This document shows, piece by piece, positions 1-42,492 of a stretch of DNA of 42,492 nt. Source of the DNA: a virus. Location of the stretch: positions 1-42,492 of IMG/VR virus record IMGVR_UViG_3300033145_000860; one strand, 5' to 3'. A program made the translations under genes and the position numbers. The stretch's first letter is position 1, and each line of letters opens with the position of its first letter. A model generated the notes under the pieces. The model saw only the letters and a program-made list of their open reading frames with translations, was not told the origin of the DNA and did not search any database.

Positions 1-114
1 TACGGACTGGAAGTCCTTGTCGTGGTCGGAGTCCGATCCGCTCGTGTCGATACCGTACATCATCTTGTACAGCTTGATCCGAGCGGCGCGCTGCGCCTTC
101 TTGACGAGGAACTG
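1..114. repeat. Terminal direct repeat (circular overlap), copy 1
   Basis: Bases 1-114 are identical to bases 42379-42492. Because the capsid gene reads through the junction without a break when the ends are joined, this is best read as the overlap of a circular assembly rather than as a biological terminal repeat. The non-redundant genome is 42,378 bp. Confidence 0.95.
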
Positions 115-465
115 AACCAGATCCACCGGAGCCGTGTCCGAACCGCCATCGTTCTGCAACTCCTCTTCCACGTCGTAGCTGACGGGAACCTGCACATACT
201 TCCAGTGGAAATACGGAGACTCCAGCAGCTCCTTGCGGCCCGACGTGAGGGGTTCGCTGGGGAAATACGCCTGCGCCAGGCTGTCCATCTCGGCCTTGTC
301 GACCGGCCGCGTGATGAACTTGCCGCCCTTGAAGCTGATGCGCCGACCCAAGAGCAGCCGGGCCAGCAGGGGCATCTTCATCAGGACCTGGGCTTTCACC
401 TGGTTCAGGAACAGCGAACGAGTGGTCGCCTGGATGTTGGCGTTGTTGCTTGCTTCAAAATCCAT
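1..465 (-). CDS. Major capsid protein, N-terminal part (continues at 42378)
   Basis: This is the first 155 codons of the capsid gene. The frame runs off base 1 and continues exactly at 42378-41815 once the ends are joined, giving a 342-residue protein. The ATG at 465 begins MDFEASNNAN. The N-terminal part has a helical segment rich in Leu, Lys and Met (about residues 20-50), then a beta-rich region with YFPSEPLTSGR and a VSYDVEEELQNDGG motif typical of HK97-fold phage capsid proteins. It follows a scaffold-like gene and precedes small decoration-like genes, the usual head-gene order. A strong hairpin lies just upstream (497-534). The capsid role rests on position, size and general sequence character, not on a motif unique to the family. 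Confidence 0.8.
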   Translation of the reverse strand, partial: MDFEASNNANIQATTRSLFLNQVKAQVLMKMPLLARLLLGRRISFKGGKFITRPVDKAEMDSLAQAYFPSEPLTSGRKELLESPYFHWKYVQVPVSYDVEEELQNDGGSDTAPVDLVQFLVKKAQRAARIKLYKMMYGIDTSGSDSDHDKDFQSV

Positions 466-496
466 GATTACTCTCGCTTTCCTTGACCCAAAGAGA

Positions 497-534
497 AACC
501 CTCCCTGTCCCCTGCATGCAGGACAAGGAGGGTT
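497..534 (-). terminator. Strong hairpin between scaffold-like and capsid genes
   Basis: Bases 497-510 pair with 521-534 over 13 of 14 positions, closing a 10-base loop that contains the palindrome TGCATGCA. The downstream side on the minus strand has only a short T-rich run, so it may be a partial terminator, an RNA processing site or a stabilising 5' structure for the abundant capsid message. It sits in the 136-bp gap between the end of the scaffold-like gene (602) and the capsid start (465). Confidence 0.7.
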
Positions 535-601
535 CTGATCGCTTCTCGCAGATCACCGGGCCGGCCAGCCCAGCTCTCCGGGTGTATTCACTTGTGCCTA
601 C

Positions 602-1585
602 TTAGATACCGAAGTCAGACCCCTGGCCCTTCAGCCAGTCGGCCTCACCGCTTTCCACCATCTCGGCGAGGGCTTGCTCATTGCTCCGGTTCAGGTCGCC
701 GCCCTTCTTCCGGGTCGGGGTGTCGCCACCGCGGCCGGAATCCAGGGGGATCGACTTCTTCGTCGCCTTCTTGACGGGCGGTTTCCCGCTCGCCTTGAGA
801 GCAAGCTGGGCGTACACGCCCATGATCGCCAACCTGGTGATTTCAGCCGACGGGTAGTTGCCGGGCGCGAACCCCTGCTCCTGCCACAGGTCGGCCATCT
901 GCTTGACGGCGGCGTTGCGGTGTTCCGCGCCGTATTGCGCGTCCGCCTCATCGAGCAGCGTGTTGTACGCCGACCGATTCGCCGTCATCACTTCCTCTTC
1001 GGTGCGGGCCGCGTCGTTCTGCGTCCGCACCTGGTCACGACGGAGGAGTTCCCTCATGGCGAGGTTCCTCTTCCCGTCGTAGGCCTTCCGTTCGTCCTCG
1101 TCGGCGAACTCGTCAGGCGCATCCATGCCGAGGAACTCGTTGAAGTCCTCGTCCGACATCAGCGGCTTGTCGATCGTCGCCACTGTGTCTTCGCCATCGG
1201 GCTTGTCGCCCGACGCCTTGAGCTGCGAGAGCAGCACTTCGTTCGTCTTGCGGAGGTTCGCGAGTTGCTGATCCTTCTCCTGGCGCTCTTTGTCCCACCC
1301 AGGCTTAGTGTCAGCTTCCTCGTCCTTCTCGACGGGCGGCTTTTCCTCGGACTTCTCGGGCGGCTTCTCTTCTTCCGCCTTTTCGTCCGTGGGTTTCACC
1401 GTCACGTCCGAGAGGCCTTCCTCGCCGTTGACACCCTCGCCAGGTTTGTCGTACAGGGATTCTGCAGAGATCCCCTGCATCGGGCCTACAACTTGGGCGT
1501 CCTCGGGTTGGGGAGGTTGAACTCCGCCGGCTGCTTCACGTTCTGCGATAGCTGCATCCACTTGAGACTCTGTCTGCTTTGCCAT
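602..1585 (-). CDS. Probable capsid scaffolding protein
   Basis: 327 residues. I chose the ATG at 1585 (MAKQTESQVD) because AGGAG lies 8 bases upstream; the frame is open farther upstream but without a site. The first two thirds are highly acidic and lysine/glutamate-rich (runs such as EEEKPPEKSEEKPP around residues 70-85), predicted to be disordered or coiled-coil. The C-terminal third has helices and a basic patch (KKATKKS). Its place directly before the capsid gene, the charge pattern and helical content are what scaffolding proteins show; no protease motif is visible, so self-cleavage is not indicated. Two candidate promoters lie in the 197-bp gap upstream, so the scaffold and capsid genes may have their own transcript. 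The function is inferred from context. Confidence 0.65.
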   Translation of the reverse strand: MAKQTESQVDAAIAEREAAGGVQPPQPEDAQVVGPMQGISAESLYDKPGEGVNGEEGLSDVTVKPTDEKAEEEKPPEKSEEKPPVEKDEEADTKPGWDKERQEKDQQLANLRKTNEVLLSQLKASGDKPDGEDTVATIDKPLMSDEDFNEFLGMDAPDEFADEDERKAYDGKRNLAMRELLRRDQVRTQNDAARTEEEVMTANRSAYNTLLDEADAQYGAEHRNAAVKQMADLWQEQGFAPGNYPSAEITRLAIMGVYAQLALKASGKPPVKKATKKSIPLDSGRGGDTPTRKKGGDLNRSNEQALAEMVESGEADWLKGQGSDFGI

Positions 1586-1649
1586 GAGAGTAGCTCCTGG
1601 GCTACGGCCCCTGTCCGTAGGCGTGTTTGCTGGCGGTGTCCTTTCGGCT

Positions 1650-1678
1650 AGTGTACCAGGGCGACGATTGCCCGTAAA
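1650..1678 (-). promoter_or_regulatory. Candidate sigma70-type promoter before scaffold/capsid genes
   Basis: On the minus strand TTTACG (1678-1673) is followed after exactly 17 bases by TACACT (1655-1650). Each hexamer matches 4 of 6 consensus positions. It lies about 65 bases upstream of the scaffold-like start in a gene-free gap. Confidence 0.45.
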
Positions 1679-1715
1679 CCACAGCATGTCCTATTGGCTC
1701 TCCGTCAGCACCGTA

Positions 1716-1750
1716 ATCGTATCATCACGCAGGGACGCGATGATTGTCAA
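1716..1750 (-). promoter_or_regulatory. Candidate extended -10 promoter before scaffold/capsid genes
   Basis: The minus strand reads TGATACGAT (1724-1716), an extended -10 (TG, one base, TACGAT). A perfect -35 consensus TTGACA lies at 1750-1745, but at a spacing of 23 bases, too long for a classic pair. The same TACGAT hexamer occurs in the candidate promoter at 25191-25196. Confidence 0.4.
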
Positions 1751-1782
1751 GCCCGTCACCGCAAAAAATGGGACGAGTCTAC

Positions 1783-2037
1783 CTACCTGCCGCGGGCAGG
1801 TTTGATGAGCGTATTCAGTTCATCGAGCCGGGCCTGCTCGGCCGTCGACAACGGGTGAGGCCTGGCCTGAATCCGCACACGCTCCTGTAGGAGCAGGCTG
1901 TCAGGCAGGTTGTCCGGCGGTTCCTTCCGCTTGTGGCTGCGCGGGGGAGCAGTCGACTTCTTCCGGCCACTGCTGCCCGTGCGGGTCGACCTCGACGCCT
2001 TTTTCTTCGCCTTTTTCTTCGCCTTTTTCTTCGTCAT
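1783..2037 (-). CDS. Small lysine-rich basic protein
   Basis: 84 residues starting MTKKKAKKKAKKKASRS; the first 40 residues are almost wholly basic or Ser/Thr/Pro, and the C-terminal half forms a probable helix (LSTAEQARLDELNTLI). GGAAGG sits upstream of the ATG. The strong positive charge suggests binding to DNA or RNA or to the acidic scaffold-like protein encoded next; that is inference. The gene lies wholly or partly within an overlapping longer frame on the same strand (1901-2911). Confidence 0.6.
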   Translation of the reverse strand: MTKKKAKKKAKKKASRSTRTGSSGRKKSTAPPRSHKRKEPPDNLPDSLLLQERVRIQARPHPLSTAEQARLDELNTLIKPARGR

Positions 2038-2911
2038 GGGTCATTCCTTCCGTACTGCTGCTGCCGGCTCCGCGTTCACGGCCCGGTCGATTTCCTTCCG
2101 CTGCTTCTTCAACTCCGCTTTCGCTGCGGCCAGGAGCTTCGGATCGCTGCGGATCTTCTCGAAGGCCATGAGTGTCCGGGCGGCGTCTTCCACCTTCCAC
2201 TTCCACTCTTCGGCCTTGTCCACTTTCGCTGTTGTCGGGCTGGATGCCATTGTTTAACTCCTTGCCGATGTCACCGCCGCCGCCGGGTTCGCCTTCTTGT
2301 GCTTGAAGTACTCCACCTGCGCCAGCCGCTCCTCGGCCTTCTTCCGACTCGGATAGGGACCGCCGAGGTTCTTGCCCTTCTCCGAGAGAACGTGCCATCC
2401 GTCCTTGAGTTTCCGTATCATCGCTCTCCAACTCCTTCAGTTTGTACATTGCGACGAACGGGCAACCGATCAGGATGTCCGTGGACCCGTCGTCGAAGCG
2501 AATCTCGGCCAACTGGTCCTCCCAATTGATCGTGATGTCCCGGATCTTCCGATCCGCCCCCGCCGGATGGGCGTAGTCCTGCACCGCGCCGTCGATCAGA
2601 TACCGCTCCCCGTTCAACGTGCGGATGCCGTAGAGGGTGCTGAACATGGCGGGCTTGCACTTCTCGGCGTAGTTCTCGATGCTCGTCGAATCGAGCAACG
2701 TCTTGTCCGGTTCGCCGCCATGAACGCGCACGGGAATCTCCTCCATGATGGACCCGTCAGGACCGACCTTGACCACCGTCGGCGACGAACCGCCCAGGAG
2801 GATCATGCCGTCCTTGTACTTCTCGACCTCCTCCGTCGTGAGAAGCTGGTGCGTGTTGGCGTGACAGACTCGCCCGTCTTCAGCTCGAACGACTTCGATC
2901 ATCTGCTGCAT
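1901..2911 (-). CDS. Hypothetical protein; N-terminal ~165 residues look genuine, remainder overlaps three genes
   Basis: The ATG at 2911 has AAAGGAG upstream and starts MQQMIEVVRAEDG. The first 160-165 residues have normal composition, with beta-rich stretches such as RYLIDGAVQDYAHPAG and ITINWEDQLAEIRFDDGSTD. After about codon 164 (base 2421) the frame stays open to 1901, but its composition becomes Gly/Glu/Arg-rich and it overlaps, in another frame, three small genes with their own ribosome sites. Either the C-terminal 170 residues are a real overprinted acidic tail, or the true stop was lost: a shift of -1 would end the protein at a TGA (2420-2418) overlapping the next ATG. No family recognised. 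Confidence 0.55.
   Translation of the reverse strand: MQQMIEVVRAEDGRVCHANTHQLLTTEEVEKYKDGMILLGGSSPTVVKVGPDGSIMEEIPVRVHGGEPDKTLLDSTSIENYAEKCKPAMFSTLYGIRTLNGERYLIDGAVQDYAHPAGADRKIRDITINWEDQLAEIRFDDGSTDILIGCPFVAMYKLKELESDDTETQGRMARSLGEGQEPRRSLSESEEGRGAAGAGGVLQAQEGEPGGGGDIGKELNNGIQPDNSESGQGRRVEVEGGRRRPDTHGLREDPQRSEAPGRSESGVEEAAEGNRPGRERGAGSSSTEGMTHDEEKGEEKGEEKGVEVDPHGQQWPEEVDCSPAQPQAEGTAGQPA
2041..2250 (-). CDS. Small helical protein of unknown function
   Basis: 69 residues (MASSPTTAKV...). AAGGAG lies 7-8 bases before the ATG, overlapping the end of the preceding gene. The sequence is rich in Lys, Glu and Ala and predicted to be mostly helical (KLLAAAKAELKKQRKEIDRA). No family recognised. It sits in a run of three small genes between the portal and the scaffold-like gene. 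Confidence 0.6.
   Translation of the reverse strand: MASSPTTAKVDKAEEWKWKVEDAARTLMAFEKIRSDPKLLAAAKAELKKQRKEIDRAVNAEPAAAVRKE
2254..2421 (-). CDS. Short conserved-type phage protein (55 aa)
   Basis: The ATG at 2421 begins MIRKLKDGWHVLSEKGKNLG, followed by PYPSRKKAEERLAQVEYFKH. A basic strand-turn-helix pattern with 'GKNLGGPY..RKKAEERLAQVE.FK' is seen in many small phage proteins found near head genes; the function is unknown. AAGGAG is present upstream. The stop (TAA at 2256-2254) lies just before the ATG of the next gene. The frame differs by +1 from the overlapping longer frame that ends at 1901. Confidence 0.6.
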   Translation of the reverse strand: MIRKLKDGWHVLSEKGKNLGGPYPSRKKAEERLAQVEYFKHKKANPAAAVTSARS

Positions 2912-2923
2912 GGTGGATCTCCT

Positions 2924-5017
2924 TTACGTTGCCGTGCCTGGTTGGATCGGCCCCGTCTCGGGAGCCGGTTGATTGGGAGCGACGGCGGGGGACGCAGCGC
3001 CTGGTCGGGCTTCAGTACCTGGCCCTGGAGTTGGTTGCGTTGGTCCCCCTTCCGTCGCCTCTTGCTGGGCAAGAATCTCCTGGATCATCGCCCACGCCTG
3101 GTTCCTCGACAGGATCTCGTCGATGTTCTCCACCTCGTAGGCCTCCAGCAACTCACGCAGGTAGGCTTCGCCGAGAACCTGGTACAACTCCATCGCATCC
3201 TGCTTGCGACGAGCCAGGTCGAACGGCAAGCTCGTCGCCACGTTCATTTCGAGGTCGAACCGTGCGTCGATGTCCCCCTCCGTGAGCGTAGCCACCCGAG
3301 CGTGGAACCCTTCGCCGCTCGCGCCGATGATGCGGAGAAGATCGCCCGCCCGGGAGTTCCTGGCCGTGACTTCGTGGACGACCTCCATCAGGCGGATCGT
3401 GTAGTCCTCCAAGAGGATCGACTGCAAACCCGTGCGGAGTCGGGTCATCGTGTCCATCCGCAACGCTTCGGTGGCTGTGGTCGCCCCCGTCGTGTCGCGG
3501 CCCATCGCGATTTCCTGTATGCCCGTCGTGTCGCGAAGCTGCTGCGCCAACAGCGAGTACACCTCGACGACGCCGGTCCCCATCGGCGGCGGCGGCTCTC
3601 GGACGATCTTGCCCGACCCGCCCGTCGCACATTTCCAGATCGCCCCGGCGTGAGCCTTGATCTTCTCGGCCACGTTGCGATTGTCCGGGCAGTTCTGGAT
3701 CGCCCCCTGCTCGACCTTGATGATGGGATCGCCGAAGTATTTGACGTAGTTGCCGAGATGCGAGGCCGCGATGTTCAGCCAGTCCTGAATCGCTCGACCC
3801 ATCTCCACTCCGTTCAGGCCGTGCCAGGTGTGCGGCAGCATGTGATTGACGCCGATGATGTAGGGCCAGTTGCGATAGTCCCAGACCTGCTCTTCGTCCT
3901 TCGGGTTCAGGATCACGTCGGACCCCACCCGGATGGCGTACCGCCCTCGGGGATAGGTTGGCGCTTCGTGGCTTTCGGTCACCGTGGGCCAGTTCTCGTC
4001 ACCCAGCAGTTCACCCGTGGACACCAGCTTGAAGACCTCGACCCCGGCATCGTCCTGCTCCAGCCTGACGACGCCCATCTCCTTTAGCTCGGCCAGGGGG
4101 ATTTGCTTCTTCTCGGTGATCGTCTTCTCCTCGCGGTCCTTCCAGAAGATTTCGAGGATGTTGATCTTTCGCTTGTCCACCCCGCCCGACTCGGCCTTGT
4201 CCCCGCCCAACAGCGACGACCTGTCCACGGCGCCCAACAGCAGCGACGCCAGGCGCCCTTCCACCCGGGGCGTCTGAGCGACTCCTTTGCCTCGCTCCCC
4301 GCTGACCGTCGAACCTTCCAAAGCCGCCTTGCTCGATACCGCCGTGACCTCAAGCGCCAGGCCACCCAAGGGATCCACTTCTTCCTCAGACGATTCGGCC
4401 GCAAGCTCAATCTCCTCCTTGAACGCCGGCCACTTCTGAATCAGCCACGCCACGCTCACCCGACGGTGGCAGTAGCAGTATTCGGCCTTGTGGAGATCGC
4501 CATCCTCGGCTTCGGGGTCCATGCCGAAGTAGTCGGGGCGCAAGAGCGTGATCTGCGTCGCGCCCTTCCACCGCTTCTTCTCCTCGTCCCACTCGTGCTT
4601 CGGCTCCCAATAAACCTTCGTGACCCAGTGCCCGAACACTTTGCCGTCGAGGATCGCAGCCAGGCGGTGCGCCGGGATGCGCAACCCCTTCTCGAACTGC
4701 CACTGCAGGATGTCGCGCCAGACATCCGCTCCCGCCTGGTCCCCCTGCTCCCACGGCAAGGTGATGAGCTTGGGGAACTGCTGGGCCAACAGGGCCGACT
4801 CCTGCATAATGGCGGGGAAGATCTGGTTCGTGACGATGCGATCCCACCCCTCGCGAGCATCCTGGCCGACAAGCTGGTTGTTGAAGACGTAGTTCAGGCC
4901 GTCCTCGTACACCGGCTTCCAGAGCTTGTGGTGCGCCGTAGCGCGCCGGACCATCTCGTCGATCAGGTCGTTCAGGTTCTTCAGCCGCTCTTGCATCTTC
5001 TCGTTCTTCTTCGCCAT
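2924..5017 (-). CDS. Portal protein (P22-like)
   Basis: 697 residues, the size range of P22-type portals. The N-terminus is helical (MAKKNEKMQERLKNLNDLID), followed by a conserved-looking core: DYFGMDPEAEDGD around residue 170, a VNHMLPHTWHGLNG segment near residue 405, and the long stem-type helical stretch NIAASHLGNYVKYFGDPIIK. Later helices (TTGIQEIAMGRDTTGATTATEA, then the TRLRTG helix) resemble the portal clip/wing region. The C-terminal 50 residues are Pro/Gln/Gly-rich. It would form the dodecameric ring at the head vertex through which the terminase pumps DNA. The gene follows the large terminase after a string of small genes, the expected order. Confidence 0.85.
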   Translation of the reverse strand: MAKKNEKMQERLKNLNDLIDEMVRRATAHHKLWKPVYEDGLNYVFNNQLVGQDAREGWDRIVTNQIFPAIMQESALLAQQFPKLITLPWEQGDQAGADVWRDILQWQFEKGLRIPAHRLAAILDGKVFGHWVTKVYWEPKHEWDEEKKRWKGATQITLLRPDYFGMDPEAEDGDLHKAEYCYCHRRVSVAWLIQKWPAFKEEIELAAESSEEEVDPLGGLALEVTAVSSKAALEGSTVSGERGKGVAQTPRVEGRLASLLLGAVDRSSLLGGDKAESGGVDKRKINILEIFWKDREEKTITEKKQIPLAELKEMGVVRLEQDDAGVEVFKLVSTGELLGDENWPTVTESHEAPTYPRGRYAIRVGSDVILNPKDEEQVWDYRNWPYIIGVNHMLPHTWHGLNGVEMGRAIQDWLNIAASHLGNYVKYFGDPIIKVEQGAIQNCPDNRNVAEKIKAHAGAIWKCATGGSGKIVREPPPPMGTGVVEVYSLLAQQLRDTTGIQEIAMGRDTTGATTATEALRMDTMTRLRTGLQSILLEDYTIRLMEVVHEVTARNSRAGDLLRIIGASGEGFHARVATLTEGDIDARFDLEMNVATSLPFDLARRKQDAMELYQVLGEAYLRELLEAYEVENIDEILSRNQAWAMIQEILAQQEATEGGPTQPTPGPGTEARPGAASPAVAPNQPAPETGPIQPGTAT

Positions 5018-5030
5018 GATGCGCTACCTC

Positions 5031-5435
5031 TCAATTCGGATGGAGCCGACCGAAGCCGGGCGGGGCAGTCAGGCCCTTGGGAAGCTGTTTGCCGGGGACG
5101 ACGATGTTCTTGGCCATCGCCTCGTGCTGTTCCTTGATCTGCGCGAGCTTCGCCTCCGCCGCCTTCTCACTGATCGACTCGAACAGGGCGTAGGCCTGCT
5201 CGACGGTGTCCGCCCTGCAGATCTCGAACTGGAAGGGCGTCATCGCCACGACGTTGCCCTGCGGATCCTCGTGGCGAATCTGGCTCTTGCCGATGAACCG
5301 CACCTTCGGAGAGTCGGCTTCCTCGGGATGAACCCGGGTCACCTGGTCGACGAATCGCCCCTTGTTGTCGCAGAAGTTGCGGATCTCCCCAATCTCATAC
5401 GAATGCTCTTCGGGCGTCGTGTCTTCTGAGATCAT
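5031..5435 (-). CDS. Hypothetical protein upstream of portal
   Basis: 134 residues. The start at 5435 (MISEDTTPEE) is chosen because AGGAGA lies 8 bases upstream and because it overlaps the stop of the preceding 33-residue gene in an ATGA. The N-terminal half is beta-rich (YEIGEIRNFCDNKGRFVDQV), the middle contains PFQFEICRADTVEQAYALFE, and a Lys/Glu helix follows. No family recognised; its position next to the portal suggests a head-assembly role. Confidence 0.65.
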   Translation of the reverse strand: MISEDTTPEEHSYEIGEIRNFCDNKGRFVDQVTRVHPEEADSPKVRFIGKSQIRHEDPQGNVVAMTPFQFEICRADTVEQAYALFESISEKAAEAKLAQIKEQHEAMAKNIVVPGKQLPKGLTAPPGFGRLHPN

Positions 5436-5533
5436 GCTGCTGTCTCCTTTGTCCGTCGCTGGTACTTGGGCATGCGGCTGGGGTTGATGTTCCGCCGCTT
5501 CCAACGCCGTAGTCTCTTCTGTCCGGCTGTCAT
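5432..5533 (-). CDS. Very small basic protein (33 aa)
   Basis: ATG at 5533 with AAGGAG upstream; MTAGQKRLRRWKRRNINPSR, then a short tail ending at TGA 5434-5432, which overlaps the start of the next gene. The start also overlaps the stop of the gene before it. Both ends are therefore translationally coupled, which supports a real gene despite its size. It carries about 11 Arg or Lys residues and would bind nucleic acid if folded. Confidence 0.5.
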   Translation of the reverse strand: MTAGQKRLRRWKRRNINPSRMPKYQRRTKETAA

Positions 5534-5754
5534 GGCGCCGTCTCCTTTATTTGCGATCGCATCCAGTCCACCGCCGCCCGGGCGACATTCTCGAACGTCC
5601 CGGCTTCCACCTTCCGGAGGAACTTGTGCTTGTGGTCAAGGTTGATTCTCAGGTGGTACGGACAATCCAGGGATGGGTAGTAGTGGATTGCCCACGTCAT
5701 CCCACACTTCTGGCCCAGGTCCTCCAGCTCTGCTATCAGCAATGCCGCGCTCAT
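5530..5754 (-). CDS. Hypothetical 74-aa protein
   Basis: MSAALLIAELEDLGQKCG; contains HYYPSLDCPYHLRINLDHKH and ends in an amphipathic helix (ENVARAAVDWMRSQIKE). Both its start and its stop overlap neighbouring genes through ATGA. The pattern of beta strands followed by a helix resembles small phage alpha-beta sandwich proteins, but I cannot name a family. Confidence 0.6.
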   Translation of the reverse strand: MSAALLIAELEDLGQKCGMTWAIHYYPSLDCPYHLRINLDHKHKFLRKVEAGTFENVARAAVDWMRSQIKETAP

Positions 5755-5921
5755 GACGTTCTCTCCACCTCAACGTCCTTATCGAACAGGAACGTCGGCT
5801 CCATGTTGTTGCCGATCCGCCACGCCAGCTTCGCGCCAAGGAGCGCGCCGGAGAGTCCGGCCACCGTCCCAAGAAGGAAGCAGGCGAGGCACGTCAGTAC
5901 CACTGCCATCATGTCGCTCAT
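5751..5921 (-). CDS. Small single-pass membrane protein (56 aa)
   Basis: ATG at 5921 after AAAGGAG; MSDMMAVVLTCLACFLLGTV then AGLSGALLGAKLAWRIG forms one hydrophobic segment of about 25-30 residues, followed by a short soluble acidic tail. TGA at 5753-5751 overlaps the next ATG. Predicted to sit in the inner membrane. It could be a superinfection-exclusion or accessory protein; nothing in the sequence decides this. Confidence 0.5.
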   Translation of the reverse strand: MSDMMAVVLTCLACFLLGTVAGLSGALLGAKLAWRIGNNMEPTFLFDKDVEVERTS

Positions 5922-5939
5922 CGCGCACGCTCCTTTGCT

Positions 5940-6053
5940 TCATCGTCCCACCATCTCTCGGAAGAGATCATACAGCTTCCACACGCCACACGCCAACAGA
6001 ATGAACAGGCAGAACGCCACACCTGCACCGATCAGGCCCATGAGCATGTCCAT
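5940..6053 (-). CDS. Very small membrane protein (37 aa)
   Basis: ATG at 6053 with GAAGAGG upstream. MDMLMGLIGAGVAFCLFILL then ACGVW is one transmembrane helix, followed by a short charged tail (KLYDLFREMVGR). It is the second membrane micro-gene in a row, between the large terminase and the portal. The function is unknown. Confidence 0.45.
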   Translation of the reverse strand: MDMLMGLIGAGVAFCLFILLACGVWKLYDLFREMVGR

Positions 6054-6059
6054 GCCTCT

Positions 6060-6206
6060 TCACCTCGCCACCCGAGCAAGCCACTTGTTCATCGGATCCC
6101 CGTCGCCACGCTTGTACCAGGCGTTGGGCTTCGATGCGGGCACATTGCGATTCCCCGGCAGAGGGGCCCCGTGCATCAGTAGCCTCAGTAGGTTACTCAC
6201 CGCCAT
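6060..6206 (-). CDS. Small hypothetical protein (48 aa)
   Basis: ATG at 6206 with AAGGAG 8 bases upstream. It begins MAVSNLLRLLMHGAPLPGNR and has a Pro/Asn/Lys-rich middle (PASKPNAWYKRGDGD) and a short C-terminal helix. The stop lies just before the next gene. No family recognised. Confidence 0.5.
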   Translation of the reverse strand: MAVSNLLRLLMHGAPLPGNRNVPASKPNAWYKRGDGDPMNKWLARVAR

Positions 6207-6228
6207 AGTCAACTCTCCTTTTCGTCAT
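6193..6228 (-). CDS. Possible 11-residue leader peptide
   Basis: An ATG at 6228 overlaps the TGA of the large terminase (ATGA) and encodes MTKRRVDYGGE before a TAA inside the start of the next gene. Its codons contain that gene's AAGGAG. It may be only a coupling device or chance. Confidence 0.2.
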   Translation of the reverse strand: MTKRRVDYGGE

Positions 6229-7982
6229 CGCGTTCTCTCCACGCCGCCGGCGTCCTCGAACTCCTCGATGCCGTGATCGTACCCGCCGGCGTAGCGGTAG
6301 TCCGTGGCCGCGACATCTGTTCGTCGGGTGAGGCTCGTATGCCCCATCGTCCGCGGGCAACGAAGGTGAAGCTCCCAACAGATCATGGCTGCGAAGAGGA
6401 TGTCATCGTGCGCTCCCGATCGATGCCGGCGCTTGCCCATCTTGTCGATGTAGAACCGCTCCTCCTGCTCGACGAGCTGCAGGATCGGCACGACCAAGCT
6501 GAACTCCCAGCCGTTCACCGGGTCCGCACGACACGCCGCGAGGTAGTTGTCGATCAGCATGTCCCGGTTATGCGACATCGTCTTCCACCCGAGCTTGCCC
6601 GCTTCCTTCAAGGCGATGTTCTCGTCGTTCCCCAGGCGGCGGTACGTCCGGGCGTAGTTCGCCCTCTTGAACTCAAGCAGTGCCGCCAGGCCGGAGGAGT
6701 TGGCCTCGGGCGTGGCCCATGCATTATTGTAATACATCGCCGCCTTCAGCATCTCAAGGCCGAAGAGGTCAGGGTCGACCTGGTTGTGGCACAAGGCGAC
6801 GTATTCAAGGCGGTGGCGGTCCAGCACCAGGGCGGCATTGAAGTCCGCCTCGCTGTCCTCGTCGCTCGGGTCACTGAGTTGCCCCTCCATCGTATCCCCG
6901 CCCACCGTGTAGTCGTGACGCTCCTCGACGGTCTTCCAGATGTCCCAGTACATCCCGTCGAAGTCGTTGTTGATCTCGATGGTCACCCCGCTCGGCTGCA
7001 AGGGATCCAGCTTGAACCTCGCACGCTGCGGGTCCGCCCGGCTCGTGGCCGTCCGTCTGTGATGTGTCAGGATCTTCGCGGAGATCGCTCCACGGCCCGA
7101 CATCTGGAAGGCTTCGCCGGCGTTGCTCGGGTACTCCTGCTTGAACGTGCTGACATCACCGCCGCACTTGTCCGCAATCGTTCGTCGTCTCCACCAGAGC
7201 TGCTCGGCGTTCGCCCCCAGTTCCACCAACTCCTCCTCCTCCTCGTCCAGGGGGTCGAGCGTCATGCCCTCGGGCAGGGGCGTTGAATACTGCGGGTAGT
7301 CCAGCCAGGAGAAGAACAGGGGGAGGAACCCGCTCAGGTCGTTGGGGTTGTCGTGCCTGGCCTGCACTGCATCCTGCCACATGTCGTAGAACTCGCCGCC
7401 CACGCCGTTGGCCGTCGTCTCCAGGAAGACCATCGAGTCGGGCGAGTCGGGAATGCACTGCATCACGGAGAGCAGGGACTGCTTGGCCGTCTTCCACCAG
7501 GCCACCTCGGAGCAGTGCAGGTAGTCAATCGTCTTGGACCGGCCGAGGCTCACCTTGCCGGCTGTCTGCACCTGCATCAGGCTGCGGTGAGGGGCGGACC
7601 ACATGATCTCCTTCTTGCTCGAATAGTCCGTGGGCTTTCGTCGGCCCGGGGGCTGCTCGTCATAGTAGAGCTTCGTCATGCGGAAGAGCGTTTCGGAACT
7701 GTCCTCGTCGTGGGCGCAGACGAAGCCGCGCTTGTACGGGATCGTGTCGCAGTGCTTGAAGATGATGGCCTCGACGGCCGTGCTGAATCCCCCCTGGCGG
7801 AACTTCAGGATGAGGATTCGTATGGGCAAGCCAAGGCCCTGCTGCATGCCGACGGCGGTGATGAGTCGACACTGCTGCCAGTTGGGGACCAGATCGATCA
7901 TCCCCTCCGTCTTCGTGAGAATCTTGAACCCGTCGAAAGGAGCGGGATCGGCCAGCAGATCGTTACTTTGTGCCGTTGTCAC
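6225..7982 (-). CDS. terL: Terminase large subunit
   Basis: 585 residues; ATPase plus nuclease that cuts and pumps DNA into the prohead. An adenine-binding/Walker-A-like segment KFRQGGFST is at 60-68, the Walker B IDYLHCSE at 152-159 with its catalytic glutamate, and the coupling motif ETTANG at 188-193. The RNase H-like nuclease shows acidic residues at YTVGGDTMEG (about 370) and HDD at 525-527. GTG at 7982 is the first possible start, because TGA lies nine bases upstream in frame; it overlaps the small-subunit gene by 20 bases. The stop overlaps the next ATG. The C-terminal tail carries a short Tyr/Gly-rich segment that may dock the portal. Confidence 0.95.
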   Translation of the reverse strand: MTTAQSNDLLADPAPFDGFKILTKTEGMIDLVPNWQQCRLITAVGMQQGLGLPIRILILKFRQGGFSTAVEAIIFKHCDTIPYKRGFVCAHDEDSSETLFRMTKLYYDEQPPGRRKPTDYSSKKEIMWSAPHRSLMQVQTAGKVSLGRSKTIDYLHCSEVAWWKTAKQSLLSVMQCIPDSPDSMVFLETTANGVGGEFYDMWQDAVQARHDNPNDLSGFLPLFFSWLDYPQYSTPLPEGMTLDPLDEEEEELVELGANAEQLWWRRRTIADKCGGDVSTFKQEYPSNAGEAFQMSGRGAISAKILTHHRRTATSRADPQRARFKLDPLQPSGVTIEINNDFDGMYWDIWKTVEERHDYTVGGDTMEGQLSDPSDEDSEADFNAALVLDRHRLEYVALCHNQVDPDLFGLEMLKAAMYYNNAWATPEANSSGLAALLEFKRANYARTYRRLGNDENIALKEAGKLGWKTMSHNRDMLIDNYLAACRADPVNGWEFSLVVPILQLVEQEERFYIDKMGKRRHRSGAHDDILFAAMICWELHLRCPRTMGHTSLTRRTDVAATDYRYAGGYDHGIEEFEDAGGVERTR

Positions 7983-8400
7983 GCTGTTTCACCAGCCTCG
8001 CAATGATCCTGGTCGGTTGTGGACATCCTCGCGGCAGGGGCAAGGTCAGGTCGGGGAAGCACAGGAGCATCTCGGCCATGGTCGTGATCTTCCTGCCCTG
8101 CTCCTCGCCGTCCCCGTCGTCCTGGATCAAACCCTGCTTGCCGAGGCATCGGTTTAGCACCTCGATGATCGCCCAGGACTCTCCCTGCAGGACTGCCTCG
8201 TGGAGTTTCTCCAGAGTCTCCTTGAACCTGGACGACCCCTTGATGGCGTATGCCGCCTTGAACATCTCCCGCCATTCGGCGAGGGATTTGATATGAGGGT
8301 TTCTACCTGCCGGCACATTTCCCTGCCGCCATGTCCCATCCGGGTTGCGATTTGGGTCACCGCTTGTTAGCGGAGTTTTCTTGTCGTCCGCTTGAATCAC
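7963..8400 (-). CDS. terS: Probable terminase small subunit
   Basis: 145 residues starting with GTG at 8400, with AAAGGAG 7 bases upstream. The N-terminal NPDGTWRQGNVPAGRNP resembles the DUF5681-like opening found in many small terminase proteins, and the helical middle (WREMFKAAYAIKGSSRFKETLEKL) would form the oligomerisation domain. It is immediately upstream of and overlaps the large subunit, which is the main support for the role. It would recognise the packaging site and load the large subunit. Confidence 0.75.
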   Translation of the reverse strand: MIQADDKKTPLTSGDPNRNPDGTWRQGNVPAGRNPHIKSLAEWREMFKAAYAIKGSSRFKETLEKLHEAVLQGESWAIIEVLNRCLGKQGLIQDDGDGEEQGRKITTMAEMLLCFPDLTLPLPRGCPQPTRIIARLVKQRDNGTK

Positions 8401-8419
8401 ACGATCTCCTTTGCCTGAC

Positions 8420-10015
8420 CTAGCCTACGCCAAGACCTTTGAGCATACCGCCGCCGCTCGATGCGACGAAGACCCAGTTCGCGTGGTTGTTTCCGCCGTC
8501 CACCCCATCGACCACGGTCACAACGGCGCCGGGGTCACCCATGTTGTCGATGGTGGATCCGTGGGCGAACACCTCGTTCTTCCCGCCGGAAGCGGACACG
8601 GCAATGTCCGTTCCATCCCAATTTCCCGATCCATCCGCGGTGACATCCTTCGTCCCAAGCACCAAGGCACTCGATCCAACGCCGGGGTCTTGAACCCCGT
8701 CTATGAGGCTGTTGATCTGCACCGCCCCGCTGACGCCGCTGACATCGAGGATGCCGTAGCGGTTGGTTCCGGTCGCGATTCCGAGCGTGACATCCCCGCA
8801 GTTCGCACTGGGACCGGCAAGAGCTATCGTCACGCCCTTGTTGTCAACATTGCTCTTGATGTCCAGGCTGCCGCAGGAGAACACATCATTATAGATGACG
8901 GTCGAATCGACATCCGGCGTTGTTGCGGTCAGTTTTCCGCCGATGACAAACCGAGTATTGATAGTGTGTGCGGAGTAGTAGATGCTGAACTTCAGATCGC
9001 CCGTATACGTTCCAGCAATGTCTGTGAAGTCCACTTGAGACATGTGAGATATGTCTACTTGTGCGGAGGATGCATCAAGAGAACCTGTCGCCTCCACGAC
9101 GAGAGTTCTCGCGAAAACACTCACTTCGGTGGCAATCGATGCCCCCGCTCCGATCGTCAGATTAATCCTGCCGGCAGTATCATAGTCGGACCACCGGATC
9201 GTCTTGCCGGTCCCGGTCATGCGAATCTGTTTCGACCCGGTCAGAGTGGTTGCATCACTCGCATTGACGAGATCGCCCGCGACGATCACCCTGCCCGTGG
9301 CGTTGAAGGCAAGCGTCGCCCCGGTGCAGGTCCAATCCCCGTTGAAAGTCCAGTCCTCGTCGTCAACGCTACAATCAAACGTCGCACTCACCGTCACCGG
9401 CCCGACGATTTCTCGTGGGCCTGCCTCACCATCAACCGCGATGATCTTCGCCGCCGTTGCGACGGTGATGGAGTCCGCCGTGAAGACCATACCCCCCTCG
9501 ATCTCCAACTCGGACGCGGTGAGGCTGATCGTACCATCAACGATGCCCTTCCAGTACACCGTCCCGGCGGCGGTGTCGGTGATGTCGCCTATCAGGGTGG
9601 CATCCTCCGTATAAAGCAACCCGCCGTCGATGACGACATCCGCCGTCAGGCTGCCTTCCACATAGGCAGTACCCGCCGTGATCGTGATGGTTCCGACATT
9701 GTGATCGATCTCGACAAAAGCATCGGCGTGATTGATGAGCAGCGTATCCCACGTCACACCCCCGCTGCCGCCCGTGTAGTCACTCAGAACGGGGTTCGTC
9801 TCCTCCCATTCATCATAATACCCCGCGAGGATTTCAACGTAGTACGTTCCGCTGGTGGGCATGTCCACATTCGGAAGCAGCGCCCCGCTTATGCTGCCCT
9901 CCCCGTTATCGAACTGCGGAGTATCAAGAGAAACGGGAGCGCCGTCGTCCCAGTCTCCGTCCACGATCCAGCTTCGACTCCCTGCGCCGTTGGAATATGC
10001 GGTGGTTTTAGGCAT
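8420..10015 (-). CDS. Beta-helix-like virion protein (tail spike, fibre or adhesin)
   Basis: 531 residues, almost entirely Gly/Thr/Ser/Val/Asp/Ile with short alternating hydrophobic strands (for example GTITITAGTAYVEGSLTADV and SELEIEGGMVFTADSITVAT), the pattern of a right-handed beta-helix. Low Lys and no Cys-rich motifs; N-terminal part (MPKTTAYSNGAGSRSWIVDG) could anchor to the virion and the C-terminus ends in a Gly-rich turn. GGTGGATC precedes the ATG. Such proteins usually bind or degrade host surface glycans, but no catalytic residues are recognised, so an enzymatic role is not claimed. It is separated from the other tail genes by the nucleic-acid block, lying just before the terminase. 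Confidence 0.65.
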   Translation of the reverse strand: MPKTTAYSNGAGSRSWIVDGDWDDGAPVSLDTPQFDNGEGSISGALLPNVDMPTSGTYYVEILAGYYDEWEETNPVLSDYTGGSGGVTWDTLLINHADAFVEIDHNVGTITITAGTAYVEGSLTADVVIDGGLLYTEDATLIGDITDTAAGTVYWKGIVDGTISLTASELEIEGGMVFTADSITVATAAKIIAVDGEAGPREIVGPVTVSATFDCSVDDEDWTFNGDWTCTGATLAFNATGRVIVAGDLVNASDATTLTGSKQIRMTGTGKTIRWSDYDTAGRINLTIGAGASIATEVSVFARTLVVEATGSLDASSAQVDISHMSQVDFTDIAGTYTGDLKFSIYYSAHTINTRFVIGGKLTATTPDVDSTVIYNDVFSCGSLDIKSNVDNKGVTIALAGPSANCGDVTLGIATGTNRYGILDVSGVSGAVQINSLIDGVQDPGVGSSALVLGTKDVTADGSGNWDGTDIAVSASGGKNEVFAHGSTIDNMGDPGAVVTVVDGVDGGNNHANWVFVASSGGGMLKGLGVG

Positions 10016-10295
10016 GATCCACCTCTACTACCGGTTCCGGGAACACCGGTTTCACGACCGGGATTTTCTTCTTCACTCGCACACCCCACGAATGATCGTA
10101 GAGGGCCAGCCGGATTCGCCCCACGCGGAAGTCCTTGCGAAGCCGGTTGCGGTCGGCGATGGAATCGGCATGATTCCTGCGCCCCACACCACCGACAATC
10201 ACATGGTCTACTCCCTTGCGTTCCATCACCCGTGGAGCCGTCGCCACGTCTCTCAGGGCATCACCTATCGTCTTAACCGTTACAGAGGCTTCCAT
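10008..10295 (-). CDS. Hypothetical 95-aa protein
   Basis: MEASVTVKTIGDALRDVATA; beta-alpha pattern with a GVDHVIVGGVGRRNHADS loop and a basic C-terminal half (RVKKKIPVVKPVFPEP). The stop overlaps the start of the beta-helix gene by a few bases, and the start lies five bases after the preceding stop. Probably a small structural partner of the adjacent fibre-like protein; no family recognised. Confidence 0.6.
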   Translation of the reverse strand: MEASVTVKTIGDALRDVATAPRVMERKGVDHVIVGGVGRRNHADSIADRNRLRKDFRVGRIRLALYDHSWGVRVKKKIPVVKPVFPEPVVEVDHA

Positions 10296-10300
10296 GATGA

Positions 10301-10759
10301 TTATGCCTCGTAGTACCAGATGTTCCCGACGACCTGGACCGCCGTCGTCAGCGTGATGTTGATCGCGGAGTTGACCGCAGCGTTCTGGTAGTGGAAATCG
10401 GGCGGCTTGACCCTCTGGAGGATGAAGCCCGTCCCCTCCCTCATGGCCACGGGGCCGGTCAGAGACGCCGCAACGTCGAGGAGGTCCATCGTCTGGTCGC
10501 CGTGCGAGATAAGCATCATGGCGACGATGCTGATCTTCTTGCCGGCGACGGCCGTGATCACATTCGCGTGGGTGGTGGCGGTGTTCTCATCGAAGTCCGC
10601 CCGCTTGATCGTGATGCCGTCGGCCCCCTGCGTCAAGAGCTGCGCGAGCATCAACTGGTTCGCCAGGAGGATTTCGTGGAGGGTCCAGAGCTGGCCATGC
10701 CCCTTGTTCCCGAAGGCTGCATGTTGAGCTGCTGTGACTGCGTCGGTAGGTTCTGCCAT
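10301..10759 (-). CDS. Virion-associated beta-sandwich-like protein
   Basis: 152 residues. An N-terminal helical part (AFGNKGHGQLWTLHEILLAN) is followed by strands with VITAVAGKKISIVAMMLISH and ITLTTAVQVVGNIWYYEA, a pattern seen in small phage fibre or decoration proteins. It is the first gene leftward from the divergent regulatory region and has GGAAGGA upstream; a tandem 10-bp repeat lies in its 5' leader. It is somewhat similar in style to the 156-residue protein at 39149-39619. Function unknown. Confidence 0.55.
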   Translation of the reverse strand: MAEPTDAVTAAQHAAFGNKGHGQLWTLHEILLANQLMLAQLLTQGADGITIKRADFDENTATTHANVITAVAGKKISIVAMMLISHGDQTMDLLDVAASLTGPVAMREGTGFILQRVKPPDFHYQNAAVNSAINITLTTAVQVVGNIWYYEA

Positions 10760-10778
10760 GATGCGGTCCTTCCAGAGT

Positions 10779-10798
10779 TTCGTAGGACTTCGTAGGAC
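10779..10798. repeat. Tandem 10-bp repeat in 5' leader
   Basis: Two perfect copies of TTCGTAGGAC in tandem, followed by a partial third (TTCGTT). It lies in the untranslated leader of the gene starting at 10759. It may be an operator or only a slipped-strand duplication. Confidence 0.7.
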
Positions 10799-10905
10799 TT
10801 CGTTACGTCTGCCCCATGAGAATACACGTCCACGTCTGGCGAAGGGAAGGGGGTTGTTGCAAAAAGTGTCGACGAAGATTCTTCCGGGAAATGTTCAAGA
10901 AGTGC

Positions 10906-10934
10906 TTGCCGGACGCCGATGCCGGGTGTAAGAT
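10906..10934 (+). promoter_or_regulatory. Candidate rightward promoter
   Basis: TTGCCG (10906-10911), 17 bases, TAAGAT (10929-10934); each hexamer matches 4 of 6 consensus positions. It points at the two plus-strand genes. One arm of the inverted repeat begins 7 bases downstream at the expected transcription start. Confidence 0.45.
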
Positions 10935-10940
10935 ACCAGC

Positions 10941-11017
10941 GTAATGAGGATGGACAACCCACCGACAACATGCCGCCGCCGGCGAAGACAGCACCCCTCT
11001 CCTGCCGTCCTCATTAC
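10941..11017. promoter_or_regulatory. Wide inverted repeat, possible operator pair
   Basis: GTAATGAGGA (10941-10950) and its perfect reverse complement TCCTCATTAC (11008-11017) are 57 bases apart. The first arm overlaps the start region of the candidate rightward promoter. The spacing suits two half-operators or an RNA stem enclosing a GC-rich core. Confidence 0.5.
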
Positions 11018-11102
11018 GAACCGACGGCGGCTCCTTTTGCCCACTCCCCCTCTCGCCCACAGTGTTGGACCCTCATAACCCGAAGACGTAAAGGAGAGCA
11101 TC

Positions 11103-11438
11103 ATGCAGACGGCAACTGACATCCAACGAAACGTGAACGAGGGCTTGACCGAGATCCACGAAGGTCGCCCAACTATAGCCTACCGAGAGGTAGCCTATCG
11201 AGAGGGGGGACATGGGCCAGACCGGTATGTGGTCGACGCCGGCTCGGGAGATGCGCCCACGCAGCAGCAGATGAAGCGCGCGCACAAACTGCTCCAGAAA
11301 GCCTACGGGAACCTCCGTGCCTTCCGCAACCAGAAGGCCAGGGAGCTGGGCTTCGTGAGCGAGAATCCCTGGACCTCATCGTGGCAGTATTACTTCAACG
11401 TCAGGAAGGTGGGCGCCGATGCCGAAGCCCGGAGCTAA
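11103..11438 (+). CDS. Hypothetical protein, first of two plus-strand genes
   Basis: 111 residues from ATG 11103 with AAAGGAG upstream. The N-terminal half is mixed (MQTATDIQRNVNEGLTEIHE), while the C-terminal half is helical and basic (MKRAHKLLQKAYGNLRAFRN) and ends in aromatic residues (WQYYFNVRK). This could be a small DNA-binding or regulatory protein, but no family is recognised. Transcribed opposite to all other genes, alone with the next gene, from its own promoter region. Genes in such a position are often early or host-interaction genes; that is inference. Confidence 0.65.
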   Translation: MQTATDIQRNVNEGLTEIHEGRPTIAYREVAYREGGHGPDRYVVDAGSGDAPTQQQMKRAHKLLQKAYGNLRAFRNQKARELGFVSENPWTSSWQYYFNVRKVGADAEARS

Positions 11439-11634
11439 GTCGCCAGACGACGGATTCACCGGGGAGATGCTCGAACCGTTCCCCTTGTTCAAGAGGGCGA
11501 GGCATCGGAGCCTCTGCCCGGTGTGCGGCGGCGTGATCCTTCGAGGCGACCGGATCCGCTGGGTGCGTGGCCGGCCGGCGTGGCACCAGGGCTGCGACCC
11601 TCTGCGGGTCGCCCTTGAAGGGATGCGCGCGTAA
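11419..11634 (+). CDS. Small zinc-ribbon-like protein
   Basis: 71 residues overlapping the previous gene by 20 bases. Contains CPVCGGVILRGDRIRWVRGR followed by PAWHQGC, i.e. CxxC and later HxxC, a likely zinc site in a short ribbon. The rest is charged. It could be an adaptor that binds a host protein or nucleic acid. The gene ends inside a hairpin that may terminate the operon. Confidence 0.6.
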   Translation: MPKPGAKSPDDGFTGEMLEPFPLFKRARHRSLCPVCGGVILRGDRIRWVRGRPAWHQGCDPLRVALEGMRA

Positions 11635-11655
11635 CCGCCCAGCGACGGGGCGGTT
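11633..11655. terminator. Hairpin between convergent operons
   Basis: AACCGCCC (11633-11640) pairs with GGGCGGTT (11648-11655), an 8-bp GC-rich stem with a 7-base loop. It begins in the stop codon of the rightward gene and lies 50 bases beyond the end of the leftward operon, so it can serve both. There is no U-tract on either side, so termination efficiency is uncertain. Confidence 0.55.
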
Positions 11656-11704
11656 GGGGTGAAGCCGGTGCGCGAAGTTGTCCAGCCGTTGTCTTGTACT
11701 GTGC

Positions 11705-12442
11705 TCATGGTGTCTTCGTCCTCAAGGTCCAGGGCAGTTCGCGGACGCGCAGGTCTTCGGGGAAGTCTTTGGGGTCGGTCAGCAGCCTTCCGTCTTCGCT
11801 GCGGATTTGCTTGATGTAGCAGGGGATTCTGGCATCGCGGCACTGCGCCAAGATGTCACGCGCCCAGGCGTTCTCGAACGGCGCCTTCCGCCGGTTGTCG
11901 CAGCCGACGATGACGCCAGAAAACTCCTCCAGGCGATACCTCGACCAGACATGTCCGCGTAACGGTTCCAGGCTGACCCACACCTTCTCGCCCCTCCCCA
12001 CAAGATCGTCTATTCGCCGGGAGTCGTCTTGGTCGCGGACGGTGACGCCAAGATACCAGTTTTCTGGCGCAGGCCCGTCCCAGTACATTTGCATGGCCTT
12101 AGCCATCACCACTGACCGTTGCGTGAGAAAAACCATCTCGTGATGCCGGCACTTGCAGCCGTGAAGGATCTCAATCATGTCACTCTGTGACCTGTCCGGC
12201 TCGAACAACTCTCCCGTGAACTGCACGCCGATCACCGCAGGCTTCTTCCGCTTCACCGGGTCGCCAAGCCGCTCCGGGTGCAGGTGCGGTGTGAACGAAG
12301 CGCACAGCTCGCAGCCGATGTTCTTGCCGATGCGCGGCGCGAGCGATTTCGCCCAGCAGCCGTCGCACTTCGCGGAACACCCGAAGCCGCATGGATTGAA
12401 CGTGTAATCCAAATAGGGGATTTTTGTGCGCGTCAGGCTCAT
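11705..12442 (-). CDS. Phage Gp37/Gp68-family protein (DUF5131-like)
   Basis: 245 residues. I chose the ATG at 12442 (MSLTRTKIPYLDYTFNPCGF), with AAGGAG 6-7 bases upstream and an ATGA overlap with the preceding stop. The opening NPCGFGCSAKCDGCWAKSLA matches the cysteine cluster of the Gp37/Gp68 family, a radical-SAM-like fold found in many phages and mobile elements. Later WVSLEPLRGH and GVIVGCDNR match the family's beta-barrel strands, and PCYIKQIRS near the C-terminus is typical. Reaction and substrate are unknown. The family often travels with ASCH or methyltransferase genes, as here. Confidence 0.8.
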   Translation of the reverse strand: MSLTRTKIPYLDYTFNPCGFGCSAKCDGCWAKSLAPRIGKNIGCELCASFTPHLHPERLGDPVKRKKPAVIGVQFTGELFEPDRSQSDMIEILHGCKCRHHEMVFLTQRSVVMAKAMQMYWDGPAPENWYLGVTVRDQDDSRRIDDLVGRGEKVWVSLEPLRGHVWSRYRLEEFSGVIVGCDNRRKAPFENAWARDILAQCRDARIPCYIKQIRSEDGRLLTDPKDFPEDLRVRELPWTLRTKTP

Positions 12443-13644
12443 GGTGTCTCCTTCTTCCACTCGATTCTCCACACCCAAGGGTTCTCTTGCCATGGGTAGC
12501 CCCGCTTGGCGTTGAGTTTGTCCCAGAGAAATCGCCGAAATGCGTCCTTTGCGGTAAATGCCATGACGCCCGGAGCCAGACGCTCCATTCCGTACATCTT
12601 GGAATAATTCTCGTTGTGTTCCCTGCCGCCATAGTCAGTGTCATATTCTGTGCCGTACTCAAATGCCCGCACACCTTCTGCTATCGCATCTTCTTCGCTG
12701 ATGTCCCCTACTCGCTCGATAGAAATGCCCGTGATCTCCCGCCGGATGCGAACCGCCCACTTAGGCATGTGGATGGCGGGAATCCAGCTTCCGCGTCTGC
12801 CGCCGTATTCCCAAAGCGGCCGCCATTTTCTCAACCCATCTATGCCGCCAAGGGTCCCGCCCGTATATCCGTCTGCGCGATACTCGATAACGCCGAAGCC
12901 GTCCTGCCCCTCTTTGGCACGAATGCCCTCCCTCACATACAGCCTCATCCCCACTTGCCAGCGACAATCTCGCAAACGCAAGCCTGTGACACGCCCAGAA
13001 CCCTGCCCGCCTGCCTCTGGCTGCACAGCCCCTTGCGTATCGCCCACTGAAGGTGACGCCTCTCCGCGTCCGTGAACTTGGACATTGGATGCTTCTCTCC
13101 GTTGATCCCGTGTCCGTGCGCCTTGCGGTCCTGCCAGTTCTCTACCTGCGTCCCCCACGCGAGATTTTCGGGCTGGTTGTTCGCGGGGTTCCCGTCCAGG
13201 TGCCTTGTCTGCGTCGTGGTCTTTGGCGGCATTCCGTGAAACGCCATGCAAACGAGACGATGAACGGACTTCGTGATCTTCTTGTTCTTGTGGCACAACG
13301 AAACCGCGAAGTAACCCTTTCCGATCCGGTGTCCCTTCAAGGCATACCAATCCACGTACACCTTCCTCCCAAAGCCTTTGTACTTCGTTCTTGAGTATAT
13401 CCGCCCGTCGCTTCCCGCCCGGTAGTCGTCGTTCGGCGACACAGGTATCGGCTTCAATCGCAGCGTAGTGGTCTTGTCCACAATAGCACTCCTGATTGCC
13501 GTACAGTGTACAGTATACCCGTTCGCCTGTCAAGCGGTAAATGTAGGCTGGCTGCGGCTTCACCACGCGTCGGGTGACAGACTTTCGACCATCCAAGATT
13601 GCCTTCACCATTTCCGCAGAGAAGATAATTCCACATTCTTTCAT
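12439..13644 (-). CDS. ASCH-domain-like protein split by a nested HNH gene
   Basis: The frame is open for 401 residues from ATG 13644 (ATGA overlap with the preceding stop). The first 54 residues (IIFSAEMVKAILDGRKSVTR then RVVKPQP) and the last ~175 residues (CRWQVGMRLYVREGI... IPAIHMPKWAVRI ... PWQENPWVWRIEW) are the two halves of a common phage ASCH-type protein, a small beta-barrel family thought to bind RNA or modified nucleotides. Between them about 170 residues are Arg/Gly/Glu-rich out-of-frame translation of an HNH endonuclease gene (12945-13481). The reading frame was kept across the insertion. The C-terminal half could also be made separately from an ATG at 12948 that overlaps the HNH stop. 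Confidence 0.7.
   Translation of the reverse strand: MKECGIIFSAEMVKAILDGRKSVTRRVVKPQPAYIYRLTGERVYCTLYGNQECYCGQDHYAAIEADTCVAERRLPGGKRRADILKNEVQRLWEEGVRGLVCLEGTPDRKGLLRGFVVPQEQEDHEVRSSSRLHGVSRNAAKDHDADKAPGREPREQPARKSRVGDAGRELAGPQGARTRDQRREASNVQVHGRGEASPSVGDTQGAVQPEAGGQGSGRVTGLRLRDCRWQVGMRLYVREGIRAKEGQDGFGVIEYRADGYTGGTLGGIDGLRKWRPLWEYGGRRGSWIPAIHMPKWAVRIRREITGISIERVGDISEEDAIAEGVRAFEYGTEYDTDYGGREHNENYSKMYGMERLAPGVMAFTAKDAFRRFLWDKLNAKRGYPWQENPWVWRIEWKKETP
12945..13481 (-). CDS. HNH homing-type endonuclease nested inside an ASCH gene
   Basis: 178 residues from GTG 13481, with AGGAG 7 bases upstream. An N-terminal NUMOD4-like strand region (PIPVSPNDDYRAGSDGRIYS) is followed by the HNH core: VHRLVCMAF (His74), RHLDGNPANN (His94, Asn98, Asn101/102) and ENLAWGT, then a C-terminal helix-turn-helix (LCSQRQAGRVLGVSQ) for DNA binding. 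Such enzymes cut alleles lacking the insertion. The gene occupies almost exactly the extra sequence within the ASCH gene; its TGA overlaps an in-frame ATG of the ASCH C-terminal half. There is no room for a group I intron core, so it is a bare gene insertion, not an intron-encoded enzyme. Confidence 0.85.
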   Translation of the reverse strand: MDKTTTLRLKPIPVSPNDDYRAGSDGRIYSRTKYKGFGRKVYVDWYALKGHRIGKGYFAVSLCHKNKKITKSVHRLVCMAFHGMPPKTTTQTRHLDGNPANNQPENLAWGTQVENWQDRKAHGHGINGEKHPMSKFTDAERRHLQWAIRKGLCSQRQAGRVLGVSQACVCEIVAGKWG

Positions 13645-13970
13645 ATCGTCACCGCTTTCAATGCTGCCTCGGATACTGCACGAGGGAGTTTGTTGACCGA
13701 AGTGAATGGCGAGCTTCTGCCCCATCGGTCGATGCCCTTTCCGGCAAAGAAGACGTGTCCATCACGAACCCAAAGCCGATAGCCAAGTTCCTCCATTCTC
13801 TCCACGACCATCTCCATGCAGGACCAATCCTCGGAGGGATTCCAATCCATGTTGGCTTTTTGATATTGCCCCTCCGAATTACGCCAGTATTGCATACCCG
13901 TGGAATCGTGGAAGAGGTTCCACCCCATAACATCCCCTGCTACCTTCGCATTAAGTTCACGGCTGGTCAT
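13641..13970 (-). CDS. Phage ABA-sandwich domain-type protein
   Basis: 109 residues from ATG 13970 (MTSRELNAKVAGDVMGWNLF), chosen for GGAG upstream; the longer frame lacks a site. The layout (N-terminal helix with GDVMGWN, aspartate/tryptophan-rich loop, a MEMVVERMEELGYRLWV helix-strand, then SEAALKAV at the C-terminus) matches the small ABA-sandwich proteins (BC1872-like) common in phage genomes. Role unknown. Start and stop overlap the neighbours through ATGA. Confidence 0.65.
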   Translation of the reverse strand: MTSRELNAKVAGDVMGWNLFHDSTGMQYWRNSEGQYQKANMDWNPSEDWSCMEMVVERMEELGYRLWVRDGHVFFAGKGIDRWGRSSPFTSVNKLPRAVSEAALKAVTI

Positions 13971-14638
13971 GGTGTCTGCTCCTCGGCCTCTCGGGTGCAT
14001 GAGCATTCTCCCGACGGCTCGATCTCGTGCCCGCACTTCGGACACAGGACGATATTATGTCTGGCCACCAACTTATTGAACTCGTCCAGAATCCTCCCGT
14101 TTTCCTCAACCTGCATCTCCAGGTCGAGTTTCAGCTTCTTGACCTCAGTCTCCAGCTTCTCAATCACCTTCCCCTGGTCACAGGCCGCCCCTTGCCATTC
14201 CGCGTTCGCTTCCCGCAGCCGTTCGTTCTCAGCCTTGAGGGCTTGATACGACCCCCCCGCCTCTTTCACGACCTCTCGCAACATATCTCGCTCGGACTTG
14301 AGGGCTCTGTGTGACGCGGCCAACTTGTCGTAGGTTGCTGTCATCTTCTCCATCGCCGCCTTGAGAGCGTCTCGCTCGATCTCCAGATCACACGCCGCCT
14401 GTGTTCTCTCCTGTGCAATCGCCATCCACTTGTCTTGTTGCTGTAGGGCTAGAACCTCAGTCTTGAGGGCGTCTCGCTCTTTGGTCATGGCGGCGAGCTG
14501 CTGGTCCTTGCGGCGTTGCCGGGCGACACGACGAAGCCCCTTGACCGGGCCGGATCCCTTGACGCCATCTTTCGCCAGTTTCTCAAACGCATCCGCGATT
14601 TCTTCTCTTGTGATCTCTCGTACTCGGTCATTGTTCAT
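13967..14638 (-). CDS. Coiled-coil protein with C-terminal zinc motif
   Basis: 223 residues; ATG 14638 chosen because it overlaps the preceding TGA. Residues 1-50 form a module (ADAFEKLAKDGVKGSGPVKG, then LRRVARQRRK) shared with the gene at 14943-15323. About residues 50-190 form a continuous coiled coil (heptads of Leu/Ala with Lys/Glu). The end has CPKCGHEI and CSC, a probable zinc site. Function unknown; such proteins may act as structural spacers or regulators. Confidence 0.65.
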   Translation of the reverse strand: MNNDRVREITREEIADAFEKLAKDGVKGSGPVKGLRRVARQRRKDQQLAAMTKERDALKTEVLALQQQDKWMAIAQERTQAACDLEIERDALKAAMEKMTATYDKLAASHRALKSERDMLREVVKEAGGSYQALKAENERLREANAEWQGAACDQGKVIEKLETEVKKLKLDLEMQVEENGRILDEFNKLVARHNIVLCPKCGHEIEPSGECSCTREAEEQTP

Positions 14639-14946
14639 GCTTGCCATCGTCTCCTCACAATGTCCTGGGCATCAGCCCAGAACTTTTCGGGAATCGCGTA
14701 CTGTGTTGCCTTGCCGCGTTTGGCGTACTGTGTGTAGTTGTGGTCGCCGGGAAGCTGGATCGAGGCCGAGTGAAGGAGGAACAGGCCAACCGCCTTCCGG
14801 ATCTCTTTCAAGGCCACGCCCACCCGGAGGATGTTCACCCGCGAGGTGGCCCCGAAGGCGTCCTTGGCCAGTTCCCCTTTATCGAACGCCATGGGGGCGC
14901 ATTGCATGACGGAGAGCACCTCGATGGCGTCCTTACTCAGTCTCAT
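14635..14946 (-). CDS. Small helical, possibly winged-helix protein
   Basis: 103 residues, MRLSKDAIEVLSVMQCAPMA. The order helix-helix (GELAKDAFGATSRVNILRVG)-helix-two strands (LLHSASIQLPGDHNYTQYAK) suggests a winged-helix DNA-binding fold, but no family is named. Both ends overlap neighbours through ATGA. Confidence 0.6.
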   Translation of the reverse strand: MRLSKDAIEVLSVMQCAPMAFDKGELAKDAFGATSRVNILRVGVALKEIRKAVGLFLLHSASIQLPGDHNYTQYAKRGKATQYAIPEKFWADAQDIVRRRWQA

Positions 14947-15323
14947 GTCGGCTCCCTCAGTACTGCCAACTCGTACTCGGTCACGCCCTCGCCCAGGTCA
15001 GGGCGATTCCGGCAGAAGATCTTCGTCCCCGGCTCGTGCTCGTCCAGCCAGGCCCGGATGTTGGAGATCCTCGCCGTGTGATTCATGCTGACCGACGCGA
15101 TCTGCACGTTCGTCACCTTGCCGGCACGGAGCATCCCGAGGATCACGCTGTTGTGTCCTTCAAGCTGCGGGCATTCCCGATCTCCCTCCCCCTTGCGGTA
15201 TTGCCGGGCGACACGACGAAGCCCTTTGACCAAGCCGGACCCCTCGACGCCATCTTCCGCCAGCTTCTCAAACGCATCCGCCACAACGTCCCCGGCGATT
15301 TCTCTGACTTCGTGCTTGTTCAT
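14943..15323 (-). CDS. Protein sharing an N-terminal module with its neighbour, helix-turn-helix-like C-terminus
   Basis: 126 residues. Residues 1-45 (VVADAFEKLAEDGVEGSGLV, then KGLRRVARQYRK) are a close copy of the first part of the 223-residue gene two positions downstream, also at DNA level. The rest (SVILGMLRAGKVTNVQIASV..ARISNIRAWL) looks like a winged helix of the kind that reads DNA or links primase/helicase partners. It appears that the same 5' module was joined to two different C-terminal domains. Confidence 0.6.
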   Translation of the reverse strand: MNKHEVREIAGDVVADAFEKLAEDGVEGSGLVKGLRRVARQYRKGEGDRECPQLEGHNSVILGMLRAGKVTNVQIASVSMNHTARISNIRAWLDEHEPGTKIFCRNRPDLGEGVTEYELAVLREPT

Positions 15324-15505
15324 GTCTGCTCCTGGATTTCTTTCATCATCTGGTCGACGATCTTGATGGCCGCGAATGCACCGTCCCGATTCTCATTCCA
15401 GCGAGTGTCTTCGTTGATCTTCCGCTTTGCCTTCCGAAGAATCGCCAGTTCGTTACGTTTTTGCTTGTTCCTGCCTGCGATCTCTCGAACTCGGTCATCG
15501 GTCAT
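15320..15505 (-). CDS. Small basic helical protein
   Basis: 61 residues (MTDDRVREIAGRNKQKRNEL); opening seven residues (DRVREIAG) echo the next two genes. Lys/Arg/Asn-rich, probably one long helix. AGGGAA upstream of the ATG. Function unknown. Confidence 0.55.
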   Translation of the reverse strand: MTDDRVREIAGRNKQKRNELAILRKAKRKINEDTRWNENRDGAFAAIKIVDQMMKEIQEQT

Positions 15506-15506
15506 G

Positions 15507-15587
15507 TCATTGTTCCCTGTTGTCGATGTGATATAGCTTGTGGCAGGACCGGCACGGCCGCCGAACTTCCAGCGGCCAGCCCGTCAC
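15507..15587 (-). CDS. Micro-gene with CxxC motif (26 aa)
   Basis: GTG at 15587 overlaps the helicase stop (GTGA) and encodes a 26-residue peptide containing RPCRSCHKLYHID, then TGA at 15509-15507. A CxxC followed by two His is a plausible single zinc-knuckle. It lies between the helicase and the next gene, which otherwise would be an untranslated gap in a fully coupled operon, so translation here is likely. Function unknown. Confidence 0.4.
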   Translation of the reverse strand: MTGWPLEVRRPCRSCHKLYHIDNREQ

Positions 15588-16885
15588 AGCACCGCCTCTT
15601 CGTAGAACCTTGTTATCCCTCGCCTCAGGCGCAGCCGTATCGCGTCCGGGCCCGTCCATGTCGTTGCTGCTCCGTCTCTCGCCTTGGCAATCCGCAGCCA
15701 GACCTCTATCTCTCCTTCTTGGTTCTCGGGCGTGTGCATCAAGAGGACCGTGTTGCTGTGGTTCTCGATGTCGCCCGATTCCTTCAGGTGGAACATGGAC
15801 GGCGGCTTGGTCGTTCCCTTCACCGCGCTTCGGTCAAACTGCGACAACGCCATCACCGGACAAGGAAGATCCATCGCGATCTGCTTCAGGTTCCATACGA
15901 AAGAACCAACCTGCTCGTGGCGGGACGCCTTCCCATTGTCGCTTCGCATGATCTGGAGGTAGTCCACAACGAGAAGATCAAGCCCGCCCCACTTCCGGGC
16001 GTACTTCCGCGCCGTATGTCCGATCTCGCCCGCGCTCATTGTGCGGCCGACGATGGCCAGCTTCCACTTCTCCATGTTCCCCGCCGCCGCATGGAGTTCT
16101 GTCCATTCATGCTCGTGGAGTGCGCCGTTGCGTATCCGACTCCCCCAGACATTGCTCGACGCCTGAAGGAATCGCTGGCCGAGTTCGCGGGGAAGCATCT
16201 CGCCCGAGACATACAGGACGCGGCCTCCTCCTCGCGCGATGTTCGCGGCGATGTTGCAGGCCAGTGTCGTCTTGCCGCCGCTCGTCGCGGCCGCCAGAAC
16301 CACAAGATCCCCATCGCGGAACCCCGCCGTGGCCCGATCCACCGACGCGAAGCCGGTCAGGGTTGCGGGCGGCTTCCCCGACCGCTGGATCTCCTCCGAG
16401 TGGGCGAGAACTCCTTGCACCGCATCGGGCAGCAGCATCTCCACCCCTTCGCGCCTCGACCTTTCGCCAAGGTTGTGCAGTGAGCTTACGCACTCCCGGT
16501 ACAGCTCCTCGTAGTTCTCCTCCCCCGCATGATTCTGGATGTACGCCGCGAGGTCCAGCAGCGACCGAAGGACGGATTTCTCCCTCACGATGTCGGCGTA
16601 GTGCTTCCAGTTCTTCCAGGTCGGAATGCCCTCAAGCAGCCCAAAGTAATATGCGTCCCCGCCGATCTCCTCGTAGACGTCCGCCTTCCGCAAGACGGCC
16701 CGGCCAAGCACCGCATCCAGATCCTCCGTCGTGGCAAACAGCACCCGTGCAATGGTCTGGTGGGCCGGCCGGAAGAAGTCCTCCTCGGACAGCACCTCGC
16801 GAAGCTCGGGGATGATCTCCCCGCTCGAGAGGACAACGCTCCCCAAAACACACACTTCCGCCATGATGTCCTGTGGGATGTTCAT
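15584..16885 (-). CDS. dnaB: Replicative DNA helicase (DnaB family)
   Basis: 433 residues. The N-terminal helical domain (AEVCVLGSVVLSSGEIIPEL, then EDFFRPAHQTIARVLF) is the DnaB primase-interaction domain. The RecA-type ATPase follows with Walker A AAATSGGKTT at 198-207, Walker B LLVVDYLQIM at 304-313 and the sensor region VMALSQFDRSAVKG. It unwinds the fork 5'-3' as a hexamer. ATG at 16885 overlaps the stop of the initiator gene, so initiator and helicase are made together, as in many phages where the first loads the second. Confidence 0.93.
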   Translation of the reverse strand: MNIPQDIMAEVCVLGSVVLSSGEIIPELREVLSEEDFFRPAHQTIARVLFATTEDLDAVLGRAVLRKADVYEEIGGDAYYFGLLEGIPTWKNWKHYADIVREKSVLRSLLDLAAYIQNHAGEENYEELYRECVSSLHNLGERSRREGVEMLLPDAVQGVLAHSEEIQRSGKPPATLTGFASVDRATAGFRDGDLVVLAAATSGGKTTLACNIAANIARGGGRVLYVSGEMLPRELGQRFLQASSNVWGSRIRNGALHEHEWTELHAAAGNMEKWKLAIVGRTMSAGEIGHTARKYARKWGGLDLLVVDYLQIMRSDNGKASRHEQVGSFVWNLKQIAMDLPCPVMALSQFDRSAVKGTTKPPSMFHLKESGDIENHSNTVLLMHTPENQEGEIEVWLRIAKARDGAATTWTGPDAIRLRLRRGITRFYEEAVL

Positions 16886-17766
16886 ATATTCTTCCAGTTG
16901 TATTCCGGGTCGTAATTTCCCCCGGCGATTGCGTTCTGAAGATCGTCAAGATCACAATCCCATCGCTGATTATTCAGCCAGACCAGCGGCGCGGGGATGA
17001 ACTTGCCTCGGTCCTCCCGCCAAGGTCCGGACGACAAGGCGGCAAGAACGTGGAGAACGTGATCCACTCGATTGTTCAGCTTGTCCTTCTTCCATCGGAT
17101 GAAACATCTCCCTTTCGATGTCTTTCGGTGGTGCTTTGGCCAAGCGGACCAAAAACGAACGAACTCGTCGGAGTATTCCGACGGTTTATCCACAGGCTCA
17201 GGCACAGGCTCAGGCACAGGCTCAGGCGGTGTGCGCGCCGTGCGCGCGCTGTGCGCGCGCTGTGTGCGCGCCGTGTGCGCGCCGTGCGCGCGCTGTGCGC
17301 GCGCCGCGCGGATTTTCCCCGGTTTCGGGTCTGTGACAGGCGGTGCGCTCGCCGTGCGCGTGTCCGGCGCAAGTTGGGTGCGCGCCGTGTGCGCGCCGTG
17401 CGCGCGCTGTGCGCGCGCTGTGTGCGCGCCGCGCGCACAGCGCGCGAACACTAAACCCCTCCTCTTGAGCTTCGTTCGCGTCGCACGGTCGGCGTGGTCT
17501 TCCCAGCCATGAACGTAAGTGCTTGCTCCGTCACTGTCTAGCCACCCAGACTCCAAAAGGGCATTCATCAGTTCTTCTGGGTCGCCCTCGTACCGAATCG
17601 ACATTGCGAGAACGGTCGGAGTGACCTTGGACAACTCGCCTGTCGGATATGAGGCTGCTGTCCAGTGCCACAGCGACTCGAGTATTCCGACTGCGAGAAG
17701 ATGGGGGCACTTGAGGAGTTCAGCAAGACGGAAGACCTTGGAGTGGCAGATTGTGCCCCATTTCAT
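16882..17766 (-). CDS. Replication initiator / replisome organizer-like protein
   Basis: 294 residues from ATG 17766 (AAGGGTG upstream; ATGA overlap). Residues 1-105 form a winged-helix-like domain (KVFRLAELLKCPHLLAVGIL). The C-terminal 90 residues (DEFVRFWSAWPKHHRKTSKG ... FIPAPLVWLNNQRW) match the helicase-recruiting domain of phage replisome organizers. Between them, about residues 110-205, is low-complexity Arg/Ala/His/Thr sequence and PEPV repeats encoded by GC alternating repeats. The DNA inside this segment holds a DnaA box and tandem repeats, like origins placed within lambda-type O genes. It probably binds these repeats and loads the DnaB helicase encoded next. Confidence 0.8.
   Translation of the reverse strand: MKWGTICHSKVFRLAELLKCPHLLAVGILESLWHWTAASYPTGELSKVTPTVLAMSIRYEGDPEELMNALLESGWLDSDGASTYVHGWEDHADRATRTKLKRRGLVFARCARGAHTARAQRAHGAHTARTQLAPDTRTASAPPVTDPKPGKIRAARAQRAHGAHTARTQRAHSARTARTPPEPVPEPVPEPVDKPSEYSDEFVRFWSAWPKHHRKTSKGRCFIRWKKDKLNNRVDHVLHVLAALSSGPWREDRGKFIPAPLVWLNNQRWDCDLDDLQNAIAGGNYDPEYNWKNI
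17186..17194. promoter_or_regulatory. DnaA box (TTATCCACA)
   Basis: Perfect match to the bacterial DnaA box consensus, immediately next to three 12-bp tandem repeats in the initiator gene. Suggests that host DnaA helps open the phage origin. Confidence 0.6.
17192..17227. repeat. Three tandem 12-bp iteron-like repeats
   Basis: Three perfect copies of ACAGGCTCAGGC, abutting the DnaA box. On the coding strand they give the PEPV repeats of the initiator. They are candidates for the binding site of the initiator itself. Confidence 0.75.
17231..17446. repeat. GC-alternating repeat tracts within initiator gene
   Basis: Two tracts (17231-17310 and 17378-17446) consist almost only of GTGCGCGC-like units, alternating purine and pyrimidine. 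A perfect 41-bp direct repeat occupies 17264-17304 and 17378-17418, 114 bp apart (38 codons, so in frame). Such DNA can adopt Z-form and is prone to recombination slippage. In protein it codes for Arg/Ala/His/Thr repeats. Confidence 0.85.
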
Positions 17767-17897
17767 GGCGTCACCCTTGTCTGCAAAAAGCGATGGTATG
17801 CGAGCAGGGCCTTTTTGTCCCATTCTCCTGGTCCCTTGAGCAATTCCCGACGCTTGCGCCGGATACGGACTTCTCGCTTGCTTGGCTTGAGCCTCAT
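17763..17897 (-). CDS. Very small basic protein (44 aa)
   Basis: ATG at 17897 with GGGTG upstream: MRLKPSKREVRIRRKRRELL; ends GTG-ACG-CCA-TGA, overlapping the initiator start. Strongly basic N-terminal half, mixed C-terminal helix. Coupled at both ends. It probably binds nucleic acid; no family recognised. Confidence 0.5.
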   Translation of the reverse strand: MRLKPSKREVRIRRKRRELLKGPGEWDKKALLAYHRFLQTRVTP

Positions 17898-18001
17898 GGC
17901 GTCACCCAAAAAAAGAAGCCCCAGCAGGGCCCGGTGGAACGCAGAGACACCCGAAGATGTGACTGTCGCCGAGCCGAACTGGGGCAAGTTTCATGGATCA
18001 T
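17894..18001 (-). CDS. Possible 35-aa protein
   Basis: ATG at 18001 after GGAGAGACT; MIHETCPSSARRQSHLRVSL then a short Cys/Trp/Phe-rich tail (GPCWGFFFWVTP). Its TGA overlaps the next ATG. The coupling supports translation, while the composition is odd; may only feed ribosomes into the next gene. The ATG 7 bases downstream in another frame (MKLAPVRLGD..., 30 aa) is a rival. Confidence 0.35.
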   Translation of the reverse strand: MIHETCPSSARRQSHLRVSLRSTGPCWGFFFWVTP

Positions 18002-18048
18002 AGTCTCTCCACGTTCCAGCCACATCCTATCCGTCCCCCAGCAGCAAA

Positions 18049-18549
18049 TCAAGCAAATTCTTCGGCCAAGTGCCGCAGCACGATCCCGATGAGTTCGTCG
18101 GAGGGCTTCGGGTAGATCACGGTGAAGTTGCTCTGCGACCTGGTCACCCGGTAGATGCCCGGCCCGACCTGCTCCCACAGCTTCTTCTGGAGTCGCCACT
18201 TGTCCGTCTCGAAGCCCTTGTACTCGTCGTAGACCCAGTCGCCCAGGTCGTTGTCGAAGTAGTAGAAGTCGACGATCATCGTCACGGCGCCGAGCAGCTT
18301 CACTCGCTTCTGGAAGGCGAGGTCTCTGATCTCCCCGGCCTCTTGCCTGCCCCAAAGGAACTCTCCATACCGGCGCTCGGCGTCCGAGTGGAAGTTCCGC
18401 CCGATGATGTCCGAGTAGGTCCGTTTGTTCTTGTACTTGCTCGGCTTCGGCGACTTCAGCATAGTTTCTCCCAAGGCGGCGGCGATCTCCCGATCGGACT
18501 TCCCTGCCCGTTGCAGCATCTTCCTTGCGTCATCGCGGGGGATCGCCAT
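18049..18549 (-). CDS. DUF1064-family nuclease-like protein
   Basis: 166 residues; ATG 18549 with AGGAG upstream. KYKNKRTYSDIIGRNFHSDA then ERRYGEFLWGRQEAGEI is the family's opening; MIVDFYYFDNDLGDWVYDEYKG carries the Asp and Asp/Glu-x-Lys residues of a PD-(D/E)xK-type site (VDF and DEYKG). Members are phage and prophage proteins related in fold to Holliday-junction or restriction-type nucleases. The N-terminal 35 residues look like an added helix pair. A role in recombination or DNA processing is likely given the neighbouring genes. Confidence 0.75.
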   Translation of the reverse strand: MAIPRDDARKMLQRAGKSDREIAAALGETMLKSPKPSKYKNKRTYSDIIGRNFHSDAERRYGEFLWGRQEAGEIRDLAFQKRVKLLGAVTMIVDFYYFDNDLGDWVYDEYKGFETDKWRLQKKLWEQVGPGIYRVTRSQSNFTVIYPKPSDELIGIVLRHLAEEFA

Positions 18550-18569
18550 CGGGCCTTCGCTCCTTCCGC

Positions 18570-18875
18570 CTAGATGCTATCTCGGGTTCCCGGCACTTCG
18601 GCGTCGGCAGAAGGCCGCGCCGTCGGCATGGTCACAAGCGGCATCACCTCCACCGTCGTCTTCGGAATCTGCTTCTTGGTGAGCTTGACGCGGGCGGTCA
18701 CGCAGACCACGCGGAACTCGCCTTCCTTGTTCTCCTTCCGAAGGAACGACAGGGCCTTGGTCGTGTCGTCGAACGGGCCCCATTCCATGTCACGCCACTC
18801 GCCAGGGACCGGACTGTCGTCGTCGAGTATGGGACTCTGAATGATGTACGGCTTCTTTCTGTGCTGCTTTGCCAT
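18570..18875 (-). CDS. Hypothetical 101-aa protein
   Basis: MAKQHRKKPYIIQSPILDDD; beta strands in the middle (EFRVVCVTARVKLTKKQIPK), disordered C-terminus rich in Pro, Thr, Ala. AAGGAG upstream. No family recognised. Lies between the mini-methyltransferase and the DUF1064 gene. Confidence 0.6.
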   Translation of the reverse strand: MAKQHRKKPYIIQSPILDDDSPVPGEWRDMEWGPFDDTTKALSFLRKENKEGEFRVVCVTARVKLTKKQIPKTTVEVMPLVTMPTARPSADAEVPGTRDSI

Positions 18876-18888
18876 GATGCGTTTCTCC

Positions 18889-19212
18889 TTAGGCGTTGTT
18901 GGGGAATAACGGCTTCTCTGTGTTGGCTATGCGGTTCCTTGCTGTCGCGCAGGATTCTTCGTCGTTGTCGATGCCGATGAAGCGAAAGCCCTCTCGCTTC
19001 GCCGCCTTGCCGGTTGAGCCCGATCCGCAGAACGGCTCGCCGGGTACGCCGTGGTCCCACTTCTTCCCCATGAAGCCCAAGCCATACGGCGGATCGGTGA
19101 CGATAGAATCGACGCCGGCTTCGTCCATCGCGGCCATTACGACGAGCGAATCTCCGCAGACGACACAGCCGTCCGATTCCCCGCTCAGGACTTTTTCGAT
19201 CTCGGGGTTCAT
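18889..19212 (-). CDS. Miniature DNA methyltransferase, middle region missing
   Basis: 107 residues. It has motif IV DPPY at 40-43 and the SAM-binding motif FCGSGSTG at 61-68, then GFRFIGIDNDEESCATARNRI. In beta-class N6-adenine/N4-cytosine methyltransferases these motifs are separated by 100-200 residues including the target-recognition domain. Here only about 17 residues (GLGFMGKKWDHGVPGEP) lie between, so the middle has been deleted with the frame kept. The first 14 residues (MNPEIEKVLSGESDG) belong to a 5' module shared with the genes at 22595 and 23895. Probably no longer a sequence-specific methylase; it may be inactive, a subunit or a SAM-binding protein. Start overlaps the preceding TAA. 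Confidence 0.8.
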   Translation of the reverse strand: MNPEIEKVLSGESDGCVVCGDSLVVMAAMDEAGVDSIVTDPPYGLGFMGKKWDHGVPGEPFCGSGSTGKAAKREGFRFIGIDNDEESCATARNRIANTEKPLFPNNA

Positions 19213-20297
19213 TATCCGATCTCGTCGGGGAAACGCTCGCCGTCTTCCGTGTACAGGTGGGCGCACTCCGGGCAGACGCCGAACTCGTTGACGCCCTTGA
19301 CCTCGCCGCACTCGATGCACGTCGGCTTCGCAAGGCCTTCGTCGGTGTGCGTGTCGGGCGTGTCGGCGTCCGCCGGTAGTTTGTCTCCCGTCGCCCAGTC
19401 GAACAGCCCAGCCCCGAGCGCCCTCACGAGCGTGCGGAACTCGGCGAGCGTTCTTTCGCTGACCTTCTTGTGGTCGCCGAACAGCGACTCGCTCACCGCG
19501 TCTACGAATACCTTGTCGGGCACCCCCTCGCCACCGCGCTTCGTGTCGATGCGTTGCCATAGGTTGTCGATATCCGCTTCGCGCCCGCGCCATTCTGTTG
19601 CGTTTTCGTCCGATGCCTCTTTCGGCTCGTCATTGATGTTCGCCCTTCGGTCGTCCGGCTTCTTCTTCGGCGCGCCGTTTTCGTCGTACTCCATGTCCTG
19701 CGTGAACAGGTCGTTTACTACGGGGATCGTGTTGATGACCGCGGCCACAAGAGCGCGCTTGTCCGCCATCTTGATCGCCGAATTTTCCTGCATCCCCTTC
19801 TCGCCCACCTTGAATGCCCCCGTCCCCTGCCCGAGATAGTCTCCCGTCGTCGCATTGTGCAGCGTGCAGGTGCGGAAGAAGCTCCCGGACTTGGATCCGT
19901 TCATTTCCCACGCATCCCGATCGGTCTTGTACTCCGGCCGGATGGGAAGCAAGTCCACGATGAGAAGGGCGCCCGCCTTGTACAGCGACGGCTTGGCCTT
20001 CCACTGGGAGGCGGGGACGACCATCGTCTTCCATGTATTCGAGTTGCGGTCCTTGTACTTCTGGATAATGTTGCCGTCCGCGTCATGCGTCGGCTTGCAC
20101 CCGGGCGGATAGCCGTAGTGGACGCCCTCGATAAGATGCGAGCGCAGCCAGGCCCGGAAGTGGTCCCGGCGCTTGTCGTACTCGGCGAGGATGACTTCCT
20201 GTTTCTCGACGGCGACCAGCGGCATTCCGGAAGAGAAGTCCATTACGTTGTCGCCGAACTCCGGAGCAGCTTTCTCAATGCTCGTGTCCTTTGCCAT
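19212..20297 (-). CDS. Probable recombination partner protein (annealing-protein-like)
   Basis: 361 residues with AGGAG upstream of ATG 20297. The core LIEGVHYGYPPGCKP, KPSLYKAGALLIVDLLPIRPEY and IKMADKRALVAAVINTIPVV..DLFTQD matches a phage family of unknown biochemistry often located beside exonuclease genes. The C-terminus adds a zinc site (CIECG ... CPEC). Its place directly after a RecE-like nuclease suggests a RecT/Erf-type annealing or loading role. I infer this from context, as no signature of RecT, Erf or Sak is visible. Confidence 0.6.
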   Translation of the reverse strand: MAKDTSIEKAAPEFGDNVMDFSSGMPLVAVEKQEVILAEYDKRRDHFRAWLRSHLIEGVHYGYPPGCKPTHDADGNIIQKYKDRNSNTWKTMVVPASQWKAKPSLYKAGALLIVDLLPIRPEYKTDRDAWEMNGSKSGSFFRTCTLHNATTGDYLGQGTGAFKVGEKGMQENSAIKMADKRALVAAVINTIPVVNDLFTQDMEYDENGAPKKKPDDRRANINDEPKEASDENATEWRGREADIDNLWQRIDTKRGGEGVPDKVFVDAVSESLFGDHKKVSERTLAEFRTLVRALGAGLFDWATGDKLPADADTPDTHTDEGLAKPTCIECGEVKGVNEFGVCPECAHLYTEDGERFPDEIG

Positions 20298-20300
20298 TGC

Positions 20301-21293
20301 TCAAATCTCCTGTGCGGCGTAGGCGGGGATAACGGCTTCGAGCCTTTCGTCGGAATGCCCCGGCCATGTATCATTTACGATGCACCAGGCAATATGTTGC
20401 AACGCCGCGCGGTAGGCGTTCCTTCCAAGTTCCAGGAAGCCGAGCGGAGAAGATGTGCCGTCCTTCTCCATGAACCCGTCATGTCCGCCGACGATGTACG
20501 ACAGGTGCGGGTACTGGCTTTCAATCGCGATGAAGTCAAAAGGCATCGGCCGTTCGTGCGGATCGAAGTCCGCCAGCAGAAGCGAGCAGCAGTCCGTTAT
20601 CATCGCAGACTGGACGTGATAGGCGTAGCGGTACATGTCCCGGCAGAACTGATACGGACGACGGCGGATCGTCGTCTTCGCATCCGCAGCCAAACTCGGC
20701 TTGAAGATGTCGATCCGCGTCTTGCACACCAGCCCGGACCCCGGATCAAGCCACTGGGCGGAGACTTCCATCTGCGCTCCGTCCAATATCTCCGACACCT
20801 TGGGATTTTCCCGGACCTTCGCGGCCATCGTCTTTGCCCGCGCCATATCGTAGGCGGATACCCACGCCGCGTCGGGGAACTGCGCCTGCAGGGACTCCCA
20901 ATACTTCCCGCGGCGGGCGAACTTCTTTCCCGTCTCCGGATTGATGTCGGGGAGAATGCGGAATCGCTCATCCAGAGTATCCGGTTCCAGCAAAGCCGCG
21001 TGTCCGACGCGACCGAATTCCTTTGAGACGGTTGACCTCTCTTCGGTCTTCCCTCGATCCGCGATGTAGTGCGCAGCGACCTGGCCTTGCGCCGCCAGAC
21101 CCTTGATGGATGAATAGTTTATCCCCGGCCAAGCACGGTAGACTACCTCGGGAACGTTCAGCCACAAGCCCAATTCGTAGAACCTGGACGGATCGGAGTC
21201 TCCGTCAATGATGCGTTTCGTGCCCTTCCATTCAACGGGCGCAGTGCAAACCGGATTCTCCGTCGGCCTGCCTTCGTCGGCCAGTTCCTTCAT
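20301..21293 (-). CDS. RecE/exonuclease VIII-like nuclease (DUF3799 type)
   Basis: 330 residues. Opening INYSSIKGLAAQGQVAAHYI and EFGRVGHAALLEPDTLDERF are hallmarks of the exonuclease VIII-like DUF3799 fold. The catalytic region KTRIDIF (191-197) followed by LAADAKTT (Asp204, Lys206) is a PD-(D/E)xK site, with His98 upstream. It would resect linear double-stranded DNA 5'-3' to give single strands for annealing by the partner gene. ATG overlaps the preceding stop (ATGA). Confidence 0.8.
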   Translation of the reverse strand: MKELADEGRPTENPVCTAPVEWKGTKRIIDGDSDPSRFYELGLWLNVPEVVYRAWPGINYSSIKGLAAQGQVAAHYIADRGKTEERSTVSKEFGRVGHAALLEPDTLDERFRILPDINPETGKKFARRGKYWESLQAQFPDAAWVSAYDMARAKTMAAKVRENPKVSEILDGAQMEVSAQWLDPGSGLVCKTRIDIFKPSLAADAKTTIRRRPYQFCRDMYRYAYHVQSAMITDCCSLLLADFDPHERPMPFDFIAIESQYPHLSYIVGGHDGFMEKDGTSSPLGFLELGRNAYRAALQHIAWCIVNDTWPGHSDERLEAVIPAYAAQEI

Positions 21294-21580
21294 GTCACTA
21301 CGTCTCCTTCTCCCACCATGCGCGGGAGTTCGCTGTCGGCCTGGCCGTTGATGGAATCCATCTCCGCGATGAGCGCGTCAACGGCCTCCTCAAGCGTGTC
21401 CCCGGCTACGGAGGTGAACTGGCTATTTGGGAACGCCACGCCCACCCCGAACTCCGTCGTGCGGGTTGCCCGGTCGGGGTAGGGGTGGACCCAGCACGTC
21501 TGCTCGACCTTGATGGACCGGTCGGGGTACCGCTCGCGAAGAAACTCCCGTGCATCCTGCAACTTGTTGAACTTGGCCAT
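21290..21580 (-). CDS. Hypothetical 96-aa protein
   Basis: MAKFNKLQDAREFLRERYPD; the central strand region (FGVGVAFPNSQFTSVAGDTL) and the C-terminal helix (EEAVDALIAEMDSI) form a small alpha-beta protein. AAAGGG upstream; stop coupled to the nuclease gene. No family recognised. Confidence 0.6.
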   Translation of the reverse strand: MAKFNKLQDAREFLRERYPDRSIKVEQTCWVHPYPDRATRTTEFGVGVAFPNSQFTSVAGDTLEEAVDALIAEMDSINGQADSELPRMVGEGDVVT

Positions 21581-21597
21581 TTTGATCCCTTTCGTCT

Positions 21598-22401
21598 CTA
21601 TGTGAACAGCGGCTTATCTGTGTTGGCTACTCGGCGCCGGCTCAACTCGACCTGACTCTCGCGCACGTCGATGCCGACGTAGTGCCGCCCCGTCTGAATG
21701 GCAACAGCGGCGGTAGTGCCGCTTCCAGCGAACGGATCGCAAACTATCCCTCCACGAGGGCAGAAGCTCCGCACGAAGAACTCCGCCAGCTTTTCGGGGA
21801 AGGGGGCTTCGTTTTCGTGGCACAACTTGCTCCCCATGAGTCCGCCGCCGACCTGGAGCGAGATCACATTGCCCGGATTTGCGATTGCGGGCGGAACGTA
21901 ATTTTGTTCTTCCATACTTCCTTCCGCTTTGCATTTCGCGGGGTCTCGTTTCGCCGCGAGAATCCGCTTTGTGATGATCTTATGAGACGGCCGTCCTGTT
22001 TTTTGCTTGTCACCGCGCTTGCGTCGGTTGTTTCCGCTTTTCTCGCCCCCCCCCCACTGATTCTTCCGAGTCCCATCCGACAGCCTGTGTGACATCTCCC
22101 CGCCGGGCGCCCACTTCGGCGGATGCCCCATCGCCGTGTTGTCCGACCAGGGCAGCTTGCCGCCGTTCGTCGCACAGACGATGAACTCGTAGTCGTTCCG
22201 CAGCCAGTCGGGGCCTCCGCTGCCGGAAATCCCCACGCGATGAAACGCAGGGGGCTTTCGCAGGTGTATCCCCCGCCGGTGAAGATCCGCCATGAGCAGG
22301 ATCGGTGTCGCCGAGTAGCGGAACTTCCGCGTCTTGCCCTCCACCACGAAGGCGACCAGCCCCTTGGAGATTCGCAGCGAAGCAACGAAGACCTCCACCA
22401 T
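21598..22401 (-). CDS. DNA methyltransferase, C-terminal part (frameshifted from N-terminal part)
   Basis: 267 residues from the ATG at 22401 (MVEVFVASLRISKG), though the homologous frame extends about 20 codons farther upstream (DARTYGIGFRLKGQEWVDW). It includes PPAFHRVGISGSGGPDWLRN, LPWSDNTAMGHPPKWAPGGE and the SAM motif DPFAGSGTTA near residue 217, typical of beta-class phage DNA methylases. The motif IV half lies in another frame at 22464-22595. It lacks its own strong ribosome site, so without frameshift correction it would be poorly made and lack the catalytic loop. Either a recent 5-base insertion or an assembly error split the gene. Confidence 0.75.
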   Translation of the reverse strand: MVEVFVASLRISKGLVAFVVEGKTRKFRYSATPILLMADLHRRGIHLRKPPAFHRVGISGSGGPDWLRNDYEFIVCATNGGKLPWSDNTAMGHPPKWAPGGEMSHRLSDGTRKNQWGGGEKSGNNRRKRGDKQKTGRPSHKIITKRILAAKRDPAKCKAEGSMEEQNYVPPAIANPGNVISLQVGGGLMGSKLCHENEAPFPEKLAEFFVRSFCPRGGIVCDPFAGSGTTAAVAIQTGRHYVGIDVRESQVELSRRRVANTDKPLFT

Positions 22402-22463
22402 CCAATCAACCCACTCCTGCCCCTTGAGGCGGAAGCCAATGCCGTAAGTCCGGGCGTCTTCGT

Positions 22464-22595
22464 TCAGTACGGCGGCGACCCAAAGACCAGATCCACAGAG
22501 CCTTCGGGTAGCCGCCGCATGACCTCGATTCCGTCTCCGCGCACAATCGCGCCAGTCGATTCGCCGTTCAGGACTTTCTCAATCTCGGGAGTCAT
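22464..22595 (-). CDS. DNA methyltransferase, N-terminal fragment ending at motif IV
   Basis: 43 residues: MTPEIEKVLNGESTGAIVRG then a domain start (DGIEVMRRLPEGSVDLVFGS) and the catalytic PPY, followed at once by TGA. Related methylases read straight from SPPY into EDARTYG; here the five bases TGAAC stand between the codon for Tyr and GAAGAC. A -1 shift at this point would join it to the downstream frame (SPPY-LN-EDAR). No slippery heptamer is evident. The first 20 residues match the 5' module seen in the two genes at 19212 and 23895. Confidence 0.65.
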   Translation of the reverse strand: MTPEIEKVLNGESTGAIVRGDGIEVMRRLPEGSVDLVFGSPPY

Positions 22596-22626
22596 TTGCT
22601 ATAGTACGCCTTCGTCCTCTTGACGA

Positions 22627-23895
22627 TCACGAGGCCTTCCCCCCTCGGTCTTGAGGCTGGCCAGTCCCCCTCGTCAGCGCAATGGCCGCTCTCGCAATTT
22701 TGGCACATTCTCCATACGCCGCCTTCTTGGCGTCGATCGCGGGGGCGACTTCACGGATCCACTTCTTCCCGGGAGGCCCTTGGTAGGCACATGACCCCAA
22801 CGCGGAAATCGCAAAAGACTCCAGAGAAGAAATCTCCTCCAGGGCTCGCAATAGTTCCGTCGCTGAGGCGATCAGGAGAGCATTGGCTTCCAATTGGTCG
22901 AAGGCGGCCCGGCTCAACTCGCCCTTGTCTGTGTACATTGCCCCGTCGTTCGGTTCCACAGCGGCAACGCCGGCGACAACCTTCCCGTTCGCGGCCACGA
23001 TCTGGCTCTGGCCATACCCGCGGCCCATACCGGTGCTGCCTTGTGTCCCGTCGGTGGCGTCGGGATCATCCTCAAAGAGAACATTGTCGTCGGACTTGCG
23101 GCTCGGCGCATCTCTGTCCAGCCACCATTCCCAATAGGATTGCGCCGTGGGCCATCGTTCCCGATCTGTCCAAGTCGCCTTGACCGCCTTCTCCCACAGC
23201 TTGCAGATGGCGGGCCACATCTCCATTTGCCTTTCCACGTCGCGGGTCATCGGACAAAGGATGCAGCCCAACCTCTTGAAGCCCTGATCGTAAAGCTCGC
23301 AGTAGGGCAATTCGCGTTCGTGGATGTACTCCCACACGTCCCTGGTCGTCCAATCGATGATGGGATGGAGATACCGCTTGGCCTTGTCGCGGTAGCAGGC
23401 TTCGGTCATTTGTCGTTTACTGCGACGATTCGACTCGCCCCAGCGGATGCCCGTGACTACGATCCGCCCCGCGCCACCACGCTCTTTCAGAACTTCGCAG
23501 CAGTAACGGCAGTTCCGTCGCGGCGGCAGACCCTTCTTCGCAATGAGTTGCCACATATTCATCTCGGGCAACGAGAGTGCGGTGTCTGGGTGATGCTTCC
23601 TCCCGAAGCGGATCAACTGCCAGGGGTCTACCGTCGTTACGTTGTGGTGGTAGGTGCATTTCACGCCAGAGCGGTGGGCGAGGTCGTAGATCACGGTGGA
23701 GTCCTTGCCAAAGCTGTCGGCGACATAAAACCCATCCGGATGCATAGACAACGCCTGTTCCTCGAACGTCCGCAGGCGCTCAATCGCAACATCGTCCATC
23801 GCTCGATTGTCCAGGTATCTACGCATGCGGCCAATGCCGCGCACAATCGCGCCGGTCGATTCGCCTTCCAGGACTTTCTCAATCTCGGGGTTCAC
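22627..23895 (-). CDS. PAPS reductase-family protein with methylase-like leader
   Basis: 422 residues. The PP-loop SFGKDS is at 61-66, followed by YHHNVTTVDPWQLIRF. Cysteines in RNCRYCC (129-133) and GCILCP (210-215) could hold an Fe-S cluster, as in DndC-like members. The family uses adenylated substrates; phage members are linked to nucleic-acid sulfur chemistry or tRNA/DNA modification, but the reaction here is unknown. Residues 1-20 (MNPEIEKVLEGESTGAIVRG) are the opening of a methyltransferase, not of this family, so the 5' end was captured from a neighbour. The C-terminal 150 residues are an extra Ala-rich helical region. Start overlaps the lysin stop (ATGA). Confidence 0.8.
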   Translation of the reverse strand: MNPEIEKVLEGESTGAIVRGIGRMRRYLDNRAMDDVAIERLRTFEEQALSMHPDGFYVADSFGKDSTVIYDLAHRSGVKCTYHHNVTTVDPWQLIRFGRKHHPDTALSLPEMNMWQLIAKKGLPPRRNCRYCCEVLKERGGAGRIVVTGIRWGESNRRSKRQMTEACYRDKAKRYLHPIIDWTTRDVWEYIHERELPYCELYDQGFKRLGCILCPMTRDVERQMEMWPAICKLWEKAVKATWTDRERWPTAQSYWEWWLDRDAPSRKSDDNVLFEDDPDATDGTQGSTGMGRGYGQSQIVAANGKVVAGVAAVEPNDGAMYTDKGELSRAAFDQLEANALLIASATELLRALEEISSLESFAISALGSCAYQGPPGKKWIREVAPAIDAKKAAYGECAKIARAAIALTRGTGQPQDRGGKAS

Positions 23896-24281
23896 AGGGC
23901 GACCTCCACCCTGATATACTGGACGCCAAAGTCCAGAGCCTCTTGATGGGTCGGGAAGAAAACATCAAGCCTCGCGCCCTTGATCGCCCCGCCGCGGTCC
24001 TCGACCCGCACCGGCTCGTTCCCGTTATATCCGGGGATGCGTATCCACGTCCCGAAGGGGATTTCTTTGGGCGCCGCGACGAACCGGTCGCCCTCTTGAA
24101 TGACGTGGCCCGAGGCGGTGATGCCCGGGGAGCCTGTGCCGCAGCAGATTTCGCAGGGACAGTACGCGCTCACCCGCATCGTGATGTAGGCCACGCCCGG
24201 GTTTCCTTGAGCATCACAGGCGATTCCCAGACAGATGATCCCCAACGCGATGAAGCCGATCCACAAGGCCAGCTTTCGCAC
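23892..24281 (-). CDS. Secreted 3D-domain cell-wall enzyme (probable endolysin)
   Basis: 129 residues from GTG 24281, AAGGAG upstream. MRKLALWIGFIALGIICLGI is an N-terminal signal sequence or anchor. The rest is a small double-psi barrel of the 3D type: AYCPCEICCGTGSPGITASG, FGTWIRIPGY, VRVEDRGGAIKGARLDVFF with Asp95 and Asp106, and EALDFG. This fold occurs in lytic transglycosylases (MltA) and in resuscitation-type muralytic proteins. It probably cleaves glycan strands during lysis. The signal segment suggests export by the host secretion system, with the holin-like protein controlling timing. Confidence 0.75.
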   Translation of the reverse strand: MRKLALWIGFIALGIICLGIACDAQGNPGVAYITMRVSAYCPCEICCGTGSPGITASGHVIQEGDRFVAAPKEIPFGTWIRIPGYNGNEPVRVEDRGGAIKGARLDVFFPTHQEALDFGVQYIRVEVAL

Positions 24282-24311
24282 GATCTAATCTCCTTTTTCC
24301 AGTGATAGCCT

Positions 24312-24351
24312 ACTCGGGGGAGCTGGTTTTTGAGGCCAGCTCCCCCCGAGT
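24312..24351 (-). terminator. Strong hairpin between tRNA and lysin genes
   Basis: Bases 24312-24326 pair with 24336-24351, a 15-bp GC-rich stem with one bulged C and a 9-base loop. It lies 22 bases beyond the tRNA 3' end and 30 bases before the lysin start on the minus strand. It may terminate the tRNA transcript or mark its 3' processing boundary. Confidence 0.7.
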
Positions 24352-24373
24352 GCATCAGGCTCATAACCCGAAC

Positions 24374-24446
24374 GCGCGGGGGCGGGACTCGAACCCGCGA
24401 CCTGTTGCTTATGAGGCAACTGAGCTGCCAACTGCTCTACCCCGCT
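24374..24446 (-). tRNA. tRNA-Met (CAT anticodon)
   Basis: Cloverleaf: acceptor 5' strand AGCGGGG pairs with CCCCGCG over six G-C pairs, leaving a 1-72 A/G mismatch; D stem GAGC/GCTC with the loop AGTTGGCA; anticodon stem GTTGC/GCAAC with loop CTCATAA; T stem GCGGG/CCCGC with loop TTCGAGT; discriminator C and no encoded CCA. The anticodon stem lacks the three G-C pairs of initiator tRNA, so it is an elongator Met (or an Ile tRNA read after lysidine modification). The phage may carry it to adjust codon supply. Confidence 0.93.
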
Positions 24447-24710
24447 GCGTGGCCGAGTCCGCCGCGCGACGGACCCGGCCTTCTGCTCTCGCGCCTTGCC
24501 GGTGGGATTAGTCCGGCCGTCGCGAAGAAGAAGGTGGGCAGGAAGCGATGCTTCGTGACCTTCTGCCACGTTCGCGGCCGTATCCACATCGCCGACGAGG
24601 AACCAGGCCGCGTGATAGACCGCCCGCCTCGCCCTGTCCTGCCCTTGCTGGCGTGGCAAGAGCATCTCCACGTTTTGGCTTGCCTAGCCCGGACTCGCCC
24701 ATCGTGCTTG

Positions 24711-24893
24711 TTATCGCAAGGGGCTTGGCTGCGCCCTGTCGTCAGCGAGTGCGGTTGCCACCGCGCCAGCAGTATTGGTGGTGCTGGGGCCGGAATCTCG
24801 CCGACCGTGGGGGTCTGTTCCTACCAGGCATATCTGCCATTCGGAGGCCGTCGCCTGCTCATCAGCAGCGTCGATGCCCCTTTGCCTCGTCAT
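24711..24893 (-). CDS. Possible small protein (60 aa)
   Basis: MTRQRGIDAADEQATASEWQ, then a Thr/Ala-rich part. Its ATG overlaps the stop of the preceding 28-residue frame (ATGA). No ribosome site of its own; composition is only weakly protein-like. Confidence 0.25.
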   Translation of the reverse strand: MTRQRGIDAADEQATASEWQICLVGTDPHGRRDSGPSTTNTAGAVATALADDRAQPSPLR

Positions 24894-24976
24894 GCGGGCT
24901 TTGCGCCACGCCGCCCAGCACCATGTGTTGTCAAGTAACTCAGTCTGCCCTCAGCGGCAGACCTCTTGTCTGGCAT
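24890..24976 (-). CDS. Possible micro-protein (28 aa)
   Basis: MPDKRSAAEGRLSYLTTHGA, then a short basic tail. Its TGA overlaps the next ATG. It lies just beyond the 22-residue frame. Could be real or chance. Confidence 0.25.
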   Translation of the reverse strand: MPDKRSAAEGRLSYLTTHGAGRRGAKPA

Positions 24977-24985
24977 CGGCACTTG

Positions 24986-25054
24986 TCACGTCTTCACGTC
25001 GTCGAGAACCTTGGCGTCCTCGATCTGCTGCGCGATCTGCGTATGGAACTCCAT
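24986..25054 (-). CDS. Possible micro-protein (22 aa)
   Basis: ATG 25054 with AAAGGA directly upstream; MEFHTQIAQQIEDAKVLDDV then KT. An ideal amphipathic helix with normal composition, 20 bases after a strong hairpin. May be a leader peptide or a genuine small protein. Confidence 0.35.
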   Translation of the reverse strand: MEFHTQIAQQIEDAKVLDDVKT

Positions 25055-25073
25055 CGTCCTTTGTAATGGAACA

Positions 25074-25100
25074 GACCCCGGAGGGGTTGCCTCCGGGGTC
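25074..25100 (-). terminator. Perfect 11-bp hairpin in leader RNA
   Basis: GACCCCGGAGG (25074-25084) pairs perfectly with CCTCCGGGGTC (25090-25100), 5-base loop. There is no clear U-tract on either strand. It lies 90 bases downstream of the candidate leftward promoter, before the micro-ORFs and tRNA, so it may be an attenuator or a processing site. Confidence 0.65.
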
Positions 25101-25161
25101 CGTAATCACAGGGGAATGACGCTCGGGCAGAGTGACATGTCCCTGCGTGGTCTTACGGTTT

Positions 25162-25222
25162 TGCTTGCCCGAGCGTTCTCGCATATAAGCATCGTATACA
25201 AGACATCGGCCTCGGGCAAGCA
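25162..25222. promoter_or_regulatory. 12-bp inverted repeat flanking a promoter
   Basis: TGCTTGCCCGAG (25162-25173) is the exact reverse complement of CTCGGGCAAGCA (25211-25222). A third copy, CGCTCGGGCA (25120-25129), pairs with 25166-25175 over ten bases. The 25211-25222 arm covers the -35 element of the promoter at 25191-25219. Likely operator set for a repressor or activator. Confidence 0.65.
25191..25219 (-). promoter_or_regulatory. Candidate leftward promoter for tRNA/lysin/early genes
   Basis: Minus strand TTGCCC (25219-25214), 17 bases, TACGAT (25196-25191), both 4 of 6 to consensus, in an AT-rich patch. It lies just beyond the holin-like gene and would transcribe the micro-ORFs, the tRNA and possibly the whole nucleic-acid operon. 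Confidence 0.5.
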
Positions 25223-25235
25223 GAACTTGAACTTT

Positions 25236-25535
25236 CTACGAAGATATTTTCTTCGCCACCGGCTTACCCACCAGGCTCCACAGGCCGCAAGCGGACAGGC
25301 CCGTAATCAGCGACTCGATCAGCCAGCCGCCGGCCATCTGCTGCGTCATCTCCGTACCCTGGGCCAGGGTGATCGCCGCCACGACCACGAACGCCATGAC
25401 CACGGCGAACACCGGGACCAGCGCATGCAGCTTCGCCATGAAGCTCATCTGCTTCAAGACCTGGACGAGAATCGTCACCAGCGGGATGGCCATTGCCAAT
25501 CGGCCGACATCCACGACATCCTTGAAAATATCCAT
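25236..25535 (-). CDS. Holin-like membrane protein
   Basis: 99 residues with three hydrophobic stretches (around 14-30, 38-58 and 68-90: LAMAIPLVTILVQVLKQ, LVPVFAVVMAFVVVAAITLA, GGWLIESLITGLSACGLWSL) and a basic C-terminus (GKPVAKKISS). This size and layout fit a class I/II holin that forms holes in the inner membrane at lysis. It lies next to a lipoprotein and small membrane genes, and one regulatory region away from the 3D-domain enzyme. AAGGAG precedes the ATG. Confidence 0.65.
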   Translation of the reverse strand: MDIFKDVVDVGRLAMAIPLVTILVQVLKQMSFMAKLHALVPVFAVVMAFVVVAAITLAQGTEMTQQMAGGWLIESLITGLSACGLWSLVGKPVAKKISS

Positions 25536-25539
25536 CTTG

Positions 25540-25725
25540 CTACTCCTTCAATTGCGCGAGATGCTCCAGAGCGTGGTCGATGTGCAGAGCGACGGCGACA
25601 GCGGGGCCGTTGCTGTCCAGCAGCGTCGTCAGTTGCTGCGCCTGCTCCAGCTTGTCGCGGATCAGGCCCTGCAGTTCGACCTCGGTCAGGTCGCACGACT
25701 CACTCTGATTTGACGGGGGTATCAT
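25540..25725 (-). CDS. Small helical protein in lysis cluster
   Basis: 61 residues from ATG 25725 (MIPPSNQSESCDLTEVELQG); weak ribosome site. It then forms a Leu/Gln-rich helix (LIRDKLEQAQQLTTLL). Overlaps the end of the previous gene by 26 bases. Function unknown; may be an antiholin or chaperone-like partner. Confidence 0.5.
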   Translation of the reverse strand: MIPPSNQSESCDLTEVELQGLIRDKLEQAQQLTTLLDSNGPAVAVALHIDHALEHLAQLKE

Positions 25726-25903
25726 GTTTGCCCGCCGCGTGTAGTGCATCGGTGGTGGATTCGTTCGCGGCCAGCGCCGCGGCCATTTCCTCGTCACTCG
25801 GGTCTATGCCCTTGTTGATGAAGTTGTCGACGAGCTTGATCGCGGGTTCCGCGATCAGGCCCGCGATGTACAGCCATTGGAGTAGTGCCAGGGGGTCCAT
25901 CAT
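25700..25903 (-). CDS. Small membrane-associated protein in lysis cluster
   Basis: 67 residues, MMDPLALLQWLYIAGLIAEP begins a single hydrophobic segment of about 20 residues, followed by an acidic, disordered tail. AAAGGAG upstream; its ATG overlaps the lipoprotein stop. Similar small one-pass proteins occur beside holins. Confidence 0.55.
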   Translation of the reverse strand: MMDPLALLQWLYIAGLIAEPAIKLVDNFINKGIDPSDEEMAAALAANESTTDALHAAGKHDTPVKSE

Positions 25904-26265
25904 GGCGCTCCTTTCTTGTCATACCGTTGTTTGCCCTGCATTTGCTTCGTCACGAACTCCAGCAGGACTCGGTTGAACTCGGCGGCGATCTGCGTGGTCG
26001 ACATCCCCAGAGCGATCGCCGCTTCGTACCTGGCCATCAGCTCCATGAGGAGGTCGGCGGTGTCGTCGATCACCTTACCTTCGTCGGTGTTGAACGAACC
26101 GGCCACCCGGTACAAGGTGATGATCTTCGCCGCCGCGTCGTAGGAGGTCCGCATTGCAATCAAATCCTGCTTCTGCGTGGTCGGCCACCAGCTCGGGCGA
26201 ACGCTGCACCCGCCCACCATCACGAGCAGCAGCAGCACCGCCATCCATCTTGTCTTCATCGTCAT
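25900..26265 (-). CDS. Lipoprotein (possible outer-membrane lysis protein)
   Basis: 121 residues. MTMKTRWMAVLLLLVMVGGC is a lipoprotein signal with lipobox VGGC (Cys20). The mature part is helical (DLIAMRTSYDAAAKIITLYR..DDTADLLMELMARYEAAI) and would lie in the periplasm. In a lysis cassette this could be an outer-membrane spanin-like partner, but it lacks the usual proline-rich stretch, so I keep the call general. AAAGGAG upstream. Confidence 0.65.
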   Translation of the reverse strand: MTMKTRWMAVLLLLVMVGGCSVRPSWWPTTQKQDLIAMRTSYDAAAKIITLYRVAGSFNTDEGKVIDDTADLLMELMARYEAAIALGMSTTQIAAEFNRVLLEFVTKQMQGKQRYDKKGAP

Positions 26266-26284
26266 GTCCGTACTCCTTTCCTTG

Positions 26285-26524
26285 TCAGATTACACTCAAG
26301 ACCTTGAGAAGCCCAACGGTCCCCGTGCCGCCGACGATCAGTCCGCCAACGACGGCCCCGAGGACAGCAAACTTCACATTCGCTACGGCCTTCGTGGTCG
26401 GGCAGGTGAGGTAGTGGGTCTTGAGGTCGCCCTTCCATTGTTCCTTCAGGGTTTTCGCCATGGACATGCCGATCTCAGCCCCGATCTCTCGGACGATTGC
26501 TCTGTCACCTTCTGTCAAACTCAT
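26285..26524 (-). CDS. Small membrane protein with C-terminal hydrophobic hairpin
   Basis: 79 residues; amphipathic N-terminal half (MSLTEGDRAIVREIGAEIGM) and C-terminal glycine-rich transmembrane stretch (AVLGAVVGGLIVGGTGTVGL). Resembles XhlA/holin-associated proteins in layout. First gene of the lysis cluster, 16 bases after the giant virion protein. Confidence 0.55.
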   Translation of the reverse strand: MSLTEGDRAIVREIGAEIGMSMAKTLKEQWKGDLKTHYLTCPTTKAVANVKFAVLGAVVGGLIVGGTGTVGLLKVLSVI

Positions 26525-26540
26525 TGCCCAACCCTTTCAC

Positions 26541-29500
26541 TCAGAACGACGCACTGCCCTTTGCCTTCCGCTTCGGGGGGCGGAAGCCCTGGTTCCTGAG
26601 GATGCTCGTCGCGTCCATGTACTGCTGCGAAGTCAACCGGCCATCCTTCAGCAGGTCCTTCATGTTGATCAGCATCTCGGACCCGCCCGTTTTGGACTCT
26701 CTCTCGGAATCGATCTGGTTGAAGATGATCTTGAGCTTCTTCGCAGCCAGGCCGGCGGCGTCTTTGCGCCCGCGCTTGATCTGGCGGAGGAAGTCCGCCT
26801 TGTAGTCGGCCTTCAGTTTGGCGAGGGCTGCTTTGCGGACCTTGGCGATCTCCTCGAAAGTATACTGCGTCTTGCCCATCGCATAAATGCGCTTCATGGC
26901 TTCCGCATGGGCCTTGTGGTCCCACTTCTGCCCGCCCGAGATCGTCTTGTCCCTGGCCTCGAAGAGATCGAGGTAGGAATCCTTGATCGTGTCCAGAGTA
27001 ACCGGCGCGAGTCCGCCTATGTGGATCACCGCCTCGGCGATGTCCTTCATGCCGGTCAGGGGCACCCCGCCGAGGACGGAGAGGGCGCGGAGGAGTTCGC
27101 TGGACGCCCGCCGCCATTCCTTCGTCGCATCTTCGCCTTCCCGCCTTTTCTTGGCTGCCCTGGTCGCGGATCGCACAAAGCCCTGCGCGTCGTTCAGGGC
27201 GCCGGTGATCGGGTCACTGCCCACCGTCTCCCAACTGGCGCGCAAACCCTTCCAGGCCCGAATCACGTTGTCCACCGTCTCGCCAACAAGGTCACCCACC
27301 CCGTATCCCAGGAAGGATGAGAACGCCCGCTTCAACGCCCCGAGCGCGACCGAACCCAAGAACGTGGTCCCCTCTTCGTCCTCTTTGCCCCGCGCTCGTC
27401 TCCAGGCTCGGAACATCATCTCCAGCAGCACGAAGTTGGTCAGGAGGATCGCGCTGTTCTTGACGAACTTCGCCTTGGCCTTCGGGCCGTGATCGCTGTC
27501 CCGGTAGTCGATGATGTCCATGACCGCCTGATTGAAGATCTTTTCCCGCACCGCCCCGAACAGCGTGAGAAGTCGCGCTCCGATCTTGCCGATGTGCGCC
27601 TCCATCCCCAGAAAGGATCGACCCGCCAAGATATAGGCCGGCTGGGTTCGGAGCACCAGTTCCTCGAACCGATCCGCAACGCGCCTGAAGAAGTCATCGC
27701 CCTTCAACTCCGACTGCTTGCGGCGAACTTCATGCTTGGCCACCTGCCAGATTTGCCCCAGGGTCTTACGATCTGCCCAGGAGATATTCGCCATCATCCA
27801 TTCGGCGCGTCTCGGGGTCAGGGATGTGTGCAGGTGCGCGCCCGACGCGGCAGGCCCGACCAGCCCGGTCCTCGACCCGGAGAATCGCGCCCACGTCTGG
27901 GGCGACCAGCGCATAATCTCGTCGTAATCGACACGCCCGGAAACCAGTCCGGCAAGAACGTCCCGCGCGTCCACTTCGCGAAGGATGAACGGGAACGACA
28001 GGAACTGATACCCGGAGATGTGCGGCCGAATGCCCAGAGTGCCTTTGTACATATTTCCGATGAAGGACGTGATGATGTTCGCGATGGTCCCCTTCGGCCC
28101 CCCGGAGGGGTCTTCCAGTGTCTGCGTCGCCTGCTTCATCATCCGAATGTAGTCGCCGGCGTAGTGCTTGGAGACTTCCCCCGCAAAGTCTGGATTGCTC
28201 AAGAGCATGTTGGCCTGGCGGATCGGGCCGATCCACGCCGCGAACCTCGCCACGAAGTTGACGTGCGAGATGTAGCGCGAGAAGATGTCCATCCCCTCGA
28301 TCGGGAGAAGCCCGCCCGTGCGCTTCTTCAGTCTCCGGTTGCCTTCCAGCGTGTGTTCCTGCCATTGCTGGAGGGTCGCCGCACCGCCTCCGACCCGGAA
28401 CTGCCCCGCGCGACTCCGATCGTAGTAGTCCTCTTCCGTCAGCAACTCGTAACCCTTCCAGGTGACTGACGCCGCATTGCCCTTCTCCTTCAGTCGTCCG
28501 TTCATCTCCCCCTTCACATACGCAGCAATGGCGCGTTCGGCGGGAGTCGCCGCCTGGATGATCGCCGCCATGTCCCGCTCGGTCAGGTACAGGTTGCCCT
28601 CGAACCGGCCTTTGTTGACGAGATGCAGCGGAGCGCCCGCAAGCAAGGAGTCCCGGTTCTTCGGGGTCACAAACTGATTCACCAGGTCCATCAACTCCGC
28701 GGGCGTCAAGACCAGCGTCTTGACCCTCTCCCCTTCGTGGAACCCTTCGCCCGTTGCAAAGACCGCCCGCCGTGCCGAGGGAAGTTTGATCGTCCGCATC
28801 TTCACCGTGCCGGTTCGCTCGACGCCCTGAAGAATCTGCTTCCCGTATGTCCACGCCTTGACCATCTTGCGGAGCAGGCCTTTCTCGATTCGGGCGTACT
28901 CCCTGCTGGCGCTGCGGAGATACCCCGCCACGGTCTTTCCGGTGGAATCGAGGATGACTTCCTGCATTCCCTCGAACTGCTCACGCTCGGTGCTGATCTG
29001 TTCGTTGGTCGCCGTCTGCATCAGTTCCTTGGCGAGGATGCGATTGGCGATGCTGTCGCGGTGAGTCACCCACGCCGACATCGTGTCCAGGTTCTCACTC
29101 ATACGAACGAGACGACCGATCCACGTCAGCCTGCGTTCTTCCCTCACGCCGGTCGCAAAGTCCGCCTGCCCCGCCACCTCTCTACCCTTGCGCACGTCGC
29201 CGGCGGACTCCATCCCCGCTTCGGTTGCATCGCGATACTGCCCGCCCAGGAGATAGTGATTCTTCAACTCGTTCCACCGCGCCAGGTGCAGGATCGCGTC
29301 CGTGATGATGTTGATCTCGTCCGTACTCATGGTCGCCAGGGATCGTCGACCGCCCTCCGCCAGAATATCCTCCGCTTGCTTCACGATAGGATCAGGCATC
29401 GCCCCGACCTCTTGGCCCTCGGTGGGTTCCAGAGAGACGAGTCCCGCCGTCTTGCGGATGGCGCGCATCCGGTCAAGCAGTTTGTCCGTATGCCCGACTT

Positions 29501-32500
29501 CCGCATACGTCTCTCGCAGCGCATCGAATGCCTCCTGCACTTCTGGTCGGAGCAGACCCCGGTCGCCGAGCGTCTTCATCGCCTTGTCGTATCTCTTCCT
29601 GGCTGCCCGGTGCGCTTCTTTCCGGTGGAGATGCTCCAGGATTGCGTTCACCCTGGCGATGAACGGCTTGACGCCCGCCCTGGGTCCGGTGACGCGATTG
29701 AGCGCGGCCAGGGCCTTGCCGCGCTGGTCGGCGGGGAGAACGTTCAGGAGTTCCCGCATGTCCTTCTGCGTGGCTTGCATGTCGAGCCTGCCCAGGCGCA
29801 TCACCTTCCGCAACTTGGCGCGAGTCTCCACGTCGCGTTCGCCCTTGATGATCGCCTTCGCGTACTCGGCGGGATCCTGGAATACGCCCGGCAAGGGAAC
29901 CGGCCCTTGCTCCAGGGTCTCCGCGTCGAACCCGGCCTGCTTGAGTATCTGCTGCTCCTGATTGGTGCGGAACTCCGCCAGGTCCTTGATCGGCCAGTCC
30001 GCGCCCTCGACATCACGGTACGCCCGAATCGCAGCCAGAATCTCTACGTCGCCCACGGCCTCGGCGAAGCTCTGTGCCTCGGCGATAGCCTGGGATTCCG
30101 CCTCTGCTGGGGTGCGCCGCAAGGTCTTCAAGCGACTCCACCATTCGTTGTAGCCGCCCGGAAGGTCGCCGATGAAGTCCTCGGCCATTCCGCCCGGCAC
30201 GTTCTGTCGCAACCCGGCGCGGAAGATCGCCTGGCGCTGCCCGAAGTTCATTTCCCTCAGCAGGTCTTTGACCTCGCCGGGGAACTTGCCGCCGAACTCC
30301 GCGGTGAACCCCTCCTGCACATACGGCTGATCCTCCAACTGGATAGCGGGCGCGCCTGCCCGCTCCTGAATCGCCTCGATGGATTCACCCGCGGCCTTTT
30401 CGTACCAGGCAAGGATTTCCTTCTTGAGCGACCTGGCCTGGGTCTTCGCCACCTGGAGAGCCTTCTTGTCGGCCAGGGTGGTCTTCGCGCCGTGCATTCG
30501 GTCGAAGATGGCGCGTACGTCGCGGGGGAGTTTCGTCAGCATCTTCGAGTAGATGCGCCGGAACATCGCCGCGATGCGGATGAACAGCGCCTTGAGCCTG
30601 GGCGTCGGCGCCTTGCCGCGCCGGTAGTATTCCTCGAACAGCGTTGCGGCGGCTTCCTTCTGCTTGCGTGTCCAGTTGAGGTAGGGCTTGCCCGCCTTCG
30701 CGCCCACGGCGTTGGCAAGGGCGGCGTGTTCGTCGGTCGTCATCATGTTCGGGACGGAGAGAACCAGATGTCCGAACTCATGCACGACGGTCGTGGGGTC
30801 GGCCTTGCCCTTCTTCAACTCGATCAGGGCGTTGCCGAGGCGGTCGAAGGTGATCTTTCCGCGAGCGCCCTGGAACAGCAACCCGCCCTTGGTCGCCTGC
30901 TCGAACGCAGATTCCATCTCCGGCATGGGATTGGTGGGGTTCTTGAACAGCCTTTCGGCCTTGCCCGTCATGCGTTTCTTGATTTCGAGGTAGGCGGACT
31001 TCGCATCCCGGGGACCGCCCTTGCGAGAGACGAGCGATGCCACAGCCTTGACCAGCGCGGGCTTGACCGGAACGGCCGGGGGAGCGGCGGGAGCCTCGGC
31101 TTCCAGACCGAGAGCCTTCTGCTTGCCCGCGATCGGCCCGGCGACTTGCTGGCCAAAGAGACCAGTCTGTTCCAACGCCTCTCCCGTCACAGGCCCGGAC
31201 TGCACGCGCTTCCAGAACTCCTCGGGGGCGACTTCGTTCTTGCGGGCGAACTCCTCCACGAGCTTGTCGAACGCCGTGAACAAGTCCTCGGTGTCCTGCT
31301 TGCCGATGGCATCGACGGTCTGCTGGTAGAGGGATTCGCGGCCGGACCTGGGCTTCTCCGCCTTCTTCGGCTTTGCGGGTTCGGGCGTGGGGAGTCCGCC
31401 TTCCGTCTCCCGAGACGCCTTCTCAAAAAAGCTACTGGCTTTCTCATTGAGCCATTTGCTCTTCTCAATCTCGGAATCCGTCAACTTGTCGAAGCGGACT
31501 TCCACGCGGTCCATGGAACCGCCAGTATCCACTTCTCGCTCGACGTTCACATACCGGTTGCCCTTCCCGTTATCGACCAACGTGAGCCTGTACGCAGTGC
31601 GCCCCTTGTTCCGGCCAAGGACGATCTCGGACGTGACAGTGCTGTGTCCTCGCGGCAGTTTGGGATCCTGGTTCTGGATGAAGTGAGGAATGTCCGTCGC
31701 GCCCTCACCCACCTTCGCCATCGGATTCGGCTTTGTGAAATCCGGCTTTGCGGGTTCCTTGGCTGCGGGGGGCTTCAAGTCCGGGTAGTCGGCGAGGACG
31801 GACTTCGGGACGGGCTTGCCTTCCTTCACAGCCTGTTCGACAGCCCTCTGGTGTTCATTGGCGAGATTTAGTTTGCGGGTAGCGCGCGCAAGTCCTTCTG
31901 CCGCACCTTCGCTGTCTGGCATCGCGTCAACTTTCCTCTGCCACTCATTCACTTGCCGCCTTAGCGCGAGGTCGGTGACTTTGCCGGAGTAGATATAGCC
32001 CTCTCCGACGTATCCCTCTCGCGTCATCTCCCATGCGTACTTCCCCTCTACAGGGGCTCCCTCTGGCGCAGGAGCAGCCTCTGTGGGCTTTGGTGGAGCG
32101 ACTGGCGGCTCTGTGACGGCTTCCGGCTCCACTTTAGGGGCAACAGGCGGCTTCTTGGCCTCGGGGCTTACAGGAGGCCTGACGGGCACGAGGGGCGGTC
32201 CCTGCACTGCACCCTGCACGCCCGGCTTCCCGCCGACCGTCCTGCTGACCTGCGCGAGTGGAGGTACGACGACGCCTCCCTGGCTCTGAAGGATGGAAGG
32301 TGCGCTCGGCGGCGCGGTGACGAGCGGCGGACCTTGTGATGCCAAGGGCTTCGCGCCAGCGGGCGCCCCGGCAAGCACGAGCGGCCCGCCTCTGCTTTCG
32401 GCGGCGGTCGGCGGAGCGGCTTGCTGTTGGGGCCGTGGCGATGGCGGTGCTTTGTAGGTGGGGCTGTCCCCTGTCAGGAACTCATAGGCACTCACCGCCT

Positions 32501-33737
32501 CCCGATATGCCACGTCGGACTTTCCTCCCGAAACGTCCGGGTGGGTCGTTTTCACGTTGGCCCGAAACGCAGCCTTGATCTCTGCCTGTGTCGGGTTCTT
32601 CCCGAGTCCGAGCGTCTTCAGAGATTCTGCTCTCATGCTCAGAAGCACAGACTTTTGCTGTGAGGCGGTCTTGGCGCTGTTCAGAGAGTTCCGCCAGCCC
32701 GCCCGGAGGTTCGGCAACCGCATAACCAAGGCAACCCCGGCGGATACCGCAGCGTCCTCCCACGTCCCCCCGGCGGCAAGAGTCGTGCCTCCAAAGGCCG
32801 TCATCGCAGCAAACGTCTTGAGGGAATGTCCCATCACGCCGGTACCGGGAAGGGAACCTATCGCATGAAGCGTTGCGTACAGGGCCGCGCCTTCCCCAGA
32901 GGGTTTCCCCATCCTGCTTCCGGCAATCTCCATCGCCGCTGCGCCCTCGACCATCGGAGGAAGGCCTAGGGGCTTCGCGACTTTGCGAAGTAGGGCCATT
33001 TCGCCGATAAATTGAACCACGCCCGCCGAAACATCGGCGACCTTTTCCGCAATGCCGACGGGAGGATCGCGGCGGACACTCGCCACGGCAGAGATTGCTC
33101 TTTCCCTTGCCTTGTCATATCCGGGATAGGAGCGAATCTGAGACAGACGCAACCCCTGCCCCCCATCGTCGTCGGGGCGATCCAGTTCGTTGAAGTAGAC
33201 CGACATCACATAGGCCGGATCATCCGTAGACAACAGGGGACGCTCGTCTTTGGCGGACATCCCGGCAAGTCTTTCTCGCCAGAATGCCTCCGTCATGCGG
33301 CTTCCTTCCACGAATCCATGCACAGGAATCTTGACACGATTGATTATGTTCGTCGCAAGAGTCCCTGCGAACCGACGCACAGGCCGGAACAGAGAAGGAA
33401 AAAGAGGCTGCTGCGTTGTCGGAGTACCCACTTCCCACGACGGCGCATTGGATACGGAAACACCTGCGGAGAGAAGGTCGGGGACGGGGCCTTGAGGTGC
33501 TACCGGGCGCAGTTCGGGCTTCAACCGGTACGCCCTCTCGTACAAGTCCTCCATCGGACCAGGCTGAGGAAGGGGAGAGGGTGTCGGAGTCGGCGCGGGA
33601 GCCTGGGCCACCTTCGAAACAGGCGCAGTCCTGTCGCGGATCTCACCTGCGGGCGTGGCCGGAGGAGGCGCAGCCGCCCGAAGCCGAGAAGCTCGGGCCA
33701 TCACGTCATCCAGCGGACTGCGATACTTGGCCATCAT
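26541..33737 (-). CDS. Giant polyvalent-type internal virion protein with J-domain and metallopeptidase motif
   Basis: 2,398 residues, one sixth of the genome. Residues 1-110 are Pro/Ala-rich and disordered. Hydrophobic segments follow at about 235-260 and 300-342. A DnaJ J-domain lies at about 368-424 (SLKTLGLGKNPTQAEIKAAF ... HPD at 399-401 ... AYEFLTGD). Pro-rich linker from 425 to about 600. HEFGH at 986-990 is a zinc metallopeptidase motif as in polyvalent proteins. The long helical C-terminal half has hydrophobic stretches near 2090 and 2130. Such giant proteins are packaged in the head and enter the host with the DNA. The J-domain could recruit host DnaK to assist ejection or folding; this is inference. 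ATG overlaps the preceding TGA. Confidence 0.85.
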   Translation of the reverse strand: MMAKYRSPLDDVMARASRLRAAAPPPATPAGEIRDRTAPVSKVAQAPAPTPTPSPLPQPGPMEDLYERAYRLKPELRPVAPQGPVPDLLSAGVSVSNAPSWEVGTPTTQQPLFPSLFRPVRRFAGTLATNIINRVKIPVHGFVEGSRMTEAFWRERLAGMSAKDERPLLSTDDPAYVMSVYFNELDRPDDDGGQGLRLSQIRSYPGYDKARERAISAVASVRRDPPVGIAEKVADVSAGVVQFIGEMALLRKVAKPLGLPPMVEGAAAMEIAGSRMGKPSGEGAALYATLHAIGSLPGTGVMGHSLKTFAAMTAFGGTTLAAGGTWEDAAVSAGVALVMRLPNLRAGWRNSLNSAKTASQQKSVLLSMRAESLKTLGLGKNPTQAEIKAAFRANVKTTHPDVSGGKSDVAYREAVSAYEFLTGDSPTYKAPPSPRPQQQAAPPTAAESRGGPLVLAGAPAGAKPLASQGPPLVTAPPSAPSILQSQGGVVVPPLAQVSRTVGGKPGVQGAVQGPPLVPVRPPVSPEAKKPPVAPKVEPEAVTEPPVAPPKPTEAAPAPEGAPVEGKYAWEMTREGYVGEGYIYSGKVTDLALRRQVNEWQRKVDAMPDSEGAAEGLARATRKLNLANEHQRAVEQAVKEGKPVPKSVLADYPDLKPPAAKEPAKPDFTKPNPMAKVGEGATDIPHFIQNQDPKLPRGHSTVTSEIVLGRNKGRTAYRLTLVDNGKGNRYVNVEREVDTGGSMDRVEVRFDKLTDSEIEKSKWLNEKASSFFEKASRETEGGLPTPEPAKPKKAEKPRSGRESLYQQTVDAIGKQDTEDLFTAFDKLVEEFARKNEVAPEEFWKRVQSGPVTGEALEQTGLFGQQVAGPIAGKQKALGLEAEAPAAPPAVPVKPALVKAVASLVSRKGGPRDAKSAYLEIKKRMTGKAERLFKNPTNPMPEMESAFEQATKGGLLFQGARGKITFDRLGNALIELKKGKADPTTVVHEFGHLVLSVPNMMTTDEHAALANAVGAKAGKPYLNWTRKQKEAAATLFEEYYRRGKAPTPRLKALFIRIAAMFRRIYSKMLTKLPRDVRAIFDRMHGAKTTLADKKALQVAKTQARSLKKEILAWYEKAAGESIEAIQERAGAPAIQLEDQPYVQEGFTAEFGGKFPGEVKDLLREMNFGQRQAIFRAGLRQNVPGGMAEDFIGDLPGGYNEWWSRLKTLRRTPAEAESQAIAEAQSFAEAVGDVEILAAIRAYRDVEGADWPIKDLAEFRTNQEQQILKQAGFDAETLEQGPVPLPGVFQDPAEYAKAIIKGERDVETRAKLRKVMRLGRLDMQATQKDMRELLNVLPADQRGKALAALNRVTGPRAGVKPFIARVNAILEHLHRKEAHRAARKRYDKAMKTLGDRGLLRPEVQEAFDALRETYAEVGHTDKLLDRMRAIRKTAGLVSLEPTEGQEVGAMPDPIVKQAEDILAEGGRRSLATMSTDEINIITDAILHLARWNELKNHYLLGGQYRDATEAGMESAGDVRKGREVAGQADFATGVREERRLTWIGRLVRMSENLDTMSAWVTHRDSIANRILAKELMQTATNEQISTEREQFEGMQEVILDSTGKTVAGYLRSASREYARIEKGLLRKMVKAWTYGKQILQGVERTGTVKMRTIKLPSARRAVFATGEGFHEGERVKTLVLTPAELMDLVNQFVTPKNRDSLLAGAPLHLVNKGRFEGNLYLTERDMAAIIQAATPAERAIAAYVKGEMNGRLKEKGNAASVTWKGYELLTEEDYYDRSRAGQFRVGGGAATLQQWQEHTLEGNRRLKKRTGGLLPIEGMDIFSRYISHVNFVARFAAWIGPIRQANMLLSNPDFAGEVSKHYAGDYIRMMKQATQTLEDPSGGPKGTIANIITSFIGNMYKGTLGIRPHISGYQFLSFPFILREVDARDVLAGLVSGRVDYDEIMRWSPQTWARFSGSRTGLVGPAASGAHLHTSLTPRRAEWMMANISWADRKTLGQIWQVAKHEVRRKQSELKGDDFFRRVADRFEELVLRTQPAYILAGRSFLGMEAHIGKIGARLLTLFGAVREKIFNQAVMDIIDYRDSDHGPKAKAKFVKNSAILLTNFVLLEMMFRAWRRARGKEDEEGTTFLGSVALGALKRAFSSFLGYGVGDLVGETVDNVIRAWKGLRASWETVGSDPITGALNDAQGFVRSATRAAKKRREGEDATKEWRRASSELLRALSVLGGVPLTGMKDIAEAVIHIGGLAPVTLDTIKDSYLDLFEARDKTISGGQKWDHKAHAEAMKRIYAMGKTQYTFEEIAKVRKAALAKLKADYKADFLRQIKRGRKDAAGLAAKKLKIIFNQIDSERESKTGGSEMLINMKDLLKDGRLTSQQYMDATSILRNQGFRPPKRKAKGSASF

Positions 33738-35812
33738 TCGGCTCCGACGTAGAGTTGACGAGCGACCTCATCCTTCTCGGCATCCGTCAGCGACTCGTAG
33801 ACTTCGGCCAGTTCCGGCTCATTGATCGATGTGCCGGCACGAACCGCCTCAATCAACTTGTTCATCCGGGTCTGCTGAAGGGGGACTCCCGCCGCATGGC
33901 GCACGAAGTTCTTCGACTCGTCCGACAAGCCTTCAAGGTTCTTCTCGAACTCGGCGATCTCTTCCGGCGTCCGCTCGATCTTCGGCTGGACTTCCGCTTC
34001 CAGGGGAGGACCGGCCGCTCTCGCTCCCTCAAGCGACGGCCCACTGGGGAACGGTTCCGCCAAAGGTTCAGGAAGCGGTTCTTCTCCGAGATCCACCGGC
34101 GCGGCAGCAGCGGCTTCCTCTTGGGCCGCCACGGCCATTGCCGCCTTCTGGTCGTCCTCGGCCTGGCGATGAGCCGCGAACTCGGCGAATTCGCGGACCT
34201 TTTGCCTTGCCTCGGGCAAGTCCCTGGCACCGCCATCCTCAACCATCTGCTGCGCATCGCCTTCGACGAACTCGCCCTGTCCGTTGATTCCCTCATCGGG
34301 CAAGGGCATGTCGTTGATGGTCACGGGCTTGGTCGCCTTCTCGTCGACGATCTTCTTCGCAGCGGCCGGGTTGTGCTTCTTCCACTGCTCCCAGTAGTTG
34401 GCAATGCGGATTTTCCCACCCTCGGAGTCCTGTATCCTTACTTCCTGGCCGTAGGCTTCGAGGGCCGCTGACCAGATGGTCTTGATGGCAAGGTCGATCT
34501 CGTCGGGGTCCATCCCCGACACGTCGTAGATGGCCTTGTACTTCGCAGTGAAGCGTCGGTAGTTCTTCTTCAGCTCGCTGTAGGTCTTCGGAGCCACCAC
34601 CTCCACCTCCAGCCAATCGACTGTTCCGTCTTCCCTCCTTACCTCCTCCTTGTTCGTACCCCCGGCGATCAGGTACTCCGCGCCCTCCATCATCTTCTCT
34701 CGTTGTGCGGAGGTCAGCGTCGTGCCAAGTTCGTCGGGGTACATAGACCTCCCGGCCTCATACTGTATCAGGCTCGTCTTGAGTGCTCCCGTCACCTGGT
34801 CCCTCTCGATCACTCCGGCCTTGATGTCGTCGACAACCCCCTGCATGACAGCCTCTCCCGTCGGGACATCCCTATCGCTCTGCGATTGGGCGATTTGATC
34901 GCCGCGGTCCTTGTTGTACGCCAGGATCCGGGCCTTCTTCGCCGCCGCCTGCTCTTTGGCCAAATCCTCGGCCGCTGCCGCCTGCTCCTTCGCGGTCTTG
35001 GCCGCGTCGACCTTCGCCTTCGCCGCAACGAGAGCTGCCTGCCGACCAGCTTCGGCCTTTGCCCGTCCCTGCCATGCTCGATAGAGATCCGCCGCCCGAT
35101 CGCCCGGTCCTTTGAGACGTCGGGTGAAGTCCACGTCGGGATAGTCCTGCTCAATGCCCGCGAGAATCTGTGCCGAAGAAGCATCCGTCGCCACGGCCAA
35201 TCGCCGGAGAATCTGAGTTTGCTCGCTCGGCGTCGGATCTCGCTTCGCCGCCTCGGCTACAGCACCCCCAACGTCCGCTTGCGGGGGTACACCAGCCGCC
35301 CCCGGGGGGGCAGGAGCACCGGGGACGCCCGTAGTGACTGCTGCGGGGGGCGGAACCGTCGAAGGGCTTACAGGAGCTTGTACGGGCTGTACGGCCGCAG
35401 CAGGAGTTGCCGCTCCGAGACGGGGACCAAGCGGTTTTACTCCCGCAAGGGACGGGCCTGCCGGCAGGCCGGTGCTTGCCGGCTTTGGGCGAGGGGCGGT
35501 TTCCAAGGGAGGGCCAACCGGCTTGACTCCCTTGAGCGACGGACCCGCCGGCAGACCAGCCCCTCTCCGCCCGGTCTTCATCGTCTTGACCGCACCATCG
35601 GCGAGGACCGCACGCAATTCGCCCTTCCGCTGTGTCGGCTGCTTCCTTCCAACGGCAGCGCCGGGCGTGGCCTGCGCCGCCTGCCTGACCGCCTTCGGCG
35701 CACGGGTGATCGTCTTGCCGCCGGCCGTCGTGACCGAAGCGCCCGGCTGGGGAGTCTCGTAGAGCTTCCTGCCCTTCTTCTTTTTCTTCTTGAGCGGATC
35801 GTATGTCGCCAT
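33734..35812 (-). CDS. Disordered basic virion-associated protein
   Basis: 692 residues from ATG 35812 (MATYDPLKKKKKKGRKLYET), AGGAG upstream. Residues 1-200 are Pro/Ala/Gly-rich with repeats of the kind GPSL.GVKP.GPPL; about 210-330 is coiled-coil (AKAKVDAAKTAKEQAAAAED). The C-terminal part is helical with acidic linkers, and repeats the PSL.GA..AGPPLE element near residue 590. The stop is coupled to the giant virion gene. Likely an internal or ejection protein working with the giant protein; inference from position and lack of fibre features. Confidence 0.55.
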   Translation of the reverse strand: MATYDPLKKKKKKGRKLYETPQPGASVTTAGGKTITRAPKAVRQAAQATPGAAVGRKQPTQRKGELRAVLADGAVKTMKTGRRGAGLPAGPSLKGVKPVGPPLETAPRPKPASTGLPAGPSLAGVKPLGPRLGAATPAAAVQPVQAPVSPSTVPPPAAVTTGVPGAPAPPGAAGVPPQADVGGAVAEAAKRDPTPSEQTQILRRLAVATDASSAQILAGIEQDYPDVDFTRRLKGPGDRAADLYRAWQGRAKAEAGRQAALVAAKAKVDAAKTAKEQAAAAEDLAKEQAAAKKARILAYNKDRGDQIAQSQSDRDVPTGEAVMQGVVDDIKAGVIERDQVTGALKTSLIQYEAGRSMYPDELGTTLTSAQREKMMEGAEYLIAGGTNKEEVRREDGTVDWLEVEVVAPKTYSELKKNYRRFTAKYKAIYDVSGMDPDEIDLAIKTIWSAALEAYGQEVRIQDSEGGKIRIANYWEQWKKHNPAAAKKIVDEKATKPVTINDMPLPDEGINGQGEFVEGDAQQMVEDGGARDLPEARQKVREFAEFAAHRQAEDDQKAAMAVAAQEEAAAAAPVDLGEEPLPEPLAEPFPSGPSLEGARAAGPPLEAEVQPKIERTPEEIAEFEKNLEGLSDESKNFVRHAAGVPLQQTRMNKLIEAVRAGTSINEPELAEVYESLTDAEKDEVARQLYVGAE

Positions 35813-35822
35813 CGCGCGGCTC

Positions 35823-36869
35823 CTACTTGTGCGTAAAGTCCCAACGGAAGATGATCGCTTGATCGGTAACCCGGTAACCCTCGGCATCGTTGTCGTGCAG
35901 CGCAGGTTCCGCGACCCAGACAGGGTAGGTCAGGTCGCCGAGCCGGGTTGAACTCGTCACGGTCGCCGCCCCGTTGGCATCGTTGTCCGTCAGCCACAAG
36001 GACCACTTATTTTCAAGGACATCATCACCGTTGGCGTTCCATGTATTGTGGTCGATCCCGGCATCCGTCTTGACGGCGTAGGCGTAGAACTCGGCATCGC
36101 AATCGACCCCGGTGTACACGCCGTAGGCTTGCAGGTACGCCATCCTCGCCCACAGCGCGGTTTCGTAGTAATCCCGCCAATACTCCGGCGGAGGGACGGA
36201 ATACTCGTCGTGGAGTGCCCTACTGATCGACCTTGGAGCATCATCTTGTGTCGACCCACTACCGTCATACTCCGCTTCCGAGAGAGCCTTGGCGACCGCA
36301 AAGACATCATCGTGTCCATCAGCCGTGGCCAGCTTGTAGTTCGTTCCGCTGACATACTTCCACAGGGGGGGTGTAATGTCCGTGGAGATGTTCAGCGTCC
36401 AAAGCAACTTCTTGAACGCATCCTGCAAGTCCTGGAAAATCCACGGCCCCCGGATGTCACCCGCCTGGATGGGACCGTAGGAGTAGGCGGCGTCGGAATA
36501 GTCCGTCCAGTCGGCGGGCCAGGTCGTTGCGCGTCGAAACCCCGAGGTCAGCCCCGTCGCCAGCTTGAAGTTCGCCCACGTCCACAGGTCGATGGTGGAC
36601 TTGTTGTCGTAGTAGCCGTTCGCTCGAAGCGTCCCGTTTGTCTCGTGGCTCTGGACCCAGGTTGTCGCGGCATCGTTCTGAATCCAGGTCTGCATCTTCT
36701 TGAAGTGGAACCTCTCCACGGTCACCGGGGAGGTGAGTTGAATGTCCTCTCCTGCCGCAGGCGCATCACCTGACCAACTGCCGCCACGCTCAACGAAGGA
36801 AACGTAGTATTCGTTGGCGAGTGCCGCGCTCTGGAGGTCCATGTCGTCAGTGATCGCGGTGAAGGCCAT
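35823..36869 (-). CDS. Tail or virion structural protein (348 aa)
   Basis: From ATG 36869 (MAFTAITDDMDLQSAALANE), overlapping the stop TAA of the preceding gene. Asp/Tyr/Trp/Thr-rich, beta-dominated with many aromatic residues (ALWARMAYLQAYGVYTGVDC). Such proteins are common as tail-fibre or head-fibre subunits in environmental phages. No catalytic motif seen. Confidence 0.55.
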   Translation of the reverse strand: MAFTAITDDMDLQSAALANEYYVSFVERGGSWSGDAPAAGEDIQLTSPVTVERFHFKKMQTWIQNDAATTWVQSHETNGTLRANGYYDNKSTIDLWTWANFKLATGLTSGFRRATTWPADWTDYSDAAYSYGPIQAGDIRGPWIFQDLQDAFKKLLWTLNISTDITPPLWKYVSGTNYKLATADGHDDVFAVAKALSEAEYDGSGSTQDDAPRSISRALHDEYSVPPPEYWRDYYETALWARMAYLQAYGVYTGVDCDAEFYAYAVKTDAGIDHNTWNANGDDVLENKWSLWLTDNDANGAATVTSSTRLGDLTYPVWVAEPALHDNDAEGYRVTDQAIIFRWDFTHK

Positions 36870-37669
36870 TATGCGTGGAACCTCACGAAGTCCAGCTTCC
36901 AATTTCCGGCGCTATCAACCTGGAGCACCTTGTACTTGTTGCCGACAATCACTTCATCGCCGAAGTCGGCCTCCCATCCGTTGGTCGTATCCCAGATCAG
37001 GATGTCCTGGTCGTTCGTCCCATCGGGGATTCCCGCGCCGTACTTGATGCAGATCCCCAGACCCTCGCTGTCCCCGAACGGCAGGTAGCCTATGATGTCA
37101 TCTTCCGCCACGACCACATTCTCCGGCGTCCCGCCCAGGGGCGTGATGATGTAGACCTTGATCTCGGCACTCCCGACATTGTTGCCGTCGTGGTCGCTGC
37201 ACGGGTAGACGGTGACGAAGTTGCCCGAGGACCAGGTCGCCTTGACCTTGCCCCAGTGGATGTCCAACTCGCCCGCCTCGACCTCGCGGTAATCATCGCC
37301 CCCGCCACCCCCGCCCGCAGCGGCCATGCCCATCGGACCCCGAGCGAATGTGCCGCCGGTAATCAGGGTGCGGAGCGACTGCTGAATCTCCTGCGCGATC
37401 CCGGAGAGGATTTCGCCGAGGTCCAGGGGTTCCGTCCCGAAGTCGGGCGGCTGCTCCTGCGTGAGGGTTTGCAGGGACTGGACCAGGACGTTGTGGCCGG
37501 CGGCCACCGATCGGAGCAAGTCCCCCATCTCCTTCTCGTCGAGTTCCCCGGAAGGGACATCGACAGCCGGGGGAATCTCCATCTTCTGGATCGCGGACAG
37601 GTAGACGCCGAGGCGGCGCAACCCCTGCTCGAATCGGTCGAACGCCGAGATGTTGATCTCTCTTCCCAT
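36869..37669 (-). CDS. Tail-fibre-like protein (266 aa)
   Basis: Helical N-terminal third (FDRFEQGLRRLGVYLSAIQK, then LLRSVAAGHNVLVQSLQTLT), a Gly-rich hinge (MAAAGGGGGGDD), and a beta-rich C-terminal domain ending in WEADFGDEVIVGNKYKVLQV. This layout (coiled stalk, hinge, globular tip) fits a fibre. Start and stop overlap neighbours. Confidence 0.6.
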   Translation of the reverse strand: MGREINISAFDRFEQGLRRLGVYLSAIQKMEIPPAVDVPSGELDEKEMGDLLRSVAAGHNVLVQSLQTLTQEQPPDFGTEPLDLGEILSGIAQEIQQSLRTLITGGTFARGPMGMAAAGGGGGGDDYREVEAGELDIHWGKVKATWSSGNFVTVYPCSDHDGNNVGSAEIKVYIITPLGGTPENVVVAEDDIIGYLPFGDSEGLGICIKYGAGIPDGTNDQDILIWDTTNGWEADFGDEVIVGNKYKVLQVDSAGNWKLDFVRFHA

Positions 37670-38580
37670 CAGTCAAGCATGTCCTGGAAGACGCTGAAAT
37701 CCGTCTGCGCGTGGGAGCTGACGTAGACCTCAACCTCATCACCATCCGTCGGATAGGGAATCTCGCGCACGACGTTCTTGAAATCGTCCGTCCCCGCCAG
37801 ATCCTCGCCCAGTATCTCAACGGACATCGGCATGCGGATCATCTTGCGGACGACCACGAGCTGGTCCGCCGCCCATCCGCCCTCTTTGTGGATGAAGTCG
37901 AGGTCCACCGTCCAGAGGTGGAAGGGGCTCAGATCGTCGTGGTAGATGGGAGCTGTCGCCTCGGCCCCGAGGAACAACAAGGTTCCCGCCGCACACTGCC
38001 CGTAGAAGATCGTGTTGTTGTTCGTCTTTCCGACGAGATCCGCGACCTGCGTCGGGTTCCAGATCGTCGCCTTGGCGTGAATCCGGTAGGCCGTGTATAC
38101 GTCGAACGCCGACGCATCCCCGCGAACGGCCTTGTAGTACACGCCCTTCTTCGCCTCGGCCACGACCAGGCTCGGACCCGCGAAGGGGACATCGGACCCC
38201 CCGCCGTCGACCTGGGTGTTGCCTACTCCCGGCTTCGTGATCTCCATGTACGTCTTACTTGACAGGACGCCACGCACCGGCTGCTGAACGCTGGGCATCT
38301 GGAACTTCGGCGTCCGATACCAGAGGATCAGGCGGGCATCCCCTTCGCGACCGGGGAAGTTTCGCTCAAGCTGGTAGTCGTACAGGGTGGGAGCGAAGGC
38401 TTCTTCGTTGCCGGGCCAGGTCTTCTGGCTCCACAACTCCGTGGGAGTGAACTCGGCGCGGAGCGCTTCGACTTCATCCTGGGGGATTGCGAAGATTCTC
38501 TGGCCGGCGAACTGGTCCCCGCTCTGCGACTCGGTCATCGACCGGCTGATCTCGTATGGATCCAGGTCGGAATGCGCCAT
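37669..38580 (-). CDS. Virion structural protein (303 aa)
   Basis: MAHSDLDPYEISRSMTESQS; begins with acidic flexible residues, then RNFPGREGDARLILWYRTPK and a beta-rich body. ATG overlaps nothing and has a weak site, stop overlaps the fibre gene. No family recognised; position suggests tail or tail-fibre assembly. Confidence 0.5.
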   Translation of the reverse strand: MAHSDLDPYEISRSMTESQSGDQFAGQRIFAIPQDEVEALRAEFTPTELWSQKTWPGNEEAFAPTLYDYQLERNFPGREGDARLILWYRTPKFQMPSVQQPVRGVLSSKTYMEITKPGVGNTQVDGGGSDVPFAGPSLVVAEAKKGVYYKAVRGDASAFDVYTAYRIHAKATIWNPTQVADLVGKTNNNTIFYGQCAAGTLLFLGAEATAPIYHDDLSPFHLWTVDLDFIHKEGGWAADQLVVVRKMIRMPMSVEILGEDLAGTDDFKNVVREIPYPTDGDEVEVYVSSHAQTDFSVFQDMLD

Positions 38581-38594
38581 CGTCGCACCTCATG

Positions 38595-39149
38595 TCAGGA
38601 GATCGGGGTCACGGGGTTCAGGCCGGTCCACGTCGAGTACACGAAGACTCGACCCTCATGCTGCTCTTCATCAATCCGATACGGAGGACCGCACTTCGGG
38701 TTCAGCTTGGACGTCCCGTCGCCGTCGAGGAAGTCGCCCAAAGCGGGGATCCCCGTCGATGCGGCGGTCAAGGCAATCCCGCAGATGTGGAATACCGTCG
38801 AATGCGCATCCTTATCCTGCGATCTCGTCCTCGTCGCCTCGGCGTATCCATTGGACTCGGCTCCCGCGTCGATCTCGATGTAGGTGAGCAGCACCTGGTC
38901 CTGCCCTCGGCCCTTCGTCTGCTGCTCGGCCCTAGCGTACTGCAGGCGAGGAGACGCCACCCCGGCGCCTCCGGGTCCGCCGTACTTCGTCGGCATGACG
39001 TGACCCAGCGCGAGGGAACCCGAGTCGAGCAAAGTCGCCATTCCCGCCTTGCCGACGTTGACCACGCGACGATGAATCGTTCCGGTCCATCCGGGGCCGA
39101 CGATATGGTCGCGCGATCGACGAGTTGTGTCCTCGGGAGGAAAGGCCAT
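38595..39149 (-). CDS. Virion structural protein (184 aa)
   Basis: MAFPPEDTTRRSRDHIVGPG; beta-rich with GSLALGHVMPTKYGGPGGAG and VLLTYIEIDAGAESNGYAEA. Start overlaps the preceding TAA. Small phage head-tail or fibre adaptors have this character; function unknown. Confidence 0.5.
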   Translation of the reverse strand: MAFPPEDTTRRSRDHIVGPGWTGTIHRRVVNVGKAGMATLLDSGSLALGHVMPTKYGGPGGAGVASPRLQYARAEQQTKGRGQDQVLLTYIEIDAGAESNGYAEATRTRSQDKDAHSTVFHICGIALTAASTGIPALGDFLDGDGTSKLNPKCGPPYRIDEEQHEGRVFVYSTWTGLNPVTPIS

Positions 39150-39619
39150 TATGCGGCATCCTCGTCCAGTTCGACGACGGCGAAGACGCCCTTGGCCACA
39201 ACCCCGCCGCCGGCCGTCTCGTCGATGGCGATCTCCAGCACGTCGCCCACCGACAAGAAGGGAGACGCGATGGACCCGGCAACCAGGGCGTAGGCCGCGT
39301 CGCCGCTGTCGATCCGCACCGCAGCGGTCAGGACCGTCGCCCCGTTCTTCAGAAGCTCGAAGTCCACGGTCCCCGCTCCGGTACAGGCCACGACGGCGCC
39401 CACCTTGATCGAGTTGATCGTCGCCGTTGCACCATGCACAACGTGAATGACCCAGGCTCCATCCGCCGCTGCGGAGGCGGACTCGTTCGACCAGTGCAGG
39501 ATGTACCGATGCTTCTGGTTGGCCGCCGGCATGATCGAGCCTGTCGGGTAGACGATGGTCTTGGCCGAGAGCTTCCCGGCAACGTGCAACGCACCTTCAT
39601 GTCTGCTTGTCGCTCCCAT
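39149..39619 (-). CDS. Virion beta-sandwich-like protein (156 aa)
   Basis: ATG 39619 (MGATSRHEGALHVAGKLSAK) chosen for AGGAG upstream; longer frame is not supported. All-beta pattern (ADGAWVIHVVHGATATINSI, VLEIAIDETAGGGVVAKGVF) with an acidic end. Resembles decoration or fibre-tip proteins. Confidence 0.55.
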   Translation of the reverse strand: MGATSRHEGALHVAGKLSAKTIVYPTGSIMPAANQKHRYILHWSNESASAAADGAWVIHVVHGATATINSIKVGAVVACTGAGTVDFELLKNGATVLTAAVRIDSGDAAYALVAGSIASPFLSVGDVLEIAIDETAGGGVVAKGVFAVVELDEDAA

Positions 39620-39629
39620 CGGGTGACTC

Positions 39630-40535
39630 CTATCTGTTGTCCGCGAGGGATTCAACTTCCTCGGTGCGGATCAGCGTCATGTCCATCTCGATGCTGCCGG
39701 CCAGAAGAGCCTGGCCCCTGTCGTAGTGCGTACCCGTGGCGTGGCCGTCGTGCAGCTCGGCCTCGCCCAGGGCCATCTCCTGAATCGTGAAGCAGTGGTC
39801 CGTCCCGCCGAGGAAGTAGCCGGACCCGTCGGTGATATCCAACGCCCGGAGATGCGGGCGGAAGATCCACGTCGTGTCGGCGTCGGGGACCGGGTAAACC
39901 ATCAGACGATGCCCCTGGGGAGTCGCCGTGGCCGCGGCCGTCACAGCCCACATATACGGCGTCCCCTGCGTATTGCTGTCGCGCCAGTTGGCGTAGATGC
40001 TGTCGGGATCCACCTCGTGGAGCCGAGGCTTCTCCAGGGTGGCCGAGTAGGCGTTGGTGAACCGATCCGCCAGGCCGCCGAACGTCGGCGGCAACGTGTA
40101 GTACCCGTCGGGCGTGATCGTGATCGTGTCGGCATCCGCCTCGCCCGAGGCGTCACCCATCACGACGACGACCTTGCTGGAGGTCCACGAGACGATGGGA
40201 TACGACTTCTCCGTCGCGGTGAAGACAACGTTGTACCCGATCATCGAATACTGCTGGAAGATCGCATCATCCACCGTGACCGTCGACGTGCCGTTGTCCT
40301 TGACCGGGGCACCATCCGCCGTCGAAATTGCCGTCGTCCACAGGATGATCGAGGATGCGGGCATGAGAAACGACCACGGGTGAGCCAGGCCGGTCCTTGG
40401 GTGAATCCCCCGAAGAAACATGGCCACGGCCCGCTCCACGATCTTGAGGGCCGCTCCCGCCGTCGTGTCGCCCGTGTAGGCTTCCACCTCGTCGCAGACA
40501 TCGCCGACGGTCAGCTCCAGGTATGTCTCGGACAT
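39630..40535 (-). CDS. Head-tail adaptor-like protein
   Basis: 301 residues from ATG 40535 (MSETYLELTVGDVCDEVEAY), with AAGGAG upstream. The helical N-terminal part (AALKIVERAVAMFLRGIHPR) and the HPWSFL motif, followed by beta regions (YPIVSWTSSKVVVVMGD, YTLPPTFGGLADRF) and a C-terminal helix with HDGHATGTHYDRG, fit the phage head-completion/adaptor family that joins the portal to the tail (as gp4 in P22). It lies between decoration genes and tail genes, with a large hairpin upstream. Confidence 0.65.
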   Translation of the reverse strand: MSETYLELTVGDVCDEVEAYTGDTTAGAALKIVERAVAMFLRGIHPRTGLAHPWSFLMPASSIILWTTAISTADGAPVKDNGTSTVTVDDAIFQQYSMIGYNVVFTATEKSYPIVSWTSSKVVVVMGDASGEADADTITITPDGYYTLPPTFGGLADRFTNAYSATLEKPRLHEVDPDSIYANWRDSNTQGTPYMWAVTAAATATPQGHRLMVYPVPDADTTWIFRPHLRALDITDGSGYFLGGTDHCFTIQEMALGEAELHDGHATGTHYDRGQALLAGSIEMDMTLIRTEEVESLADNR

Positions 40536-40559
40536 GGCCGTTCTCCTTCGCCTGCCGCT

Positions 40560-40613
40560 GGTTGGGGGCGAGGCGCAGGAAAGGAGCGAAACCTGCGCCC
40601 CGCCCGGCCAACC
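40560..40613 (-). terminator. Long GC-rich hairpin in structural operon
   Basis: Bases 40560-40579 pair with 40592-40613 over about 18 positions with a two-base bulge, loop of 12 bases. It fills most of the 92-bp gap between the decoration-like gene and the adaptor gene on the minus strand. Probably partial terminator or RNase-resistant 3' end that limits expression of downstream tail genes relative to capsid proteins. Confidence 0.7.
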
Positions 40614-40627
40614 ATGCGGCGGTCTGT

Positions 40628-40882
40628 CTAGGCGTATCCGACGAGGATGTAGGTGAAGTCCTTCGACGCCACACCGGCGTCCGCGAACGTGACCGCCCCC
40701 GAAGAGATGGTCAGGTCGCAGCACATCTGCGTGGCCGCACCGGGGGCTTCGTTGTACGTCGCTGTCACGGCGATGATCTTGGACAGCTTGGTGGACACTT
40801 CCACCGTGTTGCCCGCGCCCATCGTCGCGTCACCCGCTTCGACGGACAAGCCGTTCATGCTTGCCTCTTGCTGTAGTGACAT
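40628..40882 (-). CDS. Decoration-like protein, paralog A (84 aa)
   Basis: The protein aligns over its whole length with the adjacent 86-residue gene: GLSVEAG.AT...NTVEVST, SKII...AT..E.PGAATQ, CCDLTI..G.VTFADA.VA.K, FTYIL.GYA. All-beta, no charged clusters; may be a capsid decoration or cementing trimer. A tandem duplication. Start could also be the internal Met9 (MNGLSVEAG). Confidence 0.65.
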   Translation of the reverse strand: MSLQQEASMNGLSVEAGDATMGAGNTVEVSTKLSKIIAVTATYNEAPGAATQMCCDLTISSGAVTFADAGVASKDFTYILVGYA

Positions 40883-40900
40883 CTCAGTTACCAGCCTTTC

Positions 40901-41161
40901 CTACGCATATCCGAAGAGGATGTAGGTGAAGCTCTTCGCGGCCACGGCGGCATCGGCGAACGTCACCTTGCCGTCCGTGATCGTCAGGTCGCAACAGATT
41001 TGCGTCGCCGCACCCGGAGTCTCACTGAACGTCGCCGCCGCCGAAATGATCTTCGAGAACCGGGTGGAAACCTCCACCGTGTTCGAGACGAGCGTCGCGC
41101 TACCAGCCTCTACGGACAAGCCGTGCATCGCTGCATCTACTTCGCGTCCCATGTAGGCCAC
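40901..41161 (-). CDS. Decoration-like protein, paralog B (86 aa)
   Basis: GTG 41161 with AAAGGA upstream; close paralog of the next gene (about 60% identical by eye). The pair may have specialised for different lattice positions or be functionally redundant. Confidence 0.65.
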   Translation of the reverse strand: MAYMGREVDAAMHGLSVEAGSATLVSNTVEVSTRFSKIISAAATFSETPGAATQICCDLTITDGKVTFADAAVAAKSFTYILFGYA

Positions 41162-41185
41162 CAGTCCTTTCTGCCAACCAGCGGC

Positions 41186-41770
41186 TTAGGCATCGGCGGC
41201 GTACGAGAACCCGATGTGCGTTTCGAGCGTTGCCGCCTCGGCCAAACCGATGGCGTCGGCTGCGATGTCGGCGATCACGATGGGACCGATGGCGACGGTG
41301 TTGATCGTCGCGTAGTCCCCGTCCAGGTCGGAGACGTAGTCGACCGGACAGACGCCACCGCACCAGAACCAGCCATACTTCGTGACGGCGTGCGTGAATG
41401 TCATCACCGAGAGCATCACCGCAGCCAACCCGCAGCCGTCGACGATCAGAGCCTGGTCCGGGTCGTTCGTGACCTGGTAGATGTCCGATGCGTTGGACGG
41501 GACAACGAACTGCTTCGCGGCGCACGTCGGATTCGCCTCCGTGACCGCCAGCCCTTTCAGGTAGATGAGCGTCGCCCAGCCGGCGTTGCCGTCGGCTCCA
41601 TCACACCAGACTTGGATCTTCTGCCCCGGCGCATACCGGTGCAAGGTGCTGACGTTGTGATCGGCGGACGTGGACACGAAGTCCACGAACGAGCTGGCCG
41701 TCCGCTCGGCCTCGCCCGGCCAGTTGTCGTACAGTACAAACAGTTGATCGTCGAGTGTTGAATCAGCCAT
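41186..41770 (-). CDS. Capsid-associated protein (194 aa)
   Basis: MADSTLDDQLFVLYDNWPGE; beta-rich with many Ala/Thr/Val residues and scattered Cys (NPTCAAKQFVVPSNASDIYQ, KYGWFWCGGVCPVDYVSDLD). AAGGAG precedes the ATG. First gene after the capsid gene in direction of transcription, a usual place for decoration or head-fibre proteins. No family recognised. Confidence 0.6.
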   Translation of the reverse strand: MADSTLDDQLFVLYDNWPGEAERTASSFVDFVSTSADHNVSTLHRYAPGQKIQVWCDGADGNAGWATLIYLKGLAVTEANPTCAAKQFVVPSNASDIYQVTNDPDQALIVDGCGLAAVMLSVMTFTHAVTKYGWFWCGGVCPVDYVSDLDGDYATINTVAIGPIVIADIAADAIGLAEAATLETHIGFSYAADA

Positions 41771-41814
41771 GATTCAGACTCCTTCCGTATTTCTGCTCAT
41801 GCCAACGTCACCGC

Positions 41815-42492
41815 TTACGTGCAGTTCAGCAGCATGATCGAACTTGAGGGCTTCCAGTTGATGAGGTTGCCGGCCAGCATGATCCGGGCCAGCCACTCGT
41901 CATACCCGCCGGCCTTGTCGCCCTGCCAGGTGAACCCGGTGAAGTTGAAAGCACGGCGCGGGTGCAGCCGCAGCTCCCAGTCGGGGATGTTGTAGATGAA
42001 GAAGTATTTCTGCGAGTTCGTCAGGATCGAGTTCCTGAGATACGGATCCGCAACCACTTCGACACCGTCCAGCATCAACGTCCTGAACCCGAACTTCGCC
42101 AGGAGCGAGCCGTCACGGGAATAGATGTGACGGGCCTCGACCTGCGATTGCAGCTCCAGGAAGATGCTGTCTCCGACAACGCAGAGCAAGTCCTGCGGAC
42201 CATCGGCGTAGAGCGACACCGCCGCCACCGATCGGCGGAAGGTGTTGATGCTCGGCGTGTACGCCGTCGACTGATCCGCGAAACTGTCCGCGATACTCGC
42301 TCCCTGCCACCATTTGTTCGTCACCGTTGTCGCTCGGGAGAGGTGACCGTAGGTCGCATCGTGTGTGAGGGCGTCCAGTACGGACTGGAAGTCCTTGTCG
42401 TGGTCGGAGTCCGATCCGCTCGTGTCGATACCGTACATCATCTTGTACAGCTTGATCCGAGCGGCGCGCTGCGCCTTCTTGACGAGGAACTG
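41815..42492 (-). CDS. Major capsid protein, C-terminal part (continues at 465)
   Basis: Codons from here join those at 465-1 to give the 342-residue capsid protein; bases 42379-42492 duplicate 1-114. The part unique to this end begins LDALTHDATYGHLSRATTVT. It continues with NTFRRSVAAVSLYADGPQDL, SRDGSLLAKFGFRTLMLDGV and ends IMLAGNLINWKPSSSIMLLN. The strand-loop-strand ILTNSQKYFFIYNIPDWELR near the end is typical of the P-domain/spine elements of HK97-like capsid proteins. See the other half for context. Confidence 0.8.
   Translation of the reverse strand, partial: QFLVKKAQRAARIKLYKMMYGIDTSGSDSDHDKDFQSVLDALTHDATYGHLSRATTVTNKWWQGASIADSFADQSTAYTPSINTFRRSVAAVSLYADGPQDLLCVVGDSIFLELQSQVEARHIYSRDGSLLAKFGFRTLMLDGVEVVADPYLRNSILTNSQKYFFIYNIPDWELRLHPRRAFNFTGFTWQGDKAGGYDEWLARIMLAGNLINWKPSSSIMLLNCT
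42379..42492. repeat. Terminal direct repeat (circular overlap), copy 2
   Basis: Exact copy of bases 1-114. It lies inside the major capsid gene, so a headful-packaged, circularly permuted genome or a circular intracellular form would both explain it; a physical terminal repeat placed inside the capsid gene would be unusual. Confidence 0.95.

Follow-up and report, generated by a model that had tools for sequence, protein, structure and literature searches.

The window analysed in this study is the whole 42,492-nucleotide stretch of the IMG/VR record IMGVR_UViG_3300033145_000860 (positions 1 to 42,492). A direct repeat of 114 bp is present at both ends (1–114 and 42379–42492), and the contig is complete and circular, with a length of about 42,378 bp. 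The phage is of the short-tailed type. The genes on the minus strand follow the order terminase, portal, major capsid protein (MCP), several genes of the structural cassette, a 717-aa gene, and the gene for a giant protein of 2398 residues (Table 1). The MCP gene spans the circular join and encodes 342 aa when the repeat is counted once. The open reading frame of the giant had originally been placed at 26541–33737 with no strand stated; these boundaries proved to be exact, and the gene lies on the minus strand.

Table 1. Positions in the window of the structural genes and of the protein features of the giant
Feature	Position	Strand	Remarks
Major capsid protein, N-terminal part	1..465	(-)	same gene as 41815..42492
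Portal protein	2924..5017	(-)	
Large terminase subunit	6225..7982	(-)	PHROG 24361
Giant protein, 2398 aa, ATG start	26541..33737	(-)	final large gene of the structural cassette; no Cys
C-terminal hydrophobic stretches, residues ~2040-2250	26988..27620	(-)	
C-terminal conserved helical region, residues 1682-2069	27531..28694	(-)	PHROG 28077; also in G004
Zincin-like metallopeptidase domain, residues 950-1090	30468..30890	(-)	
HEFGH active-site motif, residues 986-990	30768..30782	(-)	invariant Glu 1035 at 30633-30635
Pro-rich linker and small module (WEMTR..., AVxEGKPVPxxVLxxY), residues 532-651	31785..32144	(-)	also in G004 giant, weakly in G001
J-domain, helices I-III, no helix IV, residues 368-424	32466..32636	(-)	
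HPD motif, residues 399-401	32535..32543	(-)	
N-terminal hydrophobic/amphipathic helical segment, residues 224-333	32739..33068	(-)	36% identity to same position in G004 giant
717-aa gene	33734..35887	(-)	immediately upstream of giant; ATGA overlap; zero Cys; position of T7 gp15 / AF structural lysozyme
Major capsid protein, C-terminal part	41815..42492	(-)	gene continues across circular join

Architecture and relatives of the giant protein

Cysteine is missing from both the giant and the 717-aa protein; many other proteins of this phage contain 1–4%, and at 1% the chance of finding none in 2398 residues is 3e-11. The hydrophobicity profile of the giant is bimodal, with the strongest windows centred at residues 248, 324, 2048, 2140, and 2233. 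Since these windows are modest (19-aa maximum of 1.38), membrane insertion is uncertain. GC3 ranges from 0.63 to 0.75 in the N-terminal third of the gene (about 31337–33737) and from 0.81 to 0.89 in the remainder, hinting at a different recent history of the N-terminal third.

The HEFGH motif occurs once in the giant, against a chance expectation of 0.03 for its composition. The surrounding domain matches PHROG 9880 (E=7e-16), and His986, Glu987, His990, Glu1028, Glu1035, and Tyr1037 are invariant in 81 aligned sequences, giving the pattern of HExxH and a downstream Glu found in zincins. The metallopeptidase motif noted earlier at residues 986–990 is upheld by the family match and the invariant residues. 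The predicted model of the domain comprises two strands, the HExxH helix, and a Glu-bearing helix. A Foldseek search of this model against the PDB gave no convincing match for the presumed zincin fold, and a profile search against the PDB yielded weak SprT/Spartan matches alone (E 0.13). A metallopeptidase is ordinary for this kind of protein. Polyvalent proteins, which occur in phages and in conjugative elements, carry a zincin-like metallopeptidase with HExxH and a Glu in the next helix (PMC5512222); they resemble the giant in being multidomain, in being encoded in the late region, and in carrying variable cargo. The giant likewise combines its metallopeptidase with further domains and is encoded with late virion genes.

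No close homolog of the whole protein was found in IMG/VR, and named phages matched it at the level of the metallopeptidase alone. Single-protein scans with the portal and the terminase recovered one distant relative. An MCP alignment scan recovered a relative with 63% identity, on a 16-kb contig that stops before the giant gene, together with the relatives G001 and G003/G004. Scans with an alignment of the C-terminal region found G004 alone in viral contigs and no match in genomes, while a combined query of the N-terminal segment and the J-domain returned J-level matches only. These searches recovered no homolog with the J-domain region, in which the HPD could be compared. The MCP of G004 is 32% identical to that of the phage under study, and its 3033-aa giant matches residues 224–333 (36%), 532–651 (31%), and 1682–2069 (22%). 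The two segments shared on either side flank a variable stretch in which the J-domain is placed, indicating a modular mosaic. The G004 giant (locus L180, 712–9813, minus strand) has a methyltransferase-like NPPY motif and one Cys. In the same slot, G001 encodes a 4105-aa giant (locus L012, 101–12418, minus strand) with SNF2-type helicase domains and methyltransferase similarity, which by its domain content is a classic polyvalent architecture.

A wider sample was obtained from 80 IMG/VR loci found through the metallopeptidase domain (L013–L092). Their giant late proteins, of 1.2–4 thousand residues, are free of Cys in 71 cases and contain it in nine. This observation suggests the absence of Cys as a simple marker, readable from the sequence, of ejected giants. 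In the 66 full-length relatives of this set, the first and last quarters of the chain together hold 311 of the 330 strongest hydrophobic windows, suggesting a common topology like that of T7 gp16, with the cargo between. Among named phages, AF_016 of Pseudomonas phage AF (2213 aa) and ORF24 of Xanthomonas phage CP2, both of PHROG 9880, share approximately 35% identity with the giant over the metallopeptidase domain. They resemble it in gene position, size, lack of Cys, and hydrophobic layout, but they have no J-domain and their remaining sequence is not alignable. Phage AF also has the same gene order, in which a 'structural lysozyme' of 700 aa precedes the 2213-aa protein.

Two further systems bear on the function of the giant. 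In T7, gp15 (747 aa) is followed by gp16, in which two membrane regions flank a cytoplasmic part (PMC8954989). The giant similarly comes after a gene of ~720–750 aa and closes the structural cassette, although family and profile comparisons gave no support for a gp15 identity of the 717-aa protein. It has hydrophobic windows at both ends, which recall the two membrane regions of gp16 but are modest. Furthermore, it shows no detectable sequence similarity to gp16, no transglycosylase domain was found in it, and it is nearly twice as long. Because there is no match to the gp16 family, we describe the giant as possibly working like gp16, not as a member of that family. The N4-type virion RNA polymerases are free of Cys, a property linked to passage through the tail and periplasm (PMC3715699; PMC3915230). 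The N4 enzyme shares with the giant its size, the lack of Cys, and a metallopeptidase domain, but it contains an RNA polymerase domain, of which family searches detected none in the giant.

The position in the late cassette, the lack of Cys, the relatives, and the bimodal hydrophobicity are the grounds on which we read the giant as an ejection protein. The original prediction of an ejected-type protein agrees with all four; delivery into the host is what we infer from them. The same features argue against a large cytoplasmic late protein unrelated to ejection, which we regard as highly improbable even for an uncultured phage known here from its genes alone.

The J-domain and its rarity in giant proteins

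The HPD motif is also present once in the giant, against a chance expectation of 0.09 for its composition. In a whole-protein search, Pfam PF00226 matched residues 374–422 with E=1.2e-5 and 25.7 bits, and NCBIfam DnaJ models matched the same stretch. The comparison with PF00226 therefore located the J-domain at the predicted place, but with a score slightly below the curated cut-off of 27.8. An independent profile, built from five standalone phage J-domains with the sequence of the giant excluded, scored 43.6 bits over residues 368–422, whereas the best of 2000 shuffles of the giant reached 7.7 bits. The AlphaFold2 model of residues 205–440 has a mean pLDDT of 73, rising to 96–97 in the blocks of the J core. 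Helix I, helix II, the HPD loop, and helix III are correctly placed in this model, with HPD situated between predicted helices 384–398 and 408–422. J-domains lead the Foldseek matches in the PDB, with probabilities of 0.98–1.00 and E values of only 0.2–1, because the J-domain makes up a fraction of the query; many of the PDB J-domains superimpose with an rmsd of 1.3–2.5 Å over 50–58 columns. Helix IV is absent, as is a normal helix IV in a few standalone viral J-domains, while HPD, the basic helix II, and the core of the J-domain are complete. Judged from profile and model together, the J-domain is genuine, and the early assignment of HPD to residues 399–401 stands.

In class A and B DnaJ proteins, the J-domain is N-terminal and a G/F region comes next; class A also has a Zn finger. 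Membership in either class was rejected: the J-domain of the giant is internal, the linker after it is rich in Pro and Ala, and the protein has no Cys.

The fusion of a J-domain to such a protein seems to be rare. It is absent from all 80 viral giants, from 13 genome-derived loci, and from the giants of G001 and G004. Among the 179 ORFs of at least 800 aa in the compared loci (fragments and duplicates included), the studied giant alone has one. Two scans of viral contigs with J-domain queries, each covering its best 80 loci and largely overlapping, placed every confident J-domain in an ORF of at most 362 aa and nearly always at the N-terminus; rare fused J-domains may be missed, since the scans keep the best 80 loci. 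Consistent with this size range, Rki of RB43 and other phage DnaJ-like proteins have a J-domain with HPD like that of the giant but are small and standalone. J-domain families in PHROG have lengths of 156 to 565 positions, and a search of a viral structure library gave mostly small J-proteins and a few larger proteins of eukaryotic viruses. A J-domain search in 24 whole records of relatives found none, a result of little weight as it had no positive control. The literature, mainly open-access, yielded no paper reporting that a polyvalent or ejected phage protein contains a J-domain, and the 2017 survey of polyvalent proteins makes no mention of DnaJ, J-domain, or Hsp70 (PMC5512222), in line with the earlier description of the combination as little described. 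The 'partial DnaJ' in phage DNA polymerases of the HMO-2011 type is no precedent because that term refers to the central CxxCxGxG domain and not to a J-domain (PMC6918029). In having a J-domain, the giant thus differs from the surveyed polyvalent proteins, and by these comparisons the J-domain adds new cargo to a familiar type of protein, as yet in a single genome.

Taken together, we put the probability that the giant is an ejected polyvalent protein and that its J-domain is genuine at about 0.8. The occurrence of the fusion in one genome only, the missing helix IV, and the lower GC3 of the N-terminal third, consistent with a different history, would also fit a J-domain that recombination brought in and that is neutral or has lost the ability to work with a DnaK. 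Such a passenger seems very unlikely to us: its HPD, basic helix II, and core have been kept, it scores well against the independent profile, and the few standalone viral J-domains without a normal helix IV show the same reduction.

Possible roles of the J-domain

J-domains normally switch on the Hsp70 chaperone. The earlier idea of an injected co-chaperone that captures host DnaK is plausible and in part supported by the J-domain and the signs of ejection, while the remodelling of replication complexes and the proteolysis of host or self suggested with it are hypothetical. For the step at which a giant ejection protein crosses the envelope and refolds in the host cytoplasm, we tentatively propose, at somewhat less than even odds, that the J-domain draws host DnaK to the cytoplasmic face of the entry channel for import or refolding of the chain. 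The giant, encoded in the gp16 position, would be ejected into the host. By analogy with gp16, both of its hydrophobic regions would attach to the inner membrane, leaving the long middle part in the cytoplasm. The J-domain would then lie at the cytoplasmic mouth of the channel, since no other folded unit separates it from the N-terminal hydrophobic region. There it could recruit and trigger DnaK, which might help to draw in and refold the remaining chain after a largely unfolded passage. The metallopeptidase may subsequently cleave the chain into working pieces, following the proposal of Iyer et al. that this domain separates polyvalent proteins into their functional units (PMC5512222).

What speaks most strongly against an essential role in import is the lack of a J-domain in all sampled relatives. 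Because close to 100 related giants fulfil the same task without one, it cannot be a general requirement. The J-domain is nonetheless inside the giant here and in a separate small protein in the other sampled phages, which suggests that this phage may recruit the chaperone at entry. A more specific version, which we think unlikely, treats the J-domain as an entry-coupled docking site for Hsp70, where DnaK would ratchet or refold the incoming protein and possibly a DNA–protein complex. Such a site may be the phage counterpart of Sec63 or of the Tim14/Pam18 import motor of mitochondria.

The main rival to a role in import is a diversion of DnaK like that by Rki. Here, the ejected J-domain would capture host DnaK to alter host physiology, for example by stabilising sigma32 or by altering a DnaK/DnaJ-dependent defence or replication step. 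It would then be one more cargo effector of a polyvalent protein. The standalone Rki of RB43 provides a direct precedent, as it binds DnaK, stabilises sigma32, and aids phage growth while not being a generic co-chaperone (PMC3486835). The defence protein bNACHT25 requires host DnaJ (PMC12169576), and relatives carry other cargo in the same slot, namely the SNF2 helicase and methyltransferase similarity of G001 and the methyltransferase-like NPPY of G004. However, the few copies ejected per cell would presumably titrate an abundant chaperone poorly, and the placement of the J-domain right behind a hydrophobic segment suggests a local role. Although it is the strongest alternative, we rate this diversion as somewhat unlikely.

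Very large proteins are prone to aggregation, and the J-domain might act only before ejection, recruiting DnaK late in infection to maintain the solubility of the giant or to help its loading into the prohead. A role of phage DnaJ proteins in bringing host Hsp70 to folding and assembly has been proposed (PMC7824862). Such a function is quite improbable here, as other members of the family are equally large and assemble with no J-domain.

The HPD of a J-domain within such a protein provides a specific, mutable handle on the entry and refolding step, with which the question of whether host Hsp70 helps phage entry would become directly testable. The cargo list of polyvalent proteins also gains a putative chaperone-recruiting domain.

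Several observations concern the remainder of the window. A link to defence systems was discarded, as PADLOC returned no match. A tRNA-Met (CAT) at 24374–24446 on the minus strand lies within a predicted 128-aa ORF (24285–24671), which may be no gene because the tRNA sits inside it. Also on the minus strand, a gene of the phosphoadenosine phosphosulfate reductase family is located at 22627–23895, and two separate genes (21598–22401 and 18889–19593) each match only the C-terminal part of an N6/N4 DNA methylase. A DUF5131 family gene at 11705–12493 on the same strand (Pfam E=1e-27) encodes 11 Cys in 262 aa.
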